Shown here: piece by piece, positions 1 through 64,000 of the stretch
Layout: each line of letters opens with the position of its first letter
Numbering within the stretch: the first letter of the stretch is position 1
Virus record (IMG/VR): IMGVR_UViG_3300020469_004256
Coordinates: 1 to 64,000 of that record
Reading direction: 5' to 3' (one strand)
DNA from: a virus
DNA: 64,000 bases
The notes under the pieces: model-generated
The model's database searches: none
What the model was told of the DNA's origin: nothing
Seen by the model: only the letters and a program-made list of their open reading frames with translations
Program-made: the position numbers and the translations under genes

Positions 1-281
1 AATGTCATATTTACAATAACTTCTTGTGCTTCGCTAGGTAATTCTGTTAGATTAGGAAATACTTTTTTTGCTTCACTCATATAGATAGCAACATCGCTAT
101 CAAATACTGCATTTACTCTTTGTTCTGTGATTGGTGTTCCTACAGGTTTTCCATGTTCTTCATCTGCTTCTGTAACTAGGTGTCCAATCCCAAAAGTAGG
201 ATACCCTAAATGATCAAGATAAATTTCGTATTTGACTCCTTCATCTATTTTTAGTTGTTCTCTTAATTGTTGTATGTTCAT
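1..281 (-). CDS. T4-type lysozyme (GH24 endolysin), C-terminus cut off by window edge
   Basis: Reading the minus strand from the ATG at 281 gives 93 residues starting MNIQQLREQLKIDEG and running off the window. It follows phage T4 lysozyme closely: the catalytic Glu lies in KIDEG (residue 14), followed by IYLDHLGYPTFGIGH with the catalytic Asp and Thr positions, and the fragment ends in VIVNMTF, matching the INMVF of T4 lysozyme. The enzyme cleaves peptidoglycan beta-1,4 glycosidic bonds and should act in host lysis or as a tail lysozyme. No signal peptide is visible. It is divergent from the kinase-like gene at 335. A second, unrelated endolysin (M15 peptidase) lies at 52741-53193. The family call is firm; lysis versus virion role is not settled. 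Confidence 0.9.
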   Translation of the reverse strand, partial: MNIQQLREQLKIDEGVKYEIYLDHLGYPTFGIGHLVTEADEEHGKPVGTPITEQRVNAVFDSDVAIYMSEAKKVFPNLTELPSEAQEVIVNMT

Positions 282-321
282 TGTTTTATCCTTATGTGCT
301 TGTAAAAGTATTTAGTAAGCA

Positions 322-329
322 AATAAATA
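322..329 (+). promoter_or_regulatory. T4-type late promoter (AATAAATA) for gene 335
   Basis: AATAAATA is followed by exactly five bases (TTAGT) and then the ATG of the next gene. With T4 late-promoter geometry the transcript would start at or next to the start codon, so the mRNA is predicted leaderless. The same arrangement, including TTAGT, is at 33707. Confidence 0.7.
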
Positions 330-334
330 TTAGT

Positions 335-1075
335 ATGCTTGAAAATAAACTGCCTCGTGGATTTAACCACCGTCGAATGAAATTAATCAACAGAGTATTC
401 AAAACTGATGTTACTCCTTTACGCAAAGTACCCCAAATTGGTTTAGAACAATCAGCAACTATAGAAATGTATGCAGATGATCAATTTGTTTACAAAGTTT
501 TTTTAGGTAGTAGACAACACGAGCAATTTGAACTGTTTTTAAAAAATTATCAAGGAAGTATGCAGATTTTAGATGTTTACCGTCAAGGTACTTCAACAAA
601 CTTTTTAAAATTATCTATCTTTAAAATTAACAAGATACCAGGTATGACTTTAACAAATATAGGCGAGGAGAAGTTGTCGTTTGAAATGAGTTTACCAAAA
701 GCAGTAACGTGGTTTCGAGATCAAATAATAGAAATACACAACACTGGAATTCGGTGTAATGAAAGATATGAACAATTTAAAGTGGGTAATGACCCATGGG
801 ACCATGGGTTTGTTTTTACATTCAGTGATTGGCATGGTCAGAATATATTGTTTGACTCAAAAACTAAAAAATTGCATCTTGTTGACTTTGAGCCAATAGA
901 TTGGATTCCTGTTAATACATGGCAACTTTTGATTAAAGATCAGTTAAGATCATTTTTAAATGGATTTCCAGATGAATGGAAAAGACATCATAAACTATAC
1001 CGACATGATATTGTTAGAAAAATTACACAAGAATTGCAAGATGATTTAAACCAATTAATAAAGTACGTATTTTAA
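335..1075 (+). CDS. APH/choline-kinase-like phosphotransferase, paralogue 1
   Basis: 246 residues from the ATG at 335; an upstream in-frame TTG at 281 is rejected because a late promoter lies directly before 335. The C-terminal half carries an aminoglycoside-phosphotransferase/choline-kinase signature: a catalytic-loop-like FSDWHGQNILFD (Asp, then Asn five residues on) followed by LVDFEP, which stands where these kinases have the metal-binding Asp of DFG/DFE. The N-terminal half includes a possible nucleotide-binding segment around DDQFVYKVF. It is followed after 13 bases by a paralogue with the same layout. The substrate cannot be told; a small molecule, sugar or protein is possible. The kinase-fold call is inferred from motifs only. 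Confidence 0.6.
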   Translation: MLENKLPRGFNHRRMKLINRVFKTDVTPLRKVPQIGLEQSATIEMYADDQFVYKVFLGSRQHEQFELFLKNYQGSMQILDVYRQGTSTNFLKLSIFKINKIPGMTLTNIGEEKLSFEMSLPKAVTWFRDQIIEIHNTGIRCNERYEQFKVGNDPWDHGFVFTFSDWHGQNILFDSKTKKLHLVDFEPIDWIPVNTWQLLIKDQLRSFLNGFPDEWKRHHKLYRHDIVRKITQELQDDLNQLIKYVF

Positions 1076-1083
1076 AATAAATA
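1076..1083 (+). promoter_or_regulatory. T4-type late promoter (AATAAATA) for gene 1089
   Basis: The motif overlaps the stop of the preceding gene and is followed by GATAC and the ATG, the same five-base gap as for gene 335. A leaderless late transcript is predicted. Confidence 0.7.
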
Positions 1084-1088
1084 GATAC

Positions 1089-1814
1089 ATGCACAATCGT
1101 AATTATAATAATTATAAGCAAGATATTGTTGAAAACGTATATCAAACCAGTGTAACTCCTATTGCTAAAAATGATTATTCTAGCAAACGAGCAGTTTATT
1201 CTGACGATCAATTTGTTTACAAAGTTATTAAACAAAGCAGAGATGACAATCAATTTGAATTATTTTTAAAAAACTACCAAGGAGATTTAAAACTATTAGA
1301 TGTTTACAGAGAAAACGATCTTGTTATTTTTAAAATTAGAAAACTGTTTGGTAAAACTATTTCGCAACTGGCAAAAGAAAATGACCATATTTCATTAAAC
1401 ATAGATACACTCACACAATGGTTTAAAACTCAAGTAAAAGAAATACACAACACTGGTGTGAGATGTTATAAAAAATATGACTCATATAAAATTAAAAATG
1501 ATCCATGGGGCAAAGGTTTTGTTTACACTTTTGTCGACTGGAATAATTCTAACTATATCTATAACAAAAATATCAATAAACTTTATCTAGTTGACCTTGA
1601 GCCAGCCAATTGGATTTCAAGAAACATTTGGGACTGTGTTGTAAGAGATCATTTTAATAAATTTATAAAAAGTTTTGATCATATTGACTATGATGATAAA
1701 CAATATATTTCAAAATTAGAAGATAGTGTACAGCAAGAACTAGATAAAGAAATACCTTTGTTTTTGGCCTGCCCGGGAGGATTCGAACCACCGGCCTTCA
1801 GTTCCGCAAACTGA
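1089..1814 (+). CDS. APH/choline-kinase-like phosphotransferase, paralogue 2; 3' end runs antisense through a tRNA
   Basis: 241 residues, clearly related to the preceding gene: shared DDQFVYKV, FELFLKNYQG, LLDVYR, EIHNTGVRC, DPWGKGFVYTF and LVDLEP. The catalytic-loop Asp and Asn are retained (FVDWNNSNYIY), but the His found in paralogue 1 is Asn here and DFE has become DLE, so activity may be weakened or changed. The last residues, about CPGGFEPPAFSSAN, are encoded antisense through the tRNA-Arg at 1765-1841. That tail is not kinase sequence and suggests the tRNA gene replaced or truncated the original 3' end. Confidence 0.6.
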   Translation: MHNRNYNNYKQDIVENVYQTSVTPIAKNDYSSKRAVYSDDQFVYKVIKQSRDDNQFELFLKNYQGDLKLLDVYRENDLVIFKIRKLFGKTISQLAKENDHISLNIDTLTQWFKTQVKEIHNTGVRCYKKYDSYKIKNDPWGKGFVYTFVDWNNSNYIYNKNINKLYLVDLEPANWISRNIWDCVVRDHFNKFIKSFDHIDYDDKQYISKLEDSVQQELDKEIPLFLACPGGFEPPAFSSAN

Positions 1815-1841
1815 CGCTCTATCCAACTGAGCTACGGGCAG
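1765..1841 (-). tRNA. tRNA-Arg, anticodon GCG, CCA encoded
   Basis: Minus-strand cloverleaf. A 7-bp acceptor stem CTGCCCG/CGGGCAG is perfect, with discriminator G and an encoded CCA at 1767-1765. D-arm TAGCTCAGTTGGATAGAGC; anticodon stem TCAGT/ACTGA with loop TTGCGGA, giving anticodon GCG (reads CGC, Arg). T loop TTCGAAT with stem GGTGG/CCTCC, which has one T-T mismatch. Bacterial Arg tRNAs for CGN boxes normally have ACG, so GCG is unusual. The gene overlaps the SufD-like gene (by 23 bases, same strand) and the 3' end of gene 1089 (50 bases, opposite strand). Confidence 0.92.
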
Positions 1842-2409
1842 TTATTAGAGGCTGTTCCATTCTATTTTTAATATCTTCATAGAATGCTTCAACTAATATT
1901 TCAATGGCTTTTGTCTCAGGTATACCCCTACTTCGAAGATAGAATACTTGCTCTTGATCTAATGGTCCTGTTGTAGCACCATGTGAGCATATAGTATCGT
2001 CATTTTTAATGTCTAGTTCTGGTTTTGAAAATGCAAAAGAATCATCGTCTAACAATAAATTTTTATTCAACATATGACTTTCACATCCTGTGACACCTTT
2101 TGGAATAGTAATTTTTCCTTCAAAAGAACTTTCACATTCTTTATTAACAAATCTAAAATCTTGGTCACACTTTGATTTTTTGCCTTTGTGTGTTACTGTT
2201 GTAACTACTTTTGGGTCTCTTCCTTTGTTATGGAATAATCCATACATTTCGCAAGAAGCATTCTCTTCTAAATCTACATTAATCTTTACGTCAACTCCGG
2301 CACGATCATAGAAAAATAATCTAGCAACTGCATTTGTTTTCAATGTATAGTTTAAAACTGTGTCTTTATCTAAATTTATGGTTTCTGAATAAACGTCTGT
2401 TATTTCCAT
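1819..2409 (-). CDS. SufD-like Fe-S assembly protein, half length
   Basis: 196 residues against about 420 for bacterial SufD. It consists mainly of the C-terminal part of the SufB/SufD beta-helix and the conserved end: CSHGATTGPLDQEQVFYLRSRGIPE closely follows SufD sequences, with the conserved Cys and His of CSHGAT. The start overlaps the SufB stop (TAATG), so the two are translationally coupled. In the SufBC2D scaffold SufD pairs with SufB to assemble Fe-S clusters. No SufC ATPase is seen in the window, so a host SufC would be needed. The stop codon lies inside the D-arm of the tRNA gene, so the last residues (TARSSVG) are tRNA-derived. Confidence 0.8.
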   Translation of the reverse strand: MEITDVYSETINLDKDTVLNYTLKTNAVARLFFYDRAGVDVKINVDLEENASCEMYGLFHNKGRDPKVVTTVTHKGKKSKCDQDFRFVNKECESSFEGKITIPKGVTGCESHMLNKNLLLDDDSFAFSKPELDIKNDDTICSHGATTGPLDQEQVFYLRSRGIPETKAIEILVEAFYEDIKNRMEQPLITARSSVG

Positions 2410-3857
2410 TATCCTACAGAACCTTCCATACTGACTTCTAATAACTTGTTGGCTTCAACAGCAAACTCCATAGGAAGTTTTTGAAACACTTCTTTACAAA
2501 ATCCTGATACTAATAAGTTAGTTGCGTCTTCTTCGTTTAAACCTCTTGCTCTCATATAAAATAATTGCTCTTCATCTATTTTAGATGTTGTGGCTTCATG
2601 ATTACATGTACTCTTTCTTGTTTTACTGTCAATGTAAGGAATAGTTATAGCAGAACATTCATTACCCATCATTAAAGAATCACAGGCAGTAAAGTTTTTG
2701 GCTCCTGTTGCACGTTTGCCAACTTGTACTAATCCTCTATATGTGTTAGTAGATTTACCTGCAGAGATACCTTTTGATATAATTGTACTTTTGGTATTCT
2801 TTCCAAGATGTATCATTTTAGTACCTGTGTCTGCCATTTGATATCCATTGGTCAATGCTACTGAATAAAATTCTCCAATTGAATTATCTCCTTTTAATAT
2901 ACAAGAAGGATACTTCCATGTTAATCTACTTCCTGTTTCAAACTGTGTCCAAGTTATACGAGAGTTTTTTCCTTGGCATAAACCTCTCTTGGTTACAAAG
3001 TTATAGATACCACCTTTGCCTGTTTCTGGATCTCCCGGATACCAATTCTGTATTGTTGAATATTTTATTTCTGCATCTTTCATAGCAATCAATTCTACAT
3101 TGGCCGCATGTAATTGATTTTCGTCACGCATTGGTGCTGTACAACCTTCTAGATAACTTACATAACTGCCTTCATCAGCAACAATCAAAGTTCTTTCAAA
3201 CTGTCCTGTGTTTGATGCATTGATTCTAAAGTATGTTGAAAGTTCCATTGGGCATCTTGTGTTTTTTGGAATATAAACAAATGTGCCATCTGAAAATACT
3301 GCTGAATTAAGTGTAGCAAAATAATTGTCTGAACGTGGAATAACTTTACCTAAGTATTTTTTAACTAGATCAGGATACTTTTGTACTGCTTCTCCAAATG
3401 AACAAAATATAATTCCTTTTTCTAATAGTTCTTTGTGATATGTTGTTGCTACTGACACAGAATCAAATACTGCATCAACGGCCACACCTGCCAATGCCGC
3501 CTGTTCTGATGTAGGAATACCTAACTTTTCAAATGTGGCAAGTACTTCTGGATCAACTTCATCCATAGACTTTAATTTTGGCTTTGGTTTTGAATAGTAA
3601 CTTATGCCTTGATAATCAATAGGATCAATTTCAAGGGTGGACCAATCTGGTTCTTTCATTTCCGTCCAACGCCTGTATGCTTTCAATCTATAGTCCAACA
3701 ACCATTCTGGTTCGTTTTTCATTTTTGAAAGTCTTGTGACTATTTCTTCATTAACACCTGGTTCGAAAGTTTCACTTTCCACATCAGTAACAAAGCCAGC
3801 ACTATATTCTTTGGCTAGTTTGTCTTCAATTTTTTTTCTATCTTTTACTTCTGGCAT
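2409..3857 (-). CDS. sufB: Fe-S cluster assembly scaffold SufB
   Basis: 482 residues, full bacterial length. The C-terminus is very close to bacterial Suf[38 protein letters not shown] and final EGSVG. SufB is the cluster-building scaffold of the SUF system, working with SufC (ATPase) and SufD in the cytoplasm. It is the first gene of a SufB-SufD pair and follows a late promoter whose predicted transcript start is only five bases before the ATG, with no Shine-Dalgarno. Given eight radical SAM proteins in this window, all needing [4Fe-4S] clusters, the likely job is to keep cluster supply up during infection; that role is inference. Confidence 0.95.
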
Positions 3858-3867
3858 ATTATACTCA

Positions 3868-3875
3868 TATTTATT
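3868..3875 (-). promoter_or_regulatory. T4-type late promoter (AATAAATA) for sufB
   Basis: AATAAATA on the minus strand, then TGAGT, then the predicted start A at 3862 and the ATG at 3857, leaving a leader of about five bases. Confidence 0.7.
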
Positions 3876-3891
3876 CTAATAGGCAACTGGG

Positions 3892-4392
3892 CTATTTGCC
3901 CATGTCATATTCAAAGTTCACAGTGCTTTTGTTTACTCTTAACTCTTTAGCGCCGTTCTTTGTATGAAACTTTCTTGCCATGTCTGTCATTGGTGACAGT
4001 GTGACCAGCCTTGTTAGATGATTTGATTTCTTAATCATCTTATAAACTTCTTCTACTATTTTTTGTCCGCCTCCACGTTTACGACTCCAGACTGTGTATG
4101 CAATAGCAATCTTTCCTTGCACACCTGCTCTGTGTATGGCTTCCATGTGTGCAACTTTACTCATAGTATCTAATTCTTGTACTGATGCTGGGACTTCATT
4201 TGTAAATGCGAAACACATCACAGCAACTATTTCATCACCATCTTGTAGCCCATATATCTTTCTACCATATTGTTGCCTAAACCAATTATCAAGTTCTGGC
4301 CTCACTGGATCTTCTGATGTATCGACTTCATTAAGTTCTATCAACTTAACCTTTTTTAACCAATCAAATTTATTTAAAATTTTTTCAAACAT
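3892..4392 (-). CDS. GNAT-like acyltransferase, probable
   Basis: 166 residues. The centre and C-terminus look like a GNAT fold: a strand IAIAYTVWSRKRGGGQKIVEEVYKMI resembles the acetyl-CoA-binding segment (R/Q-x-x-G-x-G/A then helix), followed by LTRLVTLSPM and FHTKNGAKEL, which fits the end of the fold (a residue moving up to a bulky side chain in F-x-x-x-G-A). The substrate is unknown. The gene has its own sigma70-type promoter in the gap upstream and precedes sufB by 34 bases. Confidence 0.6.
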   Translation of the reverse strand: MFEKILNKFDWLKKVKLIELNEVDTSEDPVRPELDNWFRQQYGRKIYGLQDGDEIVAVMCFAFTNEVPASVQELDTMSKVAHMEAIHRAGVQGKIAIAYTVWSRKRGGGQKIVEEVYKMIKKSNHLTRLVTLSPMTDMARKFHTKNGAKELRVNKSTVNFEYDMGK

Positions 4393-4400
4393 GTAGTTAT

Positions 4401-4428
4401 ATATTACTTTCTTTTAAGATTTTGTCAA
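4401..4428 (-). promoter_or_regulatory. Sigma70-type promoter for gene 3892-4392
   Basis: TTGACA at 4428-4423 and TAATAT at 4406-4401 with a 16-base spacer, in the 38-base gap before the ATG at 4392. The exact -10 hexamer is uncertain because the region is a run of TA. Confidence 0.6.
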
Positions 4429-4430
4429 GA

Positions 4431-5069
4431 TTATTTGTAGTTTAGTAGTGTACGTGATAACGCACTGATTCTATCAAAGTTTTCTGTTTGTTCTGGAACT
4501 TCATGATATGTATCTAAAGAATTTGGATAGCAAAAATAAGTTCCTGGTTTACATTTAATTTGTTTTGTTCTTTCAAATCTACAACCTGTATCATCGCAAA
4601 TTTCTTTTATCAACCAAATTCCAGAGTCTTCAATATTGTTTGTATTATGGCCACTATCTGGAAAATATATCTGTTGAGTAAAAAGACTGTTGTATTGCTT
4701 ATTGTCTTTGTTATCTAACAAGTGCATATCTGTGTGTGGAGATTGCTTTGCTCCTTGCTGATGCCACGAATGTCCCCAAGCGGACATATGAATAGAAGGT
4801 AAAACTAAATTAAACTTTTTTAGTATTTCTGTAAGAAAAATTGGCTTTTTAAATATATCAAATATAGTATCTATTTCTTTTTGTGGATCAGTGCTTAAAC
4901 GAACCGCCTGGCTTTCTTGTTGCCATGGTGCTTTTTCTTTTAATATTTTATGTATACGTGTTGATTCACTTTCGCTGAAGAATTGTTCTATGCAAATATG
5001 CGGCCACGGATTGTGCTGTACTTCAGCATCTTTTATTTTTTGTATGACACTGTCAAAAGAAAACATCAT
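4431..5069 (-). CDS. 2OG-Fe(II) oxygenase-like protein
   Basis: 212 residues. A double-stranded beta-helix oxygenase signature is visible: SPHTDMH (His112, Asp114, the H-x-D iron ligands), QQIYFPD, a later TYHEVPE providing the distal His, and RISALSR providing the oxoglutarate-binding Arg. It resembles the small phage hydroxylases of the 2OG family rather than a host enzyme I can name. Its start overlaps the stop of the next hydroxylase upstream (ATGA at 5069-5066; a second ATG is at 5066), so the two are coupled. Substrate unknown. Confidence 0.7.
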   Translation of the reverse strand: MMFSFDSVIQKIKDAEVQHNPWPHICIEQFFSESESTRIHKILKEKAPWQQESQAVRLSTDPQKEIDTIFDIFKKPIFLTEILKKFNLVLPSIHMSAWGHSWHQQGAKQSPHTDMHLLDNKDNKQYNSLFTQQIYFPDSGHNTNNIEDSGIWLIKEICDDTGCRFERTKQIKCKPGTYFCYPNSLDTYHEVPEQTENFDRISALSRTLLNYK

Positions 5070-5656
5070 GGATGTATTGGTGTGGTGTCTAATACTGTAG
5101 CAACTAGATGCACTCTATCTTCTTCACCACCATTAAATGCATTATGATATCGTGTGTTGTCTGTAATCCAAACTGATCCGTCTGCTGGCATGTGTCTAAC
5201 TTCTGTATCAATACACATACGAGCTCCGGGGTTGGTAACAATTGGAATATGTAATCTTGGTTCTGGATCTCTATGCCAACTCAATGTTGTTCTTGGCAGT
5301 TTCCATAACAGTCTAATCCTACCTAGTTTATATTTTGATGTCAGTGTAGTGTATACTTCGTTGAAGTAAGTGTCCTCAAACAGTTTGACAAATTCAGAGT
5401 ATTGCGTTTCGTCTATTGGTGCTTCTCTAGTTACTTCTTGACCTGTATGATCAGGTCTTGTCCAAAATAATCCTCTAACATTTCCGCCTGTGATTGAGTT
5501 TGGATCTCCTGGTACCTGTGTAAGACAGATTGCGTTGATGTCTCTTTCACCAAGTGGCGATTGTCTTGCTACCCTAGTGTCTACTTCTTTTAATGCTGAT
5601 TGTAGTTTGTTAATATCAAAACAAATATCAGGATCTTTATAAAAGTTTGTATGCAT
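5066..5656 (-). CDS. Aspartyl/asparaginyl beta-hydroxylase-like 2OG oxygenase
   Basis: 196 residues. LSWHRDPEPRLHIPI gives the H-x-D pair (His128, Asp130), and WITDNTRYHNAFNGG followed by EEDRVHLVATV gives the distal His (171) and the oxoglutarate-binding Arg (181). This is the pattern of the aspartyl/asparaginyl beta-hydroxylase (cupin-like) family. A late promoter lies directly upstream, with about six bases between motif and ATG, predicting a nearly leaderless mRNA. Confidence 0.85.
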   Translation of the reverse strand: MHTNFYKDPDICFDINKLQSALKEVDTRVARQSPLGERDINAICLTQVPGDPNSITGGNVRGLFWTRPDHTGQEVTREAPIDETQYSEFVKLFEDTYFNEVYTTLTSKYKLGRIRLLWKLPRTTLSWHRDPEPRLHIPIVTNPGARMCIDTEVRHMPADGSVWITDNTRYHNAFNGGEEDRVHLVATVLDTTPIHP

Positions 5657-5657
5657 A

Positions 5658-5807
5658 TTAAATATTTATTACCATAAGTAATACTCCTATTAATCCTGTC
5701 ATTGCTAGTATTACAGCAATCTTAATCCAAAAAATATGATGTGGAATTTTTTCCCATTTTTCTATTTGGTCTTTGGTTGAATGTATCTGCATCCAAGGAC
5801 CCCACAT
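5658..5807 (-). CDS. Small single-pass membrane protein
   Basis: 49 residues from the ATG at 5807, chosen because GAAGAG sits upstream and the start lies just after the stop of the preceding gene; a longer frame from 5849 would overlap that gene. A polar N-terminus (MWGPWMQIHSTKD) is followed by one strongly hydrophobic segment (IFWIKIAVILAMTGLIGVLL). No family recognised. The 3' end overlaps the late promoter of the next gene. Confidence 0.6.
   Translation of the reverse strand: MWGPWMQIHSTKDQIEKWEKIPHHIFWIKIAVILAMTGLIGVLLMVINI
5663..5670 (-). promoter_or_regulatory. T4-type late promoter (AATAAATA) for gene 5066-5656
   Basis: AATAAATA, then TTTAAT, then ATG at 5656. It sits inside the 3' end of gene 5658-5807. 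Confidence 0.65.
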
Positions 5808-5808
5808 A

Positions 5809-6081
5809 CTACTCTTCTTTATGAGCACTGCCACGTTTGATTGTATCAAGTATCATCTCAATATCATCAAATGCATCTCGCTCTTCTGATAGACTGTTTT
5901 TGTATGCAATCTTAATTGCTTTGTTTAGTACAGTAGGTTTAATATCAAGTTCTTCTGCAATATGTTTTACTGTATCTCTTAGGCCTGCTCTTAAATCATC
6001 TGACTCTTGCAATACTTGTGTGCCTTCATCAAACAATCTAATAAGTTTTGCTTTTTCTTCTTGATTAATTGTTAATGCCAT
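5809..6081 (-). CDS. Possible T4 DsbA-like dsDNA-binding protein
   Basis: 90 residues, helical and charged. A central block DTVKHIAEELDIKPTVLNKAIKIAYKNSL has the look of a helix-turn-helix and recalls the small late-transcription regulator DsbA of T4-like phages, which is of similar length (about 89 residues). That match is from memory of the family and is not certain. It is preceded by AGGAAA and follows flavodoxin by one base, so the two are probably co-transcribed. Confidence 0.45.
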   Translation of the reverse strand: MALTINQEEKAKLIRLFDEGTQVLQESDDLRAGLRDTVKHIAEELDIKPTVLNKAIKIAYKNSLSEERDAFDDIEMILDTIKRGSAHKEE

Positions 6082-6082
6082 T

Positions 6083-6526
6083 TTAGTTTCCTATTAGTTT
6101 TTTTATTGTATCAATTGAATACTCTCTTGCACCTTCATCGTCACCATCACATTCAAGTGTGTCAACTATTCTAGTTGCTCCAAGCTCTTCCATACGTTTG
6201 TCAATTTTCTTAGGACCTCCACAAAAATAAGTGTGCGAACTGTCTCCTAACCCACAAATACCATAATTAATGTTGCTGAGATCTATGTCAGTTTCTGATA
6301 GTTTATCAAAAAATTCTTCGCCATTAGAAGGAATATCGCCTTGCCCTGTAGTACTGGATACAAATAATACATTTTTCATCGTTTTAAATGTATCAATATC
6401 AACATCGTTCATTTCGCTTATCTCAATATCAGCACCTAATTCTTTTGATGTACTTTCAAATACATCGTTGGCTACATCTTCTGCTGTGCCAAACATTGAT
6501 GCCCATAATATGTTTACTTGTGTCAT
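6083..6526 (-). CDS. Flavodoxin
   Basis: 147 residues, typical of short-chain flavodoxins. The FMN phosphate loop is WASMFGTAEDVA near the N-terminus; the two isoalloxazine loops are SSTTGQGDIPSNGEE (about residues 57-71) and GLGDSSHTYFCGGP. Flavodoxin carries single electrons at low potential, and reduced flavodoxin is the classic electron donor to radical SAM enzymes. A flavodoxin/ferredoxin-NADP reductase gene lies at 12386-13144, so the phage carries both halves of the chain from NADPH. Use by the phage radical SAM enzymes is inference. Confidence 0.92.
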   Translation of the reverse strand: MTQVNILWASMFGTAEDVANDVFESTSKELGADIEISEMNDVDIDTFKTMKNVLFVSSTTGQGDIPSNGEEFFDKLSETDIDLSNINYGICGLGDSSHTYFCGGPKKIDKRMEELGATRIVDTLECDGDDEGAREYSIDTIKKLIGN

Positions 6527-6531
6527 TTATT

Positions 6532-6735
6532 TTATCTTCCTAACTTTTTACTCCTACCCATTGGTAGTTCTTGTTGTTTTTCATAAACACCACCTTTTTT
6601 TGCTTCCCATTCAACACGTACCATTTTGCTTTTAGTATTGCCTTGGAAAGACTTCACTGCTCTTCTATATCCTAGTGCGTCTATGGTTTTTGTTTCTTCT
6701 CCATCGTAGAACGTGTAAGTTCTCATTTTTGCCAT
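6532..6735 (-). CDS. Conserved small basic phage protein
   Basis: 67 residues, Lys/Arg-rich (ends MGRSKKLGR), with an N-terminal strand-like part (RTYTFYDGEETKTI). Family not recognised. The start is set by an unusually strong AAGGAGG Shine-Dalgarno held in the loop of a small hairpin (6734-6751). Confidence 0.6.
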   Translation of the reverse strand: MAKMRTYTFYDGEETKTIDALGYRRAVKSFQGNTKSKMVRVEWEAKKGGVYEKQQELPMGRSKKLGR

Positions 6736-6751
6736 AACCCTCCTTGGTTAT
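6733..6751 (-). promoter_or_regulatory. Hairpin presenting the Shine-Dalgarno in its loop
   Basis: The 19-base element ATAACCAAGGAGGGTTATG forms a 6-bp stem (ATAACC/GGTTAT) with the loop AAGGAG; the first two bases of the ATG are in the stem. An identical element precedes the unrelated gene 53623-53823. Confidence 0.65.
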
Positions 6752-6757
6752 ATATTA

Positions 6758-6928
6758 TTAGTATTTAACTTTCTGCTCTAAGTGTCTTATTTCCCAACCT
6801 GTGCCTTTGTCTTTTTTCTGCAGGTCAACCCAAACACTATGAGCATCTAATTTTTGATATACTGAATTGATTGTGTTTAAATTTTGTTTTAACTGTTTAA
6901 CCAATTCAACTACTTTTGGATCTTTCAT
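6758..6928 (-). CDS. Small unknown protein, 56 aa
   Basis: ATG at 6928 to TAA at 6760-6758 encodes 56 residues (MKDPKVVELVKQLKQN...HLEQKVKY), mostly helical and rich in Lys and Gln, probably a short coiled coil. AAAGGATAG upstream could serve as a ribosome site and a sigma70-type promoter lies further up. No family recognised. Confidence 0.55.
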   Translation of the reverse strand: MKDPKVVELVKQLKQNLNTINSVYQKLDAHSVWVDLQKKDKGTGWEIRHLEQKVKY

Positions 6929-6949
6929 AATCGCCTATCCTTTACATTC

Positions 6950-6957
6950 AATAAATA
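6950..6957 (+). promoter_or_regulatory. T4-type late promoter (AATAAATA) for radical SAM gene 7000
   Basis: AATAAATA followed by CTATA; predicted start near 6963, leaving a leader of about 37 bases with AAGAGG before the ATG. Confidence 0.65.
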
Positions 6958-6959
6958 CT

Positions 6960-6988
6960 ATAATAAAGTATAGTGACGCATTAGTCAA
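6960..6988 (-). promoter_or_regulatory. Sigma70-type promoter for gene 6758-6928
   Basis: TTGACT at 6988-6983, 17-base spacer, TATTAT at 6965-6960. It overlaps a late promoter pointing the other way. Confidence 0.6.
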
Positions 6989-6999
6989 GAGGAAAATTC

Positions 7000-8262
7000 A
7001 TGGAGTTAGATATCAAAACATTCTGTCATTTACCGTTTACATCTGTTTGGATAGGTGGAACTGGCCTAATGAATCCTTGTTGTAAAGCCGATCTTCATCA
7101 ACAAAAAGAATATCAAATTCCACATCACAACATAGATGATTATCTGAATTCAAAAGAATTAGCACAACTAAAAAATGATTTAGTAAAAGGTGTAAAAAAT
7201 CCTGCCTGTAATGCTTGTTGGAACGAAGAAGCACAAAAACGGATATCAAAAAGACTTGAACAACAACTTTTTCAGGATTGGCAAAACAAAAAGTTTATTC
7301 CAATGAAACACAATACCAACACCTTGTCCTTGCAACTTACTAATTTATGTAACCTTGGCTGTAGAATGTGTCACTCGTTTTCTAGTTCAGTTATTGAAAA
7401 AGAAGATATAGAAAATAGTAATTTGTATTTCAGCAAAAAGTATGGTAGCTCAGAAAAGCCATATTGGCATCATAAAGAGGAGTATTTTGATGATTTAAAA
7501 AAACAAAAAGATTGGTGGGCAAACAAGAACTTTTTAAAACAAATTTACGATATATTGCCTAACATTACATATATAGATGTGTCAGGTGGAGAACCATCTA
7601 TTAATAAAACTTTTATAGATATACTAGATTATTGTATTGATAATGATTTTGCCAAAAACATAGATTTAACTGTTACCACAAACGGACAGCAGATAAATCC
7701 AAAATTGATAGAAAGATTAAATAAATTCAAAAAAACACAATTGATTGTTTCTATCGACGGTTACAAAGATACATATGAGTATATCAGATATAAAGGCTCT
7801 TGGGACAAACTTGTAAAAAATATTAAAATTTTTCAAAAATATTCAAAAGAAAATCTTTCTTTAATGTGTCACATGACTGCTCAAGTGTTAAACATTTTAA
7901 ACTTACCGACACTGATAATTTGGCTTGAAAAAAACAATGTTGATTGGAATACCATTGATATTGTTTTTAGGCCAGACTATCACAACATACGATTATTAAC
8001 CCAAGATGTTAAATCTGTTGCACTTAAAAAATTTGAAGAATTAAGACAACAACACACATTTAGTTTTAAAAAAAAATTACTAATAAGTAATATTATAAAA
8101 GCATTGAAAGTTAACGACCAAAAATATGCAGATGAGTGGTGGCCATATTTTGTAAGAGATACTAAATTAAAAGATGAAATAAGAAAACAAAGTCTTGAAA
8201 AATCTGTTCCAGAACTGTATAATATAATAAAAGAAAGATACACTTTTAAAAATGAAACTTAA
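7000..8262 (+). CDS. Radical SAM enzyme with N-terminal SPASM-like cysteine domain
   Basis: 420 residues. The [4Fe-4S] motif is CNLGCRMC (Cys117, 121, 124), followed by VSGGEPS and later VTTNG and VSIDGYKDTYEYIRYKG, the usual radical SAM landmarks. The first 75 residues carry another cysteine set (Cys9, Cys27-Cys28, Cys70-x-x-Cys73) that looks like a SPASM/twitch auxiliary-cluster domain, but placed before the radical SAM core rather than after it. Gene 20682-21902 has the same layout with the core cysteines at identical positions. SPASM enzymes usually modify peptides or proteins; the substrate here is unknown. AAGAGG precedes the ATG; the end overlaps the next gene. Confidence 0.9.
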   Translation: MELDIKTFCHLPFTSVWIGGTGLMNPCCKADLHQQKEYQIPHHNIDDYLNSKELAQLKNDLVKGVKNPACNACWNEEAQKRISKRLEQQLFQDWQNKKFIPMKHNTNTLSLQLTNLCNLGCRMCHSFSSSVIEKEDIENSNLYFSKKYGSSEKPYWHHKEEYFDDLKKQKDWWANKNFLKQIYDILPNITYIDVSGGEPSINKTFIDILDYCIDNDFAKNIDLTVTTNGQQINPKLIERLNKFKKTQLIVSIDGYKDTYEYIRYKGSWDKLVKNIKIFQKYSKENLSLMCHMTAQVLNILNLPTLIIWLEKNNVDWNTIDIVFRPDYHNIRLLTQDVKSVALKKFEELRQQHTFSFKKKLLISNIIKALKVNDQKYADEWWPYFVRDTKLKDEIRKQSLEKSVPELYNIIKERYTFKNET

Positions 8263-9367
8263 AAACATAGTATTCTACGAACTGGAACTAACATCAAAGT
8301 GTAATGCTAGATGTCCTGGTTGTTCTAGAACTATCCATGGTGATACACACCCAGGACTAGATATGCTTGATATTTCTATTGACTACATTAAGAAGATTTT
8401 TCCACCGGAAGCAATCAAAGGAAAAGAATTTGGATTTAGTGGTGTATATGGTGACCCTGGAATGAATAGAGATCTATACGACATCTGTAAATATTTTTTA
8501 GAAAATGATTGTGGTCCTATTGTTATTGATACCAACGGTGGTATGCAAACAGAAGCATTCTGGAATAGACTATCTAAATTAAGTTCAGAACATACCATGC
8601 GACTGTGTGTAAAATTTAACATAGATGGCTACGAAAATACCAATCACTTGTACCGTGTTAATGTTAATTGGAAAAAATTAGTAAAAAACATAACTGCATA
8701 TTCACGAGGTGGTGGACGAGGAGTATGGCAATACATTGAATTTGATCATAACGGCAATGATATTGATAGAGCAAAACAACATGCAAAAGATATTGGATTT
8801 GATTTTCATGTAAGAAGATCAGCAAGAAATCAATCTAAAAAATCTTGGAAGTCTGTTGCTAAGAAAAAAGAAGATGGAAAAATTATAGAAAAACAAAATA
8901 CAGTAACGTCTACTAAAAAACAAATATTGCATAAGCATTCACAGGCAAAATACAACATCACACAAAAAATAGATCATATAAAAGACACAAAGTTTACAGA
9001 TATCAGTTGTAGACTGCTTCACGAAAAACGTGTGTATATTTCACATGATATGAGGTTATGGCCTTGTTGTTGGTTTGGAGATATGCACAAGGATAATATT
9101 AGAACTGATAATGTTCAAAAGGGCAGACAAAAACTATTTGATTTAGAAAACAAATATGGTAAAAATTGGAACGACTTATCTAAATATTCAATTGACGAAA
9201 TATTGCAACACGAATACTATTCAAAAATTTTACAACAATCTTGGGATACTGAACACGAATTTTATATCAAAAGATGTGTAATTGAGTGTGGCGGACACGG
9301 ATCTAGATCAAAAGTTGAAGTTGAAATAAAAGAACTTGCCAACATGTCAAAATCTGATTCTAATTAA
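8252..9367 (+). CDS. Radical SAM enzyme with C-terminal cysteine-rich (SPASM-like) region
   Basis: 371 residues; starts inside the end of the previous gene, so co-transcribed and coupled. CNARCPGC (Cys17, 21, 24) is the radical SAM motif, followed by GVYGDPGMN, DTNGGMQTE and NIDGYENTNHLYRVNVNW. The last third holds further cysteines (ISCRLLH, LWPCCWFGD, RCVIECGG) expected to bind an auxiliary cluster. It is a clear paralogue of 38418-39464, sharing the cysteine positions and NHxYRVNVNW. A Lys-rich insertion at about residues 190-240 separates core and C-terminus. Substrate unknown. Confidence 0.88.
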   Translation: MKLKNIVFYELELTSKCNARCPGCSRTIHGDTHPGLDMLDISIDYIKKIFPPEAIKGKEFGFSGVYGDPGMNRDLYDICKYFLENDCGPIVIDTNGGMQTEAFWNRLSKLSSEHTMRLCVKFNIDGYENTNHLYRVNVNWKKLVKNITAYSRGGGRGVWQYIEFDHNGNDIDRAKQHAKDIGFDFHVRRSARNQSKKSWKSVAKKKEDGKIIEKQNTVTSTKKQILHKHSQAKYNITQKIDHIKDTKFTDISCRLLHEKRVYISHDMRLWPCCWFGDMHKDNIRTDNVQKGRQKLFDLENKYGKNWNDLSKYSIDEILQHEYYSKILQQSWDTEHEFYIKRCVIECGGHGSRSKVEVEIKELANMSKSDSN

Positions 9368-9375
9368 AAAAATAA

Positions 9376-9570
9376 TTATTTCTTTTGAAAATCTTTTGAG
9401 CTAACACCTAATTTAGCAAATGCATCTGCAAATGCTGTGTTTATTGGAGTCGACTGATTGTTGCTCACTGGCTTGTTATTCTTCTTTGCAGGTTTTTTCT
9501 TCTGCTTTGGCTTGGTTATTTTTTTAGTAGGTGTAATATCACCTATAATGTATGTTTGTTTTTTATTCAT
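9376..9570 (-). CDS. Small Lys/Pro-rich unknown protein
   Basis: 64 residues with a central basic tract (PKQKKKPAKKNNKP), likely disordered and possibly nucleic-acid binding. A late promoter lies about 20 bases upstream. The end converges on the radical SAM gene. No family recognised. Confidence 0.5.
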   Translation of the reverse strand: MNKKQTYIIGDITPTKKITKPKQKKKPAKKNNKPVSNNQSTPINTAFADAFAKLGVSSKDFQKK

Positions 9571-9591
9571 ATACTGCTCGGTTGTATGTTA

Positions 9592-9599
9592 TATTTATA
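9592..9599 (-). promoter_or_regulatory. T4-type late promoter (TATAAATA) for gene 9376-9570
   Basis: Full-consensus TATAAATA; predicted start near 9586, leader about 15 bases without a clear Shine-Dalgarno. Confidence 0.65.
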
Positions 9600-9615
9600 T
9601 AGATATCTGTATTTA

Positions 9616-9858
9616 CTACCTATAATCGTCTTTATTGATCTTTCCTGCTTGTTCTTTTAAGTATAACCACCAATCTATAAACAATAATTGCATCACAGTA
9701 CCCAAAGGTGTTAGCAAATATCCAAATAAAAATGGAAGGCCTATTAGGAAGAATACAATTGTTAATAGATATTTTAAAGGATTATCTGGTTGCCATTGAC
9801 TCCACCTTGGAGGATCATATGGATCTTTATTTCTATAGTCTTCAAATTCATATTTCAT
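9616..9858 (-). CDS. Small membrane protein, 80 aa
   Basis: 80 residues: an acidic, aromatic N-terminus (MKYEFEDYRNKDPYDPPRW), a hydrophobic stretch (LLTIVFFLIGLPFLFGYLL) and a second hydrophobic, aromatic segment. Probably two membrane passes. The ATG directly follows the stop of the small membrane gene 9859-9978. Family not recognised. Confidence 0.55.
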   Translation of the reverse strand: MKYEFEDYRNKDPYDPPRWSQWQPDNPLKYLLTIVFFLIGLPFLFGYLLTPLGTVMQLLFIDWWLYLKEQAGKINKDDYR

Positions 9859-9978
9859 TTAAATTCCAGTATTAAATATTAATAAGGTTATTGTAATAAT
9901 ACTTATAGTAACTACATAAATCCAAGCATCAGATAGAAGATCTTTGACTGCTTCTTTAATGAAATTACTTATCTTCAT
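9859..9978 (-). CDS. Very small membrane protein, 39 aa
   Basis: ATG at 9978, inside the end of the upstream gene, to TAA at 9861-9859: 39 residues with an amphipathic start (MKISNFIKEAVKDLLSD) and one membrane span (IYVVTISIITITLLIF). Its stop abuts the ATG of gene 9616-9858, which supports coupling. No family recognised. Confidence 0.5.
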   Translation of the reverse strand: MKISNFIKEAVKDLLSDAWIYVVTISIITITLLIFNTGI

Positions 9979-10252
9979 ACTTGTGAAGATCTTCAAGAAC
10001 ACCTAAAGCCATAGCAGATGTCATTCTCAGTGTTTGAGATGTTTTGCCAATCCTTTTTAGATGTGCTTTGGCAGTATCGTTGTATTTGATACCGTAATGA
10101 TTTTTGACATATTTGGCAAACTCAAGTATTTCTCCTTCAAGTTCTTCCAACCACCAAACTTTCATATCAAGTTTTGATGCAACAGAATGTTTAACGTATG
10201 CTGGATCTAATTTAATTTGATTGTCTTCTTTGGTTATACGTTTCCTCGCCAT
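9965..10252 (-). CDS. Small basic unknown protein, 95 aa
   Basis: 95 residues, helical, basic N-terminus (MARKRITKEDNQIK). The middle (KLDMKVWWLEELEGEILEFAKYVKNHYGIKY) may be an amphipathic helix pair. It overlaps its neighbours on both sides by 14-19 bases, so it belongs to the 9.6-11 kb operon. Not recognised. Confidence 0.5.
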   Translation of the reverse strand: MARKRITKEDNQIKLDPAYVKHSVASKLDMKVWWLEELEGEILEFAKYVKNHYGIKYNDTAKAHLKRIGKTSQTLRMTSAMALGVLEDLHKYEDK

Positions 10253-10533
10253 TTGCCATACCTTTCTCTTTTAACTTTTTTTTTAACATTTTTCTTTTTA
10301 GTTATAATGCCAGATATCCAATACCTGTCTAATAGATAGTACCAAACCGAATTAACCAAAGGTTCGACTATTGCATCAGTGATTGCTACCCAAAGCTCTA
10401 TACCTGGATCTAATAATTTTAATATTGCGGCCGCAATCACAAAGTGGCCAACAGTAAATACTATTGTTCGGGCCAATGACCCATTTAGTCGTGTTTGAAA
10501 TAGTTGTTTTATTTTTGTTTTCATTTTTATCAT
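10234..10533 (-). CDS. DUF2061-like membrane protein
   Basis: 99 residues. GSLARTIVFTVGHFVIAAAILKLLDPGIELWVAITDAIVEPLVNSVWYYLLDRYW follows the DUF2061 pattern (Arg-Thr near the first span, then a second span with a conserved aromatic YYL-x-x-R/W end). Two membrane segments, basic C-tail (KKKNVKKKVKRER). A second ATG at 10524 is possible. Function of the family is unknown to me. Confidence 0.6.
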   Translation of the reverse strand: MIKMKTKIKQLFQTRLNGSLARTIVFTVGHFVIAAAILKLLDPGIELWVAITDAIVEPLVNSVWYYLLDRYWISGIITKKKNVKKKVKRERYGKWRGNV

Positions 10534-10538
10534 TTATT

Positions 10539-10673
10539 TTATTTGTTTCTTTCCATTAACCATATAATTATAGGTAATGAAAATGCCATTATTATGTAAA
10601 TTTCTAAGGTTGTTAATTCAATTCCACATCTTAGAATACATTCTCCCCACCAATTGTTTATGGCTTCGATCAT
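10539..10673 (-). CDS. Small membrane protein, 44 aa
   Basis: ATG at 10673 (two bases after the preceding stop) to TAA at 10541-10539; 44 residues with a short Trp/Cys-rich N-terminus (MIEAINNWWGECILRCG) and a membrane span (IYIIMAFSLPIIIWLM). Position between two close genes supports it. No family recognised. Confidence 0.5.
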   Translation of the reverse strand: MIEAINNWWGECILRCGIELTTLEIYIIMAFSLPIIIWLMERNK

Positions 10674-10675
10674 GC

Positions 10676-10954
10676 TTATCCAACCGGCTCAAGTTTACCG
10701 TTTTTATCTGTAAACCAAGTATAGCCTGCAACTTTAGCCTGCTTGTCAAATCCTTTAAGATTATAAGCAAACAATAAGTCTGGTTGATGTGTGTTTCTAA
10801 TCAACCCGTACTTAGATTGCCTATTTCCTTCAAGGATATATGTGGCTTGTTTTGTGTTTGGGTCTTCAACAAGTTCAACTTTAAACTTGTGCTTACCAAT
10901 AGTGATTTCTGTATTTTTTGGCAGATCACTGTGTGTTTTTACTTCGTTATTCAT
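10676..10954 (-). CDS. Unknown protein, 92 aa
   Basis: 92 residues, likely beta-rich (TEITIGKHKFKVELVEDP, TYILEGNRQSKYGLIRN, YTWFTDKNGKLEPVG). First gene of the 9.6-11 kb minus-strand run. GAGG precedes the ATG and a near-perfect sigma70 promoter lies 40 bases up, so early expression is likely. Not recognised. Confidence 0.55.
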   Translation of the reverse strand: MNNEVKTHSDLPKNTEITIGKHKFKVELVEDPNTKQATYILEGNRQSKYGLIRNTHQPDLLFAYNLKGFDKQAKVAGYTWFTDKNGKLEPVG

Positions 10955-10990
10955 TATTTTGCCTCATTGTTATTTAACATAGTTTTCTAT

Positions 10991-11018
10991 ATTATAGCAT
11001 CATATAGGTATCTGTCAA
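10991..11018 (-). promoter_or_regulatory. Strong sigma70-type promoter for the 9.6-11 kb operon
   Basis: TTGACA at 11018-11013, 16-base spacer, TATAAT at 10996-10991. The region GGTTGACAGAT...CTATATGATGCTAT is shared with promoters at 36457-36484 and 41532-41559 and differs from them at only a few positions. Confidence 0.8.
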
Positions 11019-11063
11019 CCATAAAGATGCCTAAAAAATTTATTATTTTGTTGACTGTTTGCA

Positions 11064-11071
11064 TATAAATA
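11064..11071 (+). promoter_or_regulatory. T4-type late promoter (TATAAATA) for gene 11105
   Basis: Full-consensus TATAAATA followed by TAGTA; the leader contains AAGGAAA in front of the ATG at 11105. Confidence 0.7.
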
Positions 11072-11104
11072 TAGTAGTATATTGTAATAATGAAGGAAAA
11101 AACA

Positions 11105-11722
11105 ATGAGAAACCCATTTTTTTACGTGCCAGATATAGAATACGATCAGAATGAATTAAAGCAAATATTAGAAACAAAATGTAAATGGATGGAAATGGAC
11201 GGCACTGCTGACGCTCCGTTACTATCTAAAGAGGATGTTCCTGATAGTATTAGAAAGTTTTTCAACTACACAGATCCATTTGCCACATGTGGTTATGTTA
11301 AAGTAGATGTAAAGTACGATTTAGTGCCGCACGAAGATGAACAGATTTTAGCCCCTGTGTTTGAGAGCAAACACCAACTTGCTGGTTTACCACAGTATTA
11401 CGTTGATTGGTTACGCATTATTGGGTCAAGAGATTGGGGACTATCGTTTCCAGTTTCTGGAGACTTTACCAATGTTGTTACTAAAATGTATCACAAACAT
11501 AATGAAGAATACATTGATGAATTTTCTTTAAACACTGCTCCTACATTTTTTCGTACTAGAGGTGAATATTTACATGGTGTTGTTAATACATCAAGTGAAC
11601 CAAGAATATTATTTCAATTGAGTTTTAAAGGTCATGATATGTATGAAGCATTTGTAAATAACACATATCCATCATGTGCTAGTAAAGAAGAAGTTTTAAA
11701 TAGAAATAAAATTAATCAGTAA
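11105..11722 (+). CDS. Probable cupin/2OG-oxygenase-like protein
   Basis: 205 residues from the ATG at 11105, chosen because AAGGAAAAAAC lies in front; an in-frame ATG at 11090 is possible. The C-terminal half (SFPVSGDFTN, APTFFRTRGEYLHGVVN, RILFQLSF) resembles the second half of aspartyl-hydroxylase-type cupins, with His in LHGV and Arg in RILF at the expected spacing. The first H-x-D pair is not obvious, so it may be a degenerate member. Convergent with the 11724-23262 operon, two bases apart. Confidence 0.5.
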   Translation: MRNPFFYVPDIEYDQNELKQILETKCKWMEMDGTADAPLLSKEDVPDSIRKFFNYTDPFATCGYVKVDVKYDLVPHEDEQILAPVFESKHQLAGLPQYYVDWLRIIGSRDWGLSFPVSGDFTNVVTKMYHKHNEEYIDEFSLNTAPTFFRTRGEYLHGVVNTSSEPRILFQLSFKGHDMYEAFVNNTYPSCASKEEVLNRNKINQ

Positions 11723-11723
11723 T

Positions 11724-12389
11724 TTACACTAAATTTTCTTTTTGAAGAACGTACTGTTTGTATTTGGCTATACTTCTTTTGATTAGATTGCGATGTTCTG
11801 ATTCAATTACTTTGCCTAATACAAATCCAACAATTCGATCATCATCAACAACATCTTTTACATCAACACCATGTGGCTGTGTACAGTTGTTAATTAAAAA
11901 TGCATCTGTTTCTTGAGGTATAGTACAAAACCATTTTTGTTGAGTACTCATATCTTTTGTGTAATCATATTCTTTGCACATATACAATGTATCTCTCGAA
12001 CCACTCACAACAAATCTATATCCAATTGGCTCATTAGCCAGTTGATGATCTAACATGTCTTGAGTTATTGTCATATGATGTCCAGGATAGGGTGACTCAA
12101 CATAATTGCCATCCACATGTGGCTTTACATTACCTGTTGACCTTGCTAGTCTTACATAAAACTTATATTCAAATGGCAGGTGTTTATCAATCCATTGTAA
12201 TAGCTCAGGATATTTTTGTTTTGCCATATCATTCCAAGATTTCATTTCTCCAAAAGGTTTTGAAAAATCTTTCTTACCCATTAATGTTTCTTCATCCCAA
12301 CACACAAATTTTTCTTTCCCATCAAAGTTATCTAGTATTGATTGCTTGTTTGGTATTGGTGGTATATCTAATGGTGTAAATATTGTCAT
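11724..12389 (-). CDS. Aspartyl/asparaginyl hydroxylase-like 2OG oxygenase
   Basis: 221 residues. NVKPHVDGNYV holds the H-x-D iron pair (His91, Asp93); FLINNCTQPHGVDVK holds the distal His174 and DDDRIVGFVLG the oxoglutarate-binding Arg (about 186). Last gene of the long minus-strand operon; its ATG overlaps the reductase stop by four bases. Substrate unknown; the operon context suggests it tailors the same product as the radical SAM enzymes. Confidence 0.75.
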   Translation of the reverse strand: MTIFTPLDIPPIPNKQSILDNFDGKEKFVCWDEETLMGKKDFSKPFGEMKSWNDMAKQKYPELLQWIDKHLPFEYKFYVRLARSTGNVKPHVDGNYVESPYPGHHMTITQDMLDHQLANEPIGYRFVVSGSRDTLYMCKEYDYTKDMSTQQKWFCTIPQETDAFLINNCTQPHGVDVKDVVDDDRIVGFVLGKVIESEHRNLIKRSIAKYKQYVLQKENLV

Positions 12390-13144
12390 CTTTGTACAAA
12401 TGCCTTTTCAACTACAAAATGTGCTGGTGTAGAAGTATTACCTTCTTCCATACCAAGTGATTCAAAATATTCAATTAAGTCTTTGTTCAATCCTTGTGAT
12501 CCACATATCATAAATCTATCATCCTGCGGATCTAGTGATTGGTTAATTGTTGTATGAAATAAATTATTATTTTTAATCCATTCCGTAATTCTACCTGTGT
12601 GTTTCCAATCTTGTTGTGTTAGTGTGTTAAAGTACCTAAAGTTTCCTAGTGTTACTTCTTGCCAATCATTGTTGAAAGTTTCTAACATGTCTTTATATGC
12701 TAGTTCGTTTTCGTATTGTACTGTGTGTGTTAACACAACCTTATCAAAACGTTCATATGTTAATGGATCTTTGATAATACCCATATACGGTGCTAATCCT
12801 GTGCCAGTTGCAATTAAATACAAATTACGTCCAGGCAACAAATAGTCAATCACTAGTGTTCCGGTCGACTTGCTGTTTATTAGAACTTCGTCACCTTCTT
12901 TGATATGCTGTAGTTTAGAAGTCAAAGGTCCGTCTTCTATCTTTATAGATAAGAATTCTAAAAAGTCTTCGTGGTTAGCAGAAGCAACAGAATATGCTCT
13001 CATTAGTTTTTTGCCTTCATGCTGTAGGCCCATCATAACAAACTCACCGTTGTTAAATTTTAGTGGAAAGTTTCTTGTAGTGCGAAACGAAAACGTTTTA
13101 TCGCTCCAGTGTTTCACCTGCAAGACTGTTTCTTTATTGATCAT
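12386..13144 (-). CDS. Ferredoxin/flavodoxin-NADP+ reductase
   Basis: 252 residues, the size of bacterial Fpr-type reductases. FAD-binding RAYSVAS (R-x-Y-S) at about residue 49, a following PLTSKLQHIKEGDEV, the NADP(H) site IATGTGLAPY (G-T-G-x-A-P), CGSQGLNKD, and a C-terminus ending VVEKAFVQR as in bacterial FNRs where the family ends near a Phe/aromatic. It passes electrons from NADPH to flavodoxin or ferredoxin; the flavodoxin at 6083-6526 is the obvious partner. Sits inside the radical SAM operon, overlapping both neighbours, which argues that it powers those enzymes. Confidence 0.92.
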   Translation of the reverse strand: MINKETVLQVKHWSDKTFSFRTTRNFPLKFNNGEFVMMGLQHEGKKLMRAYSVASANHEDFLEFLSIKIEDGPLTSKLQHIKEGDEVLINSKSTGTLVIDYLLPGRNLYLIATGTGLAPYMGIIKDPLTYERFDKVVLTHTVQYENELAYKDMLETFNNDWQEVTLGNFRYFNTLTQQDWKHTGRITEWIKNNNLFHTTINQSLDPQDDRFMICGSQGLNKDLIEYFESLGMEEGNTSTPAHFVVEKAFVQR

Positions 13145-14516
13145 TAAAATACTCCTTTAGTAGTTCCCATTCTTCAGGACAACTGTCCTTAAATTTTTGC
13201 TTTCTAATCTTATCCAAAGCATTAGTATAACGTACAAAATCTTTGATTGCAACCAAATCATCTTCTTTTTTATTTCTGTATGACAAATATTTAATTTTAT
13301 TTGTCCAATCTTTTTTAAAACCTTTTGGTAGTTGATTAATTATATCACTACTCTTATATATGTTAATTAATTTATCTTTGACTGCATTTGGTAATAATTT
13401 AATATCAAGATATTTTGGCATGGAAACATATGATGGGTGTGTTCCACTTTCATTTAAATCTGTTTCGATAGCATATTTTGCCATAAACTCAAATTGTTTT
13501 ATCATACTAATAACTGTGTATGTTTGAAATGTAATACTAAAGTCTAAAGTTATTGTATCTGAATGTTTCTTAATTAACTCTAACGCATTCTCTATTACTT
13601 TCCACCTAGCAGGATATCTTACGTACTCATAACTGCTTCCATATCCGTCTAAACTGATAGACAATGCAACATTTTTAAAATGTACAAAATAATCTTCAAT
13701 CATTTCTTTTGTGATTTTTGTAGCATTTGTTATGATATGTAATTGGATTTCTTTTGATAATTTCTTGTCAATTAATCTTTTTAAAACTTTAAACAAATTA
13801 GAAATAAGCAATGGCTCACCTCCTGTAAATTTTAAAAACACTGTGTTGTCAATTACTTTTTCAAATGATTCAATAAAATTATCTTTTTCAAAGTATCTAA
13901 AATTCAAATGTTTATCTTCTGCTACTTCTAATATTCTGTTGGCATCTCCACGACTAAACTCTTCAAGTTCTGGATTGCTGATAATTTCTTTTAATATTTG
14001 TGAACTGCTCATGTAATCACACATTCTACATTTTAAATTGCAAAGGTTACCAAACTTTATATCAAAATTTATTGGAGCAGGTGATGGCGTAATAAAATTA
14101 TTTTTTATTGCTTTGTTGGCTTCATTATAAATGTATGTTCTTAGTTGCTTGTCATTACGTATAGAATCTACTTTTTGAGATCTAAAAGACGGAATTCCTA
14201 TGTCATCTTTTTCCTTACATTCAATACACTCTACAGGATAAGAATTACTGCCTAGCATCTTTCTTGATTTTTTTAAGTAATTAGAATTCCACCATTCTTC
14301 TATTGAGTTATTTGATTTAGAAACTTTAATTGAGTTAGGTGGAGGCGTGGCTATACAACAAAGTTTTTGATTACCAACAGTATCAATGGTTGAATGATAA
14401 TAAAGCAATGGGCAAAAGGATTTAGACTGCTCAGATAATTTATCAAAGTCTTCTGCAGAAACTTTCTTTTGCCAATTAACTTTTAATTTTTTACTAGACT
14501 TTTCTGGTGTTTCCAT
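13134..14516 (-). CDS. Radical SAM enzyme with N-terminal SPASM-like cysteine domain
   Basis: 460 residues. Radical SAM motif CNLKCRMC (Cys159, 163, 166), then KFTGGEPLL, IITNATKI and SISLDGYGSSYEYVRYPARW. The N-terminal domain has Cys35, Cys53-Cys54 and Cys97-x-x-Cys100, followed by a longer linker than in the relatives at 7000 and 20682. The SLDG...YEY.R segment is shared with gene 7000-8262. Start overlaps the dehydrogenase upstream by 23 bases. Substrate unknown. Confidence 0.88.
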   Translation of the reverse strand: METPEKSSKKLKVNWQKKVSAEDFDKLSEQSKSFCPLLYYHSTIDTVGNQKLCCIATPPPNSIKVSKSNNSIEEWWNSNYLKKSRKMLGSNSYPVECIECKEKDDIGIPSFRSQKVDSIRNDKQLRTYIYNEANKAIKNNFITPSPAPINFDIKFGNLCNLKCRMCDYMSSSQILKEIISNPELEEFSRGDANRILEVAEDKHLNFRYFEKDNFIESFEKVIDNTVFLKFTGGEPLLISNLFKVLKRLIDKKLSKEIQLHIITNATKITKEMIEDYFVHFKNVALSISLDGYGSSYEYVRYPARWKVIENALELIKKHSDTITLDFSITFQTYTVISMIKQFEFMAKYAIETDLNESGTHPSYVSMPKYLDIKLLPNAVKDKLINIYKSSDIINQLPKGFKKDWTNKIKYLSYRNKKEDDLVAIKDFVRYTNALDKIRKQKFKDSCPEEWELLKEYFNDQ

Positions 14517-15708
14517 ACTCTACAACTGTACAACCTTCTATTTGTGGACACTGCCTCCACGGATCAATAATATATGATCCTTGTGGAAAATTATAATTTG
14601 CTGTGTCGTCTGTTCCATAAGTTACATTTGGGTTATGGGCCAACAAGTAAACTGCTGTACCTAAATCTTTAGGTGGATGATCGCCTGTGTGTTCATCTTG
14701 ATAATATAAAGTTCTACCCGCTTTTTCAATATAGTGTCCAATTAGCAAACTGTATGATCCATTAGTGTATGGTACATGAGGTTTATATGCTTTGCCTACA
14801 ATTACGATTGGTAAGTTATATGACATTAGTTTTTTAGCAAGATTTTCTGCTTGTACTTCTCTTGCACCCATGATAGCATCAAACAAATCATAACCTAAGC
14901 CTAAATGGTCTGCCATCCATCTTAAAGCAATATTATCACGTGGGTGACAAGCACCACCGTCGCCCATACCTGCTGTCATATATTTTGGTCCCATAATACG
15001 CATATCAGAAAATGCAAGTGCTGACGTTACTACATCAACGTTAATATTTCCTTGTTTCTCTGCTACGTCTTGAATCATGTTTACCAAACCAATCTTTGCT
15101 GAAATAAATGTGTTATAAAATATTTTAATTGATTCACATTCATCCCAAGTACCAACTACATATCTTGGATTGTTTTGCATCATTGGTTTGTAAAAATCTA
15201 TAAGTTCTTTTGCATCACCAGTTTTTGATCCATCTTCTGTACCAATCATAATCATTTCTGGATTTACCATATCCCATTTAACTGAACCCATTGCAATCAA
15301 GTAAGGATTATAAACAAAACGTGCATTTGTAATCAATGGCTCAAGCTCACGTCTTGTTGTGCCAGGCAACACAGTTGATATAAGAACTACTAATTGTTTT
15401 TTATTAACAAATTGATTAACTTCTTGTAAGATGTTTTTTACAATTGTATAATCAAAATCTTTTGGTTCTAAATGTGCTGTTGGTGTTGACCCATCATACC
15501 GTGGATCATGTGGTGTTGGTGCCGCAATAAAAACAATGTCTTTACCTTTAACTGTTTCTTGTATAGTTGATTGCATTTTAAAGTTTTCTGGCTTTCTTGG
15601 TTCCACATCGTAGCCTTCTACCATGTATTGCTGTGCCATGACTTCAGCACAATCTTGTCCTAATTTACCGCAACCAATCATTGCAACTTTTGTATCTTTT
15701 ATTTTCAT
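14494..15708 (-). CDS. UDP-glucose/GDP-mannose dehydrogenase family protein
   Basis: 404 residues. N-terminal NAD-binding GCGKLG (residues 12-17) preceded by VAMI, a central helical domain with STVLPGTTRRELEP, the catalytic Cys in GGACHPRDN (the family pattern is GGxCxPKD), and a C-terminal UDP-binding domain (IVGKAYKPHVPYTNGSYSLL). Family members oxidise the C6 alcohol of UDP-glucose, UDP-HexNAc or GDP-mannose to the acid. Its ATG overlaps the carbamoyltransferase stop (ATGA). Together these two suggest synthesis of a carbamoylated, acidic sugar, though the true substrate is not visible. Confidence 0.88.
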   Translation of the reverse strand: MKIKDTKVAMIGCGKLGQDCAEVMAQQYMVEGYDVEPRKPENFKMQSTIQETVKGKDIVFIAAPTPHDPRYDGSTPTAHLEPKDFDYTIVKNILQEVNQFVNKKQLVVLISTVLPGTTRRELEPLITNARFVYNPYLIAMGSVKWDMVNPEMIMIGTEDGSKTGDAKELIDFYKPMMQNNPRYVVGTWDECESIKIFYNTFISAKIGLVNMIQDVAEKQGNINVDVVTSALAFSDMRIMGPKYMTAGMGDGGACHPRDNIALRWMADHLGLGYDLFDAIMGAREVQAENLAKKLMSYNLPIVIVGKAYKPHVPYTNGSYSLLIGHYIEKAGRTLYYQDEHTGDHPPKDLGTAVYLLAHNPNVTYGTDDTANYNFPQGSYIIDPWRQCPQIEGCTVVEYGNTRKV

Positions 15709-17195
15709 GAATATACCCTCACTTTGTGTTGTTGTTCAAATGCATCTGCGTGTTGTCTAGTATTTACCAGTGGCTCGCCTTTGATGTTTAGGCTAGTGTT
15801 TAGTAATATTGGACAACCAGTTTGATCATAGAACTTTTTAATTAAATTATAAAATCCTGGTGCTTCTTTTTGTGTTACTGTTTGTACACGAGAAGTACCA
15901 TCAGCATGTATTATTGCTGGAAACTCTTGTGGCTTTCTACATATAGCAACTGCCTGCATGTAAGGAGATTCAGTAATGCCTCCTGGCATTGTAAAGTACT
16001 CGTGTACATGTTCTTCGAGTATGGCAGGAGCAAAAGGTCTAAACTTTTGTCGTTTTTTAATATCATTTACTCTATCTTTGATTTCACCTCCCCTTGGGTC
16101 TGATAGTAATGATCTATTACCTAATGCTCTTGGGCCAAACTCTGCTCTACCACTTGCTACTCCAATAATGTTTCCATTTGTTAGAGCTTCGCAGGCAGTA
16201 TCAACAGGATAGTTACCTTCAATATTTGTGCCTAAAAAAGGACCTTGCCAATTTAGTTTATCACCATAACCAAGTGCGGCCGCTCCTAATGAGTTACCTG
16301 CGTCACCTGGATTAGGCATAATCCATATGTTTTGATTTTTAGTATACATTAATGAGTTGGCTACACAATTAAGTGCAACTCCGCCCATCCACACAATATT
16401 CTTTTGTGAACTGTAAGAACGTGCTATTTCAAACAGTGTAAGAATTTTCTTTTCAATAACCAATTGTATTGATGCCGCAACATCATATGAAAACTGATGA
16501 TCAAGCAATGGCATATGAGCCATCCATTCTTCAATACCAGCATGTACGTTCATTTTTAATTTTAAAGGATCTTTTGTGTCAAAAAAGTCTTTTTCAATTT
16601 GCTCTGCATACTTTGGTTCTCCATATGCCGCCATACCCATTAAAATATATTCTTCTTCGTTTGCTTTCAATCCAACTCTCTGTGTAAATGCTGAATACAA
16701 TAAACCTAATGAGTGAGGATACTGATATGTTTTTAATCTTTTTAAATCGTTTGGTGCTGTGTATTCCCATATTGATATAGTGTCAAACTCTCCAATAGCA
16801 TCAGCAACAATAACACAGGCACTGTTGTATGGTGATGTGTATGCTCCTGCGGCCGCATGTGCTTTGTGGTGCTCCACATATTCTAACTTATGTGGTACCA
16901 TATGTTGGAACTGTTTCATATACGTCTTTGGTAGATTACAACTTTGAAATACTTCTCCCCATTGCCCAGCAACCATTTGTCTGCGTTTCTTTAGCCAAGG
17001 TCTTTCGTGCCATATTACACGATCAGGCTCTCCATATTCTAATGCTTCATTAAGCATTTCATTACATAAGTTTGGATCATTTTTTATTCTTGTGTATCTT
17101 TCTGTGTGTCCAGCAAATACTATTTCGCCATCTTTGACTACTGATAAAGATCCATCATGTCCTAATCCACATATACCCCAAATTGTTTTACTCAT
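15705..17195 (-). CDS. O-carbamoyltransferase (NodU/TobZ family)
   Basis: 496 residues from the ATG at 17195, which has GAGGGAT upstream; a longer frame begins at 17210. N-terminal YrdC-like/Kae1-like domain: GICGLGHDGSLSVV, HTERYTRIKND, VEHHKAHAAAGAY (the metal-binding H-x-x-x-H), then the C-terminal domain ASGRAEFGPRALGNRSLLSDPR, diagnostic for the family. These enzymes move a carbamoyl group from carbamoyl phosphate, via carbamoyl-AMP, to a hydroxyl on a sugar or antibiotic. Three Ala in a row near 16278 are coded GCGGCCGCA, an example of GCWGC avoidance. Confidence 0.93.
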   Translation of the reverse strand: MSKTIWGICGLGHDGSLSVVKDGEIVFAGHTERYTRIKNDPNLCNEMLNEALEYGEPDRVIWHERPWLKKRRQMVAGQWGEVFQSCNLPKTYMKQFQHMVPHKLEYVEHHKAHAAAGAYTSPYNSACVIVADAIGEFDTISIWEYTAPNDLKRLKTYQYPHSLGLLYSAFTQRVGLKANEEEYILMGMAAYGEPKYAEQIEKDFFDTKDPLKLKMNVHAGIEEWMAHMPLLDHQFSYDVAASIQLVIEKKILTLFEIARSYSSQKNIVWMGGVALNCVANSLMYTKNQNIWIMPNPGDAGNSLGAAALGYGDKLNWQGPFLGTNIEGNYPVDTACEALTNGNIIGVASGRAEFGPRALGNRSLLSDPRGGEIKDRVNDIKKRQKFRPFAPAILEEHVHEYFTMPGGITESPYMQAVAICRKPQEFPAIIHADGTSRVQTVTQKEAPGFYNLIKKFYDQTGCPILLNTSLNIKGEPLVNTRQHADAFEQQHKVRVYS

Positions 17196-17727
17196 TGTTA
17201 TCCCTCGCACTTAATGATATAAATTTTACTTCTGCTTTATTTTCTATTACCCATTTTACAGTATCAACAATATTTTCACAAGATAATTTATTACCATTGT
17301 ATTCTTTATTGAATTTTGTATCAACATGACCTAAACCCAAAGTTGTGATTTTGCATTTGCGTTGTTGATTTTGTAATAATTCTGCTTGAGCATGTAGTGT
17401 CATTTTTTCTACAGGATATTGCCTGTGTACTACTTGCCAATCAACGTAAGGAACTGCATCAGTTCCAATGTTAATAATGTGTTTGTTGTCTTGGTCTTTC
17501 CACGCATCAAACATTGTGTTTAACATTTCAGTTTGATTAAAACCATTATGAGCATTGTTTATAAAAACGTCACAGTTCATTGCTTGATGTAATATCATAG
17601 TTCTGCCAGTCTGTGTTGAAATGTCATGACCAGTATTTCGACTACATCCAATTGAATTTGGAAATGCTTCGTAAATTGCTTTACCAATTCCACTTGTGTG
17701 TCCAGTTATTGCTATTTGTTTACTCAT
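17188..17727 (-). CDS. Short-chain dehydrogenase/reductase, short form
   Basis: 179 residues, shorter than the usual 250 of classical SDRs. N-terminal ITGHTSGIGKAI is the TGxxxGIG dinucleotide-binding motif; NNAHNG matches the NNAG motif; NIGTDAVPY supplies the Ser/Thr region and YPVEKMTLHAQAE the Y-x-x-x-K catalytic pair. The C-terminal substrate loop is reduced. Oxidoreductase acting on an unknown operon intermediate. Overlaps both neighbours by 8 bases. Confidence 0.82.
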   Translation of the reverse strand: MSKQIAITGHTSGIGKAIYEAFPNSIGCSRNTGHDISTQTGRTMILHQAMNCDVFINNAHNGFNQTEMLNTMFDAWKDQDNKHIINIGTDAVPYVDWQVVHRQYPVEKMTLHAQAELLQNQQRKCKITTLGLGHVDTKFNKEYNGNKLSCENIVDTVKWVIENKAEVKFISLSARDNNE

Positions 17728-17995
17728 CTTTTGCTTCTACGTGTATACCTTTTACCCAATGATACCATTCATTAGATTTTGCTTTTGCTTCCTTGTGTAA
17801 TGGATCAGTTCTCCAAGCATCAACATCTTCCAAAGTTTTCCAAGAACTGATTGTAATTTCAACATCATCTTTTTCTTCTGATACAAGGTCAATAAATCCT
17901 GGCATTGTTTCTGCTTTTTCTCTAACTCTTTTACTGTAGTCATAATATTCATTGTTAAAATTTTTTATCTTTGCTATAAAAAATACTTTAATCAT
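17720..17995 (-). CDS. ABM-domain (antibiotic biosynthesis monooxygenase-like) protein
   Basis: 91 residues from the ATG at 17995, which overlaps the stop of the upstream gene; a frame from 18010 adds five residues. IKVFFIAKIK, KAETMPGFIDLVSEEKDD and ISSWKTLEDVDAWRTDPLHKEAK follow the dimeric alpha-beta barrel (ABM/DUF4188-like) pattern, with the typical W-x-S/T...W and H-x-x-A. Such proteins are cofactor-free oxygenases, haem-degrading enzymes or ligand binders, so the activity is open. Confidence 0.75.
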   Translation of the reverse strand: MIKVFFIAKIKNFNNEYYDYSKRVREKAETMPGFIDLVSEEKDDVEITISSWKTLEDVDAWRTDPLHKEAKAKSNEWYHWVKGIHVEAKDE

Positions 17996-18863
17996 CCAAT
18001 CTCTTTTCATATGCTGGTGTAAGACATACTCTGTTTATTCCGTTTTCTCGTTTGAATCTATCCCATTGCTCATCATGTGTAGTTGCTACCAAATAAGAAT
18101 CACTAGGAGTAAGATCAAACTTCTCACAAATTTTCTTTTGTCGTTCACCGTACTCTTGTTTTTTAGCAAACACTGAACTGTTTATTGTTACTGCCTTAAA
18201 CACATCAATCATTGCATGATTAAAATATCCTACACCTTGCAACTCTTGTTGAATTAGTTCTGCTTCTCTAACAAATCTTACACCTGCTCTCAACAGTCCA
18301 AGCCCCCAAGGTTTAGAACAACTCCAAAACACTTCTTTTACATTTTCATATAGATTTATCTTATGAGGTCCTGTTGTTCCTACAAATGCTAAATCTAAGT
18401 ATATAGGACATATCTGTCTTGAACCAACTTCGTCATATCTTCTATCAAAATTCCCTGTAGCACTAAATGGATTACTCATGTATAACGGAACTCCTATTTG
18501 TAAATCACTAATTGTTCTAGCAATATTAATTGGCTTCTTAACAAATGTAGGATATCTATACTCTCCTTCAAACACTTGATAATTTTTAACTTTGTTACAC
18601 ATCCAATCAATGCTTTCATGTATTCCGTTTGTTGGATACCCCCATCTTAATTCAGTTAGATCAACAAAAGGTTCTAAAAATGTACGTATTTGATTTTGAC
18701 AATTTTCCCAACGCACTCTTCTTTTTACAGATGGTGTTTTATCGTTTTCATTTGTACTTTCAATGTACGACCCATACGTGCTAGTTAACATGTTTCTTAT
18801 TGTCATGTCAGTTGGCGAGTGTATTGCTTTACTTTTACCAAATACTTCGTTTGTTATTTTCAT
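17988..18863 (-). CDS. Divergent PLP-dependent aminotransferase-like protein
   Basis: 291 residues from the ATG at 18863 (AAAGG five bases upstream, right after the previous stop); shorter than the usual 380-400. The second half recalls fold-type I aminotransferases: YLDLAFVGTTG stands where these have D-x-A/G-Y, and VFWSCSKPWGLGLLRAGVRF matches the S-x-S-K...G-x-R-x-G segment that carries the PLP Schiff-base Lys. ELRWGYPTNGIHESIDWM near residue 85 could be the phosphate-binding loop. The C-terminal domain appears reduced. Function inferred from these motifs; it might be a decarboxylase or inactive homologue. Confidence 0.6.
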   Translation of the reverse strand: MKITNEVFGKSKAIHSPTDMTIRNMLTSTYGSYIESTNENDKTPSVKRRVRWENCQNQIRTFLEPFVDLTELRWGYPTNGIHESIDWMCNKVKNYQVFEGEYRYPTFVKKPINIARTISDLQIGVPLYMSNPFSATGNFDRRYDEVGSRQICPIYLDLAFVGTTGPHKINLYENVKEVFWSCSKPWGLGLLRAGVRFVREAELIQQELQGVGYFNHAMIDVFKAVTINSSVFAKKQEYGERQKKICEKFDLTPSDSYLVATTHDEQWDRFKRENGINRVCLTPAYEKRLDD

Positions 18864-18865
18864 AT

Positions 18866-19528
18866 CTACCTTTGCTTCATATATCTGCATACTTCAACAA
18901 TTGTTTGCTCATTTACATCAACATTAACAACTAGCCAATATGCAGGATCAGGTGTTGTGTTAAAAAGATAATGCATTTTAGCAGTATCAACAAAATATAA
19001 AATTCCTTGTTGCCATTGTAAAACTTTGTCTTCTAATATAAATGTCATGCCAGGAGTGTCACAATTTCTCAACGGCATTATTAATCTAAATGTATCAAGA
19101 TTTAATTTATTTGATTGATAAAAATCATATTCATCCGGATGATCTCTATGTGGAGGAAAAAATCCACCTGTGTTTAATTTTAAAATATGTGTTCTAAATA
19201 TATGTCCTTCAAATGGTGCTAAACATTTTTTTAATGATGGCCATTCCATTACTGGTGTTGGTGTTTTAAAATCTCTTTCAGTCCATGATGTATTATTTTC
19301 TTTGTTGTATTCATACACACTATCTAAGTCTGGAATTCCTGTCATGCATCCATCTAAACTTGTGATGCTTAATCCTTGTCTAGGATAATCTTTTCTTGGA
19401 TTATATTTTACATAGTCAAACTGTTCTTCAGTCCAATCAATAAATTCAGGAGAATCCTTCATACGAAGTGTTAAAGGATAATGTGCTCCAAATGTTATTA
19501 GGTCTCTATATAAACTGTTTTTGTTCAT
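18866..19528 (-). CDS. 2OG-Fe(II) oxygenase, aspartyl-hydroxylase-like
   Basis: 220 residues. GGFFPPHRDHPDE gives the H-x-D pair (His127, Asp129), FRLIMPLRNCDTPGMTFILED is the typical strand, and YFVDTAKMHYLFNTT gives the distal His186. The oxoglutarate-binding Arg is less clear. Overlaps the radical SAM gene upstream by four bases. Substrate unknown. Confidence 0.75.
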   Translation of the reverse strand: MNKNSLYRDLITFGAHYPLTLRMKDSPEFIDWTEEQFDYVKYNPRKDYPRQGLSITSLDGCMTGIPDLDSVYEYNKENNTSWTERDFKTPTPVMEWPSLKKCLAPFEGHIFRTHILKLNTGGFFPPHRDHPDEYDFYQSNKLNLDTFRLIMPLRNCDTPGMTFILEDKVLQWQQGILYFVDTAKMHYLFNTTPDPAYWLVVNVDVNEQTIVEVCRYMKQR

Positions 19529-20685
19529 ACGTATGTGTTATCTCCTGGCCATAACGGCATTTGTGTTCCTGGTGCTCTTTTTGGTATTTTAGAGTCAGCA
19601 CTTGATACACAACTTTTTGAAATGCATTTTTGTGGCTTGTCAAATAATTTAAACCCTGTTTCAATATTTCCAAGAGGTTGATCATGACAACTGTAACTAC
19701 GTTTTATACTGCCATCTGGTTCTCTAATAATGATTGATCTATAACCTGAAGAACATTCCCATCCTTCAAACTTGTTGAAATTAAATGCATTGAATCTTTC
19801 TGCTTGGTCCATAAAATGTGGATTTCCATCTTTATCTCTAAACTCAACTTGAAAATGTTGTGGAACTCCTTCCGAATATGTTTGTTTCTGCATTGTTCTG
19901 TTGTCATCTATTTTAAATGTTGGTTTAGGTCTTTGTACATGTTTATTTTTTTCTTCTGTGAACCCACGTTGTGGCATTCCGTTGTGTAATTTTTCAAGCA
20001 TTTCTTTTGAGTACCCATGGACAACTTCTGACGCTGTTGGATCTGATTGAGCCTTTAGTGTAACATTAATACCTCTATTGTGAAAATATAATGATTCATC
20101 ATACAATTCATCAAACCATTCCGGAACCATAACTTGGTTAATTGTAACTTGTACATCGTGTTCTTGTGCAAAACATAACTTATCGGCAAAGTCTGCTCTT
20201 TTTTCTTTTGAGTTAACATGCTCTCTATGATATGAAGCAGTAATACTAGCTCTGTGAAACGGTGCAACTGCTTTGACATATTGTTCAAACCATTTCATAT
20301 TTCTACTGCAATTACTTGTCATATGAACAGAAGTATAATTAGTATTTTTTGTATCATCAGCGAGATGCTGTAGAATATCAATATAACCAGGATGAAATGT
20401 AGGCTCTCCGCCAGAAAGTGAGAAATGGAAACTATTAAAGCCTCGCTGTCTCGCTTGTCTTTTGATTTCATCAATGGTAGCAAGACAAAGCTCAGTAGGT
20501 CTATGATCTTTTCTGTCACTCCTAGCATACGGCCAACAGTACGAACACCTATAGTTACAAAACCTACCAAGAAGCCAACTGACTGTAAAAAGATCCCTAT
20601 AAAGCATAGTACGTTGTCCCACACGTACAAGATCAGAGTACGGAATTTGTGTAAAATCATATTCACTCCATTTTAAATCACTCAT
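19525..20685 (-). CDS. Radical SAM enzyme with C-terminal cysteine region
   Basis: 386 residues from the ATG at 20685, which overlaps the upstream stop (ATGA); the longer TTG frame is rejected. Radical SAM motif CNYRCSYC (Cys43, 47, 50), SLSGGEPTFHPGYIDIL and later a cysteine-bearing C-terminus (WECSSGYRSIII, SYSCHDQ, KCISKSC) that looks like a SPASM/twitch region with a redox-visible pattern EPDGSIKRSYSC. Unlike its operon neighbours it lacks the N-terminal cysteine domain. Substrate unknown. Confidence 0.88.
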   Translation of the reverse strand: MSDLKWSEYDFTQIPYSDLVRVGQRTMLYRDLFTVSWLLGRFCNYRCSYCWPYARSDRKDHRPTELCLATIDEIKRQARQRGFNSFHFSLSGGEPTFHPGYIDILQHLADDTKNTNYTSVHMTSNCSRNMKWFEQYVKAVAPFHRASITASYHREHVNSKEKRADFADKLCFAQEHDVQVTINQVMVPEWFDELYDESLYFHNRGINVTLKAQSDPTASEVVHGYSKEMLEKLHNGMPQRGFTEEKNKHVQRPKPTFKIDDNRTMQKQTYSEGVPQHFQVEFRDKDGNPHFMDQAERFNAFNFNKFEGWECSSGYRSIIIREPDGSIKRSYSCHDQPLGNIETGFKLFDKPQKCISKSCVSSADSKIPKRAPGTQMPLWPGDNTYV

Positions 20686-21902
20686 TGCCAATAGTCCTTA
20701 AATTCTGGATACACTTCTAAAAAATTAGTTTTGTTTAATCTATCCATAGTTTCAATATATTCCTTTGTTGATTTTGGCAACACATCATTGTTTATATCAG
20801 TATTATTCATATAGTCTAATACATAGTTTGACCATTTAATTATTTTGGCCAAACGATTCTCCTTGATATTTTCTAAACTTTCTATTTTATTATAAACTCT
20901 TTTTGTTATAATGTCTTTCATTTTCTTTGGTATATATTGAATATTTAGAGCTTCTGGATATTGTACCAAACTACAATGAAAGGGGCAATCTAAAGATATA
21001 TAATAATCAATAATATCATCAAATCTAGAAATATTGTACAACGAAACTGTACATGTTGTTGTTAAATTAAAAACTTCTTGTGGTAATTTAGATTTTAATG
21101 TTGTTATATTATCTTCAACTGCTTGTAAATTACTTCCTGTTCTTAGATAACTGTGTATTTTTTTATCACCATCTAAACTTACACGACAATTTATCTTTTT
21201 AAATTTACTCCAAAGGTCACTGATATGCCTATCCTTCAATACTATATTGTTTAAATTTGTATTGTATTCTAATGTGATATTGTGGGCATATGGTAATAGT
21301 TTTTCTAATGCATCATAGTGTTGTGGCTGTATCAAAGGCTCGCCGCCTGCTATAACTATTTCTTCTACTCTTGGTCCTATGTCATTTACTACTTGATTAA
21401 ATGTTTCTATGGGTAATTTTGCTATGCCTCTCCATGTGCTGGTTTCAGTTAGTTGATATTTGTCAAACAAACGTTTAACCTCATCATGTTTGTTTACTGC
21501 TACTGCCCAAGTTGAACTGTATATTGATGAACAATGTCTGCATCTTAGATCACACACATTACCAAAACGCAATTCAATTGTTTTAACGTTCATTGGTAGT
21601 TCACCATCATTTACTTCTTTTAACACTTGAGGAATATGCTTTTCATAATCTTGATTACACTGTTGCCTAGTTGATATAACATTTGCTTTTTCCATATCCC
21701 AACAACTTTTACAACCTTCATGCTGTATTCCGTTCATCAAGTTATTGCGTATTTTTTTATAATTGTCATTATTCCATATTTCTTTGAGTGTTTTATCTCC
21801 ATAGTGTCCTAACGAATCATGATTACGCCAACAAGCACTTATAAAGCCTTTTGGCTTTAGGTTCATGTGTATGAACGGCATTATACAAAAAGTCTTACTC
21901 AT
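20682..21902 (-). CDS. Radical SAM enzyme with N-terminal SPASM-like cysteine domain
   Basis: 406 residues from the ATG at 21902, overlapping the upstream stop. N-terminal cysteines Cys6, Cys24, Cys64-x-x-Cys67 with KTLKEIWNNDNYKKIRNNLMNG between them, exactly the spacing seen in SPASM domains (G, then E-I-W-N...R). The core motif is CDLRCRHC (Cys117, 121, 124), then VIAGGEPL and VSLDGDKKIHSYLR. Core cysteines sit at the same residues as in gene 7000-8262, so the two are paralogues. Substrate unknown. Confidence 0.9.
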   Translation of the reverse strand: MSKTFCIMPFIHMNLKPKGFISACWRNHDSLGHYGDKTLKEIWNNDNYKKIRNNLMNGIQHEGCKSCWDMEKANVISTRQQCNQDYEKHIPQVLKEVNDGELPMNVKTIELRFGNVCDLRCRHCSSIYSSTWAVAVNKHDEVKRLFDKYQLTETSTWRGIAKLPIETFNQVVNDIGPRVEEIVIAGGEPLIQPQHYDALEKLLPYAHNITLEYNTNLNNIVLKDRHISDLWSKFKKINCRVSLDGDKKIHSYLRTGSNLQAVEDNITTLKSKLPQEVFNLTTTCTVSLYNISRFDDIIDYYISLDCPFHCSLVQYPEALNIQYIPKKMKDIITKRVYNKIESLENIKENRLAKIIKWSNYVLDYMNNTDINNDVLPKSTKEYIETMDRLNKTNFLEVYPEFKDYWQ

Positions 21903-23262
21903 CAATTATCTCTGCTAGTTCAGGAAATACTCCACGCCAGTCCTCGTTTCTTATGCTATCAAACAGTGCTGTTTTTTCATAGAATTCCTCTGTTAGTTTG
22001 TGTGTGTGTTTATTTTGTAATGCATTTTTTCTTAAATCTTTCCATGATGTATTATTAGATTCTATGCTAGATTGTAAAACTGTAATACATTTATCGTATA
22101 CTCTGCGTACAATGAGCTTTGTCGCTTCATTTTTTAATAGTGTATGCTTGTTATAAAATGGGTCAAACTCACCTTCTAATATTTGTAATATTCTTAATTT
22201 TGTGTTGTTTTTTTGATTAGCCACAGCAAGGTATTTAGGTGTTGACGCAATAGTTGGTTCAAAATTAAGTTTCCGCATACCAAGTTTTTCAATTGGAAAA
22301 AATTTTATCATCCATTCTAAAAATTCTTTGATATACAATACATTGTATATTGTAATTGTATGATTTATAGACAATCGTGTATTGTTATTTTCTTGACAGT
22401 ATGTTAACCATTTTTTTGCAGATGATTCAACTTTACTCCAAACAGACCTTTTTCTTAAAAATTCTGCACGTTCTTTTATTCCATCTAAACTTAATGTGAT
22501 TTTTACATTTTTAAAGTTAACAAGCAACCTACGATAACCCACCTTTGGAAAAAATGAACAATTTGTAATTACTTCAATAGTGATATTTTTAGCCAAATCC
22601 CATTTCACAAGATTAGCAAGAAATGTTTGAAACTGGTCATTTAAGAACGGTTCTCCACCAGTGACTTTTACTCTTGTTAGATTTTTGATAGTGTCTTTAG
22701 AAATGTCACTAAGATATTGATTTGTTTTTGGTAATTGTTTAACTCTGTTATACACACGTTCGTCACCACCATAAAAATTCTCAACTGCTTTTTTATTGTT
22801 GGCTAAATCTTCATCCCAGGTTGTTGATAAACTAGGGCCGCATGATCTACATTTTAAATTACAAAATCTTCCTGTTTGTATTTCTAAAAATTGCAAAGTA
22901 GGTTGTGTATAATCTATTTGATCTTGACTGTAATACGATAATTCACAATCGTATTGGTCAGCGTTTTCGTGGTGCTGTAATGCACCTGTTCTCATAGATT
23001 CTATTCCTTTACTTTCATCATCATAACATCTCCAACAGGCTTTGATAGTTTCACCATTGAGTGATTTTTGCCTTACAGATTTCCACATGTTATCGTATCC
23101 TTCATTAAATGTTGTAGGATACATTTGATCTCCTTCAAGTTCTTGTCTTGCTAATTTTAAGTCAAATCTACAGCAAGGAACTATTTCTAATCTTGGCATA
23201 CTGGTTACAGCACCACGAAATAGATATGGACAATAAGTTTTGTTTTTTTTCAGATCAATCAT
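21895..23262 (-). CDS. Radical SAM enzyme with N-terminal SPASM-like cysteine domain; first gene of the operon
   Basis: 455 residues from the ATG at 23262 (MIDLKKNKTYC); a longer frame from 23298 adds 12 residues with no support. N-terminal Cys11, Cys30-Cys31 and Cys76-x-x-Cys79; core CNLKCRSC (Cys134, 138, 141), then KVTGGEPFLN, EVITNCSFF and TLSLDGIKERAEFLRKR. No obvious Shine-Dalgarno. The late promoter at 23320-23327 lies upstream and may drive the whole twelve-gene operon. Substrate unknown. Confidence 0.9.
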   Translation of the reverse strand: MIDLKKNKTYCPYLFRGAVTSMPRLEIVPCCRFDLKLARQELEGDQMYPTTFNEGYDNMWKSVRQKSLNGETIKACWRCYDDESKGIESMRTGALQHHENADQYDCELSYYSQDQIDYTQPTLQFLEIQTGRFCNLKCRSCGPSLSTTWDEDLANNKKAVENFYGGDERVYNRVKQLPKTNQYLSDISKDTIKNLTRVKVTGGEPFLNDQFQTFLANLVKWDLAKNITIEVITNCSFFPKVGYRRLLVNFKNVKITLSLDGIKERAEFLRKRSVWSKVESSAKKWLTYCQENNNTRLSINHTITIYNVLYIKEFLEWMIKFFPIEKLGMRKLNFEPTIASTPKYLAVANQKNNTKLRILQILEGEFDPFYNKHTLLKNEATKLIVRRVYDKCITVLQSSIESNNTSWKDLRKNALQNKHTHKLTEEFYEKTALFDSIRNEDWRGVFPELAEIIDE

Positions 23263-23319
23263 TATGTGTAGTATACAATAAAATTTTAATAAAATCAATA
23301 TAAACTGTGTATTTTATAT

Positions 23320-23327
23320 TATTTATC
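23320..23327 (-). promoter_or_regulatory. T4-type late promoter (GATAAATA) for the radical SAM operon
   Basis: GATAAATA on the minus strand, 58 bases before the chosen ATG. It stands back to back with a plus-strand late promoter at 23341-23348, only 13 bases apart. Confidence 0.65.
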
Positions 23328-23340
23328 TGTTGTTCTAATC

Positions 23341-23348
23341 AATAAATA
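23341..23348 (+). promoter_or_regulatory. T4-type late promoter (AATAAATA) for the SET gene
   Basis: AATAAATA then GTAGT; predicted start near 23354, leader of about 28 bases with AAGGA eight bases before the ATG at 23382. Confidence 0.7.
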
Positions 23349-23381
23349 GTAGTATAATAATGCTTTACAAGGATTATGTAT

Positions 23382-23708
23382 ATGCCAAACAAATGGTTAT
23401 TTAAAACAGAAATAAAACATTCAAACATACACGGACAAGGAAGATTTGCATTAGAAAGCATTCCAATTGGTCGACAAGTTGTTGAACTCAAAGGTGCTAT
23501 TGTTCCTAAAGAAGAAGCACCTGGAAAATTTCCAATAAGTCTTACTCATAACATGAATTGTGATGACAGTTATGTAAACCACAGTCAAGAACCTAATCTT
23601 GCATACGTTGGTGGAACTAGTTTTGTTTCTTGTGAAAAAATAAAAAAAGGTGACGAGTTAACTATGGACTATAGCCAATTTGCAGGCGATCGTAAATTTT
23701 TATTTTAG
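23382..23708 (+). CDS. SET-domain protein (possible protein lysine methyltransferase)
   Basis: 108 residues from the ATG at 23382, chosen for the AAGGA eight bases upstream (an ATG at 23376 is too close). The SET signature runs the length: HGQGRFALESIPIGRQVVEL, then DDSYVNHSQEPNL (the NHS motif that binds SAM and forms the pseudoknot) and KIKKGDELTMDYSQF (the E-L-T-x-D-Y motif with the catalytic Tyr). The domain is minimal, without a post-SET cysteine cluster. These enzymes methylate lysines on proteins in the cytoplasm. The target could be host ribosomal protein or phage protein; not inferable here. It is convergent with the 2OG gene at 23705 (4-base overlap). Confidence 0.88.
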   Translation: MPNKWLFKTEIKHSNIHGQGRFALESIPIGRQVVELKGAIVPKEEAPGKFPISLTHNMNCDDSYVNHSQEPNLAYVGGTSFVSCEKIKKGDELTMDYSQFAGDRKFLF

Positions 23709-24394
23709 TGTTTAAATCTTTTCTTCCATTCCATATTGGCAAAAGGCCAGCCAGTTATAACAACGCGACAACCTGATTTACCATCACGAACCGGGTTAAC
23801 ATAATGAGCTGATCCTACTCTCATTAGTACACATGAATTTCTTTTTGGTCTTACTGCTAAAGGTCCTGCTAGGTAAGGTTCTTGATTTGATTCTTTAACC
23901 ATTTTTTCTTTAAACTGTTCCCAGTTACTTCTTTCAGTTGGATATGATTGAAAATGATCTTCTAACATGTATTCATTTGGCAATACCAATTCGCCACCTT
24001 CTTCGTTTGTTAGATAGTTTATAAACACAAAATCTCCATATATGTCTTTGCGTTCTGTGTGTACATGATATACACTTTTTGGATTAAATGTCTTTGTGCT
24101 AAACTGTAGTACATTCTTTTCATTTATGTCTTCTAATAATATTGGTTTGTGAACTTCTGATAGTACTTCATTTAGTTTATTAATTACTGCTACCACCACT
24201 GGTTTATCTTTGTGTATGTTATATTTTACATGATTGTAATTGTAATATGATTTACTAATAATATGTGGCTGTTCATTACCATCAAGCTCTTTGGTTTCAG
24301 ATTGGCGTATATGCTCTAGTGTTTGATCCACTAGGCCTTCATCTATAAAGTTATCTGTATACCAAACTTCGTTAGTAATTAGTTCTTGCCACAT
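23705..24394 (-). CDS. 2OG-Fe(II) oxygenase, prolyl-4-hydroxylase-like
   Basis: 229 residues. VYHVHTERKDIYGDFVFINYLTNEEGGELVLPN resembles the P4H core: H-x-E (His112, Glu114; Glu where most members have Asp), then the strand with EGGEL; SAHYVNPVRDGKSGCRVVITGW gives the distal His and the Arg. Last gene of the TonB-receptor operon; its ATG overlaps the radical SAM stop (TAATG). Substrate unknown. Confidence 0.75.
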   Translation of the reverse strand: MWQELITNEVWYTDNFIDEGLVDQTLEHIRQSETKELDGNEQPHIISKSYYNYNHVKYNIHKDKPVVVAVINKLNEVLSEVHKPILLEDINEKNVLQFSTKTFNPKSVYHVHTERKDIYGDFVFINYLTNEEGGELVLPNEYMLEDHFQSYPTERSNWEQFKEKMVKESNQEPYLAGPLAVRPKRNSCVLMRVGSAHYVNPVRDGKSGCRVVITGWPFANMEWKKRFKH

Positions 24395-26175
24395 TATCTT
24401 TCATTTCCTATTGCTATTCTATCTGTTGGTTTAATACGTGCATCAGTTCCATACATACTCATATCAAATTCTTTTTTCCATTGTGCTACATCGTATTTAA
24501 CCAAATCGTGTGGAAATACTTTTGACAGATCTTCTATAAATTGATTTTGATTATGCCAAAACTGATATATTTCATCCGATCTTAAACATCTTGAAAAATA
24601 CAAATAAGTTGCTAGATCTTTGACTTCTGTTCTTGGTTCATCTTTAAATATGTTTTTAATTATTTGTCTATTCTTTTCTACTAATTTTGTCATTAAAGGC
24701 ATTTGATCTAAATGTTTATAAAACCATTTGGCTTGAAATTGTATATCATGCTGTGTATCATATAAGGTTTTCATTGTATGACTTAATGCTCTTGAATTAT
24801 GAAAGTTATGATAAAACCACCAGTAGTCAAACATACGAACTATCTCATCCTCGTCATATGAAAAACATCTATGCATTATTTCTATTTCTTCAAACTCATA
24901 TGTGCTACGTTCATCTCTATACTCTGGATGTTGATGCAACTGTTTGTATCCTAGTCCTGAAAATGAATAAGGAAATGCAAGTATCTTTGATTTAACTTTG
25001 TATTCTTTTTGAAACTTTTCTGTGTATAGCTCTGTATTAGGCACAAGATTTAAAAAATATGAACGCATGAAATCAATGCCAAGCTCATAGTCTTTATCTA
25101 ATGAGTACAACCAACTGTCTGCTGTTTCGCCAGGCAAAGCAATAATCATTTCTGATGTTACTGGTAATCCTTTTGATTTAAAACTATCAATCAAAGGTAA
25201 TAGTTTGTCATTATTGATATTTGCTCTATTAATAACTTTTAACGTTTCTTTTGCGTGTGTTTGAAAACTTACTTTAAGGTTACGTTGATCAGCATCTAAA
25301 TTGTTGTGTATGATATCAATAATCTCTGGCAACCATTTACTACCATTCTTTGCAAGTCCTGAATATGATATCTTAGGATTGTTGCCTGTTGCTTCTTTGT
25401 TTGCTTTCATTTTTTTAACAACATCTAAATCTCTTGGTAGCATACCAAAGTTAGCATCAAGTATTTCTACTTCTGCTATGTTGGTATGTTTATATATAAA
25501 GTCTAACTGTTCATTTACAGGATTCATATCAAACTTTGTAACTTTTGATCTTGCTTGTCCACCCCAGTCACAAAAAGCACATTTAAAAGGACAACCACGA
25601 TTGGTTTCAAATGATGCTTTGACTCTTTTTTCTTCAGCAAGTATGGAATCAAATACTCCATCTAAGTATGGTGTAGGCATTTCATGAGTTTCAATTTGAT
25701 ACAGTTTACGTCCTACTTCTACATTATTCCAACCTCTGCCAAAACTACCATCGTGTACACTCATAGGAGCATCAATATTTTGTAAGAAGTTGCTGACTAA
25801 TTTCTCACCTGGGCCTACCCAAAATATATCTATGTAAGGATGTTCACGAGCAAACTTTTCTGCAAGTTTAGGGTCTTCAGGCACATTAGGTCCACCATAC
25901 ATGGTGATACCATTTGGATTAACATCTTTATAATGACTCATCATCTGATCATTGTATGCTTGATTCCAAACATAACAAGTAAGACCAAATACATCTATGT
26001 TTTTAAATTTTTCTGTGTATTCTTCTACAGGTTTATATTTGTACAAAGGTTCATTAAACTTATATTGTGATTTAATTGCTGGTATCTTGTTACAGTAACT
26101 TATAAGGCATGCCGCCGCATATGGTAACCATGTTTCGTGTATGACTGATATTGTTCCTAATTGTACAGTTTTCAT
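24394..26175 (-). CDS. B12-binding-type radical SAM enzyme
   Basis: 593 residues. The N-terminal about 130 residues (VFGLTCYVWNQAYNDQMM, GITMYGGPNVPEDP, IDIFWVGPGE) form a cobalamin-binding-like Rossmann domain, without the D-x-H-x-x-G base-off motif. The radical SAM core has CPFKCAFC (Cys195, 199, 202) followed by DWGG, then NFGMLPRDLDVV and SEMIIALPGET. This is the architecture of class B methyltransferases and relatives, and of hopanoid/bacteriochlorophyll enzymes. Its operon holds a BtuB-like receptor, which would fit a cobalamin need. Substrate unknown. Confidence 0.88.
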   Translation of the reverse strand: MKTVQLGTISVIHETWLPYAAACLISYCNKIPAIKSQYKFNEPLYKYKPVEEYTEKFKNIDVFGLTCYVWNQAYNDQMMSHYKDVNPNGITMYGGPNVPEDPKLAEKFAREHPYIDIFWVGPGEKLVSNFLQNIDAPMSVHDGSFGRGWNNVEVGRKLYQIETHEMPTPYLDGVFDSILAEEKRVKASFETNRGCPFKCAFCDWGGQARSKVTKFDMNPVNEQLDFIYKHTNIAEVEILDANFGMLPRDLDVVKKMKANKEATGNNPKISYSGLAKNGSKWLPEIIDIIHNNLDADQRNLKVSFQTHAKETLKVINRANINNDKLLPLIDSFKSKGLPVTSEMIIALPGETADSWLYSLDKDYELGIDFMRSYFLNLVPNTELYTEKFQKEYKVKSKILAFPYSFSGLGYKQLHQHPEYRDERSTYEFEEIEIMHRCFSYDEDEIVRMFDYWWFYHNFHNSRALSHTMKTLYDTQHDIQFQAKWFYKHLDQMPLMTKLVEKNRQIIKNIFKDEPRTEVKDLATYLYFSRCLRSDEIYQFWHNQNQFIEDLSKVFPHDLVKYDVAQWKKEFDMSMYGTDARIKPTDRIAIGNER

Positions 26176-26774
26176 AATACATCTTCCACATTATCTATAG
26201 TACCGTCATGCTTGTGCCATATCACTGCTTGAGTTGGTTTCCATACATAATCTAGATCAATGTAATAACTGTAAACAAATTGTATCATATCAGACTTTGG
26301 CGAGTCATGAAAAACCAATTCAGTTTCAAGTTTCATTTTCTTATAGTCTTCATCTTCAAACCAACTGTTGTCTCCACCTATGTATTTTCTTTTGTGCTGA
26401 TATAATTTGTTTAATGCTTTGTCTTTAACATCATGTGTTATGTAATAATGTTTAAACCCTTGTTCTCTTGCCCATGCCATTTGCTGTTTCATCATTTTAA
26501 ATCCATAGCGACCATGTCTGTGTTTTTTGAGAATATGATATCTGCATATCCTAATTGACTCTGGTGTGCCTGTGATAAAACTTCTTTCAGCATAACTAAC
26601 ACTTGCAACTTCTCCGTCAACAACTGCTAACCATAAACTACTTTTAGGATCTAAGTCATCAACATTAAACTTGTTTTTATCATATGTGCCAGCACTTTCT
26701 TCTTTGATAGCCTGAGCTATAAACTCTTGAACCAATACTTTGTATGCTGGTGTGTACTGTACAATCTTTTCCAT
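26172..26774 (-). CDS. GNAT-family N-acetyltransferase
   Basis: 200 residues. VDGEVASVSYAER strand, then RICRYHILKKHRHGRYGFKMMKQQMAWAREQGFKHYYITHD is a good acetyl-CoA-binding segment (R-x-x-G-x-G-like HRHGRYGF), and LNKLYQHKRKYIGG the following helix. Overlaps the B12 radical SAM gene by four bases; its ATG lies one base after the TonB-receptor stop. The acceptor is unknown. Confidence 0.8.
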   Translation of the reverse strand: MEKIVQYTPAYKVLVQEFIAQAIKEESAGTYDKNKFNVDDLDPKSSLWLAVVDGEVASVSYAERSFITGTPESIRICRYHILKKHRHGRYGFKMMKQQMAWAREQGFKHYYITHDVKDKALNKLYQHKRKYIGGDNSWFEDEDYKKMKLETELVFHDSPKSDMIQFVYSYYIDLDYVWKPTQAVIWHKHDGTIDNVEDVL

Positions 26775-28631
26775 TTAGAATTTTAATTTCCATCCTAGTG
26801 TTATGTTTCTACCACCTTGATTATAACCGTCTGGTCGTTCATATTGATCATCTGTTAAGTTTTTTACATTTAGTGTGATTTCAGAATCTTGCGTTAAGTA
26901 ATAACCTGCTGTAAGATCTGCTGTGGTTCTTTCCTTAACAGTAATAGTTGACCAATTGACTGAGTCAGTATCTCTGTGATCGCCATAATATAATATACTA
27001 GGTGATATATAATAGTTATCTTTAGCATAAGTTACACCAGATTTCCAAGTAGTATGAGGTCTACGTTTTAGCCAAGTACCTGATGAGTCTTGTGCTGATG
27101 TTAGTGCTACGTTATTTACAAAACTAAAATTACCAACATAGTAAGTAAAGTCAATATCTGCACCTTTCATATTAGATGTTCCAGTACTGTCATTATTGTA
27201 CGTTGAATTAGAGTATGTAATCATGTCTTTTATATCTGTTGAATAAAATGCAATGTCAAATTTATGTGATTTACTGTTATTACTATAACCAATTTCTTTA
27301 CTTACTGACGTTTCTGGTTTAAGATTTACGTTACCTGTGTAACCATAGTTGTCTGCACCATATAGTTCATATAGTGTTGGTGACTTGTATCCTGTTGATT
27401 GACTTATACGAAAACCATTGTATGCCGCTCCAACTGAATATGTTGATTGTCCATTAGCAATAGAATGTTCGTCATGCCTTAATCCACCTGATAGTATAAA
27501 ATTGTTACTTATTGAATAATCAAAGTTATGATATACTCCAACAACTGATGCTGACTTATCAACAGTTGAATTGTAACTACCAGTGTTGTTAAAATCTACA
27601 TCAAATTCAGTTACATCTACACCTGTTTTAGTTGATGCTTGATCTGTATTTGTTAACCAATCTAATGATCCGTGTGTGGCAACAGAGTCATAGTTGTCTA
27701 TTTCTGTGCCGTTTACGTATTGTCTATCCCAAACGGTATGATCAATAACTGTTTTTATTTTGCCATACTCAACATCAGTTATTGTTTGTACTTGCCCAAA
27801 ATAAAACTTTGTTTCATTAGTGTAATCCAAATCATCTGCACCTGAGGCATCAATGTCTGCATTGGTTGTATTTGTTACACCTGTAAATTTTATTTGTGTA
27901 TCATCTAAGTTTACCACATGTCCAACATTAAATCCTAGTACATCATACCCATCTGGCTCAGTACCTTGTGGGTACACGGATATACCATCTGAATTTTCTG
28001 TGTATATACCAAAAGTAAAAAAGTCTTTACCATATGTGTATGACATTGTGTTTGTATTGTTTGATCCTTTGGCTATTGATATTTCATTTTGTTTATAGTC
28101 TGATGTTTGTATATCAACAACCCCTCCTACTGCGTTTGCACCATAGTTGGTACTCATTGGACCTGTATACAAGTGTAGCCCATCTGCAAAGTGTATGTTG
28201 ATATTGTTTAAATCTGTAGCACCATTTGTGGTTGAATAATCTGTTATTGCTGATCCATTAATTGTTACCAGTGTGTGATTTGAGTTTGTTCCTCTTGTAA
28301 ACAATGATGTTTGTTGTCCTGCTGGGCCTGATCTAACTGCATTAAAATTTGGTGCATCTTCTAATGCTTCTGATAATATTGCAGATCCTTCTTTCTTTTC
28401 ATCGTCTAACCAAATGTATTCATTTGTGTATATTTGATCTGCTTTTTGTGATGTTGTCATAGTATGAAAAACCGGAATAGTGATCACCAATGAATCACAT
28501 ACTATTGTTTCGTCTTTCATTTCTTCCCAATAGCACTCTTGTGCTTTGGCGGATTTAATTAAAAATGCCACAAGTACAATAACAAGAATTATTATACCTG
28601 TACCGATATTTCTTTTTTGTTCACTGTTCAT
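26775..28631 (-). CDS. TonB-dependent outer-membrane receptor, BtuB-like
   Basis: 618 residues. The N-terminus is a long signal sequence (IIILVIVLVAFLIKSAKA, cleavage likely before QEC). A TonB-box-like DSLVITIPV follows, much like the DTLVVTA of BtuB. The plug domain has VRSGPAGQQTSLFTRGTNSNHTLVTINGSAI and GANAVGGVVDIQT; the remainder is a beta barrel with aromatic strands and a TonB C-terminus, YERPDGYNQGGRNITLGWKLKF, ending in Phe. It would import a nutrient such as a cobalamin across the outer membrane in a Gram-negative host with TonB. The next gene is a DUF6580-type membrane protein. Phage receptors of this kind are very unusual; either nutrient supply or blocking superinfection is possible. 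Confidence 0.88.
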   Translation of the reverse strand: MNSEQKRNIGTGIIILVIVLVAFLIKSAKAQECYWEEMKDETIVCDSLVITIPVFHTMTTSQKADQIYTNEYIWLDDEKKEGSAILSEALEDAPNFNAVRSGPAGQQTSLFTRGTNSNHTLVTINGSAITDYSTTNGATDLNNINIHFADGLHLYTGPMSTNYGANAVGGVVDIQTSDYKQNEISIAKGSNNTNTMSYTYGKDFFTFGIYTENSDGISVYPQGTEPDGYDVLGFNVGHVVNLDDTQIKFTGVTNTTNADIDASGADDLDYTNETKFYFGQVQTITDVEYGKIKTVIDHTVWDRQYVNGTEIDNYDSVATHGSLDWLTNTDQASTKTGVDVTEFDVDFNNTGSYNSTVDKSASVVGVYHNFDYSISNNFILSGGLRHDEHSIANGQSTYSVGAAYNGFRISQSTGYKSPTLYELYGADNYGYTGNVNLKPETSVSKEIGYSNNSKSHKFDIAFYSTDIKDMITYSNSTYNNDSTGTSNMKGADIDFTYYVGNFSFVNNVALTSAQDSSGTWLKRRPHTTWKSGVTYAKDNYYISPSILYYGDHRDTDSVNWSTITVKERTTADLTAGYYLTQDSEITLNVKNLTDDQYERPDGYNQGGRNITLGWKLKF

Positions 28632-29157
28632 GAATGCCTTTCCTATTAACTACTATTAAGTAGATGTTGTGTAAAGGTCGAGACAATGCTACAGTCAATG
28701 ATGCCATCAAGGCAGTATAAACAACTGTGCCTAACAGTGTATTTTGGAAAAATGGTATTGCCATTGTGTAACACATTATCAATCCTTCTAATGTGTTAGG
28801 ATAGTAGTCCCACATAATCCATACTGCAAAATTTGTTACTATGAAAAACAATACTGATGATATCAGCGTCATTGTTGCTAAAGGCAAGTACTTTCCAAAC
28901 TGCATAGCCCATCTGCTGATAACTGTGGACATTGCTATTGATCCATAAACCCAAAGCATATAAGGATGAAACCCTATAAACACATCTCCAATAAACATTG
29001 CCATTAATGGTACTGCTATTGCTATCCAACGATCGTTAACGATGTATGGTGCAAATATAGCCGCGGCCAATATTGGTGTAAAGTTTGGTGGATGTGGTAT
29101 GAGTCTACCTATGGCAAGAATGCCAGAAATATATAAAAATGATAGTATAATCTTCAT
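28621..29157 (-). CDS. DUF6580-like integral membrane protein (putative ECF-transporter S component)
   Basis: 178 residues with five or six membrane spans. PHPPNFTPILAAAIFAPY near the start, then PLMAMFIGDVFIGFHPYMLWVYGSIAM, match DUF6580, a family often placed beside TonB receptors and vitamin transporters. It overlaps the TonB-receptor gene by 11 bases. Likely a substrate-binding or permease component for the same solute; that role is inference. First gene of the operon, behind a combined sigma70/late promoter. Confidence 0.7.
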   Translation of the reverse strand: MKIILSFLYISGILAIGRLIPHPPNFTPILAAAIFAPYIVNDRWIAIAVPLMAMFIGDVFIGFHPYMLWVYGSIAMSTVISRWAMQFGKYLPLATMTLISSVLFFIVTNFAVWIMWDYYPNTLEGLIMCYTMAIPFFQNTLLGTVVYTALMASLTVALSRPLHNIYLIVVNRKGIHEQ

Positions 29158-29205
29158 AATAGTATTACCCCAACCTCTATTGTTAAATACGGTAAATTGT
29201 AATAC

Positions 29206-29236
29206 TATTTATAACATACTTTCCAAAATGTGTCAA
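29206..29236 (-). promoter_or_regulatory. Combined sigma70 and late promoter for the TonB-receptor operon
   Basis: TTGACA at 29236-29231, 17-base spacer, then TATAAATA at 29213-29206 which serves as both a -10 hexamer (TATAAA) and a full T4 late motif. Early and late transcription from one site is predicted. A leader of about 45 bases follows. Confidence 0.75.
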
Positions 29237-29246
29237 GTATTGTTGT

Positions 29247-29984
29247 TTATTTTACAGTTTCAAGTGTTGCTATATCTTCTTGCGTTGGAAGTGAAAACAT
29301 TAATGCTATTCTGTCTTCTGTGCCTCTGTGTTCAACAGAGTGTTTTAGGCCAACATTTAAGAAATATGCAGATCCATCTGATGGCATTTGATATTCTTCT
29401 TCAACACCTCTGCGCCATACTTTATTGTACACACCTTCTGTTCCTTGGATAGGAACAATAACTCTTACTGCATAATCAGGAGCATAATCAATATGTGGTG
29501 TAAGATATTTGCCTGCTCTGATTCTTGAAAGTCTAACTCTAATTGGTGTTGAATTAAATTGTTCTTCAATTGCTTCTTTTACATAAGAATCTTGATAAAT
29601 TGGAAGTGGATGATACCAATTGTGTTCGTTCATTGGTGCTGGTAATCCTTCCATTCTACGAATTTTTGTTCTGTATTTTTGTGTTTTTGATTTACCTAAC
29701 GATTCACTGTTTGCTGTAATTTTGCATTCTTTTCTTAATTCTGTTAAATCTAATACATCATTTAATGAATTTTCGTAATATGTTAAATTAATTTGATCAA
29801 AGTGATGATAGTTGTCTGATGCTAAATCTTCATGTACTGCACACAAACCTCTATTGGCCTGATAAACATTTACCCATTCTTCATTTAAACGTGTTACTTC
29901 CTGTCTAAGTTTTTCAATGTCAAACTTAATTCCAGGAATTGGTGCTACACTCGGTAGTTGATATTTTGTTCTTGTTTGTATCAT
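29247..29984 (-). CDS. Aspartyl/asparaginyl beta-hydroxylase-like 2OG oxygenase
   Basis: 245 residues. LSRIRAGKYLTPHIDYAPD has H-x-D (His164, Asp166), VRVIVPIQG is the adjoining strand, PSDGSAYFLNVGLKHSVEHRGTEDRIALMF gives the distal His (about 215) and Arg. A very good fit to the beta-hydroxylase (cupin) family. An upstream late motif is not clear. It is separate from the TonB-receptor operon: its stop is 90 bases from that operon's ATG. Substrate unknown. Confidence 0.85.
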   Translation of the reverse strand: MIQTRTKYQLPSVAPIPGIKFDIEKLRQEVTRLNEEWVNVYQANRGLCAVHEDLASDNYHHFDQINLTYYENSLNDVLDLTELRKECKITANSESLGKSKTQKYRTKIRRMEGLPAPMNEHNWYHPLPIYQDSYVKEAIEEQFNSTPIRVRLSRIRAGKYLTPHIDYAPDYAVRVIVPIQGTEGVYNKVWRRGVEEEYQMPSDGSAYFLNVGLKHSVEHRGTEDRIALMFSLPTQEDIATLETVK

Positions 29985-30032
29985 TTGCTTTTCCTCAAAT
30001 ATTATTATATACTTATTGTTTCAATATTACAA

Positions 30033-30749
30033 TCACTTTTTTAATAAAGGAACAACATATTTTCCGCCTACATCCCAAGGGCCTAGTACCAATCTACTCA
30101 CATCATCATGATGATTGTCATGATATCCTTCACCCCACATAATCATATTACTAACAAAATCAATTGTTGTTGGCTCAGCTTCTTTGCCATTGTGTCCAAA
30201 ATAATTTAAGTATGTTAAGAAAAACCATGCGTGAGTAAAATTAAATGCCATCCATACAACTAACCAAGGATTGATCAAAGCATGAAGTATTACTGCTCCT
30301 GTGTATAGTTTCCAGTAATGTTTGGTTGTGAACACTGCATCTCGTTGTCTTAAAAATTTTCTCATTGGAATAGCACCACTTGGAGTTCTGTATCTGCCCA
30401 ACAACATACGCCACCATCCCAGATCTTTTGGAGAGTGTGTGTCTAATTCTGTGTCAGTATACTTGTGATGATTTAAGTGTGCAACAACATTATGTCCTGG
30501 TGGACCAACTGCACTTATTACTGTTGATGCTAATAATATTTTTCTGCCAACCCAACTTGGCTCAAACTGGTAATGACATAGCCACCTATGGTAACATATC
30601 TGAGCAAGATTGTTTGTGATGTGTCCTGCTATTGTAAAAATTAATGCAAGTTCCCATGAACCTCCCATAATAAAATATGCTGGAATACCAATTACTGCAA
30701 CGATAAACATCACAACAATTTTTAATGTTACCCAATCAATATACTTCAT
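30033..30749 (-). CDS. Membrane fatty-acid desaturase (second copy)
   Basis: 238 residues, somewhat shorter than the usual 260-300. Three histidine boxes of the acyl-CoA/acyl-lipid desaturases: HRWLCHY, HLNHHKYTD and HDNHHDD, between hydrophobic segments. Di-iron membrane enzymes of this kind introduce a double bond in acyl chains. Four bases after its partner gene. Whether it acts on acyl-lipid or acyl-CoA is not clear from sequence. Confidence 0.88.
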   Translation of the reverse strand: MKYIDWVTLKIVVMFIVAVIGIPAYFIMGGSWELALIFTIAGHITNNLAQICYHRWLCHYQFEPSWVGRKILLASTVISAVGPPGHNVVAHLNHHKYTDTELDTHSPKDLGWWRMLLGRYRTPSGAIPMRKFLRQRDAVFTTKHYWKLYTGAVILHALINPWLVVWMAFNFTHAWFFLTYLNYFGHNGKEAEPTTIDFVSNMIMWGEGYHDNHHDDVSRLVLGPWDVGGKYVVPLLKK

Positions 30750-30753
30750 ATCA

Positions 30754-31548
30754 CTAATCTTTCAACATTGATGCTTTGATTGGTCTTGACATTTTAAGTT
30801 TTTTTGGTTCAAGTTCTAACAATTTAATAAACCAACCGCCTACATCAAACTCCCACCATTTGTGTTTGAAACTAGGATTTTTAGGATTGGCATGGTGGTT
30901 GTTATGCCATCCTTCACCCCACATTAATATACCAAGTGCTGGAATATTTCTTGAGTTATCAGTTGTTTCAAAGTTTCGATATCCAAACATATGAGTCAAT
31001 GTGTTAATAAAAGATCCTGCGTTCCATAAAACCATTGCAGGAAATAGATAGGCCGCTACTAACAACATTGGATCAATCCATAACCATATGCCTGCTATAG
31101 TACCATGGATTAAAAAATACCATCTATGAGCAAACGCATGAAAATTATCTCTAATCAAATGCAAAGCATATTTTGGACTAGGTGTTTCAAACATACTCAA
31201 CCATTGTACTTTTAAAAATCCTTTGTAGTTTGGCGAGTGTGGATCATCTTCTTTATCTGTATGCACATGATGTTCTCGGTGTATTGCTACCCAACCAATT
31301 GTTGATCCTGTTAGTCCATACATTCCTGCCATTGAACCAAAGTAATGAAACCATTTAGGTGCATTCCAACTCCTGTGTGATAAAAGCCTATGGAAAGTCA
31401 TAGTCATTCCAAAACATCCTGTAATGAAATATACAAAGAATCCTATTAGCCAATGATACCAATGTCCATACACAATCATTGGAATTATGCTTAGATGTGC
31501 TATAACTTGGCTAAAAAATAATGCCCATTTAAAATAATTTTGTTTCAT
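30754..31548 (-). CDS. Membrane fatty-acid desaturase (first copy)
   Basis: 264 residues. Histidine boxes HRLLSHRS, HREHHVHTD and HNNHHANPKN are typical of Delta9-type acyl-CoA desaturases; FHRLLSHRSW, GSIAGxYG-like GSTIGWVAIHREHH and the WWEFDVGGW end (cf. DPTxWxI in stearoyl-CoA enzymes) fit. Four membrane spans are visible. A combined sigma70/late promoter lies upstream. Likely alters membrane fluidity or lipid composition in infected cells; inference. Confidence 0.92.
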   Translation of the reverse strand: MKQNYFKWALFFSQVIAHLSIIPMIVYGHWYHWLIGFFVYFITGCFGMTMTFHRLLSHRSWNAPKWFHYFGSMAGMYGLTGSTIGWVAIHREHHVHTDKEDDPHSPNYKGFLKVQWLSMFETPSPKYALHLIRDNFHAFAHRWYFLIHGTIAGIWLWIDPMLLVAAYLFPAMVLWNAGSFINTLTHMFGYRNFETTDNSRNIPALGILMWGEGWHNNHHANPKNPSFKHKWWEFDVGGWFIKLLELEPKKLKMSRPIKASMLKD

Positions 31549-31591
31549 AACTTTATTATATACTCTTTATGTTAAATTTTAAACTAAAAAT

Positions 31592-31620
31592 ATAATAGTA
31601 TTTATCTGAATATTTGTCAA
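31592..31620 (-). promoter_or_regulatory. Sigma70 promoter overlapped by late promoter, desaturase operon
   Basis: TTGACA at 31620-31615, 17-base spacer, TATTAT at 31597-31592. The T4-type GATAAATA at 31606-31599 lies in the spacer, so one region can serve early and late polymerase. Confidence 0.7.
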
Positions 31621-31648
31621 TAATATTAAGTTATATTATAATATTTTT

Positions 31649-31990
31649 TTAGTTGTTCTTTTTAAATGTGTTGTTAAACATACGATGTACGTTTTTGTGA
31701 ACAGCATGTTCTAATGAATCCATATCTATATAAATTTCCATGTTTACAATATCATGATAATTTTGAGCAATTTTTTCCCAATCTACTTGTCCTTTTACCG
31801 GAATAGTATTGTAAATATCATCACTGGTCATTATGCTCGTTGATCCGTCTCTGTGAAATAATTTAATTTTATCAACAAAATTTGCTGGTATTTTTTTTGG
31901 ATGTATTTCATGCATGATACGATCAAACTCCGTGTGGTCTTGTTCGCTTTGTGCTGGAATAAATTTTCTATTTGGATTCTGCTCTGTCAT
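31649..31990 (-). CDS. Unknown conserved-looking protein, 113 aa
   Basis: 113 residues, with an acidic N-terminus (MTEQNPNRKFIPAQSEQDHTEFDRIM), IHPKKIPANFVDKIKLFHRDGSTSIM and a C-terminal DMDSLEHAVHKNVHRMF. No motif I recognise. Expressed from a late promoter placed in the loop of the terminator upstream. Confidence 0.55.
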   Translation of the reverse strand: MTEQNPNRKFIPAQSEQDHTEFDRIMHEIHPKKIPANFVDKIKLFHRDGSTSIMTSDDIYNTIPVKGQVDWEKIAQNYHDIVNMEIYIDMDSLEHAVHKNVHRMFNNTFKKNN

Positions 31991-32036
31991 AAAAAAACCT
32001 GCCTATGTACTAGTATTTATCACAGACAGGTTTTAA
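31991..32036 (-). terminator. Rho-independent terminator with a late promoter in its loop
   Basis: On the minus strand AAAACCTG (32033-32026) pairs with CAGGTTTT (32000-31993), followed by a T run, directly after the stop of gene 32041-32667. The loop carries GATAAATA at 32020-32013, the promoter of gene 31649-31990. Confidence 0.75.
32013..32020 (-). promoter_or_regulatory. T4-type late promoter (GATAAATA) for gene 31649-31990
   Basis: GATAAATA then CTAGT and A at 32007; it lies in the loop of the terminator for the upstream gene. Confidence 0.7.
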
Positions 32037-32040
32037 AACT

Positions 32041-32667
32041 TTATGCTGTTGGTTCAGCGGCAGTTTCCTTTTTAGGTCTGCCTCTTGGTCTTTTTGGCTC
32101 AGCAAAAACAGGTTCTTTACCTAATTTTTTCTGTATGCCTGGGGACACTGCTTCTGCTTCTGCACGTTTTTTGTGTGCATCTGCTTCTAACATTTCTGCT
32201 TGAATCAACAAGTTTCTTGCAATACCAACTTGATTAGTTTCATCGTTTGGCTGTTGCATTTCACCTGCCTTAGTTGATGAATCTGGTGTTGCCGGTATAG
32301 CCGGATCTTGTTTATTTTCGCTAACCATATTTTGATATGCATTAAACTCTTTCAAAGGAAGAGATTCAGACGTTGACGGAATTAATGTCACTGTGTCTAC
32401 TGGTACTCTTCTTAGGAATCCTTTTTCATGCAGTGTGGTTAGAATGTTTCTACCATCCCAAAACAATTTTCTACCTAGCACTTCAAATAATTTATTTGAT
32501 GCTTGACCTTCTGGTGATTCAACTGCCTGCATTAATCCATCATGATATTTTGATTCTAATGCATCTACGTCTACTACCAAACAATTGTCTTGATCTTCTG
32601 GTATCGATGGAAATACAACTACGACACGTCTGCCTGTTGAGTCCACTTTACCTGTGTGTTTTATCAT
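32041..32667 (-). CDS. Conserved phage protein with C-terminal AT-hook
   Basis: 208 residues. The N-terminal 110 residues (GRRVVVVFPSIPEDQDNCLVVDVDAL...) form a compact domain I cannot name. A flexible middle and an Ala/Glu-rich helix (LIQAEMLEADAHKKRAEAEAV) lead to KRPRGRPKK at about residues 193-201, an AT-hook motif (PRGRP) that binds the minor groove of AT-rich DNA. A link to the AT-rich phage genome or its late transcription is possible. Preceded by the Ala/Gln-rich gene at 32691. Confidence 0.6.
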   Translation of the reverse strand: MIKHTGKVDSTGRRVVVVFPSIPEDQDNCLVVDVDALESKYHDGLMQAVESPEGQASNKLFEVLGRKLFWDGRNILTTLHEKGFLRRVPVDTVTLIPSTSESLPLKEFNAYQNMVSENKQDPAIPATPDSSTKAGEMQQPNDETNQVGIARNLLIQAEMLEADAHKKRAEAEAVSPGIQKKLGKEPVFAEPKRPRGRPKKETAAEPTA

Positions 32668-32690
32668 TGTTATTGTTCTCCTAATTGCAA

Positions 32691-33041
32691 TTATTTTTGT
32701 TCCGGTTGAGCCGGTTGCTCAGGTTGTGCATCACTAACCTTACTATCATCAACTGCACCGCCTTCTGCTTCTTTTTGTGCTTCTGCTTGTGCCTTTTGTT
32801 GATTGGAAACGTGTTGTAAAAACTTTGTAAGTTTATCCGCAACGCCACCTACGTTAGTAAGTTCATTAGCTCTGAACGCCCCTCTTGAACTTGCTACGTC
32901 AATTACATTCAGCAATGCTTGTAAGTCAGCAATAGAAAGTTGTGGTGGTGTTGCCTCTGTTTGAGGTGCCGCCGCAGTTTCTGGAGCCGCTGTTGCTGTT
33001 GCTGTTTGAGTAGCCTGTTGTTGTGCTTGTTCTTCAGCCAT
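32691..33041 (-). CDS. Conserved phage protein with low-complexity Ala/Gln/Pro ends
   Basis: 116 residues. The ends are low-complexity (AQQQATQTATATAAPETAAAP at the start; Glu/Pro/Gln at the end); the core PPQLSIADLQALLNVIDVASSRGAFRANELTNVGGVADKL is well ordered and recalls a conserved protein of marine T4-like phages whose role I do not know. AAGGAG precedes the ATG. Ala-Ala pairs here are coded GCGGC, never GCAGC or GCTGC. Confidence 0.6.
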   Translation of the reverse strand: MAEEQAQQQATQTATATAAPETAAAPQTEATPPQLSIADLQALLNVIDVASSRGAFRANELTNVGGVADKLTKFLQHVSNQQKAQAEAQKEAEGGAVDDSKVSDAQPEQPAQPEQK

Positions 33042-33069
33042 AATATATTCTCCTTAATTAAGTTTTATT

Positions 33070-33099
33070 ATTATAGTATACTTTTATATTTATCGTCAA
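33070..33099 (-). promoter_or_regulatory. Sigma70 promoter overlapped by late promoter for gene 32691
   Basis: TTGACG at 33099-33094, 18-base spacer, TATAAT at 33075-33070; GATAAATA at 33094-33087 overlaps the -35 region. Confidence 0.65.
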
Positions 33100-33107
33100 C
33101 CTTTTTT

Positions 33108-33653
33108 TTATGCTATTTTGACAAGATTTTGATCCCAGTTAAGATAGGTTGTCCAACTGTGATGAGGGACAATCAAAGGAAACTGTGATCGTTTGTTGGC
33201 CAATTCCCAATAGTCTGGTTTGTACGGCATTTGTTTTGGCCTAATGTCTCTACTGCCTTTTTCAACATTGCAGGTCATACATGATGTAACAATGTTTTCC
33301 CAATGTGAGTGGCCACCTGCTGATCTTGGTACAACATGATCAAGAGTAAGGTCTTTCCAATTGTTTTGTTCATATTCACATCCACAATATTGGCAAGTGA
33401 ACAAATCTCTTAGATAAACATTGTTTCTTGAAAATCTTGGATGCCTTGCTAGATTAATGTACTGTTTAGACATCAATACACTTGGCACTTTCATTTCTGT
33501 AGAAGGGCTGTGTATAACCCAATTATCATAGTTTTCAAGTATTTTAAACTTGTCTAGCCATATAAGTTTAATAGAAAGATGCCAATTAACCGTGCTTAAC
33601 GGCAATAAACTTAAAGGATTTCCATCTGCGTTTAGTACTAGAGTATCAGACAT
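33108..33653 (-). CDS. HNH endonuclease
   Basis: 181 residues. The HNH core is at about residues 83-140: C-x-x-C (CQYCGC), LTLDHVVPRSAGGHSHWENIVTSCMTCNVEKGSR, with the His of LDHV, the Asn of WENI and the second Cys pair. Typical of the type found in marine T4-like phages and IHF-type contexts. It could be a homing or packaging/repair nuclease. No intron is seen beside it. Divergent from gene 33720. Confidence 0.9.
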   Translation of the reverse strand: MSDTLVLNADGNPLSLLPLSTVNWHLSIKLIWLDKFKILENYDNWVIHSPSTEMKVPSVLMSKQYINLARHPRFSRNNVYLRDLFTCQYCGCEYEQNNWKDLTLDHVVPRSAGGHSHWENIVTSCMTCNVEKGSRDIRPKQMPYKPDYWELANKRSQFPLIVPHHSWTTYLNWDQNLVKIA

Positions 33654-33706
33654 TATTTTTTATTCCATTATTATTTAGTTGGTGTTTAATATACAATAAA
33701 AGACAC

Positions 33707-33714
33707 GATAAATA
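33707..33714 (+). promoter_or_regulatory. T4-type late promoter (GATAAATA) for gene 33720
   Basis: GATAAATA, TTAGT and ATG, the same sequence and spacing as for gene 335. A leaderless transcript is predicted. Confidence 0.75.
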
Positions 33715-33719
33715 TTAGT

Positions 33720-34229
33720 ATGAAAAGGTTTGTTTTGTCAATGATCTTATTGCTTACATTTTTGGTGCCAGCCAAAGTGTTTGCAGAGTATGACGCAACT
33801 TACGATTGGGATAATGATCAAACATATCAAGCTCTAGCAGAAGACTTTAGGAAGTATTCTGTGTGCCAAGCAATTTATAGAAATCTTTCAGTGTTTGTTG
33901 CAATACACTATGGTATTGGTGATAACTTAGGTTATCCTCAAGAATGGTTACAACAACAAAAATTGTTGTTGCAGAATGCCAACTCACAAGAAGTTATTTT
34001 TGGTGAAAAGACTGAAAGAACAATTCAGCAACTCATGTTAACATATGATCTTCCTTATCAGATGTTAGATGCACAACGCACAAAAAATCAAGCAGGCACA
34101 ACACAATCAATTATGTTTTCACTTGCACCAGGATCACAAGATCCAAATCTTTCTTCAGTTGTTATCAAAGGTATTCTTACTGAATCATCAAATTGTCAAG
34201 TGTACCAAGAAAAAGGTACTTACGAATAA
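33720..34229 (+). CDS. Secreted/periplasmic unknown protein
   Basis: 169 residues with a good Sec signal peptide (MKRFVLSMILLLTFLVPAKVFA, cleavage at VFA|EY). The mature part is Gln-rich with a pair of Cys (QVY and VCQAIYR region, SNCQVY) that could form a disulfide. A periplasmic phage protein of unknown role; signal-bearing proteins in late transcripts may act in lysis or superinfection exclusion. No family recognised. Confidence 0.65.
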   Translation: MKRFVLSMILLLTFLVPAKVFAEYDATYDWDNDQTYQALAEDFRKYSVCQAIYRNLSVFVAIHYGIGDNLGYPQEWLQQQKLLLQNANSQEVIFGEKTERTIQQLMLTYDLPYQMLDAQRTKNQAGTTQSIMFSLAPGSQDPNLSSVVIKGILTESSNCQVYQEKGTYE

Positions 34230-34351
34230 ACACCAACTAGTATTGATAAAAAAAGAATCATACTAATTGAAGTGAACAATAACAATTTCATAGTTGGTTT
34301 AAATCCAAAGATCCAAATAGCAAGAATTAAAAATAGTAAAAACCAAAGCAT
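34220..34351 (-). CDS. Very small hydrophobic membrane protein, 43 aa
   Basis: ATG at 34351-34349 overlapping the TAA of the upstream gene, ending with TAA at 34222-34220. Two hydrophobic segments (LWFLLFLILAIWIF; LLLFTSISMILFLSILV) separated by GFKPTMK. Overlaps gene 33720-34229 tail to tail by ten bases. No family recognised. Confidence 0.5.
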   Translation of the reverse strand: MLWFLLFLILAIWIFGFKPTMKLLLFTSISMILFLSILVGVYS

Positions 34352-35205
34352 TATTGACTTGCCCTAACTTTTCTTTTTAATTTTTCTGTAGCATCTGCCC
34401 ATTGTTCTTGGGAACTGTCTACTGGCAATGTCAGTTCAATGGTTGCTTTCGTTTTGGCTCTATTATATTTGAAACCTTCAGGGCAAACCTTTTGTAAGAA
34501 TTGTTCTGCCTGTTCATTAACTCTATTTTCGCAATGAAGACCTACTTTGATCGATCCTTTTAGGCTATGAACATAGGCCATATATCGATTGTCTAGTTCT
34601 GGAAGTCTATGCCATAGAGTAATAGCATTTTCGTTGGCTTTCTTGTAATCTTCTCTCTGTATTGACCATTCCGCACCATATATCTTAACGAATTCAGCAT
34701 AATGATTTAACACCGTATCAGGTGTAGGAATAATCTCTGTGTCTGTGAACAAGGCAGGCTCATATGTGCCTTCGTCTGTCCACTGACTCTTAACAGCATG
34801 AATGTTATATTCTCCCATTTGTGTGGGACGTTTATGATATTTCTCTCTCCATTTGTCTAATAGATCTAAATAAATCTGATCAATTGATTCACATAGCAGT
34901 ACCGTTGCCAATATCTTATAGTTCTTAACCGCTAGTACGTCTGCATAACCTTTGGTCTTGAATACATGAGTTTGATCTGCTCGTCCTGTTAAGTCCTGAT
35001 GTTCGTACACGATCACATCACCCTTTACTGTATATGCAACCACATCAATTTGTCCACCGTGAATACCATACTCATTGGTTGCACTAGTAACACTAGGTAA
35101 TCCTAGTAACTTATTAATCTTGTTAAGGTCATTAATTCCTATATCAGTTGCTAGATGTTGAGTAAACTTGGTTTCTAACTCATACTGCTCTCTGAGTGTT
35201 TTCAT
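34351..35205 (-). CDS. Possible PD-(D/E)XK nuclease-fold protein
   Basis: 284 residues. GGQIDVVAYTVKGDVIVYEHQ recalls the D-(x)n-E-x-K/Q pattern of PD-(D/E)XK-type nucleases, followed by ADQTHVFKTKGYA and LATVLLCESID; the C-terminal half is helical and Lys-rich, vaguely like DUF4268 restriction-endonuclease-like proteins. That match is weak. Its ATG lies one base before the metallopeptidase stop, so it is the second gene of that operon. Function unknown. Confidence 0.4.
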   Translation of the reverse strand: MKTLREQYELETKFTQHLATDIGINDLNKINKLLGLPSVTSATNEYGIHGGQIDVVAYTVKGDVIVYEHQDLTGRADQTHVFKTKGYADVLAVKNYKILATVLLCESIDQIYLDLLDKWREKYHKRPTQMGEYNIHAVKSQWTDEGTYEPALFTDTEIIPTPDTVLNHYAEFVKIYGAEWSIQREDYKKANENAITLWHRLPELDNRYMAYVHSLKGSIKVGLHCENRVNEQAEQFLQKVCPEGFKYNRAKTKATIELTLPVDSSQEQWADATEKLKRKVRASQ

Positions 35206-36431
35206 TATACGTTCTCGTAGTGAGTTGTTATTCCAAATGGTGCTTCAAGGTCTTTGTCATGATTTGAATGTATCACCCAAAGTGTATCACAATAATTGTC
35301 ATCACCCCATGATCCCCAAGGATAACCATCTGTGAACACAATCAACTTTTTAGGTTGTACTCCATTATCTTTCATCCAAGTCCAATTGGCTTCAAACTCA
35401 GTACCACCAAAGCCACCCGGCTTGTAATCTGTGATATCTTTGTCTGGTGTAAACACTTCTGGATTATGAACTTCTGTGTCAAAACTCCACACATGAACTT
35501 TGTAATCTTGGAATGAATCCATTATACCTTTTACTTCACCTAAGAATATATTCAATTGCTTTTCACTAATTGATCCTGATGTATCAATAGCAACACACAC
35601 ATCAACTGCTGGATCTGGTTGTAGTCCAGGTAGTATAGCATCAACTGACCAACCTTTTCTACTAGGTCTTAAAAATGAATAGTCTGATTTTACAACTGAT
35701 GTTATATGTTGATCTAGTAATGATCTCCAATCCATTTTAGGCTCAGTCATATTTTTGATCAAACGTTCAACACCTTTAGGCACATTACCTGCTCCAGCCG
35801 CCTGTGCCGCCTGTAGTACTGCATTTTTAATTTCATCTTTTAACTTGTCTTTGTCTGCTTTAGACATCACAGGTCTTTTGCCTTTACCATCTTTGCCGTC
35901 ACCATCTTTACCTTGTCCTTGACCTTTATCACCTTCACCATCTAAGTGCATATCAAGAGTAACTTTGATTTCAACTTGATTCTTTTTTAGTTCAGTATAT
36001 ATTTCATCTGAGTTTTTATCATAGTACTTAGGATCAAGTAAACCTTCTTTAGGCATTTTACCTAAACCTTCACGAACCAATTGCCCGTTAATAACATAGT
36101 CAGTTGCCATGTTCCAAATCTGCGGATCTCTACCTTCACGTCTTTCCATATGATCATATACACAGTGCATAACTTCATGCCCAATAAGGAAATCAAGTTC
36201 TTCCGAAGTTAATGGTGTGATAAATTCTCTACTATAAAATAAATGTAATCCATCAGTGGCCGCAGTAGGACACCAATCATCAGCATTTTTAAGTTTTAAT
36301 CTTGTTGCAAGATTGCCAAAGAATGGATGTTTTAACAGTAGACGAACTCTACTTTGTACAATTCTTTCACGGATTTCGTGGTCTTCTTGGACTTTAATCT
36401 TTGTTTTTTTTATTGCAGTTTTTGTTGCCAT
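35205..36431 (-). CDS. VWA-like/zinc-metallopeptidase (DUF2201-type) protein
   Basis: 408 residues. N-terminal half has a zinc-peptidase motif GHEVMHCVYDH (H-E-x-x-H, then H). A Gly/Lys/Asp-rich linker (about residues 168-195) leads to a C-terminal VWA fold with the MIDAS motif DTSGSIS, FGGTEF and FTDGYPW. This two-domain arrangement is known in bacterial proteins encoded with a MoxR-type AAA+ ATPase; the AAA+ gene at 40404 with the same promoter is the likely partner. Such pairs are thought to work as chaperone/insertase-like or metal-insertion systems. Target unknown. Confidence 0.8.
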   Translation of the reverse strand: MATKTAIKKTKIKVQEDHEIRERIVQSRVRLLLKHPFFGNLATRLKLKNADDWCPTAATDGLHLFYSREFITPLTSEELDFLIGHEVMHCVYDHMERREGRDPQIWNMATDYVINGQLVREGLGKMPKEGLLDPKYYDKNSDEIYTELKKNQVEIKVTLDMHLDGEGDKGQGQGKDGDGKDGKGKRPVMSKADKDKLKDEIKNAVLQAAQAAGAGNVPKGVERLIKNMTEPKMDWRSLLDQHITSVVKSDYSFLRPSRKGWSVDAILPGLQPDPAVDVCVAIDTSGSISEKQLNIFLGEVKGIMDSFQDYKVHVWSFDTEVHNPEVFTPDKDITDYKPGGFGGTEFEANWTWMKDNGVQPKKLIVFTDGYPWGSWGDDNYCDTLWVIHSNHDKDLEAPFGITTHYENV

Positions 36432-36456
36432 GTATCTCTCTCCTTATTATGTATAT

Positions 36457-36484
36457 ATAATAGCATCATATAGAGATCTGTCAA
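36457..36484 (-). promoter_or_regulatory. Sigma70-type promoter for the metallopeptidase/VWA gene, duplicated sequence
   Basis: TTGACA at 36484-36479, 16-base spacer, TATTAT at 36462-36457. About 36 consecutive bases around it are identical to the region upstream of the AAA+ gene (41532-41559). Confidence 0.8.
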
Positions 36485-36545
36485 CCAGAAAAGTGGTTAA
36501 TTAATCCAGTAAAACTGGCACTTTTTATTAAAATAGTGTATAAAG

Positions 36546-36553
36546 GATAAATA
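36546..36553 (+). promoter_or_regulatory. T4-type late promoter (GATAAATA) for gene 36597
   Basis: GATAAATA then TACTT; predicted start near 36559, leader of about 38 bases with GGAGAG before the ATG. Confidence 0.7.
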
Positions 36554-36596
36554 TACTTGTATATTATACACAATAACAAATATAGGAGAGCTCAAT

Positions 36597-36854
36597 ATGT
36601 TTATATCATGGAAATCAGACAGTAGTTTTGGTTCAGCAGATGCTTTCAAATCACACATTGAAGAAAGTGATTTTGATGATTATTTTGCTTGGGCAGTATC
36701 AAACGGCAGAGTCAACTTCAAACACGAATTAGTTGGAGAAGATCTAGTTTACACTGAAGAGTGGAACATTACAAGAGAAGAATATGATGCGTTAGATCAT
36801 CCATCATTTCCTTCACAGCCGATAGAAGAAACAACTGACCACTTAACATTTTAA
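36597..36854 (+). CDS. Unknown acidic protein, 85 aa
   Basis: 85 residues, acidic and aromatic (ISWKSDSSFGSADAFKSHIEESDFDDYFAW, YTEEWNITREEYDAL). Isolated on the plus strand with its own late promoter, GGAGAG ribosome site and terminator, so a single-gene unit. No family recognised. Confidence 0.6.
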   Translation: MFISWKSDSSFGSADAFKSHIEESDFDDYFAWAVSNGRVNFKHELVGEDLVYTEEWNITREEYDALDHPSFPSQPIEETTDHLTF

Positions 36855-36864
36855 TAATTAATTA

Positions 36865-36906
36865 TTAAAAGCTCACTGTTGCCTAGCAATGGTGGGCTTT
36901 TTTTTA
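36865..36906. terminator. Rho-independent terminator, probably bidirectional
   Basis: A 14-bp stem, AAGCTCACTGTTGC/GCAATGGTGGGCTT (with G-T pairs), 3-base loop CTA, followed by eight T on the plus strand and by TTTTAATAATT on the minus strand. It separates gene 36597-36854 from the minus-strand gene ending at 36904. Confidence 0.88.
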
Positions 36907-37224
36907 TTCACCAAAGTAATAGTTACCTAAGCCTAGCATCAACAATGTCACTAGAACTGCATTTAATACTAGCAATGCTCTATCGTGCCACAAGTAACCA
37001 ACCCATGCCCAGCCAAATGTACCAAACAACCCAAACCACATATCCACATGTGGAATTGTGCCTATGCTTCTAGCCACAGTTGCAATCAATATAAGAATTA
37101 CCGATACCCATTTCACATACCAAGATAGATCACCTTTAGGTGTAACTTTCTTAAATACCCTAGTGGAATTTAACTTTTTGATTTTATCATCTAGTTTTTC
37201 TTTTATAGGTTTTATATCTTCCAT
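36904..37224 (-). CDS. Small membrane protein, DUF6552-like (first of two paralogues)
   Basis: 106 residues. A soluble basic N-terminus (DKIKKLNSTRVFKK) precedes spans WYVKWVSVILILIATVARSIG, MWFGLFGTFGWAWVGYLWHDR and ALLVLNAVLVTLLMLGLGNYYF. The pattern W..VG.LW.DR.LLVLNA repeats in gene 37412-37654, so they are paralogues. It resembles DUF6552 of phages; the function is unknown. Confidence 0.6.
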   Translation of the reverse strand: MEDIKPIKEKLDDKIKKLNSTRVFKKVTPKGDLSWYVKWVSVILILIATVARSIGTIPHVDMWFGLFGTFGWAWVGYLWHDRALLVLNAVLVTLLMLGLGNYYFGE

Positions 37225-37415
37225 TTTATTTTATCCTCTATGGCGTGTTGTGCCGCTTGTATATAATCGCGATCTTCTTCTGACAACACTGACCAAAACT
37301 TACTGACACTTGTAGTTAACTCATATGCCTCTTTTGGATTGTTTATATGATAATTTGATTCCATTAATTTTTGTAGTTGGTCCATGCGTTCTTTTATTTT
37401 AATAGCAATGGTCAT
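37212..37415 (-). CDS. Small helical protein, 67 aa
   Basis: 67 residues from the ATG at 37415, which overlaps the stop of the upstream gene (ATGA); a longer frame in the same register would start in that gene's coding sequence. Charged helices (IKIKERMDQLQKLME, LSEEDRDYIQAAQHAIEDKIK). Sits between two membrane-protein genes and is probably coupled with them. No family recognised. Confidence 0.6.
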   Translation of the reverse strand: MTIAIKIKERMDQLQKLMESNYHINNPKEAYELTTSVSKFWSVLSEEDRDYIQAAQHAIEDKIKWKI

Positions 37416-37654
37416 ACTATAAAATTTCCAATTAATCCTATGATATAAATTAATGTCAGACCTGCGTTCAACACAATCAAAGAACGTTCTTGCCATAATA
37501 TACCAACCAGTACCCAAGTTGCATTTGCTATACAAAATGCATAACTGTACCATGGATAAAGATTAAAAGCCGCCATTGATGCCGCTATTAATAGAATTAC
37601 TGTGCCTGTCCAGGCTAACCATTGATATGGTTTGTTATCTGTTTTTGTACTCAT
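37412..37654 (-). CDS. Small membrane protein, DUF6552-like (second paralogue)
   Basis: 80 residues with three spans (WLAWTGTVILLIAASMAAF, WYSYAFCIANATWVLVGILW, SLIVLNAGLTLIYIIGLIG). WVLVGILWQERSLIVLNA matches WAWVGYLWHDRALLVLNA in gene 36904. Overlaps the next upstream gene by 20 bases. Function unknown. Confidence 0.6.
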   Translation of the reverse strand: MSTKTDNKPYQWLAWTGTVILLIAASMAAFNLYPWYSYAFCIANATWVLVGILWQERSLIVLNAGLTLIYIIGLIGNFIV

Positions 37655-37811
37655 TTTTTGTAATCATTTCTAGTTCTACTGCATCTACTTTAGCACATTT
37701 ATATAATATGTCAACCGATTCCATTAATTGGCCATAAGTTTTTTCCCACCAGTAATTGGTAGAAGACAGTTCTCCCCTTGTCACGGTCACTTTATAATAC
37801 ACATCACTCAC
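37635..37811 (-). CDS. Small unknown protein, 58 aa, GTG start
   Basis: GTG at 37811 overlapping the stop of the upstream gene (GTGA), ending in TAA at 37637-37635; 58 residues (VYYKVTVTRGELSSTNYWWEKTYGQ...). A TTGACA at 37714-37709 falls within this coding sequence and is not taken as a promoter. The coupling to the gene upstream supports it. No family recognised. Confidence 0.5.
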   Translation of the reverse strand: MSDVYYKVTVTRGELSSTNYWWEKTYGQLMESVDILYKCAKVDAVELEMITKNEYKNR

Positions 37812-38035
37812 GATGCTATTTTTTCCCAGGCCAATACTCCTTTGACTATATCTCTGTCTTTGGCTTTTTTAAATGCGTAATAACTGCCAGAGATATAATA
37901 CCATCCTGTGGCATGACGTTTGATTGTTTTTAAAATTTCTTCTTTTTGTTCTTCTGTTATGTTAGATAAATCAATCACATAGTACTCATCTTTGTAATTG
38001 TAAAATTCTTTTTGTGTTAGTTTTCTAGACTTCAT
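37808..38035 (-). CDS. Small unknown protein, 75 aa
   Basis: 75 residues, charged N-terminus (MKSRKLTQKEFYNYKDEYYVIDL) and a Tyr-rich middle (GWYYISGSYYAFKKAK). Overlaps the upstream gene by 11 bases. No family recognised. Confidence 0.55.
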   Translation of the reverse strand: MKSRKLTQKEFYNYKDEYYVIDLSNITEEQKEEILKTIKRHATGWYYISGSYYAFKKAKDRDIVKGVLAWEKIAS

Positions 38036-38408
38036 TAATCGCTTTTTCTATTTTTTTATAATAATCGTCAAATATTTCTGCTTCTTTGCTATTTAGATAT
38101 GCTACAGATCCAAAGCACGGATATCCGTTAATACCAGTTGGAAACTGATCTTTCATGTAAGAATAAAACATGCATGGTTTATCTTGATACATACCTTGAC
38201 TCATATCTGGTGACATCAGCATCAACGGCATAAACACACTGGCTATGTCATGTGGATTTTGTATTTGAAAACTAGTAAATACTTCTCCACGATATACTTG
38301 TTGTGCTAGTTCTTTTAAAAACTGTTTTGACTTTATAGGACGTTTTTTACGACTTTTTTTATTAACTTTGTATTCTTTTATTTCAGGTTCCATATTCAGT
38401 TTTACCAT
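38025..38408 (-). CDS. Unknown protein, 127 aa
   Basis: 127 residues, basic N-terminus (KKSRKKRPIKSK), then FQIQNPHDIASVFMPLMLMSPDMSQGMYQDKPCMFYSYM with Met-rich hydrophobic character, and a helical end. Ten bases after the radical SAM gene. No family recognised. Confidence 0.55.
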   Translation of the reverse strand: MVKLNMEPEIKEYKVNKKSRKKRPIKSKQFLKELAQQVYRGEVFTSFQIQNPHDIASVFMPLMLMSPDMSQGMYQDKPCMFYSYMKDQFPTGINGYPCFGSVAYLNSKEAEIFDDYYKKIEKAINEV

Positions 38409-38417
38409 TGTTTATTT

Positions 38418-39464
38418 TTAATTTTTGTCTTCAACTTTTTTGTTTTTGTATATTCCTTTTAACCCACATGCCCTAATGCATTTACGTAGATGTTTAGGAT
38501 GTGATGCATACCATCTTGATTTTAAAGACTTGTAAAATTCTGTTTGTAATATATCGCTGATTGAATGTTTGTTAAGATCGTTAAAATCTCTATCGTTGGT
38601 TTGTGTAATTTGTTCATACATATGAATTGAATCACCGTACAAGAAACAACAAGGCCACAGTGTCATATCAGCCGCTACAAAGCATTCTGGTTCTTCGTAA
38701 TGTTGACAAGAAAGTGTGTGAACTATATCATCAACTACTTTAGGATCTTTAGATGTATAAATTTCTTTTAGTTTTTGTAAATCATTGTGTGGAAGTTTTT
38801 TAGAATTGTTTAATTTTACTTCTTCAACTACTGTAACACTTTTTTGTTTTTCATCTTTAACAACTAATGGTTTTCTTGGCTTGTGTTTTTTATTTTTGTT
38901 GAATTCATTTCTACCACTAGTTCTTCTAATAAATCTCATACCAAGTTCATTTGCTAAACTTTTTGCATCTTCGTAATCATCTTCATTATGATCAAATGGT
39001 ATAAAAACCCAATTGGCTTTGCCACCTGCACCCATGTATGCTCTCATATTTCTTTCTAGTGTTGACCAATTTACATTTACTCTGTAGATGTGGTTAGTAT
39101 CTTTAAATCCATCTACACTGAAGTCAACATACAAGTTTTCTAGTTTGGCTAACTTTGCCCACCATTCTGCATTTTGATACCCACCATTTGTGCTTAAATT
39201 TATTCTTCCACCAAAGTTAGAAATATATTCAGCAATTTCAAAACATTCGTTATTGAGTATAGGATCACCTAATACTCCGCACAGTTTAAATTCTTTGTTA
39301 TCACAAGATTCTCGTGTTGGAAAAATTTGTTTGATGTTTTCAAATGTAAGTTCGTTATTGCCTCTCAATTTCATGCCCATTTCAGTTCTAGCACACAGAG
39401 GACATTCTGCATTACAGTTAGCAGTTATTTCTAGTTCATATTTTTGGATATGTTTTTCTAACAT
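38418..39464 (-). CDS. Radical SAM enzyme with C-terminal cysteine region, paralogue of 8252-9367
   Basis: 348 residues from the ATG at 39464, chosen because it follows the previous stop and aligns residue by residue with gene 8252: Cys17, 21, 24 in CNAECPLC, matching positions. Then LCGVLGDPILN, STNGGYQN, SVDGFKDTNHIYRVNVNW and GMRFIRRTSGRN, all with counterparts in the paralogue. C-terminal cysteines (LSCQHYEEPECF, LWPCCFLYGD, KCIRACG) should bind an auxiliary cluster. Longer starts exist at 39488 and 39494. Substrate unknown. Confidence 0.85.
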   Translation of the reverse strand: MLEKHIQKYELEITANCNAECPLCARTEMGMKLRGNNELTFENIKQIFPTRESCDNKEFKLCGVLGDPILNNECFEIAEYISNFGGRINLSTNGGYQNAEWWAKLAKLENLYVDFSVDGFKDTNHIYRVNVNWSTLERNMRAYMGAGGKANWVFIPFDHNEDDYEDAKSLANELGMRFIRRTSGRNEFNKNKKHKPRKPLVVKDEKQKSVTVVEEVKLNNSKKLPHNDLQKLKEIYTSKDPKVVDDIVHTLSCQHYEEPECFVAADMTLWPCCFLYGDSIHMYEQITQTNDRDFNDLNKHSISDILQTEFYKSLKSRWYASHPKHLRKCIRACGLKGIYKNKKVEDKN

Positions 39465-39468
39465 TGCT

Positions 39469-39720
39469 TTACTTTCGTAATTTTGCATCACCATGGTAGC
39501 ATTCTGGTGGTTGCGTGTACTGTGGTGAAAGTGTAGCATCGTATTCAAATCTAGTATTACAATACAAACAAACTTTATAATCTTTATCACCCATTGTCAT
39601 ATAAACATGAGGATGATCATTTGGTGGTTCAGCACCTATACAAACAAAACCTTTGACACCAATCTTTATTACAGGTACTCCTATATCATTTTTGTATGAC
39701 GGTGTTGCGTTGGTATCCAT
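39469..39720 (-). CDS. Zinc-finger protein, NDUFS6-like (zf-CHCC)
   Basis: 83 residues. VCIGAEPPNDHPHVYMTMGDKDYKVCLYCNTRFEY fits the zf-CHCC pattern: a Cys, then HP(H/R)VY, and C-x-x-C, the zinc site of the mitochondrial complex I subunit NDUFS6 and its bacterial relatives. The bacterial versions are common in alphaproteobacteria. In the phage it may be a small metal-binding adaptor; the role is unknown. Five bases before the radical SAM gene downstream. Confidence 0.78.
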   Translation of the reverse strand: MDTNATPSYKNDIGVPVIKIGVKGFVCIGAEPPNDHPHVYMTMGDKDYKVCLYCNTRFEYDATLSPQYTQPPECYHGDAKLRK

Positions 39721-39721
39721 T

Positions 39722-39904
39722 TTAGTGTATAGTTTTATGATTTTTTAGTATTCCATGTTTGCTCATATTTATATACAATTTGTTTTTAGTTTTTTTCCAA
39801 AACTCTAAAGCCCAGTCATCAGTTGATCTGTCAATTGCTTTGTCACAGTTTTCTAAAAGTCTATTGTACATTTTTTCTAGTTGTTGTTTAGTTGTTATTA
39901 TCAT
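39722..39904 (-). CDS. Small unknown protein, 60 aa
   Basis: 60 residues from the ATG at 39904, overlapping the stop of the next gene upstream (TAATG). Mostly helical, WALEFWKKTKNKLYINMSKH. No family recognised. Confidence 0.5.
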   Translation of the reverse strand: MIITTKQQLEKMYNRLLENCDKAIDRSTDDWALEFWKKTKNKLYINMSKHGILKNHKTIH

Positions 39905-40317
39905 TATTTTTGTTTTTTTCCTTGTGTCCATTGAGTGTAAGAATCTTCAGCAAATTTAAATATTTTAGAAAGTTGCAAAGATGCTTTTGCTGAAATTGAT
40001 TTTGCAAATATTTCTTCAATGATCATTTCATTTTGATTTACATGTGGGTCAACCCAGTATTCTTTATTATGTTTGTGTATACGATCGTGACATATTTCAA
40101 TTTTTAAGACTGACTTGTTGTCATTAGATAAAAAGTTGCCATTAAACCAACCTGCTTCTTTTATTTTTTCGTCTGCTTCTTGTTGAAATCCTGCTTGTTT
40201 TTCTTTTGAATCTATTTGTCTATTACTACAAATATTAAAAAAATGTTCAACATTTTGCCATTCTGTATCTGGATGTTTTAAACTTTTTATTTTATAAATT
40301 TTTATACTTGCCTGCAT
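39904..40317 (-). CDS. Unknown protein, 137 aa
   Basis: 137 residues, strand-helix character (ASIKIYKIKSLKHPDTEWQNVEHFF...), a Glu/Lys-rich helix (EKQAGFQQEADEKIKEA) and a C-terminal helix. First gene of the run that includes the zf-CHCC protein and the third radical SAM gene. No family recognised. Confidence 0.55.
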   Translation of the reverse strand: MQASIKIYKIKSLKHPDTEWQNVEHFFNICSNRQIDSKEKQAGFQQEADEKIKEAGWFNGNFLSNDNKSVLKIEICHDRIHKHNKEYWVDPHVNQNEMIIEEIFAKSISAKASLQLSKIFKFAEDSYTQWTQGKKQK

Positions 40318-40344
40318 AGTAATACTTATCCTTTTTATTAGGGT

Positions 40345-40394
40345 GGGGAACTGATCTACATTTAAGAGCAGAGAGAGGCAGATTCAGTTCCCCT
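40345..40394 (-). other. Strong stem-loop downstream of the AAA+ gene
   Basis: On the minus strand GGGGAACTG pairs with CAGTTCCCC and ATCT with AGAT across a single-base bulge, around a 22-base pyrimidine-rich loop. It follows the AAA+ gene stop by ten bases. No T run follows, so it is not an ordinary terminator; an mRNA 3' stabiliser or small RNA are alternatives. Confidence 0.55.
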
Positions 40395-40403
40395 AACAGC
40401 ATT

Positions 40404-41495
40404 CTAAACGTCTACGATTAGTTTGCCGTATCTTTTATAAAACTCCTTAAAGCTCACAAGCTCTTTAGGGGAAAACGGTAGTTGATGATTCTTAAGAGCA
40501 ATTCTTGCCCCAAGTACTACCATTTCAGTTTCAAAATTGTCCATCATATATTGTAGAAAACAGTCTGCCATCTTGTGCCAAGCCGCCATCTTCTTGTTCT
40601 TCTGCGCCTTTTCACATTCGTCTTTTAGTTCATAACACAATGAAGTAATCAACGAGTACATAGCACTCACTTCTTTTGTATCAAGTTTCTTAACCTTACC
40701 AGTTAAAATATCTGTTGGGTTAGGAAGTTTACCTGCTACATCTTTATGAGCATTAAATTTTACTGCAAGACCTTCACCTACTGCACCAGTAATGATGTCT
40801 GTAAGTTGTGAGCCTTGTAAATTACTTGACTCTAACATATCACTTACAAAAGACCAACTTCTTGGAGTAGCAAATGCTCTTGATGAGCTTCTAGGATCAA
40901 AGTCATACAAGTCATTTTTAGCAAATGTCAAGTAACCAACCACATCAGGGTGGATGTTATTATTAGTTGCCCAATCTTGCCAGTCTTCAAAATTAACTGC
41001 CATTTCAATATGCAACATTCTGTTAGCAAGTGGACTAGGCATTCTGTAAGTAACACCTCTGTCACTTTCTCTATTACCAGCCGCCACAATCGATACTCCT
41101 TCTGGCAATACATAAGTACCAATTCTTCTGTTAAGAATTAACTGATACGCCGCCGCCTGTACACTTTGTGGTGCCGCATTAATTTCGTCTAAGAACAAAA
41201 TAGATGTGTCCTTAGGATCACTTGGAAGATCAACTGGTGGTGCCCAATCCATTTTATTTTCTTTAGAATTAAAATATGGAATACCACGTAAGTCAGTTGG
41301 TTCTAAAAGAAGCAATCTAAGATCAATCACTCCTCTATCAGTATTCTTACCAATCTGTTCAATAATTTCTGATTTACCAATGCCTGGAGGACCCCATAAC
41401 ATAACGGGTCTTTTAGCATCGATACAAGCAAGTACCTCAGTCATTACATCACTGGGTCTTACTGTTCTAGCGTCTGTTGTTGTTGTTTTAGCCAT
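40404..41495 (-). CDS. MoxR-type AAA+ ATPase
   Basis: 363 residues. Walker A in MLWGPPGIGKSE (about residues 35-42), Walker B ILFLDEIN, sensor-1 Asn in AAGNRES (and SPLANRM with the Arg finger region). DLRGIPYF and EPTDL fit MoxR/CobS-like ATPases. It is the probable partner of the metallopeptidase/VWA protein, with which it shares an identical promoter sequence; such pairs remodel or load target proteins. Cyanophage T4-like genomes carry a CobS-like ATPase, so cobalt/B12 chemistry is one alternative. Confidence 0.9.
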   Translation of the reverse strand: MAKTTTTDARTVRPSDVMTEVLACIDAKRPVMLWGPPGIGKSEIIEQIGKNTDRGVIDLRLLLLEPTDLRGIPYFNSKENKMDWAPPVDLPSDPKDTSILFLDEINAAPQSVQAAAYQLILNRRIGTYVLPEGVSIVAAGNRESDRGVTYRMPSPLANRMLHIEMAVNFEDWQDWATNNNIHPDVVGYLTFAKNDLYDFDPRSSSRAFATPRSWSFVSDMLESSNLQGSQLTDIITGAVGEGLAVKFNAHKDVAGKLPNPTDILTGKVKKLDTKEVSAMYSLITSLCYELKDECEKAQKNKKMAAWHKMADCFLQYMMDNFETEMVVLGARIALKNHQLPFSPKELVSFKEFYKRYGKLIVDV

Positions 41496-41531
41496 CTTAA
41501 CCTCTCTCTTTGTTAATTGTTTATATTATTA

Positions 41532-41559
41532 ATAATAGCATCATATAGAGATCTGTCAA
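41532..41559 (-). promoter_or_regulatory. Sigma70-type promoter for the AAA+ gene, duplicated sequence
   Basis: TTGACA at 41559-41554, 16-base spacer, TATTAT at 41537-41532; about 36 consecutive bases around it are the same as at 36457-36484. Confidence 0.8.
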
Positions 41560-41627
41560 CCAGAAAAGCACATTTTTCTGGCCAAAAAAATCCAATAAAC
41601 TCAAGGCTTTTTTAAAAAAATTAAAAA

Positions 41628-42008
41628 TTATTCAAAATCTGGTGAGTAATTTTGAGTATTTACTGTGATATTTCGTGACCAAAGTTCAACATCACCATCA
41701 ATTAATTTGAGATCCACAGCATCTTTTTCATTGAATACCACAATTTTCTTGTTGTCTATGTAATATGGAAGAAGCATCTCCTTCTCTAAATTATACACAT
41801 GAATAGACTTTACACTAAATGGCTGTTTCACTTTAATCACATATGATGGAAAGTGTTGTTCTAATATTTGTACACCAATTTTTGTCAATCGTAATGAGTT
41901 ATCGCTCAACCTACTCACAAACATGTTGAGTATTTGTGCTTCTGTTATGCCTTTTGATTTGACATAGTCAACGACAATGCGTTTATTATGGTTGATAATG
42001 TTTGACAT
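41628..42008 (-). CDS. Unknown protein, 126 aa
   Basis: 126 residues. First half helical (NKRIVVDYVKSKGITEAQILNMFVSRL), second half strand-rich (YVIKVKQPFSVKSIHVYNLEKEMLLPYYI). Starts within the end of gene 41986-42288. No family recognised. Confidence 0.55.
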   Translation of the reverse strand: MSNIINHNKRIVVDYVKSKGITEAQILNMFVSRLSDNSLRLTKIGVQILEQHFPSYVIKVKQPFSVKSIHVYNLEKEMLLPYYIDNKKIVVFNEKDAVDLKLIDGDVELWSRNITVNTQNYSPDFE

Positions 42009-42288
42009 CCAACTTCTTTCCAGCAGTTAAAACATGTACTGAAAAGTCGTTGCACTTGAACAATGCATTTAGTTTTTCTGCTAAATTAATTGCGTGTCCC
42101 GAATTTGAAAATGATACTTTTTTATATTTAGGTCCTGGATAGTTTACAAGTGTATTCAATGACCTTAGGTTCACAGGAGCGTCTTTGTAGAAAACCGCAT
42201 AGATGGCTTCCGCTTTAAGAACCTGTTCGCTCTTATAGTTTTTGGGGTTAGTGAATTCTAACAATATATCTGGTTTTGGTCTACTCAT
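41986..42288 (-). CDS. Unknown basic protein, 100 aa
   Basis: 100 residues, basic, mixed helix/strand (ILLEFTNPKNYKSEQVLKAEAIYAVFYKDAP...). TGGAG lies nine bases before the ATG and a late promoter above it, so it heads a two-gene unit. No family recognised. Confidence 0.55.
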   Translation of the reverse strand: MSRPKPDILLEFTNPKNYKSEQVLKAEAIYAVFYKDAPVNLRSLNTLVNYPGPKYKKVSFSNSGHAINLAEKLNALFKCNDFSVHVLTAGKKLDVKHYQP

Positions 42289-42309
42289 TGTTGCTCCATT
42301 ATGTATAAG

Positions 42310-42317
42310 TATTTATC
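42310..42317 (-). promoter_or_regulatory. T4-type late promoter (GATAAATA) for genes 41628-42288
   Basis: GATAAATA, CTTAT and a predicted start at 42304, leader of about 16 bases with TGGAG. Confidence 0.7.
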
Positions 42318-42333
42318 TTCTCTTGAGATAAAA

Positions 42334-44319
42334 CTACATATAACTTACTAAAATTTTGGCACTTCCGGTAGTTGCGGAGCCTATATTTAAGTAAGCATTA
42401 ATAGTTGCGTCTGAGCCTGTAGTGTATTGATATGCTGGCTGTATAGCATAAGTGCCTATTGATGTTAAATCTATTTCGTCATTGGTTACAAGTCTATCAG
42501 TATCACCTGAATCACCAACAGTTAGTGTTGCGTCAATGTTATCAAATGCTTGTGTAACTTCAATTGATACCAATGTAATTCTTGAACCATCTGACACAGT
42601 GCCAATTGCTGTAGTGCCTGTTCCACCTGACTGTGCAACTGTTCCGTCAATAGTGTTTGCATCTGTGTTTGCAGAATCTTCATCTGCCAATAAGTTCCAT
42701 GCACTACCATTGTAAACAAAGAATGCATACTCACCGTTGCCTGAGTCAATAACATAAACAGTATCACCAGTTGTGGCTGATAGAGCATTTCTTGCCGTAA
42801 TATCATTTACGACTGTTGTACCACCGCCACCACCACCTGCAACAATACCTTGTTCTACTGTTACTGCCAAAGGATGTCTTCCATTGTGTACTGAATATAC
42901 CCCTAGGCTTGATAATGGTGTACCTGTTGTTTCATCTAATAAAATTTCACCACCATCTGCTCTTGTTAATTTTATATATGCTCCTGATGATGCTGATGTA
43001 GATAATGCCCACCCTGTACCTGATGATGCACCTGCTACTGGACTACCATTACCATCATTTGTTACATTCACAATAGTAATTGTTCCACCTGTTGAATTTG
43101 ATAATACAACATCCGAACCAGATGCTGACGCTGTAATGTTTGTAACATTTGCCGCATTAACATCTGCTATGATGTCTGCACCAATACCAACTGCAATACC
43201 ATAAGCGGCTTGACCTGCTGTTGTGGTTGAGAATGTTACTGACGTTCCGTTAATTGTTATTTCACCACCTGGATAAACACCAACCAATCCATATGCTAAA
43301 CTTAATGTTGAAGTTGTTGCTGTCGATGGAGAAGGTGAACTTGATGCTGTTACACCATGTGTCGATGTACTGCCATTAATGTCTGCTATTGTCTGTGTTA
43401 GTGTTGTGCTTGTTAGTGTAACTGCTGTTTCATTAATTTCTAATACGTCATTTGCTGTTACTGTTGGATCTACCACTGTACCTGTTACTGATGATGCAAT
43501 AGAATCTGCTATCTTTAAAAACTGTATTTTGCCTGATGTTGAAGTAGTTGTTAAGCCACCTGCTGTTGAATTATCTGTGTAAAGAAAATCTCCAACCGAT
43601 CCAGGTATTGCAGGATTAAAATCAATAATTCTTGTGTTTGGTCTTAACATAAATTGATCTGGTCCTGGTCCTGGGTTAGTTACTGTACCAATTGTTTTCG
43701 CCGCTGTTGATGCCGTTGTTTTAGCGAAACCTGATGGTGTGATTGATATAACATCGCCTGAGCTAAAACCATGTGATGCTTGATCTAATACATAGTGCAT
43801 CTGTGGGTTTAAATATTGAAATCTTGAGTTAATGTTTTGATAAAATGTTTGTGATGTGATTGAAGCTGGTACTGGATCTATCATTGGGTGTCCGTTTTCA
43901 TTTAATTGAAAACACACTGCTGACCCTACTGCAAATACACCAGAACCTGATGGTGATCTAAATGTGTTATATCTCAACCAATCTTCTACCACACAAACTA
44001 TAGAAGTTGTTGTTTTAGATGTTATAGAAACAATTCTACAGCATATACCAGATGTTGCACCTGATATCCAATCACCTACTTGAACATCTAAACCATTGTA
44101 TTGAAAATCTTTTCTTGTTAAGTGAGATCCGTGATCTTGTGCTGTAACTGTTGCTGTTACTGTCCATCTATAATATTTTGGGTTACTACCACCTGAATAC
44201 CATTTATCACCTTGTCCATCATTGTGTGGCCACTGTGCATCGTTGGCAATGTTTGTTATGTTAAGACTTAAAACTTTTGCTGGTTTATTTACATCAATAA
44301 AATTGGTTTTGTAGGCCAT
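42334..44319 (-). CDS. Phage tail-fibre/virion structural protein, 661 aa
   Basis: 661 residues. N-terminus KTNFIDVNKPAKVLSLNITNIANDAQWPHND resembles the baseplate-proximal part of T4-like marine phage tail proteins. The rest is rich in Thr, Ser, Gly and short beta-strands (TAATSTLSLAYGLVGVY and similar), with a collagen-like GGGGGG run in the middle and a Gly/Thr-rich end (TDRLVTNDEIDLTSIGTYAIQ). Lies four bases after the giant fibre gene. Its place in the fibre (tip, adaptor or chaperone-free distal unit) is not known. Confidence 0.75.
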   Translation of the reverse strand: MAYKTNFIDVNKPAKVLSLNITNIANDAQWPHNDGQGDKWYSGGSNPKYYRWTVTATVTAQDHGSHLTRKDFQYNGLDVQVGDWISGATSGICCRIVSITSKTTTSIVCVVEDWLRYNTFRSPSGSGVFAVGSAVCFQLNENGHPMIDPVPASITSQTFYQNINSRFQYLNPQMHYVLDQASHGFSSGDVISITPSGFAKTTASTAAKTIGTVTNPGPGPDQFMLRPNTRIIDFNPAIPGSVGDFLYTDNSTAGGLTTTSTSGKIQFLKIADSIASSVTGTVVDPTVTANDVLEINETAVTLTSTTLTQTIADINGSTSTHGVTASSSPSPSTATTSTLSLAYGLVGVYPGGEITINGTSVTFSTTTAGQAAYGIAVGIGADIIADVNAANVTNITASASGSDVVLSNSTGGTITIVNVTNDGNGSPVAGASSGTGWALSTSASSGAYIKLTRADGGEILLDETTGTPLSSLGVYSVHNGRHPLAVTVEQGIVAGGGGGGTTVVNDITARNALSATTGDTVYVIDSGNGEYAFFVYNGSAWNLLADEDSANTDANTIDGTVAQSGGTGTTAIGTVSDGSRITLVSIEVTQAFDNIDATLTVGDSGDTDRLVTNDEIDLTSIGTYAIQPAYQYTTGSDATINAYLNIGSATTGSAKILVSYM

Positions 44320-44322
44320 CTA

Positions 44323-47300
44323 TTAGCCTCCCATTACCACTTGTACCCATGCATGAGTAGTTGTACCAAACGATCTTGATGCTCCTGAGTCACTCTCTGC
44401 CGCTTTAATTTTTATTGAACCAAATGATCCAAATGCTGTTGGTGACCCTGTTGATCCACCGCCTGGTATTTCTCTCAATGTAATATCTTTGTTCAAAGGA
44501 TTCATTGTGTATTTGTTTGATGCATACACATAACCATATAATGTAAGACTTGCTGGTGGATAACTGTAACCTGTAAAGTTGATTGTTATATCACCACCTG
44601 ATGCTGAATCAATTGATACACTTGATATACCTGATGATGTATCTGTTATACTTGATAATGTACCATTTGTTGCATAATTAATTTTAAACATTTCAACTCC
44701 TGTTGAACCGCCACCTGATGCAGTTGCTGGTTTCCAGTAACTGTTTGCGTTGTCCCAAGTAAGTACCTGTCCATCTGTTGGTGCTGTGTTATTAACATTT
44801 GATAAATCAGCAATGTCTGCCGCACCAATACGTGCATCTGCTCTTGCATCTGTGTAATATAAATTTGCACCTTCTGAAACATCATCTGTTGTTAATGAAT
44901 CCCAACTTAACTGTCCTGAACCATTGGTTTTTAAGTATTGGTTTGCTGAACCATCTGCCTGCGGCCATTTTTGACCATCAAGTATGATATCGCCTGTGCT
45001 GTGTGGAGTAATTGTAATATTACCATTTGATGCTGTTGTTGAAATTCCTAAGTTACCTGCCGCTGATACTTGCGGTGATGCTCCAGTAGTTGTTACTGAA
45101 CCAACTGTTAATGCATCAGTTGTTTTGTTGTATGTAAATCCTGCGTCTCCACCAAATGATCCACCATCATTGAATTGAACCTGTGTGTCTGAACCAGCAA
45201 CACTGCCACCTCCACTTGATTGTGCCACCCAAGCATAGTCTGAACCGTTCCATGAAAGAACATATCCATTTGTTGGATTTGATTGATTTAGGTGTGCGTC
45301 AACATCTGAGTTTGCATAAAGTTGACTTGTTAATGCTACTGTACCGTCTGCATCTGGTAAGTTAATTGTTCTGTCTGCTGTTGGATCAATTGCTTGAAGT
45401 TTTGTTTCATTGTTGTCTGCTGTTGAACCTTCAAAACTAATACTTACGATACTGTTGATGTTTGGATCTAATTCTAATGTAACATTGTTTGCGGCAATGC
45501 CTGCATTAATTTGTCCAGTAGTTCCTAAGAACGTTAGTGTTTCTGTCGCAGTGTTGAATGTGTGTGAACCAGTGTTACCTGCAAGACCGAATGTTCCGCC
45601 TCCTGCCGCTTTCCATTTAAATGCAGTTGATGAATGATCGTAGTATAATACTTTGCCATCATCTGATGCTGAAATTGTATCAACATCACTTAATGTTGTT
45701 AAACCTGCCGCCGCTATTCTGGCATCAGCTCTCGCATTTGTATAATATAAGTTAGAACCTTCTGATAAATCACCAGTGTCTTTTGCCGCTAGTCTTGTGT
45801 CAAATGCTGAGTTATCAAATAATGTTGTGTCACCTGCAAGTGCTGTTGTAGAACTTGTACCTAATTGTAATGAGTCAGTAATTCCATAACCTGCTATTGT
45901 AGTTGGTTTGCCTGTTAGTGAAGCAAATGACTGTGCTGGTACTGATGTTAAATATCCTGCACTTGCATGATTGCCCCAACCATATGCTGTGTTCCAATTT
46001 GCCGAGCCAGCCGCAACAATTCTTGCATCTGCTCTAGCATCTGTGTAATATAAATTTGAACCTTCTGATAAATCACCAGTGTCTTTAGAACTTAGATCTA
46101 AGTTAGCACCAGTTTGTAAATTAACTCTTGCATCTGCTCTTGCATCTGTGTAATACAAGTTTGTGCCTTCTGTTAAATCAGTTGTTGTTGATGAACTTTC
46201 ATCTAATAATTTTCTCCAAGCACCACCGTGTGCAAAGTAACCTTTGCCTGTGCCATGTACGTGAGCAAACATACCGTGATATGTTGCCGCACTTGGTAAA
46301 TCGCCTTCAGCACTGTAAACGTTTGAATATAAAATTTTACCAGAAACAGTAAGATCGTTTGTTGTTTTGTTGTAAACTATTCCTGCGTCACCGCCCATTA
46401 CACCACCGTCATTAAATTGTACGTATGTGTCTGAACCAGCCGCCGTTGCCGCTGTTACTGTTGCGTTTTCCCAACGTGATGAACTTGCATTGTATTTTAA
46501 GAATTGATTGTTTTGAATTGATGATATTGTAACATCATTCATTTCACTTAATTCGTTTTCACTTGCTACTTGTGAGTCAACGTATGCCTTAACTGATTGC
46601 TGTGATGGAAGTCTAGTAGCACTGTCTGATGCCATATTGTCTTCATCAATCAATGCATTTGTGATTCTTGCATCTGCTCTAGCATCTGTGTAATATAAGT
46701 TTGTGCCTTCTGCTAAATTAGTTGTTGATTTTGTTGCTAATCTTGTGTCAAAGTCTGCATTGGCTCTTGCACTTGTGTAATACAAGTTCGAAGAACCTTC
46801 TGTTACTGTATCTGTATCGCCTTGTGTAAATGTTAGTACACCTGTGCCACTGTTGTATGAAAGTTGTGCTGATCCTTCACTAATTGCCGCTCTTGCTCTT
46901 GCATCTGTGTAATATAGATTTGCACCTTCTGTCAAGTCACCTGTGTCTTTGGTTGCTAATCTATTGTCAAAATCTGTGTTTGTGTAACCCGAGTTGCTAA
47001 TCCATGCATAGTCTGAGCCGTTCCAACTCAATACATAACCTGAAGTTGGATTTGATTGGTTTAGATGTGTATCAATTGCACCGTTCAATCCTGCTGTTGT
47101 TTGATAACCTGCCGCACCGTGATCTCCCCAACCATATGCTGTGTTCCAGTTTGCCGAACCTGCCGCAGTAATTCTTCCATCTGCTCTTGCGTTTGTGTAG
47201 TATAAGTTAGATCCTTCTGCTAAATCACCTGTGTCTTTGGTTGCTAATCTTGTATCAAATGCTGAGTTATCAAATAATGTTGGCTTGCCTGTTAAGTCAG

Positions 47301-49629
47301 CATAAGCACCACTGAATGCATCTGTAATTCCGTAACCTGCTATTGTTGTTGGTTTACTTGTTAAATCTGCAAATACACCTGAAAACAATGCTGTATTACC
47401 TGCAAGTGCTGTTGTGGCACTCGTACCTATTTGTAATGCATCTGTAATTCCGTAACCTGCTATTGTAGTTGGCTTGCCTGTCAGTGAAGCAAATGACTGA
47501 GCTGGTACACTTGTTAAGTAACCTGCACTGCCATGGTCACCCCAACCATATGCTGTAATAAATTGTCCTAGATTTGTATCAGTTAATACATTCGTGCCCA
47601 TGTCAATTGTGTTGCCATTGGCATCCAGTGTCCCACCAAGTTGTGGAGTAGCATCATTCACTATGTCTGTGATACCACCTGTGCCATTTGCCACCCATGC
47701 ATAGTCTGAACCGTTCCAAGAAAGAACGTAACCACTTGTTGGACCACTTTGATTTAAGTGGGCGTCAACGTCACTGTTAGTGTAAGAACTTCCTGATGCA
47801 TCTACTTTCCATTTAAATGAAGTTGATGAATGATCATAGTATAAAACTTTTCCATCGTCGCCTGCCACTACTGCATCAACGTTTGATAAATCTGTTAGTG
47901 ATGCCGCTTGTACTCTAGCATCTGCTCTTGCGTTGGTAAAGTATAAGTTTGATCCTTCTGCTACAGCACCTGTATCTTTACTTGCTAATCTTGTGTCAAA
48001 GTCTGTATTGAAACTTGAGTAAACTGTGTCTGTATCATTTGCTGGTGCCCATCTTGAGTTACCATTATCCCATTTTAATACTTGTCCATCTGTAGGAGCC
48101 GCTGTGTGTACGTTTGCCAATGCGTTAATGTTTGCCGCACCAATACGTGCATCTGCTCTTGCATCAGTAAAGTATAAATTTGCACCTTCTGTTGTGATGT
48201 CAGTTGTTAATGCTTGGTCAACCCATGCACTACCATTGTGGTATAAAACTTCTCCTGATGCTGGTGTACCAATTGTTGTATCTGTTAAACCTGCAAGTGT
48301 TGTTGTAGTTGAAACACCTGTAAGTTGTGAACCATCTACTGCTGGTAATCTACCTGAACCATCTAGTTGTACAATCTTACTTGCTGTTGTGCCTACATCA
48401 ACGTTTAGTGTTGCATCACCTGATGTTGCACCACCTGTTAAACCTGTGCCTGCAACAACTGATGTAATATCTCCTGCTCCACCACCTGTCTGTGCCACCC
48501 ATGCATAGTCTGAACCATTCCAACTTAACACATATCCTGCTGTTGGATTTGATTGGTTTAGATGTGTGTCAACTCTTGCATCTGTGTAATATAAATTTGT
48601 ACCTTCTGATACATCTGAAGTTGACTTACCTGATAGTCTTGTATCAAATGTACTATTGAAATCTGCTGTTGCTAATTTTGTTGCAATACTATTTGTTATC
48701 GTTGTTGAAAAGTTTGCATCATCACCAAGTGCCGCCGCTAGTTCATTTAATGTGTCTAGTGTGCCTGGTGCTGAGTCAACTAAATTTGCTACCTGTGTAT
48801 TAACATAAGTTTGTGTTGCAACATCTGATGTAAATTCTAATGCTGTTTCACCTGAGTTAACTCTTACAAATTTTCCTGCGTCACCTGTAAGGTTTGATGG
48901 TGTGTCTGACAAGCCAACGAAAGTAGATGAACCACCGCCACCTCCACCGCTGTTGTTGTCTGCACCAATTTCCCATTGTCCGCTTGATGAATTATATTTT
49001 AATACTGAACCATTTACTGCTCCTGCAACATCAACATCGCCAATGTTTGCTATCGAATCAATTGCTCCGGCAGTTGATGCTCTACCATAAAAGTTATCAG
49101 CATAAATGTTGGCCCATTTGTATGAGTTTGAACCTAATGAGTATGTGCTGTCTGTGTCTGGTAATTGGTTTGCATTATTTTTTAATGTGTTTGCATCTGT
49201 TTCTGCTTTTGAGTATACGTCTAAATTTGTTCTTGCTGTTGCTACTGAAGCCAATGATGCTAAATTGTCTGATTTTCTTAAAAAGTCTGAAGCCGCTACA
49301 CCACCTAATTTGCCTGCGTCAACATTGGCATTAAGTTGTAGTGTTAAGTCATTTGTGTTTGAGGTTACAGTGATACCGCTTGCCGCGTTTGCGATAATTG
49401 ATTTTAGTTGTAAATTATCACCTGATTTACTTGTGAATAACCCAGAACCTGTGCCTAGGTTTAATGCTGTTGTATCGTTTGATGCTGTGATAGTGATGTT
49501 GTTTGCATCTGCTGTTAATGTTACATTAGTACCGCCTACAAGACCTTTGAATTGCAGATCTACACCTGACTTTTGTGCAAAAATCCCTTGACCAGTACCT
49601 AAATTTGACGCCGTGTTTATTTCAGACAT
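44323..49629 (-). CDS. Giant repetitive tail-fibre protein, 1768 aa
   Basis: 1768 residues of Gly/Thr/Ser/Asp-rich beta structure built from recurring units. EG-x-NLYYTDARADARI occurs about eleven times (Tyr/Phe and Asp/Asn vary), NQS-x-PT-x-GYVLSWNGSDYAWV four times, and TIAGYGITDA with GWGDHGSAGYL units several times. Ala-rich N-terminus, C-terminal part ASRSFGTTTHAWVQVVMGG. This kind of fibre is known in cyanophage and marine T4-like phages; it binds the host surface. The repeats are DNA-level near duplicates (44800-48620) and can recombine. Expressed from the late promoter at 49666-49673. Confidence 0.88.
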   Translation of the reverse strand: MSEINTASNLGTGQGIFAQKSGVDLQFKGLVGGTNVTLTADANNITITASNDTTALNLGTGSGLFTSKSGDNLQLKSIIANAASGITVTSNTNDLTLQLNANVDAGKLGGVAASDFLRKSDNLASLASVATARTNLDVYSKAETDANTLKNNANQLPDTDSTYSLGSNSYKWANIYADNFYGRASTAGAIDSIANIGDVDVAGAVNGSVLKYNSSSGQWEIGADNNSGGGGGGSSTFVGLSDTPSNLTGDAGKFVRVNSGETALEFTSDVATQTYVNTQVANLVDSAPGTLDTLNELAAALGDDANFSTTITNSIATKLATADFNSTFDTRLSGKSTSDVSEGTNLYYTDARVDTHLNQSNPTAGYVLSWNGSDYAWVAQTGGGAGDITSVVAGTGLTGGATSGDATLNVDVGTTASKIVQLDGSGRLPAVDGSQLTGVSTTTTLAGLTDTTIGTPASGEVLYHNGSAWVDQALTTDITTEGANLYFTDARADARIGAANINALANVHTAAPTDGQVLKWDNGNSRWAPANDTDTVYSSFNTDFDTRLASKDTGAVAEGSNLYFTNARADARVQAASLTDLSNVDAVVAGDDGKVLYYDHSSTSFKWKVDASGSSYTNSDVDAHLNQSGPTSGYVLSWNGSDYAWVANGTGGITDIVNDATPQLGGTLDANGNTIDMGTNVLTDTNLGQFITAYGWGDHGSAGYLTSVPAQSFASLTGKPTTIAGYGITDALQIGTSATTALAGNTALFSGVFADLTSKPTTIAGYGITDAFSGAYADLTGKPTLFDNSAFDTRLATKDTGDLAEGSNLYYTNARADGRITAAGSANWNTAYGWGDHGAAGYQTTAGLNGAIDTHLNQSNPTSGYVLSWNGSDYAWISNSGYTNTDFDNRLATKDTGDLTEGANLYYTDARARAAISEGSAQLSYNSGTGVLTFTQGDTDTVTEGSSNLYYTSARANADFDTRLATKSTTNLAEGTNLYYTDARADARITNALIDEDNMASDSATRLPSQQSVKAYVDSQVASENELSEMNDVTISSIQNNQFLKYNASSSRWENATVTAATAAGSDTYVQFNDGGVMGGDAGIVYNKTTNDLTVSGKILYSNVYSAEGDLPSAATYHGMFAHVHGTGKGYFAHGGAWRKLLDESSSTTTDLTEGTNLYYTDARADARVNLQTGANLDLSSKDTGDLSEGSNLYYTDARADARIVAAGSANWNTAYGWGNHASAGYLTSVPAQSFASLTGKPTTIAGYGITDSLQLGTSSTTALAGDTTLFDNSAFDTRLAAKDTGDLSEGSNLYYTNARADARIAAAGLTTLSDVDTISASDDGKVLYYDHSSTAFKWKAAGGGTFGLAGNTGSHTFNTATETLTFLGTTGQINAGIAANNVTLELDPNINSIVSISFEGSTADNNETKLQAIDPTADRTINLPDADGTVALTSQLYANSDVDAHLNQSNPTNGYVLSWNGSDYAWVAQSSGGGSVAGSDTQVQFNDGGSFGGDAGFTYNKTTDALTVGSVTTTGASPQVSAAGNLGISTTASNGNITITPHSTGDIILDGQKWPQADGSANQYLKTNGSGQLSWDSLTTDDVSEGANLYYTDARADARIGAADIADLSNVNNTAPTDGQVLTWDNANSYWKPATASGGGSTGVEMFKINYATNGTLSSITDTSSGISSVSIDSASGGDITINFTGYSYPPASLTLYGYVYASNKYTMNPLNKDITLREIPGGGSTGSPTAFGSFGSIKIKAAESDSGASRSFGTTTHAWVQVVMGG
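44800..48620 (-). repeat. Tandem/interspersed protein-level repeats in the tail-fibre gene
   Basis: About eleven copies of a unit with the core LYYTDARADARI and four of GYVLSWNGSDYAW, spaced unevenly and conserved also at DNA level (recurring GCATCTGTGTAATATAA on the plus strand and close variants). Confidence 0.8.
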
Positions 49630-49665
49630 ATCTTCTATACCCCTTACAAATATTTGTATTATATG

Positions 49666-49673
49666 TATTTATT
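49666..49673 (-). promoter_or_regulatory. T4-type late promoter (AATAAATA) for the tail-fibre operon
   Basis: AATAAATA, CATAT, predicted start near 49660; the leader carries AAGGGG before the ATG at 49629. Confidence 0.7.
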
Positions 49674-49685
49674 ATTAAAGTGGAA

Positions 49686-50063
49686 TTAATGGTTCAAAAG
49701 AATTGACTCAACTGAGCCTGCTGAAGCATTAAAAACAAGTGCTTTAATATAAACATAGTTTCCAGTAAATGTAAATGCTTCTGTGCCTGTTAATGTGGTG
49801 AATGATTTTGCGTTTGCACCACTTAATGGTATCCTAAACCAATCATTTGCGGTTGGTGTTGTTGCTAGTGTGGCTTCAAGTGCAAATGATCCTGTAAAAC
49901 CATTGCCTTTGAATGCAACTGTGTGTAATCCGTCGGAAAATCCGTAATATGAATCTGCTGGAACATCTGCTGATGTTATAGAAGTATTTGTGTAACTCCA
50001 AGGCAAAGAAAGTGAAGTTCCTGCACTGTCTTTGGTTAACATTTGTATACTGGTTCTTGACAT
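49686..50063 (-). CDS. Probable small virion structural protein, 125 aa
   Basis: 125 residues, Thr/Ser/Ala/Gly-rich with strands (SLSLPWSYTNTSITS, DSYYGFSDGLHTVAFKGNGFTGSFALEATLATTP). Composition like the neighbouring fibre proteins suggests a small fibre or baseplate accessory. A late promoter lies eight bases before the ATG. Confidence 0.6.
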   Translation of the reverse strand: MSRTSIQMLTKDSAGTSLSLPWSYTNTSITSADVPADSYYGFSDGLHTVAFKGNGFTGSFALEATLATTPTANDWFRIPLSGANAKSFTTLTGTEAFTFTGNYVYIKALVFNASAGSVESILLNH

Positions 50064-50071
50064 AATAAACT

Positions 50072-50079
50072 TATTTATC
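50072..50079 (-). promoter_or_regulatory. T4-type late promoter (GATAAATA) for gene 49686-50063
   Basis: GATAAATA, AGTTT, predicted start at 50066, only three bases before the ATG, so a nearly leaderless mRNA. Confidence 0.65.
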
Positions 50080-51928
50080 CAAAGGTTACACCGCTATCAA
50101 TTATAACTCCACCTGTAAGAGTCATATTTACTGAAGCATCATTTACTGTTAATGAGTATGCTCTGTCTTCATATTCAAATCCATTAGTTGATCTTACTGT
50201 AAAATTATACGTACCACTTGATGTAGAATCTGGTGCACCATCTAATAATCCTGCAGTGTCTAAACTCATGCCACTTGGCAGTGATCCTGATTGTATTGTG
50301 TGTGTTACTGTGTGCAACTGCTCTGATGCTGAATTTCTAAATGTTGCTGATAAATCAAAACTGTTGTTTGCTTCTTCATATATTGATGTCAACGCACCTG
50401 CACCTGTAGACCAAGTTATGGTGTAATCTTGATAAGGTTGGAAAGCACGGTTTTGGTTTGACAATGCATATCCACTAACTGCACTATCAATATCTCCATT
50501 GCCTTGAATAAATGCTTTTGCTGATTCTTGATTTGCTTTTGTTGATACTGCTCCAAACGTACTTGAATCTGTATCAAGATAACAAGCAACATAACCTGCT
50601 ACCTGTGGCGATGCCATAGAAGTTCCTTGTAGTTTGTTCACGTAATAACCTGTTGATCCAATCTGTACTGCTGAACCACTGTTGATGTATGAACTGTGAA
50701 TTCTTGTGCCTGGTGCCCACACAGTCAATGGTTCTCCATAATTTGAAAATGATGCTTTTGCAAGAGTGGTATCGTGTGCCATAACTGAGATATCATGTCT
50801 TGTTGATGTTCCAAATTCTATCCAAGCATTTGACGGTGACTGACCGTTGTTGGTTGGTTGAAAATATATTGTGTTGTTGTAACTACCACCTGGTGGAGCA
50901 CCTGGTGTACCTGATCTTGAACCTGTACCATATGTGTTTGGATCGTATGCTGATGCATCTTCTTTGTAAATTTTTTCTCCTGCGCCATATCCCATATCGT
51001 TGCCACTATCAAAGAAATACCAATATCCTGAATTCCATCCACTTTCATTTGAATCATAAACTCTCTCATTGTCATTACCTGCTGAACATACTGTAACAAT
51101 TCCTGCGTTGTTCATGTTTTTAACAAGTGTGTCGTACGAACTTGATCTTGCCATGTGATATTGACTGCTTGGTATTGCATTTGGATCCCATGATGCTGTG
51201 GTATAAAAATATGAAGGATGATTTGGTGGATAGTATGTTGATGAGGCCCAGCTCATGTTTACCACTGTTGGTCTACCTGTGCCTTTTGAATTGTGCCATG
51301 ATGTGATGTATCCCATTGAACTTGCTGAGTATCCATAATTGACACTGCCTAAATTTGTTGTGAAAGAATAAATTTGTGCATCTCTGGCCCAACCTTGTGT
51401 TCTACCTGCTACTGTGCCTGCAACGTGTGTGCCATGACCGTTTGAGTCTGTGTAGAAACTTGCACCTTGTGATCCTCCCCAACTGATTTGATTTATTCTT
51501 GATGATGAGTTAGAAGCAAGGTCATTGAATTCTGGGTGTCCTACCACAATGCCGGTGTCCATAATAACACAGTCAACATTTGCACCTGTTTGTGAATATG
51601 TAAAGTTGGTTGAAAGTGTTGTGTTGTTTTGAGTCATTTGTGCAAGTCCCCAATTGTGATGTGTCGTGCTTACAGTCGATGACGTATCTGGATTTATAGT
51701 TGTTGATGCATCAATATCAAATTTTAACTTCTTTTCATAGTCTTCACTGTTTGCACCGGCCACTTTATCTGATGCCAACCATTTGTCAAACTGATCTCTA
51801 TTGGCCATTTCTACCCAAATGATTTCAGGAATAGAACTATCTGTGATTGTTATACCATCTGCTTCAAGTTCAGTAATTAACTGTTCTTTTGTAATAATAT
51901 CTAAGTTTGGTACAATTAGTGCTTTCAT
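50075..51928 (-). CDS. Subtilisin-like serine protease (S8) with C-terminal Ig-like domain
   Basis: 617 residues. N-terminal propeptide-like part (about 100 residues) precedes the S8 domain: CVIMDTGIVVGHPEF (catalytic Asp), DSNGHGTHVAGTVAG (catalytic His) and LQGTSMASPQVAGYVA (catalytic Ser). The last about 100 residues include SLPSGMSLDTAGLLDGAP and GTYNFTVRSTNGFE, a putative-Ig (He_PIG) type domain. No signal peptide, so it is a cytoplasmic or virion enzyme. Its place beside the fibre genes suggests virion protein maturation or host-surface digestion. Confidence 0.92.
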   Translation of the reverse strand: MKALIVPNLDIITKEQLITELEADGITITDSSIPEIIWVEMANRDQFDKWLASDKVAGANSEDYEKKLKFDIDASTTINPDTSSTVSTTHHNWGLAQMTQNNTTLSTNFTYSQTGANVDCVIMDTGIVVGHPEFNDLASNSSSRINQISWGGSQGASFYTDSNGHGTHVAGTVAGRTQGWARDAQIYSFTTNLGSVNYGYSASSMGYITSWHNSKGTGRPTVVNMSWASSTYYPPNHPSYFYTTASWDPNAIPSSQYHMARSSSYDTLVKNMNNAGIVTVCSAGNDNERVYDSNESGWNSGYWYFFDSGNDMGYGAGEKIYKEDASAYDPNTYGTGSRSGTPGAPPGGSYNNTIYFQPTNNGQSPSNAWIEFGTSTRHDISVMAHDTTLAKASFSNYGEPLTVWAPGTRIHSSYINSGSAVQIGSTGYYVNKLQGTSMASPQVAGYVACYLDTDSSTFGAVSTKANQESAKAFIQGNGDIDSAVSGYALSNQNRAFQPYQDYTITWSTGAGALTSIYEEANNSFDLSATFRNSASEQLHTVTHTIQSGSLPSGMSLDTAGLLDGAPDSTSSGTYNFTVRSTNGFEYEDRAYSLTVNDASVNMTLTGGVIIDSGVTFG

Positions 51929-51985
51929 ACGTTTATCCTACTATATGACGCCTTAAAACAGGACTAAGACGCCATTATATAGTAG

Positions 51986-51993
51986 TATTTATA
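51986..51993 (-). promoter_or_regulatory. T4-type late promoter (TATAAATA) for the subtilase gene
   Basis: TATAAATA, CTACT, predicted start at 51980; the leader is about 50 bases and carries ATATAGTAG, which can pair with the promoter-proximal CTACTATAT. Confidence 0.7.
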
Positions 51994-51996
51994 AAC

Positions 51997-52152
51997 TTAT
52001 ATGCCCTGCATACGATCATCTTTAGATGTAATATTATGCTTGGCTTTTGGTCTTGCAACCGAGTCTTGTGAACGTTTTCTTAAAATTGCTCTAGCACTGA
52101 TTTTGCGTTTAAGCTCTGCCAAGGGTTTCTTTAAATCCCATTTAAAGTTCAT
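51997..52152 (-). CDS. Small basic protein, 51 aa
   Basis: ATG at 52152 to TAA at 51999-51997. 51 residues, strongly basic in the middle (KPLAELKRKISARAILRKRSQDSVARPKAKH), so possibly a nucleic-acid or RNA-polymerase-binding peptide. AAAGGAGGGTG before the ATG is a very strong ribosome site. No family recognised. Confidence 0.6.
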   Translation of the reverse strand: MNFKWDLKKPLAELKRKISARAILRKRSQDSVARPKAKHNITSKDDRMQGI

Positions 52153-52239
52153 ATCACCCTCCTTTGGTTAAAGTTAGGTGCGTTCCTTCGCTTTATGCTA
52201 CTTCCGTCCCGTAGGATGAACGTATGAGTATTTAGCCAT
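52153..52239 (-). other. Structured leader region of gene 51997-52152
   Basis: This short intergenic stretch holds no gene. On the minus strand it has CGTTC...GAACG arms flanking CTAC...GTAG, which may fold, plus a late-promoter-like GGCTAAATA with a following CTCAT, one base off the motif seen elsewhere. Confidence 0.4.
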
Positions 52240-52272
52240 AAAAAAAGGGCGAGTAAAAACCCGCCCTTTTAA
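52240..52272 (-). terminator. Rho-independent terminator after gene 52304-52612
   Basis: AAAAGGGCG pairs with CGCCCTTTT around a short loop on the minus strand and is followed by a T run of seven. Confidence 0.85.
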
Positions 52273-52303
52273 GTATCTTGTATTTGAGCTAATCAATTAA
52301 TGA

Positions 52304-52612
52304 TTATGCTTTATCTTGATCAAAGTCTGCTAAGATAGTTGTAGCCGCACCAGTTACGCCTAATGCGTTTGATGAATCAGCAACGTATGTGATAGTGCTT
52401 TGTAAAGCAACTTGTACGTTATCAGCTTGATCGTCTGATGTGTAACCGTCAACACCTGCTACTGTATGACCTTCTGTTTTAAGAGATTGGATCATTGTAG
52501 TTAACTCTGCACGAGTGATGTTTGTTTTAGCAATATTGATAATTTGTGTTCTTGGACCTAAACCGTTGCCGTTATCAGCAGTTGGTTTGTCTGAAGTTGG
52601 ACCGAATGACAT
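52304..52612 (-). CDS. Unknown phage protein, 102 aa
   Basis: 102 residues, with a Gly-rich start (MSFGPTSDKPTADNGNGLGPRTQ), a helix-strand centre (TNITRAELTTMIQSLKTEGHTVAGVDGYTSDDQ) and an Ala/Asp-rich end. An AAGGAGACAA ribosome site precedes the ATG. It is a stand-alone late unit with its own promoter and terminator, as for a structural or highly expressed protein. No family recognised. Confidence 0.6.
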   Translation of the reverse strand: MSFGPTSDKPTADNGNGLGPRTQIINIAKTNITRAELTTMIQSLKTEGHTVAGVDGYTSDDQADNVQVALQSTITYVADSSNALGVTGAATTILADFDQDKA

Positions 52613-52682
52613 AATATTGTCTCCTTAATTTTTTAAAATTGCAATATGACCCTAATTGTTCATATCCCAATCATTACAGTAT

Positions 52683-52690
52683 TATTTATA
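52683..52690 (-). promoter_or_regulatory. T4-type late promoter (TATAAATA) for gene 52304-52612
   Basis: Full-consensus TATAAATA, then ATACT; predicted start near 52677, leader of about 65 bases with AAGGAG. Confidence 0.75.
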
Positions 52691-52740
52691 CCAAAGAGGC
52701 CTATATTATGTGATAATATATAGATTTCTGTGTATTTTTG

Positions 52741-53193
52741 CTAAATTAAACCTGAAAAAGTACCCTGTTTATTGATTGTAAGGCATTGTTTACGGTTGTC
52801 TTCTTTTGATTTATATGACACATGCACCCATCCACTACGTGGGTCTTTGCCATTATAAAACTCTAATATCAATTGGTCGAAGTCTAAATTGTTTTTGATC
52901 CACTCTGCTAAATCTCTATTGCTGAGTGTTGGAACTTCTACGTCTGCCGCTTCACCAAAGCAATGCTGTGATTTTTTAGAACCACCGATTGCTGTGTTTA
53001 GTTTCTTACATCTATAACCTGAATTGATTACCGTTGGACCAAACTTTTCTCTAATAGGTTGTAGTATTTCTTCTGCCAGTGTTTGCATTTTTGCAACAAC
53101 ATCAGGATCTTTTGGCAAGTTGTCAATACCTTTTCTTAATGCTGTTTGGCTTTTACAAAGTTCTGCCAGTGTAAAGTTATCAGTGAGTTGCAT
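52741..53193 (-). CDS. M15-family peptidase (D-Ala-D-Ala carboxypeptidase/endolysin-like)
   Basis: 150 residues. Zinc motifs of the M15A (D-alanyl-D-alanine carboxypeptidase) family: SQHCFGEAADVEV (H-x6-D) and GWVHVSY (the third ligand His), with INSGYRCKKLN (S-G-Y-R) before them. A small cytoplasmic endolysin-type peptidase that cuts peptidoglycan stem peptides. Its 5' end overlaps the QueD-like gene by 14 bases. Confidence 0.88.
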   Translation of the reverse strand: MQLTDNFTLAELCKSQTALRKGIDNLPKDPDVVAKMQTLAEEILQPIREKFGPTVINSGYRCKKLNTAIGGSKKSQHCFGEAADVEVPTLSNRDLAEWIKNNLDFDQLILEFYNGKDPRSGWVHVSYKSKEDNRKQCLTINKQGTFSGLI

Positions 53194-53623
53194 GATCGTC
53201 TTGGCCTTCTACCATTTCTCCGTATGTTTTGTAATCTGTTTTTGTGCTGTCTTCTTTTGGATAATAAATCTCGCAACCATTTTCACCATCTTCTGAAACT
53301 TCTATTCTTACATCACGTTTTGTATATTTGTCTTTAATTTGTTTATACAAATCATCTGCCATCATTTCACAAGACTTATAATCCAGTTGTAGTGTACCTT
53401 CATTGTAAAGTTTTTCTAACCATCTTTTGAATTGGATAAATTCAATATCTCTATCATCATGAAATACTTCAATTGCCACTTTAAAATGAAACATGTGTCT
53501 GTGAGGATAACCTAAAAATGATACATCATATTCGTCACCTGTTGCTAATTTTGGATCATCTAATGCCGCAGGATATTTGTGGATGCCTTCTTTTCTAAAA
53601 GTAACCCAAATTAATTTTTTCAT
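53180..53623 (-). CDS. QueD-like (6-pyruvoyl-tetrahydropterin synthase fold) protein, tentative
   Basis: 147 residues from the ATG at 53623 (overlapping the upstream stop, TGATG). PHRHMFHFKVAIEVF has the H-x-H zinc-type pattern of the T-fold family; DIEFIQFKRWLEKLY fits the following D-F-x-x-L/K position, and SCEMMADDLYKQI then VRIEVSEDGENGCEIYY match the SCE...E segment near the end. The catalytic Cys of QueD is not apparent. It would make the precursor carboxy-tetrahydropterin for 7-deazaguanine and fits the DpdA-like gene nearby. The call is from motif order only. Confidence 0.5.
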   Translation of the reverse strand: MKKLIWVTFRKEGIHKYPAALDDPKLATGDEYDVSFLGYPHRHMFHFKVAIEVFHDDRDIEFIQFKRWLEKLYNEGTLQLDYKSCEMMADDLYKQIKDKYTKRDVRIEVSEDGENGCEIYYPKEDSTKTDYKTYGEMVEGQDDHATH

Positions 53624-53823
53624 CAATCTATCTCCGTTCTTACTATGTGTTTTCTTAATGCTCTAACAAGTTCTTCAATCTTATCAATACACCCAATTAA
53701 ATCTCTATCAGTGATATATTTAGATTTTTCTTTCAACTTGTCATATTCCTTTAATGGTATTGTTACTGTGCTTTGCTCGTTTTCAAACGACTTGTCATTA
53801 TCGTAATCATCTACACTTGTCAT
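53623..53823 (-). CDS. Small helical protein, 66 aa
   Basis: 66 residues, with a Ser/Thr/Asp-rich start and a long coil (IPLKEYDKLKEKSKYITDRDLIGCIDKIEELVRALRKH). The start lies in the hairpin-borne Shine-Dalgarno shared with gene 6532-6735. Possibly a dimeric coiled coil. No family recognised. Confidence 0.55.
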   Translation of the reverse strand: MTSVDDYDNDKSFENEQSTVTIPLKEYDKLKEKSKYITDRDLIGCIDKIEELVRALRKHIVRTEID

Positions 53824-53996
53824 AACCCTCCTTGGTTATTTTTTAGTTTGTCTTTTGCCATTAGTTTTTCTTTTTTGAGATTTACTAATTCTTCTTTGGT
53901 TTTCCAATCTCTAACATGCTGTCTAACTTTTTCTGCTTCATTGACTTGCTTCTTTAAATCTTTATGACCTTGTTTTAGTTCTTTTGCTGTTACCAT
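53820..53996 (-). CDS. Small basic coiled-coil protein, 58 aa
   Basis: ATG at 53996 (AAGGAGAAAAC upstream) to TGA overlapping the next ATG. 58 residues, highly charged and helical (KELKQGHKDLKKQVNEAEKVRQHVRDWKTKEE...). Probably a short coiled coil. No family recognised. Confidence 0.55.
   Translation of the reverse strand: MVTAKELKQGHKDLKKQVNEAEKVRQHVRDWKTKEELVNLKKEKLMAKDKLKNNQGGL
53821..53839 (-). promoter_or_regulatory. Hairpin presenting the Shine-Dalgarno in its loop (second copy)
   Basis: The same 19-base element as at 6733-6751: ATAACC/GGTTAT stem, AAGGAG loop, start codon at the 3' arm. It also codes for the end of gene 53820-53996. Confidence 0.65.
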
Positions 53997-54005
53997 GTTT
54001 TCTCC

Positions 54006-54698
54006 TTAAATGTTATCACCTTCTCTTACATAGAACGCAGAGCTTTTACCTGTTGAATCTTCTTGTAAATAATATTCTTCTTCGCCATATGTGAAACTAC
54101 TGAACACTTTCCAACCATCTGCATTTTCATACGCAATTTCTAATTTTTTAAAATCAAATCCATCTGGACCTGTTTTGATTGTTTCGTCTGGATACCAACT
54201 ACCTTTGTTAAAATACTGTCCAAACACATAGTATTTGTTTTTACAACTGTCTGACTCAGAAAAATGTTCTGCTTCACATGTAATTTTTGCTCCACGTTTT
54301 TCAAAGTCTTCCATGTTCACAGTTTCATCTTCTATGTAGTTGCCTTGTTCATCTTCAAGTGCATTACCATTTTTATCAACTTCTGATATTGTAATGTATT
54401 GCCCATCTGCAAACTCAGGACCTGAATGATGACATATATCTTCATATTCGTAAAACTCTCTATCGAACTGTGCTTCTTTTGGCACATCCTTATTTGCTTC
54501 TTCTGATTCAAATCCTACATTAGCAATATATTCACCAAACTCATCTTCTCTATCTACCCAATAATCATATTGTGCTTTGCTGATTTCACCCATAGCAACT
54601 TCTCCGCCATATCTACCAAAATCTACTTTAAAAAAGCGTTCTGGTGTTTTGAGTGTTTTAATTAATTTTTTTTGTTGTGCTATTGTTGGTTCAGACAT
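54006..54698 (-). CDS. Unknown acidic protein, 230 aa
   Basis: 230 residues, acidic and aromatic (EISKAQYDYWVDREDEFGEYIANVGFESEEANKDVPKEAQF). A histidine-containing DICHHSGPEFADGQYIT and Cys-bearing ITCEAEH, DSCKNKYYVFG are the only conserved-looking parts; the second half is strand-rich. Resembles conserved hypothetical proteins of marine T4-like phages. Function unknown. Confidence 0.55.
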   Translation of the reverse strand: MSEPTIAQQKKLIKTLKTPERFFKVDFGRYGGEVAMGEISKAQYDYWVDREDEFGEYIANVGFESEEANKDVPKEAQFDREFYEYEDICHHSGPEFADGQYITISEVDKNGNALEDEQGNYIEDETVNMEDFEKRGAKITCEAEHFSESDSCKNKYYVFGQYFNKGSWYPDETIKTGPDGFDFKKLEIAYENADGWKVFSSFTYGEEEYYLQEDSTGKSSAFYVREGDNI

Positions 54699-54900
54699 TT
54701 GTCCTCCTTAGAAAATCTTTTGCCTTTGGTTCTAATTTTTTTAATCTAAAACTTAATGCTTTTTTGTCACCTTTGCTTGTAACAATAACAGGTTGTCCGT
54801 GTGAGTCTTTTTTGATATCTTTAATCCTTGCACTGACATTTTTAAATCTGCCAAGTTCAATATAATCACCAACTTTCAATGTTATTGTTGTTGATTTCAT
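54691..54900 (-). CDS. Small basic conserved phage protein, 69 aa
   Basis: 69 residues with a beta-barrel-like pattern (ITLKVGDYIELGRFKNVSARIKDIKKDSHGQPVIV) that looks like an OB- or SH3-type barrel, and a basic tail. Overlaps both neighbours by 4-8 bases. Not recognised. Confidence 0.55.
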   Translation of the reverse strand: MKSTTITLKVGDYIELGRFKNVSARIKDIKKDSHGQPVIVTSKGDKKALSFRLKKLEPKAKDFLRRTNV

Positions 54901-55418
54901 ATTGGCTTATCTTTTTTGTACTCGTCCCAACCTGTGTAGTTGTTTGGAACTTTAATTGTTTCTATTGTGGTTGACCAAACACCTGTGTTGGTTGCTTCAA
55001 AATCTTCATCATCTAATTTGATATTGATTGTACCTTTTACTTTGTCAATGTTAGGCACAACAATTGCATAAGTTAAACTAAACTTTGGATGTGAAAGAAA
55101 TTGTTTTATCTGTGTTGGAACTGTTACTGGATCAACATCAATTGTTACATGAAGTTTTGCATTTAAGCATTCTTTGATAAGATCATAGACTGGATCAGTC
55201 CATTGCTTTTTCCAATTTTTAAATGAATGATTTGCTCCAAAGTAAATTTGCTCTACTTCATGTTTGATAACTTTGTTGACAAATGCTACAGGAGTTTCTT
55301 TTGGAATTCCTACAACAAAATAAGTTTTCATACCATAGCATGGTGTACGTTCTACTTCTATGCCAACAAAGTCAGTAACGTTCTCTTTGATCTCTTTATT
55401 ATCGTATTCTCGCTTCAT
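54897..55418 (-). CDS. Unknown protein, 173 aa
   Basis: 173 residues. VGIEVERTPCYGMKTYFVVGIPKETPVAFVNKVIKHEVEQIYFGANHSFKNW, then KLHVTIDVDPVTVPTQIKQFLSHPKFSLTYAIVVPN: an alternating strand/helix protein possibly of an alpha/beta (nucleotidyltransferase- or Rossmann-like) fold, with a strand DVDP. It could be a deazaguanine-pathway protein by position (between QueD-like and DpdA-like genes), but no motif proves this. Confidence 0.45.
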   Translation of the reverse strand: MKREYDNKEIKENVTDFVGIEVERTPCYGMKTYFVVGIPKETPVAFVNKVIKHEVEQIYFGANHSFKNWKKQWTDPVYDLIKECLNAKLHVTIDVDPVTVPTQIKQFLSHPKFSLTYAIVVPNIDKVKGTINIKLDDEDFEATNTGVWSTTIETIKVPNNYTGWDEYKKDKPI

Positions 55419-55424
55419 TGTACA

Positions 55425-55452
55425 ATAATAACATACATACAGATTTTGTCAA
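55425..55452 (-). promoter_or_regulatory. Sigma70-type promoter for genes 54006-55418
   Basis: TTGACA at 55452-55447, 16-base spacer, TATTAT at 55430-55425, just before the ATG at 55418. Confidence 0.65.
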
Positions 55453-55453
55453 T

Positions 55454-55855
55454 CTATATGTCGCCTTTTTTTCTGTTTTCACTTTTGGCCACATCAAATT
55501 CACCTTCTGGATATCTGGCCATAAGTTTTTCTTTATTCATAGTAATTACTTTGTTAGGATCAACACCAAGTGCCATACAACCTTGTGTCCAATACCACAT
55601 AACATCACCAAGTTCTTTAGTCATATGTGTTTTGGTTTCTTCTGTTAGTGGCTTTCCTTGAAACACTAGTTTTTTTACAATTTCTGTAAACTCTCCTGAT
55701 TCTGCTGATAATCCCATTGCCGCAGTTAGTAATCTTGGAACATCTCCATTTCCTAAATCATCTAATCTTTGTCTAAATGCTGTTGAATCTTTAGATTCGT
55801 TGCTGGTAACTTTATCCACAAACTGTGAATATTCTTTTAAATCAATCTCTGACAT
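55454..55855 (-). CDS. MazG-like nucleotide pyrophosphohydrolase
   Basis: 133 residues from the second ATG of a pair (GGAGGAAG upstream). The all-alpha NTP-pyrophosphatase pattern is LTAAMGLSAESGEFTEIVKK (E-x-x-E) and MTKELGDVMWYWTQGCMALG (E-x-x-D), the metal-binding helices. MazG-type enzymes hydrolyse NTPs or (p)ppGpp-like nucleotides and are common in marine phages, where they may control host metabolism. Confidence 0.85.
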   Translation of the reverse strand: MSEIDLKEYSQFVDKVTSNESKDSTAFRQRLDDLGNGDVPRLLTAAMGLSAESGEFTEIVKKLVFQGKPLTEETKTHMTKELGDVMWYWTQGCMALGVDPNKVITMNKEKLMARYPEGEFDVAKSENRKKGDI

Positions 55856-56075
55856 CATCTTCCTCCATTTGCTCTTCTACTTTGTCCACAAGTTCTTTTA
55901 CATCCTGTTGCCATAAAATTCTATCTTGTGGTATTGCTTTAATCAGTTCTTTAACTGTTTTTTTTAGTTCGTTGTACCTGTACTTCATATTAGCTGATTC
56001 ATTTTTATATTCATTTGCCATATATTCCGCTGTGTATCTCATTTGTGCTTCTTTGTTTTGCCAATCTTCTGACAT
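55842..56075 (-). CDS. Small helical protein, 77 aa
   Basis: 77 residues, one long charged coiled-coil-like helix (KEAQMRYTAEYMANEYKNESANMKYRYNELKKTVKELIKAI) and an acidic C-terminus (VEEQMEEDDVRD). Starts one base before the end of the DpdA-like gene (TAATG). No family recognised. Confidence 0.55.
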   Translation of the reverse strand: MSEDWQNKEAQMRYTAEYMANEYKNESANMKYRYNELKKTVKELIKAIPQDRILWQQDVKELVDKVEEQMEEDDVRD

Positions 56076-57601
56076 TATACAGTTTCTAACACCTTTTCCA
56101 ACTCTTCTAATTTTACATCATTTGGATCACCAAGATCGCCATCACCCATTGAGCTTTGTGTATCAACATCAAATAGATTACTGAAGTTGTTACCAGACTG
56201 TCCAGTCCATCTCACACCTCTAATATCATGTAAGAATGCTTGGTTGTCTTCTAGCATCTGCATAGGCGTTTCTGACTTGAAGAAATCTTCAATGAAAGCA
56301 TTAAAGTAAAGTACATTTCTAGGACACCAGTCACTAAATTCTGCTGACGTTTCTTTTTGTTTCACTTTACGCCAGTGTCTGTAATCTGGCTTGTGTATAG
56401 ATGATTCAATGTCAGTGATTTGATTTGCTTTTTGTACAATCTTAATGTGTTGATTAACATTATGACCCATCATTAGTGCATAAGCAAATGAATCCCAAGA
56501 TGTTTTACCTTCTTTGCCTACTTTGTTTAAATCACCAGGTCCATACCAACAAATGTCGCCAATAGTAAGCCTTCTGCCAATCTCCGACTCCCATGGAAAC
56601 GGTATAGTAGAAAGTTTTAATGCTTTACTATCAGTTGCTTTGTCCATAATATATGACCATCGCTTGTTAGTATGAACCGGTGAAGTATATACCAAACCAT
56701 GTGCTGTTGCCACAAACGCACTCGCACTATCATAAGATACTGTCAGGTTTGGATTTACATGCTCTCTTAATTGTCTTTGAATTGATGTTAAGAAACAAGC
56801 CCAATCTAATTTACTTGTACCAAGGAAGTGTATCCAATCCCTGTTGTCGAGTAATTTAGAATCTCGCAATATGATTAGGCGTCGGAGAGCCATTGTCATA
56901 TCACACATATTGTTTCCACCAAACGCCCAACCTTCAAATGGAAAATGCTTCACAGCATCATACCATACATCTCCAGTTGGAATATCAAAGCCTTGGAGCA
57001 CGTTTAGAAACTTGGTATGACCAAGTCTATTTTTTAAGAAATATTCATTGTTGTGTACTGTGCCTGAAATACAATCACCATACGATTTTAATCCTGTCTT
57101 AGGGCTGTGTGTGGCATCACTTGCCCAACTAGGAATATCTAACACCATTGACCAATCTGCTGTAAGTTCTAACCAATGTAGAATCTTATCACGCATTGTG
57201 TTTGCAGATTTGCCTTTGAAGTTTTCCCAATCAAATTTTAGTATGCCTTTACCAATTTGATATCCACCACTGTCACCTACAATGATAGTATCTTTTTTAT
57301 TTCTTGTGTGAAACATTGATTCATTCACAATAGATTTTTCAACATCTAAATGAGCATGGCCGGCTGAGTATAAACCGTATTTGTAATTAAAGTAACCTTT
57401 TTCTTTGTTAAGAAAATTCAGTCCTTCAATACCATTTTCAAATCCTTTTGGGATTCTATCATCTGGCACAAACTGTTTGTCAGTTCCGCCTGTTTGTTGT
57501 TGCTTACTTACATAAGTTTGATAAAAGCCACTAACTGCTGGTAAAAACACAGCATAGTCTTTGTGGCTGGCTGTTAGATCTTCTCCGTATGGTTTTGACA
57601 C
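56075..57601 (-). CDS. DpdA/TGT-like DNA transglycosylase (7-deazaguanine modification)
   Basis: 508 residues, longer than bacterial TGT (about 375). Motifs in the tRNA-guanine transglycosylase order: GDSGGYQIGKG (Asp110, then SGGYQ, the base-binding loop), VLDIPSW (Asp155), GWAFGGNN (the G-G-L-A/E-like turn at about 225-231), HFLGTSKLDW, and SYDSASAF (Asp291, the catalytic Asp position). TGT family enzymes exchange guanine for a 7-deazaguanine base; the phage members (DpdA) act on DNA to protect it from restriction. The QueD-like gene is close by, but folE, queC and queE are not seen in the window. Target DNA versus RNA is unproven. Confidence 0.8.
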   Translation of the reverse strand: MSKPYGEDLTASHKDYAVFLPAVSGFYQTYVSKQQQTGGTDKQFVPDDRIPKGFENGIEGLNFLNKEKGYFNYKYGLYSAGHAHLDVEKSIVNESMFHTRNKKDTIIVGDSGGYQIGKGILKFDWENFKGKSANTMRDKILHWLELTADWSMVLDIPSWASDATHSPKTGLKSYGDCISGTVHNNEYFLKNRLGHTKFLNVLQGFDIPTGDVWYDAVKHFPFEGWAFGGNNMCDMTMALRRLIILRDSKLLDNRDWIHFLGTSKLDWACFLTSIQRQLREHVNPNLTVSYDSASAFVATAHGLVYTSPVHTNKRWSYIMDKATDSKALKLSTIPFPWESEIGRRLTIGDICWYGPGDLNKVGKEGKTSWDSFAYALMMGHNVNQHIKIVQKANQITDIESSIHKPDYRHWRKVKQKETSAEFSDWCPRNVLYFNAFIEDFFKSETPMQMLEDNQAFLHDIRGVRWTGQSGNNFSNLFDVDTQSSMGDGDLGDPNDVKLEELEKVLETV

Positions 57602-58344
57602 TATTGACTCCTAGCAGGTAGGATGTAATCATAAGTTGCTGTGCCAGAATCAATTGATATCTGCATAGCACCTTGATCACTAAATGACATACTTGCTTGT
57701 GAAGTATCACTTAATTTCAAAATACTCAATACCTGTGCTAGTGGCCATGCCCAACCTTTAGTTAGTTTGCCTTGCACGTTTTGAGCAAATGGAATTTCAA
57801 CTCTGTCATTTGCGCCATCTCCTATATAAAACTTTAGTGTATCACCATCTGTCTTTGCAACAAATGTTGGCTCAAAGCCACCCATGATACTGTTAAAGTA
57901 AGTCAAGTCTTTAATGTTTTGTTGTGTTGGCTGTACTGTAATATCCCATTCAACACCTTTGAACTTGATTGTTTTTAATTGTTCTTCAATTAGAGAACTA
58001 ACCATGAATCTATAGTTTGCAGTATAACCACCTGGCGATGTAAATTTTAGCTCTTCTGCTGTTTCTACACCATCTCTTGTGTTTGTCATGACTTCAATGT
58101 TTGCACCATCTTTGCCATATGCTTCATAATTCAAATAGCCTGATAGTACACCAAGTCTACCCATTCCAATTAATCCTGGAACGTTGTCTAAGTTATTTTT
58201 TAATTTGCCTTTTAGAACCACTGTTCTATCATCATCCATTGCTTCAATACTTGTGCCTTCATCTGTGCTTTCAAGTTTTACTGCTTGAATAAAGCCCAAC
58301 GAATGCGTATGCTTTACAATGTCTAGTAATACATCTTTTAACAT
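57601..58344 (-). CDS. 45: DNA polymerase sliding clamp (T4 gp45-like)
   Basis: 247 residues; T4 gp45 has about 228. Two repeated DNA-clamp folds: GLIGMGRLGVLSGYLNY (the P-x-x-G region), VMTNTRDGVETAEELKFTSPGGYTANYRFM, and the C-terminal SLSDQGAMQISID-like strand (here MSFSDQGAMQISIDSGTATYDYILPARSQ). A trimeric ring, it tethers the phage polymerase and also works in T4 late transcription as a mobile enhancer, fitting the many late promoters. An upstream sigma70-type promoter and GGAGGTAAC before the ATG mark it as its own unit. The clamp loader genes are not in the window. Confidence 0.92.
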   Translation of the reverse strand: MLKDVLLDIVKHTHSLGFIQAVKLESTDEGTSIEAMDDDRTVVLKGKLKNNLDNVPGLIGMGRLGVLSGYLNYEAYGKDGANIEVMTNTRDGVETAEELKFTSPGGYTANYRFMVSSLIEEQLKTIKFKGVEWDITVQPTQQNIKDLTYFNSIMGGFEPTFVAKTDGDTLKFYIGDGANDRVEIPFAQNVQGKLTKGWAWPLAQVLSILKLSDTSQASMSFSDQGAMQISIDSGTATYDYILPARSQ

Positions 58345-58378
58345 ATTTTGTTACCTCCGACGTTTGTTTATTTTTACT

Positions 58379-58408
58379 AATATAACATGTATTTAGGCAA
58401 GTTGTCAA
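58379..58408 (-). promoter_or_regulatory. Sigma70-type promoter for the sliding clamp gene
   Basis: TTGACA at 58408-58403, 18-base spacer, TATATT at 58384-58379; a possible late-like CCTAAATA lies between them. Confidence 0.6.
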
Positions 58409-58413
58409 CTATT

Positions 58414-60423
58414 TTATTCTCCATGTATAATAATATGATACCTGTTTTGATTACTTAGGTTCCTAACTAAATGATTATAACCTGTTCTTATTTGAAATGC
58501 TTTTCCTGGCTTCCAAGGAACTTGGCCTAAATATAGATATTTGTCATTCCAAAAGTGCATTTCACAGTTTTGTGGATTGTTGATTGACATATTTAAATTC
58601 CACCCATCTGTGTGATATTTTCCATCTGGAGTATCGTTGTGTAAACAGATATATCCTCCAGGCTCTAATTTCATGATTCTTATTCTGTAATAATTGCTGA
58701 TCTTGTTGATTTGATTCTTTTGAAAATATTCAACTATGTTTGGAATATGTTGTTTTGCATAATCAACAAATTTGTAAGGTGTTTCTTCATTGCTGTTATA
58801 TCCATAATCTCCATAATCGTTTGTTTTGTTCCAATCGATCCCATGCAACACAAAACTACTCCATCCAGGATGTTTATCACTTCTATGCTTAACAAATAGA
58901 TTATGTTTTTCTAGATTTTCAATTTCATTTAAAAACACATCAACATCAAAAGATTGTACTTGAATTTCTTTACAATAATCATCGGTTGATTCTGGTATAC
59001 TGTTTGGACCGTTACTCCATTTTGTTGTCGTATAAGGCGATTGGCCTGCCCATACTATTTTTTGATTAGCAGAAAATATATCAGATAAAAAAACTTCAAA
59101 TGATTTATTATCATAAAAATAAACACCGTCAAATGTAAAAATATTACTAAACCATAACATTGGTTGATTCGCTTGTTTAATATGCTCATACATCTGCGTT
59201 GTTTCTTTATTACTAATCATAGACACACATTCAAATTCATATGTATAATTTTTTATTTTTTCCCAGTTTTCATCAACAGCAATTTTTATTTCTTTCCATT
59301 TGTTGTTGCATTCTTGAATATTTCTTTCTGACCAAGTCTTGTCAATATTAGCATCAGTGTTTTCATACATTTCAATCCAGTCTTGCCATGTAGCATCTTT
59401 GTTAGGATCATAGTTTTTTAAAAACCAACGTTGAAAATTAATTGCTATGTTGTTTATGTCAATCATTAATACTTTTGTATTGTCATTAAAATTATATGTA
59501 GAAAGATATTGCCACGGCAAATGTCCAGAAGCAACTCCAATAAATGAATCATAAACTATATGTGGAAGACTTGTTGTCATATCTTCATTATTATATCCAA
59601 ACCATTTAGTGTGATTATCAGTTTGAGAATACATTTTATTAGCACGTAAAAAATCATACTGTGTTTCAGACATGTGGTGTTTGTTGGTTTGTATTGTTTG
59701 TAAAGACTGTCCTAGATAATATTCAAAATTTTTAGAGTTTTCGTTATAATAAGAATATTTTTTTGCTTTACGTATTTTATTATTAACGTTTTTAATTTCC
59801 CAATCTTTTTTCATAGCATACTGTATTAAATCTTCACCAAACCCATCACTGCTTGTTTTATGTATGATACGATCACTTTTTGATAGTATGTGTTTCCAAG
59901 GATCTCTCCATATTTTTAAAGGAGTATAATCATCGTGAACATTTTCATCACTTCTGGTAACTGGTATCCATTTATCTGTGCTGTATTCTATAGAATTGTT
60001 AAACACAAAGTCATCTTTTTTTAAATTATCAATTACATCTTTTGATAATAACAGCATTTGATCATGCAGTGTAAAAAGGTTATTGTTATCTTTGATTCCT
60101 TGATGTAAAATGTGTCCAAATATTTTTGTAGGTTTAATTAAAAGCTCTTTTAGTCCTTCAATAAAAAGTTTAGTATCTTCAAGTACTACTCCTACCGAAA
60201 ACATAAGAATATGTGTGTAATCATATTCATTAGATTGATGTATGATGTCATTTAAATCGTGTGTGATAAAAAAGTTTTGTGCATTTAATTCTAAAGTTTC
60301 ATCACCATGACAAAGTTGCCCAACCGAGATGCGAGTTGCTGTCATCATTTTTTGTTTTAGTTCTTCACTTATGTTAGAATAGCGAGAAGAATTATCCCAA
60401 ATGACTCGCAAAACTTTATACAT
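58414..60423 (-). CDS. Large protein with C-terminal 2OG-oxygenase-like domain
   Basis: 669 residues. The C-terminal about 100 residues (LEPGGYICLHNDTPDGKYHTDGWNLNMSINNPQNCEMHFW, then PGKAFQIRTGYNHLVRNLSNQNRYHIIIHG) fit aspartyl/asparaginyl-hydroxylase-type cupins with H-x-D, a distal His and a following Arg. The N-terminal about 550 residues are not recognised; HILMFSVGVVLEDTKLFIEGLKE and HDQMLLLSKDVIDNL could come from a glycosyltransferase- or nucleotide-binding-like fold, and three regions are rich in aromatic residues. A fusion of a substrate-binding part to a hydroxylase is likely. It sits between the clamp and an epimerase. Confidence 0.6.
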   Translation of the reverse strand: MYKVLRVIWDNSSRYSNISEELKQKMMTATRISVGQLCHGDETLELNAQNFFITHDLNDIIHQSNEYDYTHILMFSVGVVLEDTKLFIEGLKELLIKPTKIFGHILHQGIKDNNNLFTLHDQMLLLSKDVIDNLKKDDFVFNNSIEYSTDKWIPVTRSDENVHDDYTPLKIWRDPWKHILSKSDRIIHKTSSDGFGEDLIQYAMKKDWEIKNVNNKIRKAKKYSYYNENSKNFEYYLGQSLQTIQTNKHHMSETQYDFLRANKMYSQTDNHTKWFGYNNEDMTTSLPHIVYDSFIGVASGHLPWQYLSTYNFNDNTKVLMIDINNIAINFQRWFLKNYDPNKDATWQDWIEMYENTDANIDKTWSERNIQECNNKWKEIKIAVDENWEKIKNYTYEFECVSMISNKETTQMYEHIKQANQPMLWFSNIFTFDGVYFYDNKSFEVFLSDIFSANQKIVWAGQSPYTTTKWSNGPNSIPESTDDYCKEIQVQSFDVDVFLNEIENLEKHNLFVKHRSDKHPGWSSFVLHGIDWNKTNDYGDYGYNSNEETPYKFVDYAKQHIPNIVEYFQKNQINKISNYYRIRIMKLEPGGYICLHNDTPDGKYHTDGWNLNMSINNPQNCEMHFWNDKYLYLGQVPWKPGKAFQIRTGYNHLVRNLSNQNRYHIIIHGE

Positions 60424-60436
60424 TACACCTGTCTTC

Positions 60437-61204
60437 CTATGTGATAGAATTTGTATATTCTACAGCAATTTTTATATCAATCCATTCAGTTGGTTTTAGT
60501 GTTGGCTTCCAGCCTAATTTTTTTAATTCAGAATTGTCTGCTGTGTTGTTATCTGCTTCTGCATCCTGACCTTGTTGTGTTGGCACATTATATCCTGCGT
60601 GTTTAACTATGTCAGATACTGTGTATCCTTGACCAGTTCCAACTTCGTAAGTTGCATTTCTATTTTTAGTTCCTTGTTCAACAAATATCATTATTGCTGA
60701 AACAACATCTTCTACATATATAAGATCTCTTACATGATCCGTAGCAAATTTAACTGTGCCATTTGCGATTCTTGACATCAGCATTGTATCTCTGGCTCCG
60801 TCACCAAATACTGTTGTAAATCTCAATCCAACTTGTCCAGGATGTGCTACTGCCTCCATTGCTTTTTTGCTTGTACCATATGGCGACTTCCACCATGCAT
60901 GTACACAAGAGCTTGATGCATATACAACAGGAATATTATTTTTATGACATAAGTCAAATATATTTTTACTATATTCTACATTGGTTGTCCAATACAATTC
61001 TGGCTCTTTTAAACTGCGTCTTACATCTGCTATTGCGGCCAAGTGTACCACAAAGTCAACATCTGCTGGTATTGTGGCAGAAGAAAAGTCTTTGATATCT
61101 TTGCCATGGGCTCTATCCCATTCAATTACTTCATGCCGACCTGCTAGTCGTTGAACTAGATGTTTACCAATAAATCCTGTACTGCCTGTTACAATTATTT
61201 TCAT
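60437..61204 (-). CDS. NAD-dependent sugar epimerase/dehydratase (extended SDR)
   Basis: 255 residues, short for a GalE/RmlB relative (about 310-340). TGSTGFIGKHL is the G-x-x-G-x-x-G NAD loop, HLAAIADV follows, then SSSCVH and PYGTSKKAME, the Y-x-x-x-K motif, and LRFTTVFGD. Acts on a nucleotide sugar. Its ATG overlaps the DNA polymerase stop by four bases. It could feed the sugar chemistry of the carbamoyltransferase/UDP-sugar dehydrogenase operon. Confidence 0.9.
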   Translation of the reverse strand: MKIIVTGSTGFIGKHLVQRLAGRHEVIEWDRAHGKDIKDFSSATIPADVDFVVHLAAIADVRRSLKEPELYWTTNVEYSKNIFDLCHKNNIPVVYASSSCVHAWWKSPYGTSKKAMEAVAHPGQVGLRFTTVFGDGARDTMLMSRIANGTVKFATDHVRDLIYVEDVVSAIMIFVEQGTKNRNATYEVGTGQGYTVSDIVKHAGYNVPTQQGQDAEADNNTADNSELKKLGWKPTLKPTEWIDIKIAVEYTNSIT

Positions 61205-63915
61205 GCTGACTCAAATAAACTTTCAAATACTGTTGATGTTTTTGTTGATTCTAAATCCCAACCAAGTTCACTCATTAAGTTACTGACTTTTTGATCAATG
61301 ATTGATTGTTCCATACCATCATGATCAAATGGCAATTCTTTAAACCATTTTGGAATATTTAATTCATCAATTGGATATGCAATAGATGTAAAGTTCATTG
61401 GGTTTGCTTTTAATTTACACACAATAACCTTTTGTCCATCCATAATTGGCAATGAATATAAATCTTTGTAAGCACTACGCATTGAATTCCAATTAATACT
61501 TGCTCTTACGTGTCCTGGCATCACTGGTTTTTTGATCTTGCCATTTGCACCACCATTAGCCATACGTGATGTAGCACGTTTGTATTTTTCAATATCTTGT
61601 ACATATTTGGTTAAGTTGTTTACACGTTTTGGAGTGCCTTTTTCCCAACCAGGTCTGTCTGCGAACTTGCGTTTGAATTCTTGTATTGCTGTTAATATTT
61701 CTTTCTTGTCAACACCTGTTAAAACTTGTAATAATATGTCTGATAAAAAGTCTTGTACAAAGTCAGGAGTATCAGATCTTTTCAAATCAAGACCCATTGC
61801 TTTTAGTTTACCTGGCTTGTCAACATCTTGCCTGTTGCCTTCTAAATCATATATCAATGCCGCATATCTTTTCTTTGTGATAAACAATCCTTTTGATGCA
61901 ACCATTTCTCTACCACCTTTGATAATCTCACCATTTTCACGTGGCACATTAGTTGCTTTCATCATAAATGGCGGAAATGATTTGTTCACTTCTTCTGCTA
62001 TGCTGTCATACAATTCAATAACACTGTCTTTAGTCCATGGTATTTTACCACTTTTAACATCTTCTTTAACCATTGGATATGCTGAAAAGTATACAGAGTC
62101 TGTATCACCATATATGATTGACTTGCCTACGTGATCATATTCGCCTGTCATTATTTGATTTGTGATTGCACCCATGTGTTTTGTGATTGTTCTACCTGTA
62201 AGTGTGACTGACTGTCCTATACGTTGATCAAAGAATCTACAGCCTGGATTAAGAATAGCACCATACAAACTGTTCAAGTTAATCTTTTTAACAAGTTGTC
62301 GTTTATCCCAAAATTCTATTTGTTCTTTATCGCCACTTGCAATTGCTTCACGCATTTTACCTTGCAATACTTTTCTTTCTGCAAACCATGTTTCTAATAG
62401 TCCAGGAATAACTGCTTTTGTGGTTGTGTTGAATATTGTGCCATTTGCTGATAAGCACCAACCTTGATTCTGATGAAATACAATTGCATATACTTCTGCT
62501 CCACTCATTTGTTCTGTTGTTCCATCTTCAAAGTCAACAATAATTTCTACTCCGCGATCTTGTTCCATCACTGCTGTGTACTCAATTGTACCAAACATAC
62601 CTTCCCAAGCATCTGCGGCTGACTTCTTTTCATTGTGGATTTTATTGTTAATATATTTTTCTGTGTGCGTTGGTCTTAACTGTCCAACTATAGTTTCCGG
62701 ACCCATGTTCAAGCATCTAATCACACTAGGATACAGTGAATTAATATCAATTGATGCAATCCAGTCATGCAAACCTTTTTTAGGCTTTGCCACATAGGCT
62801 CCAACTGCCGCACCTGATGAGTGTGGTTCTCTGTATGGTCTATTTGGAATAATAAGTCCACGTTTGTGTGCTTCATTTACAATTGCTTGTTCTGTTTGTG
62901 CAACTGCACCCATTGTGGTTTGTAGCAATACAGTATTAGAATGTGCTAACACATTTGCTAGATCAATAAATTTTAATTTGTCATCAAGTTTTGATAGTAG
63001 TGCAACGTCTTGTCTTGAATATGCAATAAACTTTTCAAAGTCTTCATTGTAAAGTTGATCAAGCGTTCCTTCATATGGAACTTTCTTTTCATTAACTTCA
63101 TACTCACCAATTGCATCAAGTCTATATGAATGCATTTCGTGATATGTGTATTTTCTATACAGTTCTAAATAATCTAAATGTACACGACCAAAGAAATCAA
63201 ATGTTTGTTGTTCATTGCCAAACTTTGTAAACATTCTTTCACGTGGATAAAGATCCCATAAACTAAAACGTCTAACATCATCCTTGCTTAACACCATTTC
63301 AGTTCTGTTTACAATGTATGGAATATCAAAACCTTCTGAGTTCCAACCACTTAATATATCTGCATCTTCAATTAGATGTAAAAATGTGTTTAGTAGTTGA
63401 GCTTCTGTTTCACACAACACAGTATTGTCAAACTTTTTAGAAATTTCATCTGCCATTTCAAATGGCATATCTTTTGGAGCAAGGCATAGTGTGATTAAAC
63501 TATCTAACCAATTAAGATGTACACTGATTGCTGTGATACGTTGATGTGGATCATTTGGTCTTGCAAATCCACGATCCTTGTCAAAGTCTACCTCAATATC
63601 AAACAGTGCTACATGTAGTTTTGGGGCTTCTTTTTCAATATAGTTTTCTTCTAAACATCTAAACACAGGATTGAGATCTGCTTCATACAGTCTTTGTCCT
63701 TCATACATTTTCTTTTCTTTTTGAAATGATTTGTTGTTTAACGTTTCAAACTTACTTAATGGACGATCATGTATCGACGTGTATTCTCCATCATTATCTT
63801 CATAATAGAATCTATAAGTTGTTGGAAACGTTTTGTATATACGTTTGCCATCAATACGTTCTACTATATTGATTTGATCTCTATCTCTATTTAAATATGC
63901 GTCTACGTAACTCAT
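61201..63915 (-). CDS. 43: Family B DNA polymerase (T4 gp43-like)
   Basis: 904 residues, as T4 gp43 (898). 3'-5' exonuclease: LFDIEVDFDK (ExoI, D-I-E), GWNSEGFDIPY (ExoII, N-x-x-x-F-D) and YSRQDVALL (ExoIII, Y-x-x-x-D). Polymerase: IDINSLYPSVIR (motif A), KKINLNSLYGAI (motif B) and YGDTDSVYF (motif C). A further KKRYAALIYD fits motif near K-K-R-Y in family B. This is the replicative polymerase of the phage. It lies at the right edge of a minus-strand run, and its ATG overlaps the stop of the next gene (ATGA). Confidence 0.97.
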   Translation of the reverse strand: MSYVDAYLNRDRDQINIVERIDGKRIYKTFPTTYRFYYEDNDGEYTSIHDRPLSKFETLNNKSFQKEKKMYEGQRLYEADLNPVFRCLEENYIEKEAPKLHVALFDIEVDFDKDRGFARPNDPHQRITAISVHLNWLDSLITLCLAPKDMPFEMADEISKKFDNTVLCETEAQLLNTFLHLIEDADILSGWNSEGFDIPYIVNRTEMVLSKDDVRRFSLWDLYPRERMFTKFGNEQQTFDFFGRVHLDYLELYRKYTYHEMHSYRLDAIGEYEVNEKKVPYEGTLDQLYNEDFEKFIAYSRQDVALLSKLDDKLKFIDLANVLAHSNTVLLQTTMGAVAQTEQAIVNEAHKRGLIIPNRPYREPHSSGAAVGAYVAKPKKGLHDWIASIDINSLYPSVIRCLNMGPETIVGQLRPTHTEKYINNKIHNEKKSAADAWEGMFGTIEYTAVMEQDRGVEIIVDFEDGTTEQMSGAEVYAIVFHQNQGWCLSANGTIFNTTTKAVIPGLLETWFAERKVLQGKMREAIASGDKEQIEFWDKRQLVKKINLNSLYGAILNPGCRFFDQRIGQSVTLTGRTITKHMGAITNQIMTGEYDHVGKSIIYGDTDSVYFSAYPMVKEDVKSGKIPWTKDSVIELYDSIAEEVNKSFPPFMMKATNVPRENGEIIKGGREMVASKGLFITKKRYAALIYDLEGNRQDVDKPGKLKAMGLDLKRSDTPDFVQDFLSDILLQVLTGVDKKEILTAIQEFKRKFADRPGWEKGTPKRVNNLTKYVQDIEKYKRATSRMANGGANGKIKKPVMPGHVRASINWNSMRSAYKDLYSLPIMDGQKVIVCKLKANPMNFTSIAYPIDELNIPKWFKELPFDHDGMEQSIIDQKVSNLMSELGWDLESTKTSTVFESLFESA

Positions 63916-64000
63916 TCAACATACACCTGGCCAAATTTATTGCTAATAAAAGTTTTCCAATCAACATCTTCTTGTTTGATAAAACCTTCACCTGTAAGTT
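63912..64000 (-). CDS. C-terminal fragment of an unknown gene, cut by window edge
   Basis: The last 29 codons on the minus strand encode LTGEGFIKQEDVDWKTFISN and KFGQVYVE and end in a TGA that overlaps the polymerase ATG. The rest of the gene lies outside. Too short to name; it is coupled to the polymerase gene. Confidence 0.55.
   Translation of the reverse strand, partial: LTGEGFIKQEDVDWKTFISNKFGQVYVE

Follow-up and report, generated by a model that had tools for sequence, protein, structure and literature searches.

Seawater holds little vitamin B12, and many of the bacteria living there are unable to make it. The described proteins closest to the locus analysed here are the TonB-dependent receptor BtuB of E. 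coli and Salmonella (NCBIfam model TIGR01779), the solitary inner-membrane B12 transporter BtuM, which binds cobinamide as well as cobalamin and in which an invariant cysteine (Cys80, loop 3) binds cobalt (PMC6072759), and CbrT, the S-component of an ECF B12 transporter (6FNP; PMC5997447). A BtuB-like receptor gene and a gene for a DUF6580 membrane protein lie side by side in a phage genome fragment, and it is very likely that together they form a phage auxiliary module for the import of B12 or another cobamide across both membranes; there are no binding or transport data.

The window, that is, the whole stretch of DNA analysed here, runs from base 1 to base 64,000 of an IMG/VR virus record that is 69,589 bp long. 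Its B-family DNA polymerase has its closest counterparts in Rhizobiales jumbo phages (Sinorhizobium phage Phosso, 51%; Agrobacterium phage Atu_ph07, 46%), and the record therefore probably covers part of a large genome of the T4 superfamily. A relative contig, G004, is 328 kb long. The features under study are as follows.

24394–26175, minus strand: TokK/KedN5-like radical SAM methylase, putative (TokK 6.5e-50; NF033712 2.2e-47, below cut-off)
26172–26774, minus strand: GNAT acetyltransferase (PF00583, 3.6e-07), between the receptor and radical SAM genes in the same gene run
26775–28631, minus strand: TonB-dependent receptor, BtuB-like, 618 aa, with signal peptide and TonB-box-like segment (both by inspection), plug and 22-strand-type barrel
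28621–29157, minus strand: DUF6580 membrane protein with predicted S-component fold, 178 aa, proposed inner-membrane cobamide transporter, overlapping the start of the receptor gene by 11 bp
29163–29236, minus strand: promoter-like element and leader upstream of the DUF6580 gene, from an alignment of five phages

The receptor is BtuB-like

Judged from its sequence, the receptor is a complete TonB-dependent receptor. Pfam detects both a Plug domain (1.5e-14) and a TonB_dep_Rec barrel (2.3e-26) above the curated cut-offs, and the protein ends in F618, in agreement with an earlier note on this DNA that had proposed a plug and a C-terminal barrel end. The signal peptide and BtuB-like TonB box proposed in the same note can also be recognized, by inspection only and without a predictor: the signal peptide is KRNIGTGIIILVIVLVAFLIKSAKA, and residues 46–53 (DSLVITIP) resemble DTLVVTAN of Salmonella BtuB, with contact to TonB being inferred. 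No second barrel of this kind is found within the whole record.

BtuB is the nearest receptor of known substrate in all three comparisons, which used NCBIfam profiles, PDB sequences and folds. Specifically, TIGR01779 is the top NCBIfam model (7.5e-55), with heme receptor models second (1.3e-25); BtuB is the top match in the PDB sequence search (1.5e-24), with Cir next (5.5e-11); and, among the many solved receptors that Foldseek matches to the AlphaFold model (mean pLDDT 75.9), the top 12 are all BtuB (E 4e-34 to 9e-29), followed by Cir (3e-27). The earlier note had stated that siderophore receptors as closest relatives would refute a role in cobalamin uptake, and this outcome did not occur. 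The receptor scores 186.6 bits and misses the TIGR01779 equivalog cut-off of 599.7 bits, and we therefore name it BtuB-like, not BtuB. In an alignment at about 25–33% identity, the acidic calcium-loop positions 193 (E/D), 195, 228 and 230 of BtuB are kept, and positions 179 and 241 (D179, D241) are not conserved.

The second rank of the heme models raises the alternative of a substrate other than B12 itself, namely a different metal-tetrapyrrole or metal chelate, which could be heme or a precursor of cobamides (cobinamide, for example); the binding of cobinamide by BtuM lends it some support. We regard it as unlikely, given that the heme models trail BtuB by ~97 bits and that the riboswitches of relatives (see below) sense cobalamin. 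Cobinamide uptake would in any case still be corrinoid import, close to the preferred explanation of B12 or cobamide import.

DUF6580 resembles B12 S-components

The earlier identification of the adjoining gene as a DUF6580 membrane protein holds: its ORF matches PF20221 at 2.8e-44, with 151.7 bits against a gathering score of 27 bits. The ORF overlaps that of the receptor by 11 bp, and the two are thus probably translated together. The AlphaFold model of the phage protein (pLDDT 85.5) predicts a six-helix fold like that of vitamin S-components, and VIA-align ranks BtuM first (Z 14.7, 155 residues, 2.9 Å). The lead of BtuM is small, with the folate S-component at 13.7 and other vitamin S-components after it. 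A PDB search with the single sequence returned zero matches, and a family profile was required; the profile of 27 DUF6580 proteins has one sole PDB match below 0.001, to 6FNP_A, the ECF-CbrT cobalamin transporter (0.00045, 23 bits).

No cysteine is conserved across the 27 DUF6580 proteins, and the sole cysteine of the window's protein, C129, is far from the loop that corresponds to the Cys80 loop of BtuM. As DUF6580 is without the essential cysteine of BtuM, it is not a BtuM member; by analogy, it may work like BtuM.

The gene pair is conserved in two phage groups

The pair occurs in eight further virus contigs that fall into two phage groups. Four contigs of the window's own group have the same DUF6580-receptor order, with receptors 90% (L001), 85% (L002), 80% (L003) and 62% (L008) identical to that of the window. 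The order recurs in L022, L097, L099 and L100 of a second, distant group, with receptors 37–39% identical to the window's; a further contig of that group, L098, starts inside a receptor gene in the same identity range, and the DUF6580 order is not visible there. The PstS of L022 is nearest to that of Pelagibacter phage Mosig, and the second group therefore looks pelagimyophage-like. Neighbouring genes vary between contigs, and DUF6580 and receptor stay together. The dN/dS values are 0.08–0.25 for the receptor and 0.09–0.17 for DUF6580, and 0.05–0.25 across receptor, DUF6580 and radical SAM gene, indicating from sequence comparison that all three are under purifying selection. Such dN/dS values and the synteny of the pair across other contigs exclude a chance arrangement, and the observation of receptor and DUF6580 together is confirmed.

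DUF6580 also occurs without a nearby receptor in 13 other virus loci (L009–L021), where it would therefore act without a receptor or with a host receptor. In one of these, L009 (5998–8776), genes of a tripartite tricarboxylate transporter (TctA and, by inspection, a TctC-like gene) come after the phage DUF6580 gene, and a B12-binding radical SAM gene lies nearby.

The cellular homologue search covered 398 Pseudomonadota genomes. The best receptor match by far is in G128, an alphaproteobacterium (6e-50; next 3e-37), in which an AdoCbl-II riboswitch (71.9 bits) is followed by the receptor gene and then DUF6580. In the phylogeny with cellular receptors, a check that the earlier note had proposed, the ten phage receptors cluster together (SH-aLRT 96), apart from the cellular receptors, with G128 as sister to the cluster (100). 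The G128 branch is long, and its exact placement is less sure. A Pelagibacteraceae locus, L029, was considered as the likely donor and rejected, its receptor not being the nearest; G128 is nearest in the sample.

All loci are metagenomic, and no isolate phage was found with DUF6580 or a close receptor; two top matches in a 'phages' collection were rejected as an isolate-phage source, being Salmonella contigs with btuB. The pair could on these grounds be host DNA that entered through chimeric assembly or a mis-called virus contig. Such an origin is scarcely credible in view of the same gene order in independent contigs, the flanking phage genes (the Phosso/Atu_ph07-like polymerase and tail genes, and the Mosig-like PstS of L022) and the separation of the phage receptors, as a single group, from cellular ones.

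Cobalamin riboswitches accompany relatives of the pair

Among the 30 nearest cellular loci, 20 were scanned for riboswitches, and a cobalamin riboswitch is present in the locus of 18 of the 20. Two phage contigs have one of their own. An AdoCbl-II riboswitch (78.4 bits, E 4e-20) separates the DUF6580 and receptor genes of L022, with 22 bases between its end and the likely receptor start; in L099, an AdoCbl-II riboswitch (80.7 bits) lies in the same place. No riboswitch was found in L097 or L100, where the DUF6580 and receptor genes overlap, and no cobalamin riboswitch was found in the window, L001–L003 or L008.

The window's group has a different conserved feature before DUF6580. A promoter-like element, TTGACA-17-TATAAATA, at 29236–29206 is conserved in the window, L001, L002, L003 and L008, and the five-phage alignment reveals a near-invariant 33-nt leader at 29195–29163, confined to this phage group in the viral collection searched. 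A low-threshold riboswitch search of the window's leader gave Rfam matches at chance level only, and the 33-nt leader folds no better than shuffles. Elsewhere in the window, the minus strand carries a glutamine riboswitch at 52177–52224 (RF01739, 50 bits), a feature also reported from other marine T4-like phages.

The association extends to bacteria. The 21 bacterial genomes with DUF6580 hold 18 cobalamin riboswitches in total, four of which lie inside DUF6580 loci (L029, L034, L037, L043), versus 0.07 expected by chance. The order is riboswitch, receptor, DUF6580 in L029, L034 and L037, and DUF6580, riboswitch, receptor in L043, where a DUF4465 protein follows; DUF4465 has been described as a B12-binding family (PMC13398666). 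In the bacterial loci L034, L037, L043, L093 and L095, DUF6580 is the neighbour of a TonB receptor that has a cobalamin riboswitch. This arrangement, seen in several bacteria, suggests that cells too use DUF6580 as a B12 transporter, of a family not yet recognised as such.

TonB-dependent receptors, including BtuB, are known phage receptors. The receptor could accordingly be a surface decoy or superinfection-exclusion factor, as the earlier note had suggested, that takes up space in the outer membrane, ties up TonB or stands in for a host receptor used by other phages, with import incidental; infected cells would gain by shutting out competitors, and there is no direct evidence for this. The suggestion found no support here, on evidence that is itself only indirect. 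Across the five phage receptors, 69% of positions in predicted extracellular loops are invariant, versus 44% in the rest of the barrel (p 6.5e-6); the loops were assigned by us on a medium-confidence model. This conservation points to a fixed small ligand and, together with the tight linkage to an S-component-like inner-membrane partner and the B12-riboswitch control in L022 and L099, favours a fixed ligand over a diversifying decoy, making a decoy or exclusion role very unlikely. Import of B12 or a cobamide remains the preferred reading.

Candidate users of imported B12

The radical SAM gene lies two genes downstream of the receptor gene on the same strand, with the GNAT gene between. In the PDB its closest relative is the cobalamin-dependent methylase TokK, with the alignment starting at residue 15. 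The Pfam B12-binding match is below threshold (0.0069, 16.7 bits versus 32.1), and the match to NF033712 (KedN5 family) reaches 161.6 bits versus a cut-off of 700. The earlier note had described a B12-binding-type radical SAM enzyme in the same operon as the receptor; the B12-binding domain is not established by Pfam, and use of imported B12 is unproven. We conclude that the gene probably encodes, by homology, a cobalamin-dependent radical SAM methylase, an inferred candidate user of imported B12. KedN5-like matches are present in eight of the ten DUF6580 virus records; as a link to B12 use these are suggestive only, being common in cells too.

A B12-dependent ribonucleotide reductase is unlikely as a user: the reductases in three DUF6580 phages have class I features (C-terminal CxxC, by inspection). 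The AAA ATPase gene at 40404–41495 and the VWA gene at 35205–36431 were considered as CobS/CobT-like B12 synthesis genes, and this was not adopted, Pfam identifying AAA and DUF2201 (metallopeptidase/VWA); their arrangement recalls phage genes often annotated cobT/cobS, without being evidence that B12 is made.

The 64-kb window contains eight radical SAM genes (7000–8262, 8252–9367, 13134–14516, 19525–20691, 20682–21905, 21895–23298, 24394–26175 and 38418–39590), of which six score above the Pfam cut-off. Together with several 2-oxoglutarate/aspartyl-hydroxylase-like genes, they give the window a density of iron enzymes that is unusual for a phage. Genes for a SufB/SufD-like pair, of a type that assembles iron-sulfur clusters, at 1819–3857 and for a flavodoxin at 6083–6526 fit the many radical SAM enzymes of the window; in L008, a SufB-like gene (9150–10616, by inspection) lies near the receptor/DUF6580 pair. 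Two fatty acid desaturase genes (30033–30749 and 30754–31548) adjoin the module, and in relatives one desaturase gene flanks the receptor gene on its opposite side. A gene for a small SET-domain protein (23376–23708), on the opposite strand, is kept in L001, L002 and L003.

Discussion

The case for an import module rests on BtuB being the nearest receptor, the cobalamin riboswitches in relatives, the likeness of DUF6580 to BtuM and CbrT, and the conservation of the pair. Gene identities, homology, synteny, riboswitch context in relatives and purifying selection are all directly observed. The cobalamin uptake proposed in the earlier note is in this way well supported by homology and context, not by experiment. 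Counting against it are the sub-cut-off BtuB score, the partial set of calcium-loop residues, the absence of the BtuM cysteine from DUF6580, its small lead over folate S-components, the lack of a detectable riboswitch in the window, and the viral DUF6580 loci without a nearby receptor.

In the mechanism that we propose, the BtuB-like receptor would bind a cobamide outside the cell and move it across the outer membrane by means of the host TonB-ExbB-ExbD, and DUF6580 would move it across the inner membrane, alone like BtuM or with host partners. The imported cobamide would feed cobamide-dependent reactions in infection, most plausibly those of the phage radical SAM methylase(s) or the host methionine synthase. 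The substrate, the direction in which it is moved, the involvement of host TonB and the enzyme that benefits are inferred.

More broadly, we lean towards the view that marine T4-like phages of two groups share a B12-import module that is partly under its own AdoCbl-II riboswitch, and that DUF6580 is a widespread, unrecognised Gram-negative inner-membrane B12 transporter family. A phage with outer- and inner-membrane B12 importers would be evidence that infection can be limited by the supply of a cofactor, and viral auxiliary genes would extend to vitamin uptake with riboswitch control. DUF6580 would gain a testable function and could fill the inner-membrane gap in bacteria with BtuB and without BtuCDF. 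A literature search that did not cover most subscription journals or any bioRxiv preprints found no phage B12 importer, no phage cobalamin riboswitch and no paper mentioning DUF6580; the novelty of a phage B12-import module is provisional.

Comparison with known systems

The phage receptor shares with BtuB a plug and barrel, a similar length, the top profile, PDB and fold matches and, as far as an alignment at low identity shows, several calcium-loop acidic residues, and its relatives stand in cobalamin-riboswitch context. It differs in its low identity (~25–33%), its score under the equivalog cut-off, the loss of D179 and D241, its phage origin and its coupling to DUF6580. Like BtuM, its top structural match, DUF6580 is a small solitary S-component-like protein with a gene beside a BtuB-type gene; unlike BtuM, to which it is only 15% identical, it has no essential cobalt-binding cysteine (PMC6072759). 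CbrT, a cobalamin S-component and the one PDB match of the DUF6580 profile below 0.001, uses an ECF module and belongs to Gram-positive bacteria, and its sequence match to DUF6580 is weak (PMC5997447).

Among phages, the marine megaphage Mar_Mega_1 also encodes a TonB-dependent receptor, although one described as of the SusC type for carbohydrates; the paper on it mentions neither a B12 link nor an inner-membrane partner nor a riboswitch (PMC9723777). The marine T4-like phages Melnitz and Mosig have glutamine riboswitches, as does the window; whereas a cobalamin riboswitch was reported only in the OM43 host, before btuB (PMC9004378), here it precedes a BtuB-like gene in phage contigs. The closest cellular arrangement is the AdoCbl-II riboswitch-receptor-DUF6580 operon of G128/L093, which has the nearest cellular receptor, the same gene partner and the riboswitch class of phages L022 and L099; this cellular operon has the receptor gene first and DUF6580 second, and the phages have the reverse order.
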